From: Alphaproteobacteria bacterium
Lineage (GTDB): Bacteria > Pseudomonadota > Alphaproteobacteria > Rhodobacterales > Rhodobacteraceae
Assembly: GCA_030424645.1 (NCBI GenBank)
Contig: JAUHWP010000022.1
Coordinates: forward strand, 1 to 34,573
Direction of reading: 5' to 3'
DNA: 34,573 nt
Under the pieces are notes generated by a model. It did no database searches. It was not told where the DNA came from and worked only from the letters and a program-made list of their open reading frames with translations. The position numbers and the translations under genes were made by a program. This document shows positions 1 through 34,573 of this stretch, in pieces; position 1 is the first letter of the stretch, and every line of letters begins with the position of its first letter.

Positions 1-1
1 T

Positions 2-46
2 GTGAAACCCGAACTGTTTATTGAAAGCAAAGGGGGGTGGGCATGA
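2..46 (+). CDS. C-terminal tail of an upstream gene, probably the M (substrate-binding membrane) component of a Ni/Co ECF transporter
   Basis: An open frame enters from the left edge and stops with TGA at 44-46. That stop overlaps the ATG at 43 of the next gene in an ATGA junction. Only the last 14 residues are visible, ending in ESKGGWA, so the family cannot be read from the sequence. The M-like identity is inferred from the gene order of NikMLQO/CbiMLQO operons, where the M gene usually precedes L. The overlap supports translational coupling and also supports the start chosen for the next gene. Confidence 0.5.
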   Translation: MKPELFIESKGGWA

Positions 47-645
47 TCCGCGCGTTTTGTTTGATGCTGGCCTTGGTCATGACCCTGGGTGTGGCGCATC
101 CGGCGCTTGCGCATAACGTCATCGCTTCGGTCTTTCCGTCGGGCGATGCGATCGAGGGTGAAATCGGTTTCTCTAATGGTGAAATGGCCGTGGGTCTGGT
201 GGTTGAGGTGCTGGATGGCAATGGCAACAAACTGGGCGAAACCGTCACGGATGATGACGGGTTCTTCATGTTTACCCCCAGCCAGCCCGTGACCCATGTG
301 TTTCGCGGTGATTTGGGTGCAGGCCATGTGGCCGAAGTGGTGATGAGCGCCGCCGAGGTTGCCGAGATATTGGGCGAAACAGCGGCGGCTGACAGCGCCG
401 GGGCCTCGGTGCTTGGGGGCGAGCCTGAAAGCATGGCAGGGCAGGGGGGCGGTTTGTCTGCGGACACCCGTGCCGAAATTGCCAAGATGCTGCGCACCGA
501 ACTGCGCCCGATCCGCCAAGAGCTGACCGCGTTCAAGAACAAGTCGGATTTTCAGTCAGTCTTGGGCGGAATAGGCTATATTTTTGGGCTGTTCGGTCTG
601 GGCTTTTACCTTGCCGCGCGGCGCAAGCTGGGGGCGGATAAATGA
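43..645 (+). CDS. NikL/CbiL-like auxiliary component of an ECF nickel/cobalt transporter
   Basis: This 200-residue protein has an N-terminal signal peptide ending near ALAHN, an extracytoplasmic beta-rich region of the carboxypeptidase-regulatory type (VEVLDGNGNKLGETVTDDDG), and a Ser/Gly/Ala-rich linker. A C-terminal transmembrane helix (about residues 173-192) is followed by a basic tail. This topology is that of NikL/CbiL proteins, which accompany the M, Q and O subunits of ECF-type Ni2+ or Co2+ importers in place of CbiN. I chose ATG 43 over GTG 37 because it sits behind an AGGGGGG ribosome-binding site and overlaps the upstream stop. The stop overlaps the next start by ATGA. Nickel is slightly more likely than cobalt given an L rather than N subunit, but the metal is not proven. 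Confidence 0.75.
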   Translation: MIRAFCLMLALVMTLGVAHPALAHNVIASVFPSGDAIEGEIGFSNGEMAVGLVVEVLDGNGNKLGETVTDDDGFFMFTPSQPVTHVFRGDLGAGHVAEVVMSAAEVAEILGETAAADSAGASVLGGEPESMAGQGGGLSADTRAEIAKMLRTELRPIRQELTAFKNKSDFQSVLGGIGYIFGLFGLGFYLAARRKLGADK

Positions 646-1430
646 CCTATGTTCTGACAGGTGCTGACAGGGCCATTGGCGGGTTCGGCGGGCTGCGATC
701 CGCCATCACATCGCTTGATCCGCGGATGCGGATTGTTGTGACGGTCATCTATGCGATCACGATTGTCGGGCTGTCGGACCTGCGGGTTCTGTCGGGGGCG
801 ATGATCCTGTCACTGTGGCTGCTGGCGATTTCAGGCCTGCCGTTCCAGAAGACCCTGAAGCGCATGGCGATGATGGACACGTTCATCATCTTCATGCTGG
901 TCCTGTTGCCCTTCACCATGCCCGGCACGCCGATCTTCACGATCTGGGGTGTCTCGGCCAGTTGGGAAGGGCTGTGGCGTGCGGTCGAGATCGGCCTGAC
1001 CGCGAATGCGGTCATCCTGGCCGTGATGACCATGGTCGGCTCGATGGAGCCGGTGACGATGGGTCATGCCCTGTTTGCGCTGAAAACACCCGAGCGGCTG
1101 GTGCATCTGATGATGTTCACCATCCGCTATATCGACGTTCTGCGCGAGGAATATCAGCGCCTGCGCACGTCGATGAAGCTGCGTGGGTTTCGTCCGGGCA
1201 CCAACTGGCACACCTATCGCAGCTATGGCTATCTGGTGGGGATGATGCTGGTGCGCGCGATCGAGCGGTCCGAACGCATATTGGCGGCGATGAAATGCCG
1301 GGGCTTTTCGGGTCGCATCGTGTTGTTGGACGAGTTTCGCCTGACCCGCACCGATCTGGCTTTCGCGGTGGCTCTGTGCCTTGCCCTCACCGCCCTTGTC
1401 TGGGCCGAGGTTGCCTATGCCGCTGCTTGA
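642..1430 (+). CDS. ECF transporter transmembrane (T) component, CbiQ/NikQ family
   Basis: This 262-residue polytopic membrane protein has hydrophobic segments near residues 30-60, 75-100, 115-140 and 235-260. Cytoplasmic coupling motifs typical of the CbiQ family are present: the stretch around residues 165-190 contains REEYQRLRTSMKLRG, and a second Ala-Arg-Gly-type motif reads RILAAMKCRGFSG. In ECF transporters these helices dock the T component on the ATPase. It would scaffold the M/L substrate-capture subunits on the O ATPase for Ni2+/Co2+ uptake. The ATG at 642 overlaps the upstream stop in ATGA, and its 3' end overlaps the ATPase gene by 14 nt, so this is a tightly coupled operon. Confidence 0.88.
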   Translation: MTYVLTGADRAIGGFGGLRSAITSLDPRMRIVVTVIYAITIVGLSDLRVLSGAMILSLWLLAISGLPFQKTLKRMAMMDTFIIFMLVLLPFTMPGTPIFTIWGVSASWEGLWRAVEIGLTANAVILAVMTMVGSMEPVTMGHALFALKTPERLVHLMMFTIRYIDVLREEYQRLRTSMKLRGFRPGTNWHTYRSYGYLVGMMLVRAIERSERILAAMKCRGFSGRIVLLDEFRLTRTDLAFAVALCLALTALVWAEVAYAAA

Positions 1431-2067
1431 GCTGTCGGGCATTCACTTTGCCTATCCCGGCCTTGATCCGGTGCTGGCGGGTGCCTCGATGCGGCTGGAC
1501 GCCGGCGCGCGGCTGTCGCTGGTCGGGCCAAACGGGGCGGGGAAATCCACGCTTCTGAAAATTGTCATGGGGCTTCTGCATCCATCGCAGGGCACCATCA
1601 CCGCCTTTGGCAAACCCCGTGTGGACGAGGCTGATTTCCACGAGGTGCGACGGCGGATCGGCTTCGTTTTTCAGGATGCCGATGATCAGTTGTTCTGCCC
1701 CACTGTGGCCGAAGACATCGCCTTCGGGCCGCTGAACCTGGGTAAGACGCGGGACGAGGCGGTGGCGATTGTCGATGACATTCTGGCGCGTCTTAGCCTG
1801 ACCCATTTGCGCGATCGTGTGACGCACAAGCTGTCGGGCGGCGAAAAGCGTCTGGTGACGCTGGCGACGGTTCTGGCGATGGAGCCGGAGGTGTTGATCC
1901 TGGACGAACCCACAAATGCGCTGGACCCGGATAACTACGCCCGGCTGGTGGCCATTTTGAACGGGCTGGATCAGGCGATCCTGCTGGTCAGTCACGACCC
2001 CGAGTTTCGGGCCGAGATTGCGCCAGACGGGTATCGGCTGGAAAACCGGGTTCTGACGCGGCTGTAG
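1417..2067 (+). CDS. ECF transporter ATP-binding protein, CbiO/NikO family
   Basis: This 216-residue ABC ATPase has Walker A GPNGAGKST (about residues 31-39), a Q-loop in GFVFQDADDQLF, signature LSGGEKR, Walker B VLILDEPT and H-loop SHD. The DADDQLF sequence following the Q-loop is typical of CbiO/EcfA subunits. It energises the metal importer encoded upstream. I chose ATG 1417 (MPLLELSGIHFAYPG) because beta-strand 1 of the ABC fold begins there; a TTG at 1381 would add 12 residues without homology. The protein is short for CbiO, lacking the usual C-terminal extension. It ends 3 nt from the convergent YnjD-like gene with no terminator between them. Confidence 0.92.
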   Translation: MPLLELSGIHFAYPGLDPVLAGASMRLDAGARLSLVGPNGAGKSTLLKIVMGLLHPSQGTITAFGKPRVDEADFHEVRRRIGFVFQDADDQLFCPTVAEDIAFGPLNLGKTRDEAVAIVDDILARLSLTHLRDRVTHKLSGGEKRLVTLATVLAMEPEVLILDEPTNALDPDNYARLVAILNGLDQAILLVSHDPEFRAEIAPDGYRLENRVLTRL

Positions 2068-2070
2068 GCT

Positions 2071-2703
2071 CTATTCCAGCACGATCACCTGCCCGCCCGC
2101 GGCCTCTGCGTCCGCCTCGTCATGGGTGACCAGAAGCACGGGCAGGCCCCGCGCCTTGGCGTGGTCGAAGACCAGATTGCGCACCTGATCGCGCAGATCG
2201 GCATCCAACCCGGAAAACGGTTCGTCCAGCAACAGGGCGTGCGGTTCGGACAACAGCATCCGCATCAGCGCCACTCGCGCGCGCTGCCCGCCTGACAAGG
2301 TGGCCGGATCGCGGGGGGCAAAGCCGTCCAGCCCGACCTCGGCAAGGGCGGCGTCGATCTTCGCGCGCCGCTCGGCCCGGGTGCCCCCGGGTGCCAGACC
2401 GAAGGCAAGATTCGCCCCGACATTCAGGTGTGGGAACAGCAAAGCGTCCTGAAACAGAATGCCGACACAGCGCTCCTCGGGCGGCAGCGCGGTCAGGTCG
2501 CGACCCATCAGACGGATATGACCCGACAGGGTGAATTCTGGGGAAAGCGTCCCTGTTACAGCCGAAAGCAGGGTGGATTTGCCGACACCGCTTGGCCCCA
2601 TGATGGTCAGCACCTCGCCGGGCGCGACATAGGTGTCGATGGCGATCAGGCGTGTGCCGTTTCGCGTGATCTCGACCTGATCCAGATGCAACCCATCAGC
2701 CAT
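2071..2703 (-). CDS. ynjD: ABC transporter ATP-binding protein, YnjD-like
   Basis: This 210-residue ABC ATPase has Walker A GPSGVGKST, a Q-loop (GILFQDALLFPH), signature LSGGQRARVAL, Walker B ALLLDEPFSGLD and H-loop THDEAD. The small size, the FPHLNVGANLAFGL segment and the operon context match YnjD, the ATPase of the E. coli ynjBCD importer, whose substrate is not established. Its start overlaps the permease end by 8 nt. The paralogous family ThiQ (thiamine) is the main alternative. No TPP riboswitch precedes this operon, which argues weakly against thiamine. Confidence 0.85.
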   Translation of the reverse strand: MADGLHLDQVEITRNGTRLIAIDTYVAPGEVLTIMGPSGVGKSTLLSAVTGTLSPEFTLSGHIRLMGRDLTALPPEERCVGILFQDALLFPHLNVGANLAFGLAPGGTRAERRAKIDAALAEVGLDGFAPRDPATLSGGQRARVALMRMLLSEPHALLLDEPFSGLDADLRDQVRNLVFDHAKARGLPVLLVTHDEADAEAAGGQVIVLE

Positions 2704-4399
2704 GCAACAGCCCCCTTCGATGGCGCCATATCAGGGCGGGCAGCGCCAAAGCCAGCGCAAAGGGCAGTAACGCGGCAGCGGTCTGCATCAGGCCAAACAC
2801 GCCAATGGCCCGCCGATCCCCGCCCGAAGCCAGCGCGACAGCCTCGGTGGTCAGGGTTTCGACGCGTCCGCCGCCGATTAGAAGGGTGGGCAGGTATTGC
2901 CCGACCGACACGGCAATGCCGACCGCGAGGGCGGTCAGTAGCGGCGCCAGCAGCATGGGCAGACGAATGCGCCACAACACCCGATCAGGGCCAGCCCCTA
3001 GGGCGGCGGCGACGGCGGCTTGCCGGTGGTCCCACGCGCGCCATGGGCCCTCAAGCGACAGGCGCAGATAGGGCAGCACGAACACCAGATGGGCAAGGGC
3101 GACAGGGGCGCGGCCCATATCCAGCCCGATGCCAAGAAACAGCGTTTGCAACCCCGGCAGGAACGCCGTTTGCGGCACGATCAGTGGCAGATAGATCAGC
3201 CATAGCCCGCGTTGGGTCAGGCGCAGGTTGCGGCGCTCCTCGGTCTCAAGGCAACCGATGGTCAAAAGCATCCCGATACTGACGGCAAGTGCGGCGATCA
3301 GGGCGGTTTCCCCCAGCGCGTCCAGACTGCCCATGTGATGGCGCATCCAGTTGCGGGTGGTGAACTGGTCGGGCATCAGGTCGGGAAAGCTCCAAAACCC
3401 GGCGATGGACCAGACCGCCAGCCCCAGAAGACCCAGCAACAGCGCGACCGAGATCAGCGTGCCAAGGGCAAATCCCGCGACACGCAAGGGGCGGTCGCGG
3501 CGCCCCCGGCGCCCGGCCTCGATCCGCATGCAGGTCAGGCGGGCCAGAAGCGTTTCGCCCAGAAACCACACGCCCACCGCGCCGATCACCAGCGCCAGTT
3601 GCACAAGTGCTGCGGCGGCCGCTTGCAGGCGGAAGGCAATTTCGGGGTCTGACATCCAGCGCACGATCTGCACCGACAGGGTGGCGGGCGTGGACGGGCC
3701 AAGGATCACCGCGACGTCCACCACCGACATGGACCATGTCAGCACCACCAGCACCGGCAGGCGGATGCGGGCATAAAGCGCCGGGAAGATCGCGAACATC
3801 CACGCCGATATGCGGCCGTAGCCCATGCTCTGGCTCAACGCCATGCGGCGCCTTCCGTCGATCTGGCCCAGGGCAGCGATGGACATGAGAAGCAGGAACG
3901 GCACCTCTTTCATCACCAGGCCAAGGGTCAGGGCGATGCCCCATGGATCGTTCAGGATCAAAAGGTCCGGCGGGCGATCCCACCCAGTCAGCCACGGCGA
4001 AAACAGCCGCGCGATCCAGCCTGATGGCGCGATCAGGAAGGCAAGGCCAAAGGCGGCGGCGGCATGGGGGACGGACAGAAAGGGCGACAGCAGACGTTCA
4101 AGCACACGAAACCCCCGCGTGCCCGCCCAACCCGCAAGGATCAGCGCGGTGATCGCCAGCGACAGCACCGCAGCGGCCAGCCCGGTGGTCAGGGACAGGC
4201 GTATGGCGGGGCCGATTCCGGGCCAGCCAAACAGGGCGCGAAAGGCCTCAAGCGATGGGCCGGTCTGCCCGGCGGCGGGCAGGTGGCCAAACGCGGGCAG
4301 CAGGGTGCCCCAGAGCCCCGCCGCCACCGGCCCCAGCAGCACCAGAACGGTCAGGGCCGGAAACAGGGGCAGGCGCGGAAATCTGATCGTTTGGGCCAT
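2696..4399 (-). CDS. ynjC: Two-domain ABC transporter permease, YnjC-like
   Basis: This 567-residue inner-membrane protein contains two tandem binding-protein-dependent permease domains of roughly six helices each. Each has an EAA-type coupling loop: one near YGRISAWMFAIFPAL, the other near LGAGPDRVLWRIRLP. ThiP and YnjC share this fused architecture. It would form the channel for the solute delivered by the YnjB-like protein and powered by the YnjD-like ATPase. I chose ATG 4399 (MAQTIRFPRLPLFP), 8 nt after the upstream stop. A start at 4459 would overlap the binding-protein gene and add an unrelated charged leader. The substrate is unknown. Confidence 0.85.
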   Translation of the reverse strand: MAQTIRFPRLPLFPALTVLVLLGPVAAGLWGTLLPAFGHLPAAGQTGPSLEAFRALFGWPGIGPAIRLSLTTGLAAAVLSLAITALILAGWAGTRGFRVLERLLSPFLSVPHAAAAFGLAFLIAPSGWIARLFSPWLTGWDRPPDLLILNDPWGIALTLGLVMKEVPFLLLMSIAALGQIDGRRRMALSQSMGYGRISAWMFAIFPALYARIRLPVLVVLTWSMSVVDVAVILGPSTPATLSVQIVRWMSDPEIAFRLQAAAAALVQLALVIGAVGVWFLGETLLARLTCMRIEAGRRGRRDRPLRVAGFALGTLISVALLLGLLGLAVWSIAGFWSFPDLMPDQFTTRNWMRHHMGSLDALGETALIAALAVSIGMLLTIGCLETEERRNLRLTQRGLWLIYLPLIVPQTAFLPGLQTLFLGIGLDMGRAPVALAHLVFVLPYLRLSLEGPWRAWDHRQAAVAAALGAGPDRVLWRIRLPMLLAPLLTALAVGIAVSVGQYLPTLLIGGGRVETLTTEAVALASGGDRRAIGVFGLMQTAAALLPFALALALPALIWRHRRGLLHG

Positions 4400-4407
4400 A
4401 TCAGGGT

Positions 4408-5616
4408 CTATTGCACGCCGTATCGGGCCTGCCAATCCTCGGCGATGCGGGTCATCCAACTGGGATGCGGTTCGTCCTGCACACGACCCAGCTCTTGCGG
4501 GGTCAGCGTGGCAAGGCCAAGGTCCAGCGCCTCGAACGCGGCTTGGTCTTCGGGCGGCAGGGCGCCGACATCCAGAACCGTGCCATAGCCCAGCACATTC
4601 GGGTCCTGCGCATGGGCCTGCGCCCTGGGCGACATCAAGAAATCGGCCACCACCATCGCGCCTGCCTTGGACCCGGAGTTGTAGGGGATCGCCACGAAGG
4701 ACGCGTTGCCGATGGTGCCCTTGTCCAGAACGAAGGTGCGCACCGTGTCGGGCAGTTCGTAATTCGCGATGGCGGTCGAGGCTTCAGAGGGGGAAAAACT
4801 GATCGCCAGATCAACCTCGCCATCATTCATCAGCTGGATCTGCCGTGGCCCATTGGCGGGATAGGCCCGGCCTTGCCGCCACAAGGTCGGGGTCAGTTCT
4901 TCCAGAAAACCCCAAAGCGGTGCGGTGACGCGGGCATAGCTGTCGTCAGACACCGGCGCGGAAAGGGCCGACGGGTCATCCGCCAGCTCGACCAGCATTT
5001 GTTTCAGAAACGTGGTGCCCAGAAAATCCGGCGGTTGCGGATAGGTGAAGCGACCGGGATTGGCCTGTGACCATTCAAGGATTGCGCTTGCCGAGGGCAG
5101 GGGGGTCGGAATATCCGCCGTGTCATACATGAACACCACCTGCGCCATCGCCCATGGGGCTTCATAACCATCAACAGGAACGGTGAAGTCGGTGCGCACG
5201 GTCTTGCCCTCGGCATCGACAAACTGCCAGTTGGGCAGGTCTTCGGCGAAGGGACCGAACAAAAGCCCCGCGTCCTTCATCGCGGCGAAATTCGCCCCGT
5301 TGATCCAGATCAGGTCGATGGCGCCATCGCTGTCCTTGCCCGCCTGTTTTTCCGACAGAACACGGGTCACGGCATCGGCGGTGTCGGTCAGCTTCACATG
5401 CTCAAGCGTGACGCCGAATTGCGCCTTCACCTGCTGCCCCACCCAGTCAATGAAGGCATTTGTGGTGGGCGATCCGCCCCAGGCGTTCCAATAGACGGTC
5501 TGGCCCTTGGCCTCGGCCGTCACGGCGTCCCAATCGGCCGGATCAGGGTCTGAATGGGCGGTCAGCGGCATCAGGGATGATGCCAGCAGGCCTGCGGCAA
5601 GGGCGAGGTGTTTCAT
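4408..5616 (-). CDS. ynjB: ABC transporter periplasmic substrate-binding protein, YnjB-like
   Basis: This 402-residue protein starts with a signal peptide (MKHLALAAGLLASSLMPLTAHS) and continues with DWDAVTAEAKGQTVYWNAWGG, a segment characteristic of YnjB-type binding proteins. The rest is a bilobed periplasmic-binding fold with segments such as IDLIWINGANFAAMK and GYEAPWAMAQVVFMYD. It would capture the solute in the periplasm for the YnjC/YnjD transporter. I chose ATG 5616 because GGAGA lies just upstream and the signal peptide begins there; the longer frame reaching 5748 has no recognisable content. The start overlaps the stop of the CDP-alcohol phosphatidyltransferase gene by 4 nt (ATGA), so the two are translationally coupled. 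Confidence 0.88.
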   Translation of the reverse strand: MKHLALAAGLLASSLMPLTAHSDPDPADWDAVTAEAKGQTVYWNAWGGSPTTNAFIDWVGQQVKAQFGVTLEHVKLTDTADAVTRVLSEKQAGKDSDGAIDLIWINGANFAAMKDAGLLFGPFAEDLPNWQFVDAEGKTVRTDFTVPVDGYEAPWAMAQVVFMYDTADIPTPLPSASAILEWSQANPGRFTYPQPPDFLGTTFLKQMLVELADDPSALSAPVSDDSYARVTAPLWGFLEELTPTLWRQGRAYPANGPRQIQLMNDGEVDLAISFSPSEASTAIANYELPDTVRTFVLDKGTIGNASFVAIPYNSGSKAGAMVVADFLMSPRAQAHAQDPNVLGYGTVLDVGALPPEDQAAFEALDLGLATLTPQELGRVQDEPHPSWMTRIAEDWQARYGVQ

Positions 5617-6248
5617 TGAGTCTCCTGTTGGTCGGATGAGATCTGGCCAAACGCCTGATACGCACCAAAGACGCGCAAGGCGGCAGTGGCGAAACAGAGG
5701 ATGGCAAAAAGACAGGCCAGCGGCCCGAAATATGCGGGAAGCAGGCACAGAAGGATGAAGAAGGCGATGGTTTCGGTCCCTTCAAGCAATCCGTTGGAAT
5801 AATAAAGCGATTTGACACCTTGCGTGCGGGTCGCAAGGCCCTTCTTCTCGGCCAGGATGGCATAGCCCAGAAAGCTGGCGCCGTTGACATAGAAGCTTAG
5901 CAGCAGGACAGCCCCGGGCACCGCGTTGGAAGAGGGGTCGAACAGGACAAAGCCAAGCGGCACGGCGCCGTAGAACAGGAAATCCGAGGTGATATCCAGA
6001 TAGCCACCGAAATCCGTCCTGTGGGTTGCGCGGGCGACCGCGCCGTCCAGACCATCGGCAAGGCGCGAGGCAAGAATCAGACCCAAACCCAGCCCGAAAG
6101 CACCGAATGCAATCGCGATCGCGGCGGTCAGGCCGACGCCAAGCCCCACCAGCGTGACCGTGTTCGCGCCAACCCCGACCTGCGCCAGCCCGCGCCCGGC
6201 CACGTTCAGCGGCGGGTCGATCAGCTTGCGTGCATAGGCATCCAGCAT
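5613..6248 (-). CDS. ynjF: CDP-alcohol phosphatidyltransferase family membrane protein, YnjF-like
   Basis: This 211-residue integral membrane enzyme carries the CDP-alcohol phosphatidyltransferase signature, read as ADGLDGAVAR followed by DFGGYLDITSD, with all the metal-binding Asp residues present. About six hydrophobic segments flank it. The family transfers a phosphatidyl or similar group from a CDP-activated lipid or alcohol to an acceptor alcohol at the membrane. Size and operon position match E. coli YnjF, also encoded beside ynjBCD, whose acceptor is unknown. It is the first gene of the operon, starting at ATG 6248 behind an AAGGGG-type site. A frame extension to 6326 has no homology. 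Its physiological product cannot be assigned. Confidence 0.85.
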   Translation of the reverse strand: MLDAYARKLIDPPLNVAGRGLAQVGVGANTVTLVGLGVGLTAAIAIAFGAFGLGLGLILASRLADGLDGAVARATHRTDFGGYLDITSDFLFYGAVPLGFVLFDPSSNAVPGAVLLLSFYVNGASFLGYAILAEKKGLATRTQGVKSLYYSNGLLEGTETIAFFILLCLLPAYFGPLACLFAILCFATAALRVFGAYQAFGQISSDQQETQ

Positions 6249-6438
6249 CGGTGGCCCCTTCCAAACCCTTGCCCGCAGGGGCGGGCTTTTTCTGTCATTT
6301 GGCCCGGAAGCGACCCGTTCGTCCATCCGGCAAACGCAAACGTGAGCTTTCGTCAGACGGCATAGCGGTCACGCCGCCCCTTGCACCTGCCCCGGCTTTC
6401 GCGTTCTGTGGACCCATCACCCAGACGACGAGGTTCAG
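6249..6438. promoter_or_regulatory. Divergent intergenic region between the ynj-like operon and the gap-like operon
   Basis: These 190 bp separate two divergently transcribed operons and must hold both promoters. I see a clear GAGG ribosome-binding site just before ATG 6439 but no convincing -35/-10 pair. The right half contains no CTGAGA box or stem set expected for a TPP riboswitch. Confidence 0.4.
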
Positions 6439-7458
6439 ATGTCCCCCTCTTCCCCGCGCAAGACGCGCATCGGTTTGAATGGTTTTGGCCGCATCGGGCG
6501 GTCGATCCTGCGCATCCTGTCTGCCGCGCCGTCGGAATTCGAAGTGGCGTTCATCAACGATATCGAACCCTTGGACACCTGTGCCTATCTGTTCAAATAT
6601 GACAGCGTGTTCGGCCCCTTTGCCGGGCAGGTCGAAGCGGTCGAGAACGGGCTGTCGATCAATGGCACCGTGATCCCGTTCCACGGGCTTCATGACATCA
6701 GCACGATGGACCTGTCGGATGTCGACGTGGTGCTGGAATGCACCGGCATGGCGGGCAAGCGCGCGGTGGCGGAACGCGGGCTTCAGGCCGGGGCATATAA
6801 CGTGCTGATTTCCGGTCCATCGAACGAGGCAGATGTGACCATCGTTCTGGGCGCGAACGAGGAACAACTGGCGGGGCAGAAGATCGTGTCCAATGCCTCG
6901 TGCACCACCAACGCGCTGGCGCCGCTTCTGAAGGTGCTGGACCGCGAACTGGGCGTGATTGGCGGGCATATGACCACCGTGCATTGTTACACCGGCAGCC
7001 AGCCGACGGTCGACAAGCCGCGCGCCAACCCGGCCCGGTCGCGGGCGGCGGCCCTGTCGATGGTGCCCACCACCACCAGCGCGCACGAACTGGTAGGCGA
7101 GGTTCTGCCCCATCTGGCCGGACGGATCGAAGCCCGTGCGATCCGGGTGCCGACCGCCAGCGTTTCGGCCATCGACCTGACCGTGCGCACCGAACGCGAC
7201 GTAACCAAGGACGAGGCCCGCGCGGTCCTGAAAGCCGCCGCAACCGGGCATGTTCTGGGCTGGACGGAAGAACCACTTGTGTCCAGCGATCTGCGGATGC
7301 GGCCTGAGAGCCTTGTCTTGTCCGGGCCGGAAACCTCGGTGTCGCAAGGCGGGTTGCTTCGGGTCTTTGGCTGGTATGACAATGAATGGGGCTTTTCGCA
7401 CCGTATGCTGGACGTGGCCCGGATGATCGCGCAAGCTGGTGAGGCCGGAAAAGGATAG
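6439..7458 (+). CDS. Glyceraldehyde-3-phosphate dehydrogenase family protein (atypical)
   Basis: This 339-residue protein has an NAD-binding Rossmann motif (INGFGRIGR in canonical form, here LNGFGRIGR). The adenine-ribose Asp is in INDIEP, the catalytic Cys in SNASCTTN, the catalytic His in TVHCYTGSQ, and the substrate Arg in IRVPTASVSAIDL. The C-terminal WYDNEWGFSHRMLD is conserved. It should oxidise an aldehyde phosphate with NAD(+) and phosphate. Several usually invariant segments differ: ISGPSNEAD replaces the SAP(A/S)KD-type segment, TGSQPTVD replaces TNDQxxLD, and PTTTSAHEL replaces PTTTGAA. This suggests a divergent paralogue with another substrate or role rather than the housekeeping glycolytic enzyme. 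It is followed 3 nt later by a dehydrogenase-like gene, likely co-transcribed. Confidence 0.85.
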   Translation: MSPSSPRKTRIGLNGFGRIGRSILRILSAAPSEFEVAFINDIEPLDTCAYLFKYDSVFGPFAGQVEAVENGLSINGTVIPFHGLHDISTMDLSDVDVVLECTGMAGKRAVAERGLQAGAYNVLISGPSNEADVTIVLGANEEQLAGQKIVSNASCTTNALAPLLKVLDRELGVIGGHMTTVHCYTGSQPTVDKPRANPARSRAAALSMVPTTTSAHELVGEVLPHLAGRIEARAIRVPTASVSAIDLTVRTERDVTKDEARAVLKAAATGHVLGWTEEPLVSSDLRMRPESLVLSGPETSVSQGGLLRVFGWYDNEWGFSHRMLDVARMIAQAGEAGKG

Positions 7459-7461
7459 TGC

Positions 7462-8235
7462 ATGGAACGGATCGGCTTCATCGGCACGGGCGAGATCGCG
7501 GCGGCCATGGTCGCGGGGCTGACAGGGCGCGGGCACCAGATCACCGTATCTGAACGGAACGGGGCGATGGCGGCGGCACTGGCGGCACAATTCACCGATG
7601 TGGCTGTCGCGCCGAATGAACTGGTCATTGCAGACAGCGACGTGGTCTTTCTGTGCCTGCTGGCAGGTGTGGCGCGGGACGTGTTGCCGGGCCTGACCTT
7701 TCGCGCCGATCAAAGCGTGATCTCGGTGATGGTCGATGTGCCGCTGACCGATCTGAAAGCCCTGTGCGCCCCGGCGACCGAGATCGCGATCACCATCCCG
7801 CTGCCATCCATTGCGGTTGGCGGGTCGGCCCTGCCGGTGTTTCCCGACAGCCCCGCCTTGCAGAGGCTTTTTGGGGATACCGACCTGATCATCCCCTGCG
7901 CGGCCGAGGCGGCGCTGAACGCGCATTTCGCCGCCACGGCGCTGGCGTCGCCGATCCTGGACCAGATGCGCGAAGGGGCGCGGTGGCTGGCGGCGTTGAC
8001 GGGGGACGAAACCGCGTCCGAGCAGTATGTCGCGACGGTCTTCACCGGGTTTTTACGCAGCATGACCGAGAACCCGGAAACCTCGTTCACCGACCTGCTG
8101 GACAGTCTGGCGACCGAAGGCGGGCTGAATGCCACCCTGCGCACCCATATGCGCAAGGCCGGAGCGATTGACGCGTTGATCATCGGATTGGATGGCCTGA
8201 AGCCACGTTTGGGATTGTCGGAAAAACCCGGCTGA
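7462..8235 (+). CDS. NAD(P)-binding oxidoreductase resembling pyrroline-5-carboxylate reductase
   Basis: This 257-residue protein opens with a Rossmann motif (MERIGFIGTGEIAAAMVAGL) like that of ProC and 6-phosphogluconate/beta-hydroxyacid dehydrogenases. An Asp/Glu-type nucleotide strand end follows (ITVSERNG), then SDVVFLCL and the IPLPSIAVGGS segment. The C-terminal half (GLNATLRTHMRKAGAIDALIIGLDGL) resembles the ProC dimerisation domain. The conserved Ser/Thr-rich GLSGSGPAY-type motif of true ProC is absent, so proline synthesis is doubtful. It follows the gap-like gene by 3 nt, which suggests the two act on one pathway or share regulation. The reaction is unassigned. Confidence 0.7.
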   Translation: MERIGFIGTGEIAAAMVAGLTGRGHQITVSERNGAMAAALAAQFTDVAVAPNELVIADSDVVFLCLLAGVARDVLPGLTFRADQSVISVMVDVPLTDLKALCAPATEIAITIPLPSIAVGGSALPVFPDSPALQRLFGDTDLIIPCAAEAALNAHFAATALASPILDQMREGARWLAALTGDETASEQYVATVFTGFLRSMTENPETSFTDLLDSLATEGGLNATLRTHMRKAGAIDALIIGLDGLKPRLGLSEKPG

Positions 8236-8248
8236 TCCGCCGGGACAG

Positions 8249-8295
8249 GCACAAAAGAAACGGGCCGGCGGGAGAAACCGACCCGTTCTTTGTGC
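8249..8295. terminator. Bidirectional terminator hairpin between convergent genes
   Basis: The left arm GCACAAAAGAAACGGG (8249-8264) pairs with CCCGTTCTTTGTGC (8282-8295), allowing two bulged A residues. The A/T-rich base of the stem supplies U-tracts on both strands. It can end both the rightward gap-like operon and the leftward 85-residue gene. Confidence 0.65.
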
Positions 8296-8325
8296 TCTGC
8301 ACCCTGCGCGATGCGCCCCACCGGC

Positions 8326-8340
8326 ACCGGCATTGCCGGT
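8326..8340. repeat. Short GC-rich inverted repeat
   Basis: ACCGGCA at 8326-8332 and TGCCGGT at 8334-8340 form a perfect 7-bp inverted repeat with one base between. It lies 20 bp downstream of the stop of the minus-strand gene at 8360-8617 and may assist termination. There is no T-tract, so the role is uncertain. Confidence 0.4.
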
Positions 8341-8359
8341 GACACCCACGCGGCGCGGG

Positions 8360-8617
8360 TTACTGGAACACGCTTGCATCATCGTCCAGCGCAATCTGGG
8401 CGACCGTTTCGTGAAGCAGCAGATCCTCGATCTGGCGCGAGGTCAGATCCGCGAACAAAAGCTGGATCTCGGCCATGTTGTCATCGACCACGACACCGTT
8501 CTTGTTCAGGTGATCCATCAGATACGTGCCATCGTCATTGAAGGCGATCTGCACCGGATGCGAGTACATGACCATGCTTTCCATCCGGTCTTTCAGTTTC
8601 GGGTCCAGTTTGTCCAT
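8360..8617 (-). CDS. Conserved-looking small protein of unknown function (85 aa)
   Basis: I do not recognise this family. The start at 8617 (MDKLDPKLKDRMESM) is supported by a strong GAGGTGAG ribosome-binding site about 4 nt upstream. The protein is acidic, probably soluble and mainly helical, with no signal peptide, cysteine or membrane segment. A phrase reading VQIAFNDDGTYLMDHLNKNG precedes a C-terminal helix rich in Leu, Asp and Glu. It is monocistronic, flanked by a terminator hairpin on its 3' side and a 250-bp gap on its 5' side. A frame extension upstream to 8746 has no ribosome-binding site of comparable quality. Confidence 0.7.
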   Translation of the reverse strand: MDKLDPKLKDRMESMVMYSHPVQIAFNDDGTYLMDHLNKNGVVVDDNMAEIQLLFADLTSRQIEDLLLHETVAQIALDDDASVFQ

Positions 8618-8875
8618 GGTCTCACCTCGGTTCATCAGGTCGGTTATTGGCGTGTCATCTCGGGTCTTGGGTATGTGTCTCTGGTGCGAACTGAGAAACC
8701 AGCCTGGGGCTTGGAAAGGAACAGGTGATAAAATGGCTTTCGCCAAACTGGTTCCTCAGAACGCCCTTATACTATGACGCAGGGGCATAAACGCGGCGAA
8801 AGGGTGGCGTGAATGTTGCGTGATAAAGCGCGGGTTTGCAGCAGATTTGCGTGAATTGCGCCCCGTGCACGCAAG
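8618..8875. other. Intergenic region, no gene seen
   Basis: About 260 bp between the 85-residue gene and the terminator of the protease operon. It should contain the promoter of the small minus-strand gene. I found no convincing consensus promoter, RNA gene or conserved small open frame here. Confidence 0.4.
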
Positions 8876-8907
8876 AAAAAACCGCCGGGAGCTGCCCGGC
8901 GGCTTTC
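8876..8907 (-). terminator. Rho-independent terminator of the SARP/PAP2/protease operon
   Basis: Read on the minus strand, CCGCCGGG and CCCGGCGG form a perfect 8-bp GC stem (plus-strand arms 8882-8889 and 8895-8902) with a 5-nt loop. A run of six T residues follows. It lies 26 bp beyond the protease stop, as expected for the end of that operon. Confidence 0.85.
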
Positions 8908-8932
8908 AACATGTGGCGGGTTCAAAGGCCGC

Positions 8933-10489
8933 TCAGGTCAAAACAGCGTTTACGGCGGCTTTGGCATCTATCAGGCCCGCACCGAAGAAGGTTTCGAACG
9001 CGTCGGCATCTTCGTTGGCGACGTTCATGCAATCGGTCTTCAGGGGCAGGGTTGCGCCCATCATCGGCATGTCACGCCGCGCGGTCGCGATCAGAAGCGC
9101 CTTCAGGTCGCAGCCATCCCGCGCGCCCTTGCCGTCTTGCGCCAGCCGTTCCGCCCGCCGCACAAGGGCGATCACCCCGGCCACCAGCGCAGACGCACCC
9201 GATGTGCCACCAAACTGGGTATAGAACCCGCTTTGGGCCTGCGCGACCGTCAGGTCCGGATCGCCATCGTCTTCCCCGTCATACCCAAAATGCCCCGGAA
9301 TATCGGTGCTCAGCAACGCCTTGCGGCTATAGGGCACCGCCATGGCGTTGTCGGGTTTCAGATAGCCGACCCTGTCCATCCGCTTGGGCGTTTCGCGCAA
9401 CTGGTGGCGGTTGAACACCTCCATGTCGTCCGAGGGTGCGACCAGCGTCAGCCCGTCGCCATAGTTGGCATAGCCCGAGCGATACCCCTGACCCGATACC
9501 GCGCCCACGGCAATGATGCCGTTTTCACGATTGGCCAGATTGGCGGGGAACAGAAGCTGGCTTTCGCCTTCGTTCCCGGCGGCGCAGACGATGGGCACAT
9601 GTTTGCTGATCGCGATGAACAGCGCCCGCACCACGCGCCACAGGTGGCGCCCGGTTTCCGACACTTGCGGCATCGTCGGATCGTGGATCGAGGCTTTGGC
9701 GGTCAGCACCTCGATCCGGTGCAGAAGGTCGGCAGCCTCGCGGTTGGCCCAGCTTTGCAATTCGGCCTTGAAGTCGTCCTTGGGTGCCAGCGCCGAGGCT
9801 TCCGGGTCCGGCAGGCCGCGTGGCATGACGATCACATCAGGCTTCTGGAGCCACGCATAAAGCAGGGCCGCGATGAATTGCAGCGGGTCATTGTCAAACC
9901 CGGTGCGCAGCGAAATCAGGGTCGAAAACGGATCGACGCCGAAATAGGGGATCACGCCGGGCGATCCCAACTCGTCCGACCCGCAGCAGTTTTCTGGCCC
10001 CCCGACGATCAGCCCGCTGACCGCCGTCCCGTGCGAGGCAAATCGCGCCTCGGCATCGCCATGGGGGCGCAACTCGCCCCTGCTGTCGACCAGATGCTGC
10101 ACCACCTCGTCGAACATGGTCAGTTCATCGGCCTGAAGCCCGTCAAGATGCAGGTCGTTGACCGACAGCCCGGCAAAGTTCCTCTGATCGCCATCCGACC
10201 CGGTTGTCAGGCGCGCACCATAGGGCGTGCCGGTGAAATCGAGCGAGCGGGCCGCGTCCACCCGGCCTTTCAGGTTTGGATGGGAAAAGCTGCACCCCAC
10301 GTCGATCATGACCACGGTTGACGGGGTTGCCTCGGCTTTCGCGGCCAGCATGTCCCACAGCGTGTCGGAAAAGCCCGTCTGTGCCTTGTCCGGGGTCAGC
10401 ACCCCCAACGACACAAGGTGCCACAGGTAATAATAGCTGGTCTCGTCCACATGCTCGGCTTCAAGGCATCTTGAAATCTCTGTGTTCAT
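8933..10489 (-). CDS. S8 subtilisin-like serine protease, without signal peptide
   Basis: This 518-residue protein has the complete subtilase machinery: Asp63 in MIDVGCSFSHPNL, His153 in SHGTAVSGL, oxyanion Asn306 in CAAGNEGE and nucleophile Ser430 in GGTSGASALVAG. The Asp-to-His spacing of 90 residues and the His-to-Asn spacing of about 150 are long for classical subtilisins, so extra loops are present. There is no signal peptide, no obvious I9 propeptide and no C-terminal RTX or anchor. The enzyme is therefore predicted to be cytoplasmic or to leave by a non-Sec route. I chose ATG 10489 because a GAGGGGGCGGG purine run precedes it; the longer frame to 10627 overlaps the preceding gene. It is the last gene of the SARP operon, 14 nt after the PAP2-like gene. 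Confidence 0.9.
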   Translation of the reverse strand: MNTEISRCLEAEHVDETSYYYLWHLVSLGVLTPDKAQTGFSDTLWDMLAAKAEATPSTVVMIDVGCSFSHPNLKGRVDAARSLDFTGTPYGARLTTGSDGDQRNFAGLSVNDLHLDGLQADELTMFDEVVQHLVDSRGELRPHGDAEARFASHGTAVSGLIVGGPENCCGSDELGSPGVIPYFGVDPFSTLISLRTGFDNDPLQFIAALLYAWLQKPDVIVMPRGLPDPEASALAPKDDFKAELQSWANREAADLLHRIEVLTAKASIHDPTMPQVSETGRHLWRVVRALFIAISKHVPIVCAAGNEGESQLLFPANLANRENGIIAVGAVSGQGYRSGYANYGDGLTLVAPSDDMEVFNRHQLRETPKRMDRVGYLKPDNAMAVPYSRKALLSTDIPGHFGYDGEDDGDPDLTVAQAQSGFYTQFGGTSGASALVAGVIALVRRAERLAQDGKGARDGCDLKALLIATARRDMPMMGATLPLKTDCMNVANEDADAFETFFGAGLIDAKAAVNAVLT

Positions 10490-10503
10490 GTCCCGCCCCC
10501 TCT

Positions 10504-11460
10504 TTAAATCCATTCCTGCTGCACATCCTGATACCGATCGGCAAACGCCTCGGCGAACAGGGGTGCAAATCGTTTCGCCAAAAGCTGACCCGCCGCGGTA
10601 TCGCTGGGATAATGCAGCCCCGCCCATTCGCGGTTCTGCGCCACGTTCAGCGCGGATTCAGACAAGACCTGCGTGGCGGGATGTTCCGGCAAGATCGTGT
10701 TGAAGGCAAAAGCCAGCGTGTGACACTGGAAGGAATGATTGCTGGGATAGGCCTCGTGCGCCGGGTTGGGCAGGACGGGGCGCAGGCGCGGCTCGATCTG
10801 GTTGGGTCTGAGCCGTCCGAACAGCCCTTTGTAATAGAGCCCGATATATTCGGTGACCGTCAGCAGTTCCAGAAACAGGGCTTCGGTGTTTTCAAACCCT
10901 GACAAGCCGTCAATGCCCAACGGGCGGGTGAAGGCGGTCAGGTCCAGCGTGGCCTCTTGCAGGATATCGGGGATACGCAACTTGCGCTCGTCAATATTGC
11001 GCTGCATGGCCAGCATAAGCTGCGTTTCCAACCGGCTGTGGTCCGGCCCCGGCGGCGGGGGCAGGGTGACGTTGGTCCATTCATTGGGCAAGCGCGCGCC
11101 CAGATTGGCGGCCCCGGCGCGATGCAGGCGCAACAGCGCCTCGGTCGGCATCAAGGTCCCGCTGCTGCCCTGCGCGCTTGGAGCCTGAAGCTTGTTCTTA
11201 TTCTTGTTCTTGTTTTTATTCTTGTTTTTGTTCTTGTTCAGCGCCGATTTGTTGAACGCGGACTTGTTCAACACCATCCTGACCGCGCTGACACCGCCGG
11301 CCCCTTGTGCTCCGGTGCGGTTTTCGACGGTGATCTCGGCGATCTCGTCCGTCGCGTCATCGAATTGCAGGCCCTTGGGGCCAACGGTGATCTGGCCAAG
11401 GCTCAGAAATTCGGCAATGGACCCGCATTCATGGGTCGCGTCGGCCCGGTCTTTCATCAT
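10504..11460 (-). CDS. PAP2-superfamily / vanadium-dependent haloperoxidase-fold protein with Asn-Lys repeat
   Basis: In this 318-residue protein the C-terminal half carries the PAP2/vanadium haloperoxidase phosphate- or vanadate-binding residues. These are Lys211 and Arg218 in KGLFGRLRP, Ser240-Asn-His242 in YPSNHSFQCHTLAF, and Arg277 with His283 in REWAGLHYPSD. The fold supports either acid-phosphatase or haloperoxidase chemistry; sequence by eye does not decide. The N-terminal third is different: it has LNKSAFNKSALNK followed by eight exact Asn-Lys pairs at residues 75-90, then a short Ser/Gly linker. There is no signal peptide. Start ATG 11460 (followed by a second ATG) has an AAGGGGAA site. 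It lies between the SARP-like regulator and the subtilase in one operon. Confidence 0.82.
   Translation of the reverse strand: MMKDRADATHECGSIAEFLSLGQITVGPKGLQFDDATDEIAEITVENRTGAQGAGGVSAVRMVLNKSAFNKSALNKNKNKNKNKNKNKNKLQAPSAQGSSGTLMPTEALLRLHRAGAANLGARLPNEWTNVTLPPPPGPDHSRLETQLMLAMQRNIDERKLRIPDILQEATLDLTAFTRPLGIDGLSGFENTEALFLELLTVTEYIGLYYKGLFGRLRPNQIEPRLRPVLPNPAHEAYPSNHSFQCHTLAFAFNTILPEHPATQVLSESALNVAQNREWAGLHYPSDTAAGQLLAKRFAPLFAEAFADRYQDVQQEWI
11191..11238 (-). repeat. Imperfect hexanucleotide tandem repeat encoding (Asn-Lys)8
   Basis: On the coding (minus) strand there are eight copies of AAYAAR: AACAAG five times, and AACAAA, AATAAA and AATAAG once each. All variation is synonymous. The array sits inside the PAP2-like gene. 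Unit gain or loss would change protein length by two residues without a frameshift. Confidence 0.95.
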
Positions 11461-11479
11461 CTCGTTCCCCTTTGCGATG

Positions 11480-13273
11480 TTAGGTGTGGTCAAACCCGGC
11501 CTTGCTAAGACCCAGTAGGAACTGGCGCCCGCCCTCGGTCGCCAGACCCGGATAGCCGGACCCGCGCAGAACCTCGGTCGAGAAATCGGGTTCGATCTCG
11601 ACCAGTTTCTGGCGCAGGCTTTCGACCATCTGGACATTGCCCAGATGGGCGTGGCTGGAAATCAGATAGCGCAGGATCGAATTGAACCTGGGCCGCTGCA
11701 CCAGCGCCTTTTCGCCCGCCTCGATCGCGGCGGTGTGATGGCCCGCAAGGGCGGCGGCAATGCATTTGGTGGTGTCAAAATAGTAACTGATCGGGGTGTT
11801 AGACCCTAAATGCTGCGCCCATGACGCCATCGCCAGTGATTTCTTCGTATCGCCCGCATAGGCATTCATCGTCGCATAAAGATCCCAGCCGATGGCTTGT
11901 TCCGGGTCGATCTTCAGCGCCCGTTCGAACAATGACGCCGCCATGTCGAACTCGCTGAACAGATAGGAATGGATATGCGCGGCCAATGACAGGACCAGCG
12001 GGTCAAACTCGTCTTCTTCCAGCGCGCGGGTGGCATAATACTGCGCTTCCGAGATCTGCGCGGCGGCGTCCGGGGTGAACCGCTGGCCCACCTGAAAGGA
12101 CTTGGCAAAGGCCATCCACGCATAGGTCTGGGCGTTGGGCTGCACCTTCAGAAGATGGGCCAGCTTGTCCTCGGCACTGGTCAGCTCGTTCACTGACAGG
12201 CCGAACATCTGGTAGATACATTCGATCAACTGCCCCGCCCCGGCCATTTGCGGGCTGGTAGCCTGTCGTTGCAGATGGCGGCCGATCTGGATCACCGCAT
12301 GTGACACAAGCCCGTTCAGCGCGGGGCAGGCGGGCTGGGCGAAATCCTCGGGCGTGAACGCCTGGCTGGAGGACCAGACCGTCACGCCATCCTTACCGGT
12401 CAGAAGTTCGACCGACAGGCGGACGGACGGGCCTTGGCTGAGTTCCGTCACCCGCAGCACCAGCGGGATCTCGACGCGGCCGAATTCACTGCGCATTTGC
12501 GACAAGGGCTGGTTTTCGAAGGTGCGCACACTGGGCACCCGGCCCATTTCGCGCAGGTTCCGGGTCAGTTTGTCGATCAGCAGCCCGGCATGGGCGTCAC
12601 CCGCCATGCCGCTCTGAACCCCTATGGCCCATGTGGGTGCCAGCGCGGGTTGCACGGGGTCGGCGGTGTTCATCCGTGCACTGATGACGGGGTCGGGGGT
12701 CGATGGGTCTTGCGGGCCACGGGACAGCCCCAACGCATCGGGCGACATTTCAGGCGGCGCGTCGGTGGCATCGTCCGTGCCATGATCGACAAGCCGCTGT
12801 TCCCAGATCTGGCGTTCCAGTGTCAGCCAGCTTTCGAATTCGGGGTCGCAGATGTCGAACCCTTCCAGGAAATGCTCGGACACGGCATCAAGACCGACGG
12901 GGGGCGCCACCTCTCCGCGCTCGACCTTTCCCATCAGCTCGATCGCGTCGACGCGGATACGCGATAGGTCCAGTGAAACGGAATATTTATCGGCGCTGAG
13001 GATGTCTTTCAGCTCGGCCCCGAAACATTTGCGAATGTCCAGAAGCGCCTGCCGCAGGCTGGCCGAGGCCTGATCCTCGCCGCGGTCGCTCCACAGTTTG
13101 TCACGCAGCCAGACACGCGACCGCGACCCGCGCGGGGCAAGCGCCAGCATGGCAAGCACGGCTTTGGATTTCTGGTTTTTCGGCGTGTACTGATGGCCTG
13201 CGCCATCCTGCACGGCAAGCGGTCCGAACAAGAAGATGTCCAGGTCGTGTTGGCGGGAATGATCAGCGTCCAT
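11480..13273 (-). CDS. SARP/BTAD-type transcriptional regulator with C-terminal TPR-like region
   Basis: This 597-residue protein begins with an OmpR-like winged-helix region (LDIFLFGPLAVQDG, then KSKAVLAMLALAPRG and a recognition region RVWLRDKLWSDRGEDQASASLRQALLDIRK). This is the hallmark of SARP/AfsR-type activators, and it is followed by a BTAD-like segment. A middle region (about 220-350) resembles the TolB-like/adenylate-cyclase-associated module. The C-terminal 200 residues are helical repeats of TPR type (ALKIDPEQAIGWDLYATMNAYAG). No NB-ARC ATPase domain or membrane helix is seen. I chose ATG 13273 because of AAGGAA upstream. It precedes the PAP2-like gene by 19 nt and probably controls that operon and itself, an inference from position. 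Confidence 0.82.
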   Translation of the reverse strand: MDADHSRQHDLDIFLFGPLAVQDGAGHQYTPKNQKSKAVLAMLALAPRGSRSRVWLRDKLWSDRGEDQASASLRQALLDIRKCFGAELKDILSADKYSVSLDLSRIRVDAIELMGKVERGEVAPPVGLDAVSEHFLEGFDICDPEFESWLTLERQIWEQRLVDHGTDDATDAPPEMSPDALGLSRGPQDPSTPDPVISARMNTADPVQPALAPTWAIGVQSGMAGDAHAGLLIDKLTRNLREMGRVPSVRTFENQPLSQMRSEFGRVEIPLVLRVTELSQGPSVRLSVELLTGKDGVTVWSSSQAFTPEDFAQPACPALNGLVSHAVIQIGRHLQRQATSPQMAGAGQLIECIYQMFGLSVNELTSAEDKLAHLLKVQPNAQTYAWMAFAKSFQVGQRFTPDAAAQISEAQYYATRALEEDEFDPLVLSLAAHIHSYLFSEFDMAASLFERALKIDPEQAIGWDLYATMNAYAGDTKKSLAMASWAQHLGSNTPISYYFDTTKCIAAALAGHHTAAIEAGEKALVQRPRFNSILRYLISSHAHLGNVQMVESLRQKLVEIEPDFSTEVLRGSGYPGLATEGGRQFLLGLSKAGFDHT

Positions 13274-14109
13274 TGGCGTTCCTTCGGAAACCTTCGCGAC
13301 AGGCGCAAAAGATTGTTTCGAAATACTACCCAAACTCGGCATTTCTTGCAAAAAATGCTCAGCAAACAATTTGCGCGCTCCCCCAAGATGATGCGTCTGT
13401 GACCAGATTAGGGACAGCCCGTAATTTCAGCGTGAAACGGGCGTGAATACGGCAAGGCAGGGCAGATTATGGTTCCTGCAACGACAAGTTTTTGCTCGGG
13501 CAGGGGGCGATGGAGGTCAGACAACCATGGGGAAAACGCGTTGGTCCGGTGCCGCAAGATGCGATCACGGCACCAATAACGGGTTTGGTGATTCGGTTAT
13601 GGCGCCTTAGCAAAGTGCGCGCCGCGCGAAGCAATCCGTTCTTGCCTGCCTTTCGTATGTGGCGGCAGAACCACACGAAAACGGGGAAAAGAGGTTGCTC
13701 AACCCTTGCGCACCCCAAATGTAACCTTGTCAGAAAACTGATTGGAAACAACGAGAAGCCGCAACATCCCTTATTCTTTCGAACAGTTCGAAAGTTCGGG
13801 TCTGCCGAAGCCAAAGTTGGGAATCCGGCGCATCTGTTCGGCATGGTCTCGCTCGGCTGGAAGTTTTTGCCGGCCGAGACTCCCGCTTTGGTTGATTATA
13901 TGTATAGTGGCCTTACCACTCGGGCCGGAAACATCGGTTGCCTTCGCATTCATTGCGGTTCGCAACATTTGTTTTTGCAACCCTGACTATCAGGCGCTCG
14001 CGCCTTAATTGTGCCACGAATCCACCGCAGGGTGGAGGATAAAGGCTGCGAAGGAATGAAGACGCAGGGCTGCACAGACTGGCAGCCAACGCGCGGACGG
14101 GAGTTGAAC
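13274..14109. other. Long gene-free regulatory region
   Basis: I find no convincing gene in these 836 bp. Open frames on both strands across 13467-13986 lack ribosome-binding sites, familiar motifs and normal codon use. The stretch holds the divergent promoters for the SARP operon and the small membrane protein, the 19-bp palindrome at 13776-13794, a hairpin at 13992-14005 (AGGCGC/GCGCCT), and another at 14022-14035 (CCACC/GGTGG). The last two lie upstream of the gene at 14110 and could form an RNA leader. Confidence 0.5.
13776..13794. promoter_or_regulatory. Perfect 19-bp palindrome, candidate operator
   Basis: CTTTCGAAC and GTTCGAAAG form a perfect 9-bp inverted repeat around a single central A. 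It sits about 500 bp upstream of the SARP-like gene and 315 bp upstream of the small membrane-protein gene. Length and symmetry suit a homodimeric DNA-binding protein. It does not match the alphaproteobacterial LexA box (GTTC-N7-GTTC). Confidence 0.5.
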
Positions 14110-14307
14110 ATGGTAATCGGTGTTCTTGTTCTTGGAATGCTTGTCGGGTTTGGCACCGCCATTGCCGCCTTGCTGAACGGCTATTCCGTTTGGATGGCCT
14201 TGTGGTTCTATAGTTCTGTCGGCACCTTTTCCGCCCTTGTCAGCTTTGCCATGTTGCGCCTGATCCGCGATTACATCCTGGGCGGCCCGGACGAACCGCA
14301 AAGCTGA
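14110..14307 (+). CDS. Small two-helix membrane protein of unknown function (65 aa)
   Basis: The protein starts at ATG 14110 behind CGGGAG. It contains two hydrophobic helices, about residues 2-22 (VIGVLVLGMLVGFGTAIAAL) and 27-52 (WMALWFYSSVGTFSALVSFAML), then a short charged tail ending GGPDEPQS. I do not recognise a family. It has its own terminator immediately downstream, so it is transcribed separately from the secretion genes that follow. An upstream in-frame extension to 14011 has no membrane or domain content and lacks a ribosome-binding site. Confidence 0.65.
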   Translation: MVIGVLVLGMLVGFGTAIAALLNGYSVWMALWFYSSVGTFSALVSFAMLRLIRDYILGGPDEPQS

Positions 14308-14337
14308 TCGCCCGCTTCCCAACTGCCGTTTGATCCC

Positions 14338-14366
14338 ACGCGCCCGGATAACCCGTGGCGCGTTTT
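14338..14366 (+). terminator. Rho-independent terminator after the small membrane-protein gene
   Basis: ACGCGCC (14338-14344) pairs with GGCGCGT (14357-14363), followed by a run of four T residues. It lies 30 bp after the stop of the 65-residue gene and separates it from the secretion operon. Confidence 0.7.
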
Positions 14367-14499
14367 CTGTGTCTGGCCGGACCAAAGCCATGCGTGAAAC
14401 GCTTTAATTTCCCACGAACCCCGTTCAGTTCTTGCATCGCCCCCGACATCTGAACAAACTGGGCGCATTATCGAAGCAGGCACTTATGGGGATAGTTGA

Positions 14500-16242
14500 T
14501 TGTCAGAACAGTTTTCTGCGAAGCCCAGGAAAAACCCCTATAAGAACGAACTTTCGCGCCTGCGCCGGGCCTTCATGACCGTTGGTTTGTTCAGCGCCGC
14601 GATCAACCTTTTGATGCTGACCGGGCCGCTTTACATGCTTCAGGTCTATGACCGTGTCTTGTCCAGCGGGTCGGTGGCCACGTTGCAGGGCCTGTTCGTG
14701 ATTGTCGTGATCCTTTACGCGTTTCTGGGCGTCTATGAGTTTCTGCGCGCGCGGCTGTTGTCGCGGGCCAGTTACCGGATGGATCAGGCGGTCGGTGCGG
14801 ATGCGTTCGGTTTCTGGCTGCGGTCGGGCTTTGTCGACAACAAGGAACATTACAACCCGGTGCAGGATCTGGGCGTGATCCGCGCCTTTCTGGCCAGCCC
14901 TGCGATTCTGGGGCTGTTCGACCTGCCGTGGATTCCGATCTTTCTGGCGGTCGTGTTCCTGATCCATCCGTGGCTGGGTTGGTTGACCGTGGGCGGTGCG
15001 CTGATCGTGATCATTGCAGCGGTGATCAACCGCTTTGCCTCGCACGCGCCGATCAAGAACGCGGGCTACAGCGATGGGGTCGAACGATCCTTCGTCGAAC
15101 GCGCGCGTCGCAACGCCGAGGCCGTGATGGCGCTTGGGATGCTGGACAAGGTCACGCGGCGCTGGCGCACCCTGCACCAGAACAGCCTGGGTCACTATCA
15201 AACCGGCGGCGACCGGTCCGAGATCGTGGCGGCATTCTCGAAATCCTTCCGGCTGCTGTTGCAGTCGACCTTGCTGACCGTCGGGGCCTATCTGGCGCTG
15301 CGACAAGAAATTTCGCCAGGCATGATCATCGCGACCTCGATCGTGGCGGGTCGCGCGCTGGCGCCCGTCGATCAGGTGATCGGCCACTGGCGCACCATCG
15401 GGCGGGCAGGCGATGCGCATCGTCGGCTGAAAGAGGCAATGGATTATCTTCCCGACCCGCAAACCCGCTTCGATCTTCCCGACCCCAAAGGGCATCTGGA
15501 GGTCAGGAATGTCACCAAGCTGACGCCAAAGAACTCTCTGGTCAGCGACCGGCCCCGCATTCTGGAACGCGTCACGTTCGAGCTTGAGCCGGGCGACGGT
15601 CTGGGGGTTGTCGGCAGCAGCGCGGCGGGCAAGTCCAGCCTTGCGCGCCTGTTGGTGGGGCTGTGGCAGCCCGATCACGGCGAGGTGCGTCTGGACGGTG
15701 CAACGCTGAACCAATGGCATAACGAGGATCTGGGCCGGCATATCGGATACCTGCCGCAGCGGGTCGAGATGCTGCCGGGCACGATTGCGGAAAACATCGC
15801 GCGGTTCGATCCCGATGCCCGTGACGAGGACGTTATCGAAGCTGCCCAGATCGCGGGCGTTCATGACATGATCCTGAAGATGCCACAGGGCTATGCGACC
15901 TATGTCGGCACCACCGAACAGCCCCTGTCCGGCGGGCAGACACAGCGCCTTGGTCTGGCGCGCGCGCTATATGGCAGTCCGCGTCTGTTGGTGCTGGACG
16001 AGCCGAACTCGAACCTCGATGCCAAGGGGGACGAGGCCTTGGCCAGCGCGGTCATCGGGATGCGCAAGAAGGGCTGCACCGTTCTGGTCATGGCGCACCG
16101 CCCCAGTGTCATTCAGGCCGTGAACAAGATCCTGATCCTGCACGAAGGCAAGGTGGGCCGGTTCGGGATGAAAGAAGAAGTGTTGCAGCACGCCACACCC
16201 CCGCGGCCCACCGCAGCCCCCAGTTCCGTGTTCGAGGTATAA
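14500..16242 (+). CDS. Type I secretion system ABC transporter (PrtD/HlyB family, no C39 peptidase domain)
   Basis: This 580-residue protein fuses an ABC-exporter membrane domain (about residues 20-310, including FSAAINLLMLTGPLYMLQVYDRVL, typical of PrtD/LapB-class exporters) to an ATPase. The ATPase has Walker A GSSAAGKSS at 372-380, signature LSGGQTQR at 476, Walker B LLVLDEPNSNLD near 496 and H-loop His533. It would drive one-step export of a protein across both membranes. The start is TTG 14500, chosen because the N-terminal NELSRLRRAF segment conserved in this family lies upstream of the first ATG at 14575. The HlyD-like adaptor follows after 3 nt. No RTX-type substrate gene is visible in the window. 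Confidence 0.9.
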   Translation: MSEQFSAKPRKNPYKNELSRLRRAFMTVGLFSAAINLLMLTGPLYMLQVYDRVLSSGSVATLQGLFVIVVILYAFLGVYEFLRARLLSRASYRMDQAVGADAFGFWLRSGFVDNKEHYNPVQDLGVIRAFLASPAILGLFDLPWIPIFLAVVFLIHPWLGWLTVGGALIVIIAAVINRFASHAPIKNAGYSDGVERSFVERARRNAEAVMALGMLDKVTRRWRTLHQNSLGHYQTGGDRSEIVAAFSKSFRLLLQSTLLTVGAYLALRQEISPGMIIATSIVAGRALAPVDQVIGHWRTIGRAGDAHRRLKEAMDYLPDPQTRFDLPDPKGHLEVRNVTKLTPKNSLVSDRPRILERVTFELEPGDGLGVVGSSAAGKSSLARLLVGLWQPDHGEVRLDGATLNQWHNEDLGRHIGYLPQRVEMLPGTIAENIARFDPDARDEDVIEAAQIAGVHDMILKMPQGYATYVGTTEQPLSGGQTQRLGLARALYGSPRLLVLDEPNSNLDAKGDEALASAVIGMRKKGCTVLVMAHRPSVIQAVNKILILHEGKVGRFGMKEEVLQHATPPRPTAAPSSVFEV

Positions 16243-16245
16243 ACG

Positions 16246-17562
16246 ATGGACGGTCCCAAACGAACCTCTGACGATACGATCAAGATCGGGCTGGCGGCGC
16301 CTGTGTATCTGGGCGCGCTGGCCTCTCTGGCGCTGTTGGTGTCCGCGTTCATCTGGATGTCATCGACCTTGATCACCGGGGCGGTGATCGCACCAGGCAA
16401 GGTGGTCGTGCGCGGCCTGCCAAAACAGGTGCAAAGTCTGGATGGCGGGGTGGTCAAGGAAATCCTGGTCAGGGATGGCGATGTGGTCAGCAAGGGCGAC
16501 GTGTTGCTCAGGCTGGACCCCAGCCTGTTGCAGATCAATCTTGAGATTTACCGCAACCGCCTGTCCGAAGTCGTCACCCGCGAGGCCCGGTTGGAATCCG
16601 AATACCAGGAGCTTGACGAGCCTGTTTTCGATATCGACACCTCGTATCTGCCCGACATCGACCTGACCCAGCATTTCAAAGGCCAGCGCGAGATTTTCGT
16701 GGCCCGGCGCGAGGTGTTGAGCGGGCGCAAGGAACAACTGGCGGAACGTATCCTGCAGTTCCGCAACCAGATTTCCGGGGTCGAAGCCCTGATCAGCGCC
16801 AAAGAGGACCAGTTGGCCTATGTCAGTCAGGAACGCGAAACCAAACAGGGGTTAAGCGAACAGGGGCTGGTGCGCGAAAGCGAATTGCTGGAATTGCAGG
16901 GGCGCGAATCCTCGCTGCTGGGGCAGATTGCCGAACATCAGTCCGAGCTTGCTCGAATCTATAACTCGATCCGCGACACCGAGCTTGAGATCCTGCAAGC
17001 CGACCGCGAGTTCAAGGAACAGGTGGTGACCGAACTGCGCACCACCACCGCCGAGCGGGAAGAGCTGATCCTGCAAATCGTCACCGTCGAGAAGCAGTTG
17101 GAGCGGATCGACATTCACGCACCAACCGACGGGATCGTGCATGAATTGCAGGCCACGACCGAAGGCGGTGTGGTGGCGCCCGAGGCCACGATCACCCAGA
17201 TCGTGCCCTTGTCTGACGGGGTCGAATTCAAGTTGCAGGTCGATCCGCGTTCCATCGACCAGGTGTTCGTGGGGCAGGTGGCGAAAGTGCTGTTCCCGGC
17301 CTTCAACCAGCGCACCACGCCGGAACTGTTCGGGACGGTGGCGGGAATCTCACCCACCTCGGTCGAAGACCCGCAGACCGGGCAAAGCTATTTCCGCATC
17401 GACCTGACCCTGCCGGTCGAGGAAATCGCGCGCCTTGGCGATGTCGAACTGATCCCCGGTATGCCCGTCGAAGCCTTCCTGCAAACCGGCGAACGGTCGG
17501 TTCTGACCTATCTGACCGAACCGCTTTTGCAACAGCTCAGACGCGCATTCCGCGAAGGATAG
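16246..17562 (+). CDS. Type I secretion membrane-fusion (adaptor) protein, HlyD/PrtE family
   Basis: This 438-residue protein has a short cytoplasmic N-terminus, one transmembrane helix (about 20-42) and a lipoyl/barrel-sandwich half (QSLDGGVVKEILVRDGDVVSKGDVLLRLD). A long alpha-helical hairpin follows (about 95-285, rich in Glu, Gln and Arg), then the second lipoyl half (RIDIHAPTDGIVHEL) and beta-barrel domains. This is the standard order for HlyD-type adaptors that link the inner-membrane ABC exporter to an outer-membrane channel. It follows the ABC gene by 3 nt and is clearly co-transcribed. Confidence 0.92.
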   Translation: MDGPKRTSDDTIKIGLAAPVYLGALASLALLVSAFIWMSSTLITGAVIAPGKVVVRGLPKQVQSLDGGVVKEILVRDGDVVSKGDVLLRLDPSLLQINLEIYRNRLSEVVTREARLESEYQELDEPVFDIDTSYLPDIDLTQHFKGQREIFVARREVLSGRKEQLAERILQFRNQISGVEALISAKEDQLAYVSQERETKQGLSEQGLVRESELLELQGRESSLLGQIAEHQSELARIYNSIRDTELEILQADREFKEQVVTELRTTTAEREELILQIVTVEKQLERIDIHAPTDGIVHELQATTEGGVVAPEATITQIVPLSDGVEFKLQVDPRSIDQVFVGQVAKVLFPAFNQRTTPELFGTVAGISPTSVEDPQTGQSYFRIDLTLPVEEIARLGDVELIPGMPVEAFLQTGERSVLTYLTEPLLQQLRRAFREG

Positions 17563-17692
17563 ACATATACCCGTGATCACCGGTTGTGGTTTTTTGGTCA
17601 TCCTGCCCCCGCAGTTTCCCAAAAAACGCAGTATTTCTTGGTGAAAACAGGGTTCTGTGCCAGTCTGCCCCCAATAACAACCGTAAATACAA

Positions 17693-17710
17693 CAGTCGCA
17701 AAGACGACTG
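17693..17710. repeat. Short inverted repeat upstream of the NodT-like gene
   Basis: CAGTCG (17693-17698) and CGACTG (17705-17710) flank a 6-nt spacer, about 20 bp before the start of the outer-membrane factor gene. No T-tract follows, so it is more likely an operator or leader hairpin than a terminator. The rest of the 169-bp gap (17563-17731) shows no gene. Confidence 0.35.
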
Positions 17711-17731
17711 ACGAGGCAGACGGGTAGCAAA

Positions 17732-19165
17732 ATGAAACATATGAACAGGCGCACTGCGCCGGTATTGGGATGCGTTCTGGCAGCCACAATCGGGCTTTCC
17801 GGTTGCGCAACGGACCAGCCTTACAAAGCTCCATTCTTCAAATTCTCCAAATCCTATTCAAGCGTCTCGTCACGGGCGGTTCCTGTGCCCTTGGCCAATG
17901 ATACCTGGTGGATGGGGTTCAAGGACCCGGTCTTCAACAAGCTGGTCACGCGCGCCCTTGCCGGAAACCTTGATCTTGAGATCGCCCGCGAAAAGGTGAT
18001 CGAGGCGCGGGCCAACCGCGACGCGGTGCCGGGATTGCTGAGCCTGACGCCGACCGCCACCCATCGCTATGCCCAACCGCCCGGCGGCACCGCAAGCCAC
18101 AGCACCAATGCCCGGCTTAACCTGGACTGGATGCTTGACCCATACGGTCTGCGCCGCCAGCAGATTCAGGCCGCCAGCGCCCGCGTCGACATCGCAGATG
18201 CCCAGGAAGACGCCGCGCGCCTGACCCTGCTTTTGAACCTGTCCAACGCCTATGTGGACCTGCGCTACAACCAGCGTCTTTTGAACCTGCGCCGCCAGCA
18301 ACTTGCCTCGCGGCGCAATGCGGTGACGCAAACCAAGCAATTGTTTGATCGTCGCGCCGCCACCCGTCTGGATGTGGTCCAGACCGAGGCCCTGGTCGCC
18401 GAGACCCAGACGCAAATTCCGCCGCTTGTCGCTGCGGTTCGCGCCGGCAAGACCGAAATCGCGGTTCTGACCGGTGTCGCGCCCGGACGCTTGGGCATCG
18501 ACCTTGATGGCAATGCCAGCCAGCCGCGCCCGTCGAAAACCCTGAAAACCGGCGTGCCCGCAGACATTCTGCGCAACCGGCCGGATATGCAGATCGCCGA
18601 GCGCAGCTATTACGAAGCGATCACCAATGTGGGCATTGCCCGCGCCGAGATGTATCCGTCCCTGTCGCTGAGCGGCATGATCGGATATGGCGCGACCAGT
18701 GGCCCCGACGGGCTTGAGTATTTCATCGGGCCGTCACTGAACCTGCCGTCACTGCCGATGAACAGCGAAAAGTCACGGGTTGCCGCACGCCAGTCTGCCG
18801 CGCGTCAGGCTTACGCGGGCTGGCAATCTGCCGTCCTGAATTCAGTCAGCGAGGTTGAAAGCGCCCTTGCTGCCTATCACGGCAGCCGCAGCGCCGTCGT
18901 TGAATCGCAGCGCCGCGTGCGCCTGAACGGCGAGGCGCGGGATCTGACCCAAGAGCTTCTGACACGCGAAGGCGCGACCATCCGCGATCTGATCAGCGCC
19001 GAGGAACGGATCGCCGACGCCGACACGGCCCTTGCCGACAACCTGCGCCAACTGGCCCGTAACTATGTGCGTCTGAACATCGCGCTGGGGGCAGGCAGCC
19101 AGTTCGGTGAACCCGAGGAAGAAACGGTGGTCGAGGTAAAATCGGCCAGTTCGGTGTCGAACTAA
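17732..19165 (+). CDS. Outer-membrane efflux channel lipoprotein, NodT/OprM (TolC superfamily)
   Basis: This 477-residue protein has a lipoprotein signal with lipobox LSGC (Cys25) and the duplicated TolC-type coiled-coil/beta-barrel architecture. Family phrases include PADILRNRPDMQIAERSYYEAITNVGIARAEMYPSL, which I cite by its key core RNRPD at about residue 282. RND-type outer-membrane factors such as OprM and NodT are lipidated in this way; classical T1SS TolC is not. It probably supplies the outer-membrane pore for the ABC/HlyD pair 170 bp upstream, or serves another pump. The start may be ATG 17732 or ATG 17741; GACGGG upstream slightly favours the first. Confidence 0.88.
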   Translation: MKHMNRRTAPVLGCVLAATIGLSGCATDQPYKAPFFKFSKSYSSVSSRAVPVPLANDTWWMGFKDPVFNKLVTRALAGNLDLEIAREKVIEARANRDAVPGLLSLTPTATHRYAQPPGGTASHSTNARLNLDWMLDPYGLRRQQIQAASARVDIADAQEDAARLTLLLNLSNAYVDLRYNQRLLNLRRQQLASRRNAVTQTKQLFDRRAATRLDVVQTEALVAETQTQIPPLVAAVRAGKTEIAVLTGVAPGRLGIDLDGNASQPRPSKTLKTGVPADILRNRPDMQIAERSYYEAITNVGIARAEMYPSLSLSGMIGYGATSGPDGLEYFIGPSLNLPSLPMNSEKSRVAARQSAARQAYAGWQSAVLNSVSEVESALAAYHGSRSAVVESQRRVRLNGEARDLTQELLTREGATIRDLISAEERIADADTALADNLRQLARNYVRLNIALGAGSQFGEPEEETVVEVKSASSVSN

Positions 19166-19200
19166 AGCGTTTCCTGCGCCCATTCGGGCAACCCATCAAA

Positions 19201-19236
19201 AAACCCACCCGGCCGATGCCTTGGGTGGGTTTTCCT
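19201..19236. terminator. Bidirectional Rho-independent terminator
   Basis: AAACCCACCC (19201-19210) and GGGTGGGTTT (19223-19232) form a perfect 10-bp stem. T residues follow on the plus strand and a run of A (T on the minus strand) precedes it. It separates the convergent NodT-like gene and the outer-membrane beta-barrel gene and can serve both. Confidence 0.88.
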
Positions 19237-19278
19237 TTATTCGGATGCCACCGCGCCAGATCGCGCAGGGTGGGGCGA

Positions 19279-20682
19279 TCAGCGGATGCTGAACTCGCGC
19301 TCCAGGGTCACGAAAAGCTCGTTGGATTCGCGATCCGTCGAACCGGTTTCCTGCCGTTTGCGATATTCGTAACCAGCGGTCAGACCCCAATCCGCCGTCA
19401 GATCACGGGAATAGGTGGCCCGGAACCCGGAAACCGACGTGGTGGTGTCGGCAACAAGATCCGTCACTTCGGCATAATCCAGTTCAAACCCGATCGACGC
19501 ATTGGGCGACACATCGGTATCGAACCCAAGCGATGCGGTGGTCGACCGGTTCTCGACCCCGGCATCCGAGGTGTCATAGCTCCGCTCGACCGCCGCGGTG
19601 ATGGTGCCCATCGCCAGTTCATGCGTAATGCCCAGGCTGCCAATCAGGTTGGCATCATCGGAATTGGACCGGGTGGCCCCGATACCGGCACTGATCGACC
19701 CGCCCGGGGTTTCGAAATCGGTGCGCAGTTCGATGGTGTCGCGCCGCCCCGTGGTGCTGATCCCGGTGCTGAATTCGGCGGTGACGCTGCCGGTCGGGAA
19801 ATCGCGGGTCACGGCCAACCCGCCGGTCACGCCATCTTGCAGCGTCGTCCCGATCAGGTTGGTTTCCTCGATCTCGGTATAGCCAAGGCTGGCGGTCATG
19901 CGGGTGATCGGATTGATCTCATAGGTAACACTGGCCGTCGCGCCAACCGTGCGGCGCGAGGTCAGAACCGTATCCATCGCGTCATACTGTTCCCACTCCA
20001 GCGCCAGACGACCTTCCATCACCGGCGAGAATTGCAGGCGGGCAAACACCTCGGCCGCCGTGGTTTCGTCGTCATAGTTGGCCGGATCGGTGGTGTCCCA
20101 GTATTCCGTCTTGTCGTATTCCAGCACGGTGCCGAACCCAAACGCACGGGTCCGTCCGGTTTCGAACCCCAGCCGCGCGCTATAGGTGCCGCGCACGCCA
20201 TCGGTGGGAACCAGGTCCTCGGGCTCGAGCCCGTCTTCGATCAGATCGTCAAGGCCCGCCAGCGGGTCTTCGAATTGCAACGACACCTGCGTATAGGCCA
20301 GTTCGGCCTCAAGTAGGCTGTCCGCGCTTTCCAGTTGATAGCCAAGAACGACCGACGGGTCGTCGAATGTTGTCTCGGTCGATTGACCGGGCAGGGCAGC
20401 GGTGCGGATGGTGCCCGCCAGATCGGCGGTGAACCGGGCAATGCCGGTTTCACTGATCAGCCCGAAGGTCACGGTATTGTCCCACAGGGTCGATGTGCCG
20501 GGCGACGGGTCGCTGAAGCTGAGGTTGTCGTTCACCCGCAAGGTCGACGCGATCCCCAGGGTCATCAAGAACCCTTCAGTCGGGGCCGTCGTGTCTGCTT
20601 CTTGACCTGTGGCGGGAACCAACCCTGTTGCCAAAAGGCTGGTTCCGGCCAGGAGGGCGGCGATTTTGTTTTTCTGTCCCAC
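19279..20682 (-). CDS. Outer-membrane beta-barrel protein of an exopolysaccharide locus
   Basis: This 467-residue protein begins with a signal peptide (VGQKNKIAALLAGTSLLATG, cleaved near ATGQEA). It continues with many amphipathic beta-strands rich in Thr, Ser, Gly and alternating hydrophobic residues, and ends with the strand LFVTLEREFSIR. This fits a GfcD/EpsL-like barrel that could help pass polysaccharide across the outer membrane. I chose GTG 20682 because GAGG lies 8 nt upstream and the signal peptide begins there; no ATG is suitably placed. It follows the Wza-type export gene by 31 nt in one transcription unit. The exact family is uncertain. Confidence 0.75.
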   Translation of the reverse strand: MGQKNKIAALLAGTSLLATGLVPATGQEADTTAPTEGFLMTLGIASTLRVNDNLSFSDPSPGTSTLWDNTVTFGLISETGIARFTADLAGTIRTAALPGQSTETTFDDPSVVLGYQLESADSLLEAELAYTQVSLQFEDPLAGLDDLIEDGLEPEDLVPTDGVRGTYSARLGFETGRTRAFGFGTVLEYDKTEYWDTTDPANYDDETTAAEVFARLQFSPVMEGRLALEWEQYDAMDTVLTSRRTVGATASVTYEINPITRMTASLGYTEIEETNLIGTTLQDGVTGGLAVTRDFPTGSVTAEFSTGISTTGRRDTIELRTDFETPGGSISAGIGATRSNSDDANLIGSLGITHELAMGTITAAVERSYDTSDAGVENRSTTASLGFDTDVSPNASIGFELDYAEVTDLVADTTTSVSGFRATYSRDLTADWGLTAGYEYRKRQETGSTDRESNELFVTLEREFSIR

Positions 20683-20713
20683 CTGTTTTCCTCTGCTCGT
20701 TTGTCCGCTGCGC

Positions 20714-21304
20714 TTATTCGAAAAGCCTGCGCTGCGGAACAATGATGACGTCACCTTTTTGCAGGCGCATGTTACCTGCATTGGTGTCGTAGTTATAGCC
20801 GTAAATCTTGCTGCCACGGCGCACCTGGATACGCTTGGCGGCGGCAAAGCGGGTCAGGCCCCCGCCCTGGGCGATGGCTTGCAACACGGTCATACCCCGG
20901 CTGCCTTCCAGTTTCCCCGGGCTGTTGATCTCGCCCGTGATATAGATGTCTTGCGTGGCGACCGCGCGCGTGGTCGTTCCGCTGCCGGCGGTCGTGCCGA
21001 TTTCCCCGACCGAGACATAGACGTTCGGGGTGGCGGCGAAGTTCGACGCCATGGCGCTGGCAAGGGCTGCGGCCACCTGCGCGGTTGTGCGGCCGGCGGC
21101 GCGCACGCCATCGGCAAACGGGAAGCTGATCGAGCCATCGGGCAGGACCAGAACCGACCGGTTCAGGTTGGCATCTTCGACAACCTCGACATTCAAGGTG
21201 TCGCCGGATCGAATCTTGTATCCGTTTTGCGCCAGCGCATCGCCTGCTGTAAAGGCACCGAGCGCGAACACGGCGGTGAGAAGCGTGAAAAATTGTTTTA
21301 ACAT
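20714..21304 (-). CDS. Polysaccharide biosynthesis/export protein (Wza/ExoF type, SLBB)
   Basis: This 196-residue periplasmic protein has a cleavable signal peptide (MLKQFFTLLTAVFALGAFTA). A poly-export domain starts at YKIRSGDTLNVEVVED with LPDGSISFPFADGVRAAG. An SLBB-like part follows (DIYITGEINSPGKLEGSRGM, IAQGGGLTRFA and QKGDVIIVPQRRLF). Such proteins form the periplasmic/outer-membrane exit for exopolysaccharide. It lacks the lipobox and long C-terminal helix of E. coli Wza, so it may rely on the neighbouring barrel for passage through the outer membrane. ATG 21304 is preceded by AGGGGA. Confidence 0.88.
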   Translation of the reverse strand: MLKQFFTLLTAVFALGAFTAGDALAQNGYKIRSGDTLNVEVVEDANLNRSVLVLPDGSISFPFADGVRAAGRTTAQVAAALASAMASNFAATPNVYVSVGEIGTTAGSGTTTRAVATQDIYITGEINSPGKLEGSRGMTVLQAIAQGGGLTRFAAAKRIQVRRGSKIYGYNYDTNAGNMRLQKGDVIIVPQRRLFE

Positions 21305-21508
21305 CGTGAATCCCCTAGCTGCCAACAGGCTTGAACAAGAATAACCCGGTCTGGATTGTAATTAAACGATAAATACCTGACGATTTACCCGCTGAAGCAG
21401 ATTTGTCGCGAAATTGCACCCGTTTCCGACCGAATACCACATGCCGGGGTCGGGGAAACGGCGCTGACGGACCTGTCGCGCCGACAAATGATGGAATCAG
21501 GCGGTAAG

Positions 21509-21543
21509 AGAAAACGGCGCCGGACCGGATTGGTCTGACGCCG
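21509..21543 (-). terminator. Rho-independent terminator after the sugar transferase gene
   Basis: Read on the minus strand, GGCGTCAGACC and GGTCCGGCGCC (plus-strand span 21516-21542) form an imperfect GC-rich hairpin followed by GTTTTCTC. It lies just beyond the stop at 21554. The rest of the gap to the Wza-type start (21305-21508) is AT-richer and probably contains the promoter of that gene. Confidence 0.6.
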
Positions 21544-21553
21544 CCTGTTCGTA

Positions 21554-22243
21554 TCAGTGCCCGGTGCAGCGCAGGACCACGCCAATCGTCTGACCGAGAA
21601 TTTCGAGGTCTTTCTTCAGCGAAAGCTCGTAGTAGTATTTCGTGTCGAAGGTCGCACGCTGGGCGAATGTCGACTCGTTCCGGTCCGACACCTGCCACGG
21701 TCCGGTGATGCCGGGACGCAGGGCATAATAGGCGGCCCCCGGATACAGCGACTTCTGGTCTTCCATCATCGGGCGCGGCCCGACGATCGACATGTCGCCA
21801 AGCAACACGTTCCACAGCTGCGGCAGCTCGTCCATCGACGATTTGCGCAGGAATTTCCCGATCTTGGTAATCCGTGGGTCGTTCTTCAGCTTCTGTGTGC
21901 TGTCCCACTCGGCGCGGGCCTCGGGGTTGCTGTCCAGATAAGCTTCAAGACGCTGGTCGGCGTTCTTCACCATCGAGCGGATCTTGACCATGCTGTAAAT
22001 CCGACCGTCCTTGCCGATGCGACGCTGGCGATAGAACGGTTTGCCGCCATCAAGCGCGGCCAGGAGCAGCATGATCCCGATCAACGGTATGGCGATCGGC
22101 GCAGCTGCGATGACGAAAGCGATGTCAAACAGGCGCTTGAAGCGATCACGATAGGGTCGAATGGAAGAATCAGCTACGTAATAGTTTTGGCGTTTTACCA
22201 GCTTGGTGCTGGAACCCGAAAAGTCCTTAAAATGAGTCGTCAT
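21554..22243 (-). CDS. Initiating sugar-1-phosphate transferase (ExoY/WbaP family)
   Basis: This 229-residue protein has one N-terminal membrane helix (about 39-62, FDIAFVIAAAPIAIPLIGIML) and the catalytic domain of polyprenyl-phosphate sugar phosphotransferases. Typical phrases are FYRQRRIGKDGR, KNDPRITKIGKFLRKSSMDELPQ, LWNVLLGDMSIVGPRP and a C-terminal RPGITGPWQVS. It would transfer a sugar-1-phosphate to undecaprenyl phosphate to start repeat-unit assembly on the inner membrane. The usual KFR(T/S)M motif reads KIRSM here. ATG 22243 follows AAGGAAAG. It is the first leftward gene from the AT-rich divergent region. Confidence 0.9.
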   Translation of the reverse strand: MTTHFKDFSGSSTKLVKRQNYYVADSSIRPYRDRFKRLFDIAFVIAAAPIAIPLIGIMLLLAALDGGKPFYRQRRIGKDGRIYSMVKIRSMVKNADQRLEAYLDSNPEARAEWDSTQKLKNDPRITKIGKFLRKSSMDELPQLWNVLLGDMSIVGPRPMMEDQKSLYPGAAYYALRPGITGPWQVSDRNESTFAQRATFDTKYYYELSLKKDLEILGQTIGVVLRCTGH

Positions 22244-22775
22244 CTTTCCTTACACCTCAATAAAAAAGCAGCAGCCTGACACGGGAAACCCTCGAGACGA
22301 AATAATCTCTATGTCTTGCAGGCACAGCAGCTTGCGAACCAGCCAATCAGCTTAAAATTGCCTCTCGGCTCTCCTTACCCCACTCGGACATTAACACATT
22401 ATTGCCCAATTTGTAGCACATTTCCGCCCACCCGACGGATTGATGCATTAAGTAGTTGGAAACTTATAATTTTACAAGCATTCTATTGGCCCAATTAACT
22501 GTTTTATTGTTTCGTGTGGATATATAATAAAGGACGCTTTTCTATTTTTATTGATTTTTGATTTCGATTAATTAGCGGAATTTTCTGATTCTTTTCAATT
22601 AGTGATTCCTTTTACCGGATCGCACCTGATTCTCAGCCCGAAAATACGGACTGGTGCACAGGATCAAGTTTGTAGTGCGGTCAGGAATATGCGAGAAGCC
22701 AACAGGTTTTGACATTTTTTGGCCACATCTTCGCTTTAGCCATTAAGGTATTAGACCGGAAAGTTAGATAGGAAT
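22244..22775. promoter_or_regulatory. AT-rich divergent control region of the exopolysaccharide locus
   Basis: These 532 bp carry no convincing gene, and between about 22430 and 22620 they are far richer in A and T than the genes on either side. Long T- and A-runs and many T-A steps are present. The region must contain promoters for the leftward sugar transferase and the rightward ExeA-like ATPase. AT-rich upstream sequences of this kind are targets of MucR/Ros and other H-NS-like regulators of exopolysaccharide genes in alphaproteobacteria; binding here is inference. Confidence 0.55.
22500..22528 (+). promoter_or_regulatory. Candidate promoter with a perfect -10 box
   Basis: TATAAT at 22523-22528 is a perfect -10 element. 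A weak -35-like TGTTTT lies 17 bp upstream at 22500-22505. A separate TTGACA at 22709-22714, about 60 bp before the ExeA-like gene, has no good -10 partner. In an AT-rich region such matches can occur by chance. Confidence 0.25.
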
Positions 22776-23702
22776 ATGAATTCCAACGAACTCTATACTG
22801 GGCATTTCGGATTGGCCGAACGGCCCTTTACTCTGGTGCCGGACCCGAGCTTTCTGTTTTGGTCCAAGCAGCACAAGCGTGCCTATGCGGTGCTGGAGTT
22901 CGGGGTCTTGTCACGCGCGCCGATCACCCTGATCACCGGCGAAATCGGATCGGGCAAGACCACGCTGGTCCAGAAACTGCTCAGCCAGATGGACGACAGC
23001 GTGCGTGTCGGTCTGCTGTCCAACGTGCAGGGCGACCGGGGCGAATTGCTGCAATGGGTGATGAACGCCCTGTCCATCCCGTTTGAACCCACGGAAAGCT
23101 ATGTGACCCTGTTCCAGCGCTTTCAGGAAAGCATCGTCAGCGAATATGCCGAAGGGCGCCGGGTGGTCCTGATCATCGACGAGGCGCAGAACCTGTCCAG
23201 CGAAGGGCTGGAAGAGATGCGGATGCTGACCAACATCAATGCCAACAAGGACGAGTTGATCCAGCTGATCCTTGTCGGCCAGCCCGAGCTGAAAGAAATC
23301 GTGCTCAGCCCCGGTATGCGCCAGTTGGCGCAACGGGTGGCCGCCAGCTTTCACCTTGAAGGCATGGATGAACCCACGGTGCGGTCATATATCAAACATC
23401 GCCTGAAGGTCGCGGGCGGCACCGGTCGCGAAATCACACCGCTGGCCTGCGGCGAGATTTTCAACGCCACCAAGGGCATCCCGCGCCTTGTCAACCAGCT
23501 TTGCGAATTGTCGCTTCTCTATGCCTGGAGCGGCAACAGCTCGCGCGTTTCGGTGAAGGCTGTGCGCAATGTTCTGGAAGACGGTGTTTTCTTTGCCAGC
23601 AATCTGACCGAGGAAGAGGCCGAACCCGAAGCAGACACAACCAAACCTTTGTTCCTGCGCGAGGGGCGGCGGGTTGACATACCCAAGAAGAAAACCGGAT
23701 AG
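22776..23702 (+). CDS. ExeA-like AAA+ ATPase of exopolysaccharide loci (XrtA-associated ATPase type)
   Basis: This 308-residue AAA+ protein starts with YTGHFGLAERPFTLVPDPSFLF, the typical N-terminus of ExeA/GspA-like ATPases in polysaccharide clusters. Walker A is GEIGSGKTT, Walker B VVLIIDEAQNLS, and a sensor region LILVGQPEL follows. Its C-terminal helical domain includes IFNATKGIPRLVNQLCE. Unlike ExeA it has no C-terminal membrane helix or peptidoglycan-binding domain. Its role in polysaccharide export is not well defined; a regulatory or assembly function is inferred from context. ATG 22776 has AGGA unusually close (2 nt). Confidence 0.85.
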   Translation: MNSNELYTGHFGLAERPFTLVPDPSFLFWSKQHKRAYAVLEFGVLSRAPITLITGEIGSGKTTLVQKLLSQMDDSVRVGLLSNVQGDRGELLQWVMNALSIPFEPTESYVTLFQRFQESIVSEYAEGRRVVLIIDEAQNLSSEGLEEMRMLTNINANKDELIQLILVGQPELKEIVLSPGMRQLAQRVAASFHLEGMDEPTVRSYIKHRLKVAGGTGREITPLACGEIFNATKGIPRLVNQLCELSLLYAWSGNSSRVSVKAVRNVLEDGVFFASNLTEEEAEPEADTTKPLFLREGRRVDIPKKKTG

Positions 23703-23798
23703 CTTCTGCGGAAATTGACAGCATGTTACGATGCCCGACCAGATTTCTGATACGAGTTGCGCAGACCGGCGGGTCTTGCGGTAAGGATTAAAGCGCCA

Positions 23799-25340
23799 AT
23801 GGCTTCAACGACTATAAAATACTACCGATCAATCTTTGTGCGGCGTCTTCCGTATTTCCTGACGGTCGCCATGGTCATCGGTGCGGCGTCGATCATCATG
23901 GCGATGTCGCTGCCGCCCGCCTATGTCTCGCGGATGACGCTGATCGTGGAATCGCCGCAGATTCCCGACGAACTGGCCGCTTCGACCGCCCGCACCCCGG
24001 CGCAGGAGCAATTGCAGATCGTCGAACAGAAGCTGATGACCCGCGCCAATCTGCTTGAGATCGCCAACAAGCTGCAACTGCTTGAGGGTCAGGACGAAAT
24101 GACGCCGGACCGGATCGTGCAAGCGATGCGGGCGCGCACCTCGATCCGCAGCACCGCCGGGCTGGATCAGGCAGCGCTGATGACGATCAATTTCGAAGCC
24201 CCGACCGGGCAAAGCGCGGCCGGGGTGCTGAACGAATACCTGACTCTGATCCAGAAAGAAGACGTTCAGTCGCGCACCGGTCGCGCCACCCAGACGCTTG
24301 AGTTTTTCGAACAGGAAGTGTCGCGGCTCAACCAGGAACTGGCCGAACGCAGTGCCCGCATCCTTGCCTTCAAGACCGAGAACGTGTCGGCCCTGCCGGA
24401 AAGCCTGGACTATCGCCTGAGCCAGCAATCCCTGATGCAGGAACGCCTGGCGCAGCTGGAGCGCGAAACCGTCAGCCTGGAAGAACAGCGCCGGCGGCTG
24501 GTGCGGATCTTCGAAACGACCGGTCAGGTCGGTGGGCTGGCCGGCCCGGCCATGACGCCGGAACAGAAACAACTGGAAGAACTGCGGTCCGAGCTGAACA
24601 ACGCGCTTGCCGTCTATTCTTCGGACAACCCGCGGGTCAAGATGCTTCAAGCGCGGATTTCCGTGCTGGAAGATCAGGTTGCCACCGTGCAGCCCGACGA
24701 GGACGGCCAGGAAGTGACCGGCAACTCGCTTCTGGATGTGCAGCTGGCCGAGATTTCGGCGCGGCAGAAGGTTCTGGATGAACAGAAGGACAGCGCCCGC
24801 AAACAGCTGACGCGACTGACCGAATCCATTGAACAGACACCGACCAACGCCATCCGCCTGGACGAGCTTCAGCTGGATTACGAGAACCTTCAGCAGCAAT
24901 ACAACACCGCCGTCGACCGCCTGTCACGCGCCAGCACCGGCGAACGGATCGAAGTCATGTCGCGCGGTCAGCGGATTTCGGTGATCGAACCGCCCGCCGT
25001 TCCCAGCCAGCCCAGCAAACCCAACCGGGCAATGATTGCCGGGGGCGGCAGCGTGTTCGGCATTCTGGCCGGGCTGGGTCTGATCGTGCTTCTGGAAATC
25101 CTGAACCGGTCGATCCGCAGGCCCGAGGACCTGGTGTCCAAGCTGGGCATCGCACCGCTGGCCACCATCCCCTATATCACCGCCGCTGGCGAAAACTCGC
25201 ACCGTCGCAAGCTGCGCATTCTTGGCGTGATCGTCATTCTGCTTGGCATTCCTGTCGTCGTTTACGCCGTGCACACATTCTATCAGCCGCTTGATCTGTT
25301 GGCCGAACGGATCATGGATAAGATCGGCGTGCGCTGGTGA
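23799..25340 (+). CDS. Polysaccharide co-polymerase / chain-length determinant (Wzz/GumC-like)
   Basis: This 513-residue protein has an N-terminal membrane helix (about 17-37), a Wzz-type domain beginning YVSRMTLIVESPQIPDEL, and a long coiled-coil periplasmic region (about 150-380). Near residues 400-420 is the Pro-rich IEPPAVPSQPSKPN motif preceding a second membrane helix, and a third hydrophobic helix lies near the C-terminus. It would control chain length and export with the CpsD-like kinase encoded next. There is no fused kinase domain. I chose ATG 23799 behind AAGGA; a TTG at 23757 adds residues without homology. Confidence 0.9.
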   Translation: MASTTIKYYRSIFVRRLPYFLTVAMVIGAASIIMAMSLPPAYVSRMTLIVESPQIPDELAASTARTPAQEQLQIVEQKLMTRANLLEIANKLQLLEGQDEMTPDRIVQAMRARTSIRSTAGLDQAALMTINFEAPTGQSAAGVLNEYLTLIQKEDVQSRTGRATQTLEFFEQEVSRLNQELAERSARILAFKTENVSALPESLDYRLSQQSLMQERLAQLERETVSLEEQRRRLVRIFETTGQVGGLAGPAMTPEQKQLEELRSELNNALAVYSSDNPRVKMLQARISVLEDQVATVQPDEDGQEVTGNSLLDVQLAEISARQKVLDEQKDSARKQLTRLTESIEQTPTNAIRLDELQLDYENLQQQYNTAVDRLSRASTGERIEVMSRGQRISVIEPPAVPSQPSKPNRAMIAGGGSVFGILAGLGLIVLLEILNRSIRRPEDLVSKLGIAPLATIPYITAAGENSHRRKLRILGVIVILLGIPVVVYAVHTFYQPLDLLAERIMDKIGVRW

Positions 25341-25380
25341 TGGCGCGCAAACAGAACAGCTCAGAGAGGATCTGATCGCA

Positions 25381-26199
25381 ATGGAAAAGCTTCAGGCCGC
25401 CATTGAAAAGGCACGCAGGCAACGCGATGGCAAATCCCCCGCCCGGCGCACTCAGGACCGACCGGCCAAGCCGCCTGCGTCGATGTCCGCCGCCTGGGCG
25501 GAACTGACGCCCTTTGAAGTATCGGCATCGACAGCCCGGAAAAACCGGCTGGTATCCTTGGGTGGCGGGACGGCTGCCGGGCCATTCGACATGCTGCGCA
25601 CGCGGATTTTGCAACAGGCCAGCAACAATGGCTGGAAGCGGATCGCACTGGTGTCGCCGCACAGCGCCTGCGGCAAGACCACGACCGCGGCCAACCTGAT
25701 TTTCAGCTTCGGTCGGCAATCGGATCTGCGCACCATGGTCCTGGATCTGGACCTGCGCCGTCAGGGGCTGGCGAAGGTTCTTGAACTGCAGTGCGACGGC
25801 AATATGGGCGAGGTTCTGCAAGGTAAGAAAAGCTTTGCCGAACACGGTCGCCGCTTCGGCAACAACGTGGCCGTCGGTTTGAACAGCGGCGAGATCGCGA
25901 ATGCCTCGGAAATCCTGCAAAGCAGCCAGACCAGGGTCGTTCTTGACGAGCTTCAGGACGATTACGACCCGGATATCATGCTTTTGGACATGCCGCCCCT
26001 GATCGGGGCGGACGACAATTTCGGGTTCCTGCAGAATGTCGACTGCGCGCTTCTGCTGGCCGAAGCCGAGCGCACGACCGTCGAACAGGTCGACATCGCC
26101 GAACGCCAACTGTCCGAACTGACCACCGTCATGGGCGTGGTTCTGAACAAGAGCCATTTCAGCGACGGCGCGTATGGATACGGATATGGCACCGCCTGA
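25381..26199 (+). CDS. CpsD/CapB-like BY-kinase (polysaccharide tyrosine autokinase)
   Basis: This 272-residue protein has a P-loop reading SPHSACGKTTTAANL (GKT at 98-100), the BY-kinase Walker A-prime strand TMVLDLDLRR (about 118-127) and a Walker B-like DIMLLDMPP. The C-terminal tail contains Tyr265, Tyr267 and Tyr269 alternating with Gly. Such proteins autophosphorylate C-terminal tyrosines and cycle with the Wzz-like partner encoded just upstream to regulate chain length and export. I chose ATG 25381, preceded by GAGAGGA. A frame opening at 25243 overlaps the Wzz gene without homology. The last 26 nt overlap the glycosyltransferase start. Confidence 0.85.
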   Translation: MEKLQAAIEKARRQRDGKSPARRTQDRPAKPPASMSAAWAELTPFEVSASTARKNRLVSLGGGTAAGPFDMLRTRILQQASNNGWKRIALVSPHSACGKTTTAANLIFSFGRQSDLRTMVLDLDLRRQGLAKVLELQCDGNMGEVLQGKKSFAEHGRRFGNNVAVGLNSGEIANASEILQSSQTRVVLDELQDDYDPDIMLLDMPPLIGADDNFGFLQNVDCALLLAEAERTTVEQVDIAERQLSELTTVMGVVLNKSHFSDGAYGYGYGTA

Positions 26200-27052
26200 C
26201 GCCGCGATCATCATCCCCCATTACAATGACCCGGAACGGCTGGCGCGGTGCCTTGAGGCTTTGTCGCGCAACGACCTGTCACGGGTCGAGGTTCTGGTCG
26301 TCGACAACAACTCGCCGCAACCGCCTTCAGAGGTGCAGGCCCGGTTTCCCGATGTCCGGTTCGTCATCGAGACCGAGAAAGGCGCCGCTGCCGCGCGCAA
26401 CCGCGGTGTGACCGAGACCGCCGCGCCGCTTCTGTTCTTTATCGACGCCGATTGCGTGGCCGCCGACGATTGGGTCGCCAAGGCGCATGAGGTCGCGCCG
26501 ATGGCCGACCTGATCGGGGGCCGTGTCGATGTGTTCGACGAAACCCCGCCGCCGCGCAGCGGGGCCGAGGCGTTCGAGGCGGTGTTTGCCTTCAACTTCC
26601 AGAATTACATCGAGGTTCAGGGCTTTACCGGGTCGGGCAATCTTGTCACCACCCGCGAGGTCTTTGAAGATGTTGGCGGGTTTCGCGGCGGTGTATCGGA
26701 AGACCTGGACTGGAGCACCCGCGCCGTGTCCAACGGGCACAAGCTGATCTATCGCGAAGATTTGGTGGTCAGCCATCCGTCACGCTCCGACTGGGCGGCG
26801 CTGCGACACAAATGGCGGCGCCTGACGCAAGAACTGTTCGGCGTGAACGGCAACACGCCGCGTGACCGCGCGAAATGGGCGGTGCGGGCGCTGGCCATGC
26901 CGGTCAGTGCGCTGGTGCACACGCCGAAGGTTCTGGGCAGCGACAAGCTGGGCGGCTGGGGTGAGAAGCTGCGCGCCGTGGGCACCCTGTTCCGGCTGCG
27001 CCTTCAGCGCATGATCTGGATGCTGAAACAGGCGATGGGGCAGGAGATCTAG
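26174..27052 (+). CDS. Glycosyltransferase family 2
   Basis: This 292-residue GT-A enzyme has the GT2 nucleotide-binding start (AAIIIPHYNDPERLARCLEAL), VEVLVVDNNS, GAAAARNRGV and the DxD-type metal motif FFIDADC (about residue 93). Acceptor-side segments GSGNLVTTREVFEDVGGF and SEDLDWSTRA follow. It would add a sugar from a nucleotide donor to the growing lipid-linked repeat. A C-terminal hydrophobic/amphipathic part may tether it to the membrane. The start could be ATG 26174 or ATG 26186; both lie inside the codons for the kinase's Tyr-Gly tail. Its stop overlaps the convergent rhomboid stop in CTAG. Confidence 0.9.
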   Translation: MDTDMAPPDAAIIIPHYNDPERLARCLEALSRNDLSRVEVLVVDNNSPQPPSEVQARFPDVRFVIETEKGAAAARNRGVTETAAPLLFFIDADCVAADDWVAKAHEVAPMADLIGGRVDVFDETPPPRSGAEAFEAVFAFNFQNYIEVQGFTGSGNLVTTREVFEDVGGFRGGVSEDLDWSTRAVSNGHKLIYREDLVVSHPSRSDWAALRHKWRRLTQELFGVNGNTPRDRAKWAVRALAMPVSALVHTPKVLGSDKLGGWGEKLRAVGTLFRLRLQRMIWMLKQAMGQEI

Positions 27053-27714
27053 CGCGGCCTTGCCTGCCCGGCCCGGCGTTTCCTGCGCCTCCATGCAAGG
27101 GCGGCGGCGGCCAGCCATCCGGCGGCAAACCCGCCCAGATGCGTTTCCCACGCCAGAAGCCCCCCCATGAGCAACCAGAGCAACAGGTTCAGAACGCCAA
27201 GGATCAGGACAGTTTTCAGGACTGGCCACTGATCCAGCCGAAGCCGCCGCCGGTCCGCCCAACGCCAATACAGGATCGCGCCTACCAGCCCGAACAGCGC
27301 GCCCGACGCCCCCACCATGGGCCGCGCCGACAGGGTCAGGGCACCAAACAATGCCCCGCCGCCAATGGCCGACAGCAGATAGATCAGCACAAACCCCTTT
27401 GTCCCGGCGCGCACGATCACCATGCGCCCGATCAGCCACAGCGTCAGCATGTTGCCCAGCAGATGAATGATGCCACCGTGCAGGAAGGCATAGGTGACGA
27501 ACATCGTCCATGGCTGGGCGGCATAGTTCGGGCGCCAATTGTGCAGAAGCCCCGCCCAGAACGCCGCGTTCTGATAGACCAGTGGCCGCCATTGCTTGGT
27601 GCCGACCAGCCCCAGATCGGCGGCGAACAGCACCAGCTCGATCCCCACATTCAGGGCGATCAGGCCAAGGATCATGGCCCGGGCAGGGGGGCTGAGATAC
27701 GGCTGGGCAATCAT
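27049..27714 (-). CDS. Rhomboid family intramembrane serine protease
   Basis: This 221-residue protein has about six transmembrane helices. The rhomboid residues are present: catalytic Ser137 in GASGALFG, catalytic His192 in HLGGFAAGW, and the oxyanion/structural His84 with Asn88 in IIHLLGNM. It would cleave transmembrane substrates within the inner membrane. It is transcribed against the polysaccharide genes and shares stop-codon bases with the GT2 gene. I chose ATG 27714; a GTG at 27747 would add 11 residues, and neither has a strong ribosome-binding site. Any link to the polysaccharide system is positional only. Confidence 0.88.
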   Translation of the reverse strand: MIAQPYLSPPARAMILGLIALNVGIELVLFAADLGLVGTKQWRPLVYQNAAFWAGLLHNWRPNYAAQPWTMFVTYAFLHGGIIHLLGNMLTLWLIGRMVIVRAGTKGFVLIYLLSAIGGGALFGALTLSARPMVGASGALFGLVGAILYWRWADRRRLRLDQWPVLKTVLILGVLNLLLWLLMGGLLAWETHLGGFAAGWLAAAALAWRRRKRRAGQARPR

Positions 27715-27853
27715 GAGGCAGAATTGCCCGCTTGTCCGACGATACACAAGGCTGAAAAACGTCTGACCGCTGGTGGCACCGGTGGAAACTTGTTATAAGC
27801 GAAGCATAGTTAATCCTGTTCTTCGCAGCCTCTTTGGCGTGGGCATTGCTTTC

Positions 27854-28327
27854 ATGACTTCATCCTCTTCTTCCCGCACATCCCCCCGTATTCTGGCGGT
27901 CGCCTCGGCCGGGGGGCATTGGCACCAACTGGGGCAGGTCTGCGCGGCGTTCGACCCGGCGGATGTGACCTATGTGACCACGCTGGACGGGTTGCCGCAG
28001 AAATCCGGCTTCACCCGGTTCGCGCTGGTTCAGGATTGCAACAAGAACGCACCCTTCAAGGCCCTGATCTGCACGATGCAGATGGCGGGTGTCCTGATGC
28101 GAACACGCCCGGACGTGGTCATCACCACCGGGGCCTTGCCCGGTGTGATCGCCCTGGTGCTGGGCTGGATGATCCGCCGCCGCACCATCTGGGTGGACAG
28201 CATCGCCAACGCGGAAGAGGCGTCATCGTCCGGAAAACTCGCGAAACGATTTGCGACGCTTTGGCTGTCGCAATGGGAAAGCGTGGCGCAGGCCGAGGGC
28301 GGCCGGTACGAGGGGTCGCTTCTATGA
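27854..28327 (+). CDS. Alg14/PssD-like membrane subunit of a split glycosyltransferase
   Basis: This 157-residue protein has the family's N-terminal SAGGHWHQL motif (about residues 19-28), YVTTLDGLPQKSG, and TRPDVVITTGALPGVIALVLG as the membrane-proximal segment near residues 95-116. It ends WVDSIANAEEASSSGKLA and is of usual length. Alg14-type proteins anchor and activate an Alg13-type catalytic partner, which here follows with an ATGA overlap. Together they form one GT-B glycosyltransferase. The start is uncertain: ATG 27854 lacks a clear ribosome-binding site, and GTG 27839 or GTG 27773 is possible. Confidence 0.85.
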   Translation: MTSSSSSRTSPRILAVASAGGHWHQLGQVCAAFDPADVTYVTTLDGLPQKSGFTRFALVQDCNKNAPFKALICTMQMAGVLMRTRPDVVITTGALPGVIALVLGWMIRRRTIWVDSIANAEEASSSGKLAKRFATLWLSQWESVAQAEGGRYEGSLL

Positions 28328-28794
28328 TCTTCGTGACTGTTGGCACGCAACTGCCGTTCGATCGCATGATCGCGATGATCGACGACCTGGCGGCCGAACT
28401 GTCGCTTGAGGTCTTCGCCCAGACCGCCGATCCGACCGCGAGCTATACCCATATCAAACACGCGCCGTTCCTGACGCCGGATGAATATGACGACATCATC
28501 GGGCGCACGACGGTTCTGGTCGGCCATGCCGGCATTGGCACCATCCTGACTGCAAAACGGGTCGAAAAACCGGTGATCGTGATGCCGCGCAAGGCATCGC
28601 TGGGCGAACATCGCAACGAACACCAACTGGCCACTGCGCGCCACCTGGAAGGCCATGAAGGCGTCTATGTCGCCCATGACCGCGCCCGGCTTGCCACCTT
28701 GTTGCAGACCCCCGACCTGACGCCCGCAAGCTTCCGCGACACGCCGGAAAAGACCCGGCTGCAAACCTATCTGCGTGATTTCGTCTATGGATAG
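28324..28794 (+). CDS. Alg13/PssE-like catalytic subunit of a split glycosyltransferase
   Basis: This 156-residue protein starts MIFVTVGTQLPFDRMI, the hallmark of Alg13/PssE/Cps14G-type subunits. It contains a donor-binding core with VGHAGIGTILTAKRVEKPVIV and a PRKASLGEHRNEHQ motif. It should bind the nucleotide sugar and, joined to the Alg14-like subunit, transfer it to a lipid-linked acceptor. The start ATG overlaps the upstream stop (ATGA), giving stoichiometric coupling. The sugar cannot be read from the sequence. Confidence 0.88.
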   Translation: MIFVTVGTQLPFDRMIAMIDDLAAELSLEVFAQTADPTASYTHIKHAPFLTPDEYDDIIGRTTVLVGHAGIGTILTAKRVEKPVIVMPRKASLGEHRNEHQLATARHLEGHEGVYVAHDRARLATLLQTPDLTPASFRDTPEKTRLQTYLRDFVYG

Positions 28795-28801
28795 ACCGGG
28801 G

Positions 28802-28818
28802 GCGGGCATCCGTCCCGC
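28802..28818 (+). terminator. Weak terminator-like hairpin after the Alg13-like gene
   Basis: GCGGG (28802-28806) and CCCGC (28814-28818) form a 5-bp stem with a 7-nt loop, followed by a T-rich but interrupted GTCTTTGTCTT. It may terminate or attenuate transcription before the methyltransferase gene. The remaining 160 bp to 28977 show no gene. Confidence 0.35.
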
Positions 28819-28977
28819 GTCTTTGTCTTAAACAGGTTAAGCACTCGTTTTTTCATCGGATTGATGCTATGCTCGGCCCTGAGCGCAGGGTTAAGGTCCA
28901 GAAATTTTTGCTGGCCTGTCAACTGCGTGCCGAGATTTGAATGACGGAGCTATTGTCAGGCAAGGGGAAGGGCCGCG

Positions 28978-29802
28978 ATGAGCACTCTGAAAGAAAAGAC
29001 CAAGATTCTGGTCGGCCGGTTGGGCGAAACGCTGTTTCCACGAGTTGTCGAAGATATCGAGACCGGGCGGCACAGCGGGCGCGATCTGCGTTTGAAACGT
29101 GCCATCCTTTATGCCCGCAGCCAGCGCGCGAAGAAACAGGGCGATGACCAAACCAGTCAGAACACGCTGCACCAGTTCTGGAAGACCGATACCGCCAACG
29201 ATTTCTATATGCTCTATGGGCACCGGTTTCAGGATTGGTTCCTTGGGCCGCATCTGAAGTTGATCGACCAGCTTGAAGACTACATGCAGGACAACAGCAT
29301 CGACCAGATGATCGAGGTCGGCTGCGGCGATGGGCGGGTGCTTGATTATTGCTCGAAACGGCTGACCGGCATCAAGCGGTTCACCGGGCTGGACATCAAC
29401 CCGATGATCATCGAGGCCAACAAAACCCGCTATGCCGACAATCCCGCCCTGACTTTCATTTCCGAAAACGCGCAGGACTGGGTGCCCGAACATACCGGGC
29501 CGCGGACCTTGTTGTTCACCTATGGCGGCGTTCTGGAGTATTTTTCACAAACTGGACTGGAGGCATTATTTGAACGGCATACCCGGCAACCCGACAGCGT
29601 GATTGCCTTTGTTGAACCCCTTGACCCCGGGCATGATTTGAAAAATGATCCCGACAGCCATGTTTTTGGGCAAGAGAGTTCATTTTCACATAACTACAGA
29701 CATATATTGGAAAAATTTGATTACCATGTTCGATTTGAAGAAGAGCACCAAATGGGTCCGATCCGATGGATCATGATAATGGCAACAAAGTCGAAGCCCT
29801 AG
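28978..29802 (+). CDS. SAM-dependent class I methyltransferase
   Basis: This 274-residue protein carries motif I MIEVGCGDGRVLDY (111-124), an acidic strand end FTGLDINPMII, and a motif II/III region (ALTFISENAQDW, TLLFTYGGVLEYF) of the Rossmann-like methyltransferase fold. The first 100 residues form a helical N-terminal domain. Its acceptor is unknown; a sugar, lipid or peptide of the neighbouring pathways is possible. ATG 28978 has a GGGGAAGGG site. The last 170 bp or so (from about 29630) are visibly richer in A/T and rare codons than the rest of the gene, yet the frame and fold continue. Confidence 0.85.
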   Translation: MSTLKEKTKILVGRLGETLFPRVVEDIETGRHSGRDLRLKRAILYARSQRAKKQGDDQTSQNTLHQFWKTDTANDFYMLYGHRFQDWFLGPHLKLIDQLEDYMQDNSIDQMIEVGCGDGRVLDYCSKRLTGIKRFTGLDINPMIIEANKTRYADNPALTFISENAQDWVPEHTGPRTLLFTYGGVLEYFSQTGLEALFERHTRQPDSVIAFVEPLDPGHDLKNDPDSHVFGQESSFSHNYRHILEKFDYHVRFEEEHQMGPIRWIMIMATKSKP

Positions 29803-29807
29803 GATAC

Positions 29808-30623
29808 ATGACCTCTAAGGCGGCATCCGGGTCCGGCTTTCTGGCGACATTGCGCCGCCATGAAGTCTGGGTGTTTCTGTTCGGGATCGTCATCCTGAAC
29901 GCCTGTTTCATCACGGCCATCGCCAACGGAATTCTGCCGCGCGGCCTTTATAACTGGGGCCGGTTCATCCTTCTGGCCTCGTATCTTGTTTTCGTGGTGT
30001 ATCTGGCACGACAGATGGGCGGGGTATGGTCGCTGATCAAACCCATGGGCGTGTGGCGCGTGCCGCTGAAGTGGTTTCTTCTCGCTGCCATTTGGGGTGC
30101 GATGAACGCCATTATCGTGCTTGCCCTGAAAGGCCTGATCCTTGGCACCGGACTGTCCGAAGTCCACGCCAGTTTCGAAGTCATCTCGCGCCCGCGATTG
30201 CTGATGGTGATCGTCATCAGTTCCTTCATCGGTGAGATCGTCTGGATCGGTTACGCGGTTCAGAAACTGTCGGTGCGATTTACCCCCTTCGTATCAGCCC
30301 TGATTGTCGGGCTGTTCTGGACGGCGTGGTGGACCCCGATGGTGTTTCTGCAGATCGGCATTGTGCCTGAACTGCCCTTGGGGGGGCTTTTGCTGAACCA
30401 GACCGGTATCGCGATCATGTGCGCGTATTTCTATGCGCGCACCGGCAGCGGGCTGGTGGTGCTGACCATGCAGATTTTCTTCAACAGCTCGATTCTGGTG
30501 TTCCCCATTGCCCCGACGACGGGCGGGGTTGCGACATATTGGGGCTTTGCCATATTTTATTTCACGCTCAGCGCGCTGTTTTTCGCGCGATTTGGACCGA
30601 AACCCTTGCTTATAAAAGAATAA
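29808..30623 (+). CDS. CPBP-family membrane protein with degenerate active site
   Basis: This 271-residue protein has about eight hydrophobic segments. Residues 140-180 and 205-228 align by eye with CPBP/CAAX intramembrane endopeptidases (GEEIGWRGYxxxxL, WxxWHxP and HxxxN motifs). The catalytic positions are altered: Glu143 is present but the second Glu is Ile144, the Arg is Ile147, the motif-2 His is Trp175 and the motif-3 His is Gln222; only Asn226 remains. It is therefore probably not a protease but a structural or binding relative. I chose ATG 29808, 5 nt after the methyltransferase stop, over ATG 29766, which overlaps that gene. Confidence 0.7.
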   Translation: MTSKAASGSGFLATLRRHEVWVFLFGIVILNACFITAIANGILPRGLYNWGRFILLASYLVFVVYLARQMGGVWSLIKPMGVWRVPLKWFLLAAIWGAMNAIIVLALKGLILGTGLSEVHASFEVISRPRLLMVIVISSFIGEIVWIGYAVQKLSVRFTPFVSALIVGLFWTAWWTPMVFLQIGIVPELPLGGLLLNQTGIAIMCAYFYARTGSGLVVLTMQIFFNSSILVFPIAPTTGGVATYWGFAIFYFTLSALFFARFGPKPLLIKE

Positions 30624-30765
30624 TCCTGCGTATCGGTCCGGGTGACGAGCATCCGACACCACAGTTGTCTTATGCCCGGCAATGTCGTTGACTAAGCCAT
30701 CCAGACCGCGCGCGAAAAGCTGGCCGTGTTTCGGCCGGTGGTAAACCTGTTATAGGAGTTCGATC
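30624..30765. promoter_or_regulatory. Leader region of the NRPS gene
   Basis: This 142-bp gap contains a hairpin GGCCG-TGTTT-CGGCC at 30722-30736 with no T-tract, so it is not an obvious terminator. An AGGAG ribosome-binding site at 30754-30758 lies 7 nt before the GTG start at 30766. TTGACT at 30689 is -35-like, but no matching -10 was found. Confidence 0.4.
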
Positions 30766-33700
30766 GTGAAGGCTGTTTTCTGTGGGGACGGGACGCTTCT
30801 GGCCCAATGCGCCGAGGTATTCGCAGGGCAAGGGCATCAGATCACGGGCATTCTGACCGACGATCCGGGCCTGCAACGCTGGGCCGATCAGAACGGGCAC
30901 CCGTTGGTCGGCACGCTGGACGATCCGCACCTTTCGGATGTGACCTGCGATTATCTGTTCAACATCGCAAACACCCGACCCATCCCCGACAAGGTGATCG
31001 CCAACCCCGACCGCCATGCCATCAACCTGCATGATGGCCCGCTGCCGCAACGCGCCGGGGCAAACGTGCCCTTCTGGTCGGTGCTGGAGGGGCAAAAGAC
31101 CCATGCGGTGACATGGTACACGCTGGGGCCTGGCATGACCGCAGAAGCCGCCCTGAAGATCGAGACCTTCGAGATTTCCGAGGGTGAGACCACGTTCAGC
31201 CTGAACACAAGATGTTACGAGGCGGCGCAGGCCTCCTTCTCCGAGCTGCTGGCCAAGCTGGAACAGGGGGGCGGGCAAGCCGAGCCTCTGGGCGCAGCGG
31301 ATCGTGTCTATACCCGCACGGACCGGCCCGCATCGCTGGGTCTGCTGGATATGTCCCAGCCTGCCGAAAGTCTTTCCCAAACCGTCCGGGCGCTGGATTT
31401 CGGCACGATGGCAAACCCGATGGGGCGGGCCAAGCTGTGGACCGGATCGCATGTGATACTGGTGTCGGGGCTGGAGATTGGCACGACCAGCACCGCACCC
31501 GCCGGAACGGTGGTTCAGGCCAGCGGCGACCGTCTGTCCGTGGCCACGGCGGATCGCGATGTAACCCTGACCGGCCTGACCGATCTGGCGGGCGGAGCGG
31601 TGGACATTTCTGCGCTGAACGGTGCCCGTTTACCGGCTCCAGGCCCCATGCCCGATGATCTTCTGGCCGCCATGGCAGCCGGTGAAGATGACTGGATGGC
31701 CACGCTGCATGGGGCTGCGGCAGCGGCGATCCCGCCCTATCCGCGCGCGCATGGGACGGGGCAGGGGATGCTGGCCCTGCCGCTTGAGGCTGCACCTGTG
31801 GATGCCGACCATCTGTTGGCCGCATGGGTGGCGTGGGTCGCCGGGCTGACCGGGCAGACTGCACTGTCATTGGCCCTGCCGTCACGCGTGGCGCATCCCG
31901 GTCTTGCACCGGTTCTGCCGGTCACGATCCACATTGCCCGAAAGGCGCGCATCCCGGATATCGTGGCCGCGATGCGCGCGGCACGCGCACAGGACGATAC
32001 CTACGCACCGATGGCGGCCGATCTGCCCGCACGCATGGACGACCCCGCCGTGCGGGAACGGATCACGCAGGTTTTGTCGGTTGTCGGCTGCGACGCCGCG
32101 ACCGTTCCGACGGGGGCCACGCTTGCGCTGGCGGCGGACACCATGACCCTGCATCTGCGCGAAGGGGCGTTCGCGCCGGATGTCGCCCGCGCGATGGCCC
32201 GGGACTTCACCGTCTTCCTGACGGCGTTCCAGGCAACCCCCGACGCCCCGCTGGCAACGCTGCCCCTTGGGGCACCGATGCAGGCCGCCCGGATGGGGGA
32301 AGCGTTCGACAGCACCAATCGCGTGCACGAAGCCTTTGCCGCGCAAGCGGTTGCCACCCCCGACGCCCCCGCGCTTGAGGTGGGCGAGGCGCGGTTCACC
32401 TATCGCGAGCTGGATCAGGCCGCAGACGCACTCGCCGCTGCACTTTCCGACCGCGGGGCTGCACGCGGCAAGATCGTGGGGCTGTGCCTTGAACGCTCGG
32501 CCGACCTGGTGATCGCGATGCTGGCAATTCTGAAGTCGGGCGCTGCCTATCTGCCGCTGGACCCGTCTTATCCGGCGGATCGCATCACCTATATGATCGA
32601 GGACAGCGAGGCACACCTGATCGTCGCCAGCCCCTCGGCGGCGGCGCGGTTGGGTCTGGACCCGGACAGAACCATCTTCCCGCAGGCCACAAGCGACACA
32701 CCGTTTGACACGGCGGGCACGTCGGAAGACCTGTTCAACCTGATCTATACATCGGGGTCGACCGGCAAACCCAAAGGCGTGATGATCCCGCACAAAACGG
32801 TGATGAACTTCTTTACCGCGATGGACGAAGCGGTGCCGCTGACGCCACAGGCCCGCATTCTGGGCGTCACATCGGTGTCATTCGACATCTCGGTGCTGGA
32901 AATTTTCTGGATATTGTCGCGCGGGGCTACGCTGGTCCTGCAAAGCGATGGGGCAAGCGAAACACGGCTGCCCGATTTTTCGCTGTTCTATTTCGCGTCC
33001 GAAGCATCGGGGTCCGGCCATCACGCCTATCGCCTGCTGCTGGAAGGTGCACGGTTTGCCGATGAAAACGGGTTTCACGCGATCTGGACGCCCGAACGCC
33101 ATTTTCATGCTTTCGGCGGGCTTTATCCCAACCCTGCCGTTGCCGCCGCCGCGGTTGCGGGGATCACCAAAAACGTACAATTACGCGCCGGGTCTTGTGT
33201 CATTCCGCTGCATCATCCCGTGCAGATCGCCGAGGATTGGGCGCTGGTCGACAACCTGTCCAACGGGCGGGCCGGGGTGGCGCTGGCATCGGGCTGGCAA
33301 CCCAACGACTTTATCCTGAACCCACAGAACTTTGCAGACCGTAAAGACGTGATGCTGGAAAACGTCGAAACCCTGCGCAAGCTGTGGCAGGGCGAAACGC
33401 TCAGCTTCGATGGCCATGACGGCAAACCGGTCGCGCTGGAAATCCATCCCCGCCCGGTTCAGAAAGACATCCCCCTGTGGCTGACCGCCGCAGGCAACCC
33501 GGAAACCTTTGCCGCCGCCGCCCGGCTGGGCTGCGGGGTTCTGACCCATTTGCTGGGGCAAAGCTTCGAAGAGGTCGCCGAGAAAATCCGCGCCTATCGC
33601 GTGGCATGGCGCGACGCGGGGCACGAGGGGGCAGGCCATGTCGTCCTGATGCTGCACAGTTTCGTCGGCGAAGACGAGGATACGGTGCGCGAACTGGCCC

Positions 33701-34573
33701 GCGAACCGATGAAAAGCTATCTGCGCAGCTCGGTCGATTTGCTGAAGAAAGCGTCCTGGACCTCGCCCCTGATTGCGGAACGCGCGGAAGGCAAGGGCCT
33801 GACCCCGCAGGAGATGTTCGAGAAGGAAGAGCTGTCGCCCGAAGACCTTGATGTGCTCTTGGATCATGCCTTCGACCGCTACTATCGCAGCTCGGGCCTG
33901 TTCGGCACGCCCGACAGCGCGGGCGAGATCGTGCGCCGGGTTGCCGAAATGGGCGTGGACGAGGTTGCCTGCCTGATTGATTTCGGCATCGACACCGATG
34001 TGGTTCTGGAAAACCTGCCCAATATCAAGGCGTTGATGGAAAACCTGCAAAATCAGGGCGGGGTGGATCGCAAGGCAACCGTGGCCGAAGAGATTATGGA
34101 ACGCAACATCACCCACCTGCAATGCACGCCGCCCATGGCCACCTTGCTGGCCGCTGACGATGCCGGCAGGATGGCGCTGGGGCATCTGGACGTGATGATG
34201 GTTGGCGGCGAGGCGTTTCCACCCGACCTTGCCCGCACCATTCGTGATGCCATGTCGGGCACGCTTCTGAACATGTATGGCCCGACCGAGGCAACGATCT
34301 GGTCCTCGGTCGCCCGGCTGGACGAGGTTGGCGCGCGTATTCCGCTGGGCGATCCGGTGACGAACACGGTTCTTTCCATCCGCTCGCCCGAGGGGCGCGC
34401 GCTGCCCGACCTGGTCGAAGGCGAGCTTTGGATTGGTGGCGAGGGTCTGGCCGTCGGTTACTGGAAGCGCCCCGATCTGACCGAAGAGCGGTTCGTGGAA
34501 ACCCCCGAAGGGCGGTTCTATCGCACCGGCGACCTGGTGCGCCGCCGTCTGGATGGCACGCTGGAATTCCTGG
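30766..34573 (+). CDS. Nonribosomal peptide synthetase with formyltransferase-like N-terminus and adenylation domain interrupted by a luciferase-like monooxygenase (partial, runs off the right edge)
   Basis: One frame stays open from GTG 30766 (AGGAG 7 nt upstream) to the window end, giving 1269 codons. Residues 1-165 resemble the Formyl_trans_N fold (INLHDGPLP at 86-94) and 190-290 its C-terminal domain (PAESLSQTVRALDFG). Residues 330-510 resemble only the C-terminal half of a condensation domain, with no HHxxxDG. An adenylation domain starts near 515: FTYRELD at 544, LKSGAAYLPLDPSYP at 589, IYTSGSTGKPKG at about 660 and FDISVLE at 706. From about 735 to 1095 a bacterial-luciferase-like flavin monooxygenase domain of the MupA/Atu3671 type is inserted (IWTPERHFHAFGGLYPNP). 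Adenylation then resumes with NMYGPTE at 1169 and YRTGDL at 1252. Specificity residues resemble the glycine code. The carrier domain and later modules lie outside the window. Confidence 0.9.
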   Translation, partial: MKAVFCGDGTLLAQCAEVFAGQGHQITGILTDDPGLQRWADQNGHPLVGTLDDPHLSDVTCDYLFNIANTRPIPDKVIANPDRHAINLHDGPLPQRAGANVPFWSVLEGQKTHAVTWYTLGPGMTAEAALKIETFEISEGETTFSLNTRCYEAAQASFSELLAKLEQGGGQAEPLGAADRVYTRTDRPASLGLLDMSQPAESLSQTVRALDFGTMANPMGRAKLWTGSHVILVSGLEIGTTSTAPAGTVVQASGDRLSVATADRDVTLTGLTDLAGGAVDISALNGARLPAPGPMPDDLLAAMAAGEDDWMATLHGAAAAAIPPYPRAHGTGQGMLALPLEAAPVDADHLLAAWVAWVAGLTGQTALSLALPSRVAHPGLAPVLPVTIHIARKARIPDIVAAMRAARAQDDTYAPMAADLPARMDDPAVRERITQVLSVVGCDAATVPTGATLALAADTMTLHLREGAFAPDVARAMARDFTVFLTAFQATPDAPLATLPLGAPMQAARMGEAFDSTNRVHEAFAAQAVATPDAPALEVGEARFTYRELDQAADALAAALSDRGAARGKIVGLCLERSADLVIAMLAILKSGAAYLPLDPSYPADRITYMIEDSEAHLIVASPSAAARLGLDPDRTIFPQATSDTPFDTAGTSEDLFNLIYTSGSTGKPKGVMIPHKTVMNFFTAMDEAVPLTPQARILGVTSVSFDISVLEIFWILSRGATLVLQSDGASETRLPDFSLFYFASEASGSGHHAYRLLLEGARFADENGFHAIWTPERHFHAFGGLYPNPAVAAAAVAGITKNVQLRAGSCVIPLHHPVQIAEDWALVDNLSNGRAGVALASGWQPNDFILNPQNFADRKDVMLENVETLRKLWQGETLSFDGHDGKPVALEIHPRPVQKDIPLWLTAAGNPETFAAAARLGCGVLTHLLGQSFEEVAEKIRAYRVAWRDAGHEGAGHVVLMLHSFVGEDEDTVRELAREPMKSYLRSSVDLLKKASWTSPLIAERAEGKGLTPQEMFEKEELSPEDLDVLLDHAFDRYYRSSGLFGTPDSAGEIVRRVAEMGVDEVACLIDFGIDTDVVLENLPNIKALMENLQNQGGVDRKATVAEEIMERNITHLQCTPPMATLLAADDAGRMALGHLDVMMVGGEAFPPDLARTIRDAMSGTLLNMYGPTEATIWSSVARLDEVGARIPLGDPVTNTVLSIRSPEGRALPDLVEGELWIGGEGLAVGYWKRPDLTEERFVETPEGRFYRTGDLVRRRLDGTLEFL

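Follow-up and report, generated by a model that had tools for sequence, protein, structure and literature searches.

The window analysed here, the whole stretch of 34,573 nucleotides, ends in an NRPS module whose adenylation (A) domain carries an inserted luciferase-like monooxygenase and follows a formyltransferase (FT)-like domain and half of a condensation domain. The module is predicted, with moderate confidence, to load the first unit in an NRPS/PKS line of two proteins that is encoded in a surface-polysaccharide locus. The core of its formyltransferase is decayed in the window and in two congeners, which is a new observation.

Architecture of the interrupted module

The module is encoded in a single frame on the forward strand (30745-34572, +) that is open up to the contig end; the features are collected in Table 1. 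The contig stops inside the A domain, and the remainder of this domain and the carrier domain are seen in congeners. By motif coordinates, the A domain is divided into two parts, with the oxygenase inserted after motif A4 and before motif A5: IYTSGSTGKPKG is found at 32743-32778 in the first part, FDISVLE at 32881-32901, NMYGPTE at 34270-34290 and YRTGDL at 34519-34536. In the window protein, the Pfam AMP-binding match is split into two stretches and Bac_luciferase covers residues 751-1073. TIGR04020 matches the insert at 32977-34035 with 493 bits (cut-off 244.45), and the best Foldseek match is 6ket, the OX domain of PuwE (46% identity, TM 0.92 on target). By its sequence, the insert belongs to the already named family TIGR04020. 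An insert between A4 and A5 had been proposed in an earlier note; motif coordinates, Pfam and TIGR04020 bear it out, and the span given there (32970-34050) agrees closely with that found here (about 32974 to about 34086). The LLM motifs that it cited are present, IWTPERHFHAFGG at 33082-33120 and VALASGWQPNDF at 33277-33312. A chance motif match was ruled out by the TIGR04020 score and by a scan of named genomes: of the relatives encoded at the 80 loci kept, nearly all aligned with the window protein over its whole length, starting at the N terminus.

Upstream of the A domain, positions 313-546 of profile A2 align with the McyB and EntF condensation domains, but the alignment begins only at about residue 196-198 of these. 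HHxxxDG was found upstream of motif A3 in none of 105 family proteins; the half of the condensation domain that bears this motif is absent. The earlier note had placed the oxygenase in the first module, after a formyltransferase-like region, and profile and fold agree with it. The order of FT and A domains had been read correctly, but the half condensation domain between them had been missed, as had the altered core of the formyltransferase-like region.

Table 1. Features of the window, in order of position
Feature	Position	Strand	Basis and conservation
Bacterial sugar transferase (Bac_transf)	21554..22243	-	Pfam 194.6 bits; 93% in one congener
AAA ATPase	22776..23702	+	Pfam AAA_22; 92% in one congener
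Wzz/GNVR-like chain-length protein	23757..25340	+	Pfam GNVR, sub-threshold (19.4 bits)
CpsD-like ATPase (polysaccharide export type)	25243..26199	+	Pfam CbiA, narrowly above cut-off (27.3 bits)
Glycosyltransferase family 2 (GT2)	26174..27052	+	Pfam; 92-93% in two congeners
Protein without Pfam match	27139..27798	+	63-65% identity to two congeners
Glycosyltransferase family 28 C-terminal domain protein	27919..28794	+	Pfam; 78-80% in two congeners
Methyltransferase	28978..29802	+	Pfam; 85-87% in two congeners, 36% in G144
Rce1/CAAX-protease-like protein	29766..30623	+	Pfam; 91-92% in two congeners, same place; 42% in G144
NRPS module	30766-34573	+	Made up of the parts in the next five rows
Formyltransferase-like domain, ArnA / Met-tRNA formyltransferase fold	30766..31653	+	Profile A2 against PDB, model, Foldseek; right border approximate
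C-terminal half of NRPS condensation domain	31654..32319	+	Profile A2; borders approximate
First part of adenylation domain, up to and including motif A4	32320..32973	+	Pfam AMP-binding, motifs
Inserted MupA/Atu3671-type luciferase-like monooxygenase	about 32974..34086	+	TIGR04020, Foldseek
Adenylation domain, second part, motifs A5 and A7	34087..34573	+	Motifs; ended by contig end at 34573

The A domain is tentatively predicted to be glycine-type by its code. The window code, taken by motif position, is DILCMGMIW, and DILQLGLIWK is the glycine code with which it was compared. Among 110 loci, 103 gave a protein, and 99 of these fit the pattern DILC.GM[IV]W, which is near-invariant across phyla. 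In this survey of code and catalytic triad, seven loci (L070, L079, L082, L083, L102, L122 and L134) yielded no protein under the motif and length filter, and two loci in which the FT stretch is disturbed or missing (L058 and L135) were retained in the counts.

Distribution and gene neighbourhood of the module

The oxygenase-bearing module is not rare. Among 248 genomes of the same taxonomic family, 84 have a TIGR04020 match over the cut-off, and relatives of the module were found in several phyla. The earlier note had presented the domain order as one that may give a new way to start a peptide; this needs correction, as the same order is widespread among relatives.

The genes that precede the module in the window include several of polysaccharide type. 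In the congener G259, the order is sugar transferase, AAA, GNVR, CpsD-like, GT2, unknown, GT28, methyltransferase, Rce1-like, module and PKS, so that a type I PKS is encoded among polysaccharide genes. Homologues of the Wzz/GNVR-like and CpsD-like proteins occur at 41 and 30, respectively, of 129 loci (20 controls included); the names Wzy and Wzz rest on Pfam scores below the cut-off combined with locus context. At L068 and L069, the CpsD-like homologue adjoins the Wzz-like gene, a position that in sister loci is taken by matches to the annotated L022 CpsD. The Rce1/CAAX-protease-like and methyltransferase genes are conserved beside the module. No match to a PPTase was obtained within the window.

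At least two types of polysaccharide gene were present in 16 of 20 neighbourhoods drawn from the 30 best of the 84 over-cut-off genomes (longer contigs chosen) and in 53 of 80 loci, the best 80 of at least 580 relatives, as against 0 of 20 controls. The reference proteins for these counts came from loci of the same family and from the window. Because several of the 80 loci lie on short contigs, the misses among them are partly due to truncation. The controls were 20 regions on the same contigs, 15-65 kb from the locus in G020 and G247 and further away in the rest; the PKS reference matched something in three of them. Annotated capsule genes also stand next to the module/PKS pair in a Deinococcus plasmid. 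These counts and the capsule genes argue against a line that makes a free small molecule (a signal, metallophore or defence compound) with the polysaccharide genes as mere neighbours, a reading that is possible but rather doubtful. In its favour, several relatives outside the large clade of the tree have FT-A(LLM)-PCP and a PKS in neighbourhoods where polysaccharide genes went undetected, and a domain of the same fold acts in a free lipopeptide line, that of PuwE (PMC4219810).

In a quick tree with 40 open forks, the clade of the window is distinct from the large clade of 78 rows, and the window, L003 and L055 group together with support of 100. The GT2 gene of the window differs in location from the linked GT2 of the large clade. 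The loci of Sneathiella (L082, L083) and Ramlibacter (L084, L086), which belong to the wider clade of the window, showed no polysaccharide gene, and the Aliiroseovarius locus M344 holds little of polysaccharide type beyond three glycosyltransferases and an exosortase. These differences, like the missing PPTase match, count against the polysaccharide reading of the line.

The formyltransferase-like domain in the window lineage

The fold of the formyltransferase-like domain was predicted with high confidence (pLDDT 91.7) and supported by Foldseek; Pfam Formyl_trans_N on the window protein alone gave 20.5 bits, below the cut-off of 26.1. The catalytic triad of formyltransferases is Asn-His-Asp, and N-H-D is present in 100 of 103 proteins of the module family. 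In the window, the triad reads N-H-T (within 31126-31152): Asn and His are kept and Asp is replaced by Thr, and the two congeners have Ile and Val at this position. Every one of the three lineage members has lost the Asp, an adjacent His and a Gly to other residues, and each has changes at 7-8 of 32 conserved FT positions (background median 0, 95th percentile 2). A frameshift was rejected as the cause of the Asp loss: VDxG is found in neither of the other two forward frames, and the loss is common to the two congeners.

The formyltransferase-like domain of the window lineage probably no longer formylates, judging from these replacements. The formylated start is therefore doubtful in this lineage, its formyltransferase being without the Asp. 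That the altered domain still works with changed residues, or acts on another group, is unlikely: Asn and His are retained and the fold is well predicted, but three core residues are replaced throughout the lineage, and the Asp is required in known formyltransferases. The lineage offers a natural experiment on the purpose of this domain.

Core motifs of the A domain and the oxygenase are retained in the window and the two congeners. Four positions invariant in 102 of 102 background proteins are changed in the window lineage: Y665N before A3, R827Q and F1007S in the oxygenase, and T1183A after A5. Because invariant positions outside the FT domain have also changed, activity of the A domain and the oxygenase in this lineage is not assured.

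The partner PKS, the proposed product and known systems

In the congeners G259 and G263, a carrier domain completes the module and a PKS comes next. The PKS of G263, read to its end, is a single module, KS-AT-KR-DH-ACP-TE; it carries a thioesterase of its own and lacks C and A domains. A separate contig of the window genome (C148) holds a PKS remainder that ends in ACP-TE, likewise without C or A domain, and stops at base 55821 of 55823. If the two contigs adjoin, the spacing in G259 would predict a gap of roughly 2.5 kb between them, with room for the carrier domain and the KS. A KS-bearing NRPS on another contig (C134, a frame of 3448 aa) was rejected as the continuation, since it has its own A-domain pieces in two sets and lies inside its contig. 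A PKS was obtained at 95 of 109 loci, chosen by KS and AT motifs; these motifs are no test of PKS identity, having served to choose the set. The TE motif G[FY]SGG[GA] is present in 83 of the 95.

Because in G263 and on C148 a TE follows the ACP and C and A domains are lacking, the chain begun by the module is most likely an amino acid-ketide hybrid rather than a plain peptide. The PKS could instead iterate and make a lipid that anchors or carries the polysaccharide, a role proposed for RkpA of rhizobia. This precedent and the occurrence of one PKS module plus TE among polysaccharide genes speak for such a role; an amino-acid starter and an oxygenase would be unexpected in a fatty anchor, and Pfam listed no enoylreductase in the seven PKS proteins scanned (one of them partial), which makes an anchor quite unlikely. 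A new way to start a peptide, which the earlier note had suggested, is very improbable given the G263 and C148 proteins; in its favour, a C-A-PCP comes after the ketide step in the more distant Aliiroseovarius M344 and G144, on a partner of 3082 aa.

For the hybrid line, glycine would be loaded on the carrier by the A domain, and its alpha carbon would be hydroxylated by the inserted oxygenase, by analogy with PuwE, for which such a role is proposed, and with MtaG. One malonyl unit would be added by the KS, then reduced and dehydrated, and the TE may release a small acyl unit or pass it to enzymes of sugar metabolism. Most relatives have a formyltransferase that looks active and would cap the nitrogen, and this cap would also prevent the alpha-hydroxyglycine, a hemiaminal, from breaking down. 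In the window lineage, whose formyltransferase lost the Asp and probably no longer formylates, the start would be uncapped or otherwise capped: free hydroxyglycine, its breakdown product glyoxylyl, or a unit with another cap. Transfer of the product into the polysaccharide is putative and the weakest link. We tentatively suggest that a multi-phylum line builds an alpha-hydroxylated, usually N-formylated glycine, lengthened by one unsaturated C2 unit, for attachment to or incorporation into Wzx/Wzy-type surface polysaccharides, and that loss of formylation in the window lineage leads to a different decoration. NRPS/PKS lines are usually regarded as makers of free natural products; if the product decorates a polysaccharide, two fields would be linked and a common orphan cluster explained.

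Among known systems, TIGR04020 (MupA/Atu3671) is the domain family of the insert, which scores twice its cut-off; it covers the domain alone and not the module or the locus. No characterised pathway or product with the domain order of the module was found in the literature searched, most subscription papers being outside its scope; within the same limit, the match to a characterised pathway that the earlier note had set against its own proposal was not encountered. MtaG and MelG of myxobacteria have a monooxygenase within a glycine-type A domain, in terminal modules that make amides. The window module is instead probably a loading module: no complete condensation domain lies upstream, and a PKS follows in the congeners. 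The PuwE oxygenase of puwainaphycin (6ket) has a similar fold and sits between PKS and NRPS modules, whereas that of the window lies inside an A domain; the oxygenase and aminotransferase domains of PuwE are proposed to yield a 3-amino-2-hydroxy acyl chain (PMC4219810). The alpha-hydroxycarboxylates of fabrubactin are proposed to arise from the flavin monooxygenase FbnE (PMC12971057). In Phaeobacter inhibens, Inhi_1972 (PKS) and Inhi_1974 (NRPS) lie one gene apart (PMC4062626), as do PKS and NRPS in the PKS-GT2-FT-A(LLM) cassette, which is carried by the locus L135 of a Phaeobacter MAG; that these genes are the cassette is suggested by their gene numbers alone. Like the window module, LgrA of linear gramicidin (F-A-PCP) begins with a formyltransferase fold. 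Its F match ends near residue 172 and its A match starts near 204, whereas the window has half a condensation domain between the two; and, unlike LgrA, the window lineage has lost the triad Asp and its module has a PKS as partner.

Anatomy and substrate code of the module

The window makes up the entire contig C203 of its assembly, 34573 bases, and the frame of the window protein is open through to the end of the contig (see the table of features). Pfam matched an AMP-binding domain split over two stretches and placed Bac_luciferase at residues 751-1073, and NCBIfam TIGR04020 (MupA/Atu3671 luciferase-like monooxygenase, LLM) scored 493 bits. These matches bear out the earlier note, which had placed an LLM inside the adenylation (A) domain, and the motif coordinates agree with the positions it had claimed. 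The formyltransferase-like region it had seen ahead of the A domain was likewise recovered, by profile and by predicted structure. In an N-terminal profile of 43 sequences (518 residues in the window), positions 4-300 matched ArnA and Met-tRNA formyltransferase, and positions 313-546 matched condensation domains in their C-terminal part only (McyB from residue 198, EntF from 196). A motif search found HHxxxDG ahead of motif A3 in 0 of 105 family proteins. The predicted structure of the N-terminal part (pLDDT 91.7) best matched formyltransferases. The A-plus-oxygenase model (pLDDT 85.9, pTM 0.56, so that the domain orientation is unsure) best matched the PuwE oxygenase domain 6ket at 46% identity, with NRPS A domains next. 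The module is built, in order, of a formyltransferase-like domain (FT), a half condensation domain and an A domain carrying the LLM.

The substrate code was surveyed at 110 loci, 103 of which yielded a protein. All 103 start with DIL and 99 fit DILC.GM[IV]W; the glycine code is DILQLGLIWK. For comparison, five other LLM-interrupted A domains were taken, their match to the window beginning at residue 476 or later. L075, L076 and L081 fit the pattern, but the Burkholderia glumae domain (DILGLGMIW) and that of Streptomyces NBC_01006 (DMVCLGMVW) depart from it.

Continuation of the module and state of the formyltransferase

Window-type proteins at E 1e-100 or better occur in 4 of 21 genomes of the genus, the window's own counted. 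In one of these genomes, G262, the match has coordinates identical to those on the plasmid of Aliiroseovarius sp. M344, which makes Aliiroseovarius the most likely genus. In two congeners, G259 and G263, the protein shows 83% identity; its open frame is 1497 aa long in the first and 1496 aa in the second, and in both it contains a carrier domain and is followed by a PKS. G259 matches the window gene order (sugar transferase, AAA, GNVR, CpsD-like, GT2, unknown, GT28, methyltransferase, Rce1-like, module), which G263 keeps from inside GNVR to the module. The PKS of G263 is a 2031 aa frame, KS-AT-KR-DH-ACP-TE; that of G259 was read without its end. The carrier and release domains that the earlier note had proposed to read to the right were located, the carrier in both congeners and the TE in the G263 PKS. 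In the window genome, an AT-to-TE remainder of such a PKS stops at base 55821 of contig C148, two bases short of the contig end (55823); an assembly break between the window and this remainder is therefore most likely, and we infer that the two are physically linked. Aliiroseovarius sp. M344 and genome G144 differ in having a 3082 aa partner with C-A-PCP ahead of TE. In the examples examined, M344 and G263 among them, a basic, alanine/arginine-rich tail (e.g. RGAARAAARLARMGRR) follows the carrier domain; a strict motif for it was matched by only 28 of 98. This tail could dock on the PKS.

The N-H-D triad of FT is present in 100 of 103 proteins. The exceptions are the window (N-H-T), L058 (disturbed sequence) and L135 (stretch absent); in the two congeners, Ile and Val replace the Asp. 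Among positions conserved across 95% or more of 102 background proteins, the window and its congeners alter 7-8 of 32 in FT (background median 0, 95th percentile 2, maximum 24 in the truncated L135), 6-7 of 55 in the first A part (background maximum 4) and 5 of 106 in the oxygenase (95th percentile 3, maximum 7). Four of the changes outside FT, Y665N, R827Q, F1007S and T1183A, fall at positions invariant across all 102 background proteins. The changes in the first A part and the oxygenase argue against decay confined to FT; the core strings YTSGSTG, FDISVLE, WTPERHFHAFGG and YGPTE are intact in this lineage. With its triad Asp, a near-by His and a Gly lost, FT is, judged from sequence, the likeliest of the domains to be inactive.

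Genomic setting and distribution

All 20 family neighbourhoods contained a PKS; 18 had the linked GT2, 17 a PPTase and 16 two or more polysaccharide gene types. The corresponding counts for the best 80 of at least 580 named-genome loci were 74, 50, 52 and 53. In 20 control regions on the same contigs the PKS reference was matched in 3 and the other three in none. Pfam names for sugar transferase, GT2 and PPTase were over cut-off, Wzy- and Wzz-like below cut-off only. On a Deinococcus plasmid the module/PKS pair adjoins genes annotated for capsule and polysaccharide.

In the oxygenase tree, the window, M344 and G144 form one group (support 100), which lies close to Methylobacterium, Hyphomonas and Comamonadaceae. 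Most polysaccharide loci fall in a separate clade of 78 rows (support 100). Thus the window's polysaccharide genes are a case outside that clade, as are those of three sphingomonad loci (L105, L117, L121). No polysaccharide genes were detected at Sneathiella and most Ramlibacter/Comamonadaceae loci nearest the window's clade.

A protein with weak similarity to DUF4886, possibly an acyl-handling enzyme, is encoded close to the cassette at 6 of the 20 family loci and 29 of the best 80 of at least 580; the one at L023 scored 15.2 bits, below cut-off. An ABC/HlyD pair similar to the window's stands near the Shinella cassette, and a nitrous-oxide reductase cluster near the module/PKS pair in G259 and M344.

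Coordinates of the module frame and of other genes in the window, its genome and related loci
Feature	Location	Position	Strand	Remark
Module frame	window	30766 to end	+	
ABC transporter, HlyD, outer-membrane efflux protein in a row	window	14500-19165	+	type I secretion-like
Subtilase-family protease	window	8933-10627	-	adjoins PAP2 phosphatase-like gene
Second NRPS/PKS frame	window genome, contig C134	about 24650-34120		3448 aa; two sets of A-domain pieces and KS
DUF4886-like protein	L023	20297-21235		
Nitrous-oxide reductase cluster	L195 (G259)	726-7858		NosR-, NosZ-, NosD-like, ABC genes
Nitrous-oxide reductase cluster	L003 (M344)	10357-18795		NosR-, NosZ-, NosD-like, ABC genes

Of the family's 248 genomes, one per genus, 84 scored above the TIGR04020 cut-off; for the phylum the figure was 19 of 398. 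Most strong matches among those listed lie in open frames of ~1500 aa or more; the full protein was read in named loci only. The named-genome scan gave at least 580 relatives, the best 80 of which span alpha-, beta- and, in a few cases, gammaproteobacteria, Myxococcota, Acidobacteriota, Gemmatimonadota, Chloroflexota, Actinomycetota, Rhodothermota and Cyanobacteriota. Comamonas sp. KCTC 72670 and Myxococcus sp. CA023 hold near-identical copies (end branches 0.03 and 0.018), a recent transfer or a mislabelled assembly.

Proposed chemistry and relation to known systems

The domain anatomy and the order of the parts were read from the sequences; from these we infer glycine loading, alpha-hydroxylation, one extension round and the product destination. 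An N-formyl group would stabilise alpha-hydroxyglycine; with a dead formyltransferase, the loaded unit may lose ammonia to give a glyoxylyl unit. The stabilised N-formyl unit, as against the possible glyoxylyl route, offers a testable contrast between lineages.

In the literature searched, we found no description of a half condensation domain combined with an interrupted glycine-type A domain, a one-module PKS and a polysaccharide locus, nor of a lineage of such a module with a decayed formyltransferase. The LLM domain family has already been named, and the parts of the module are of known kinds.
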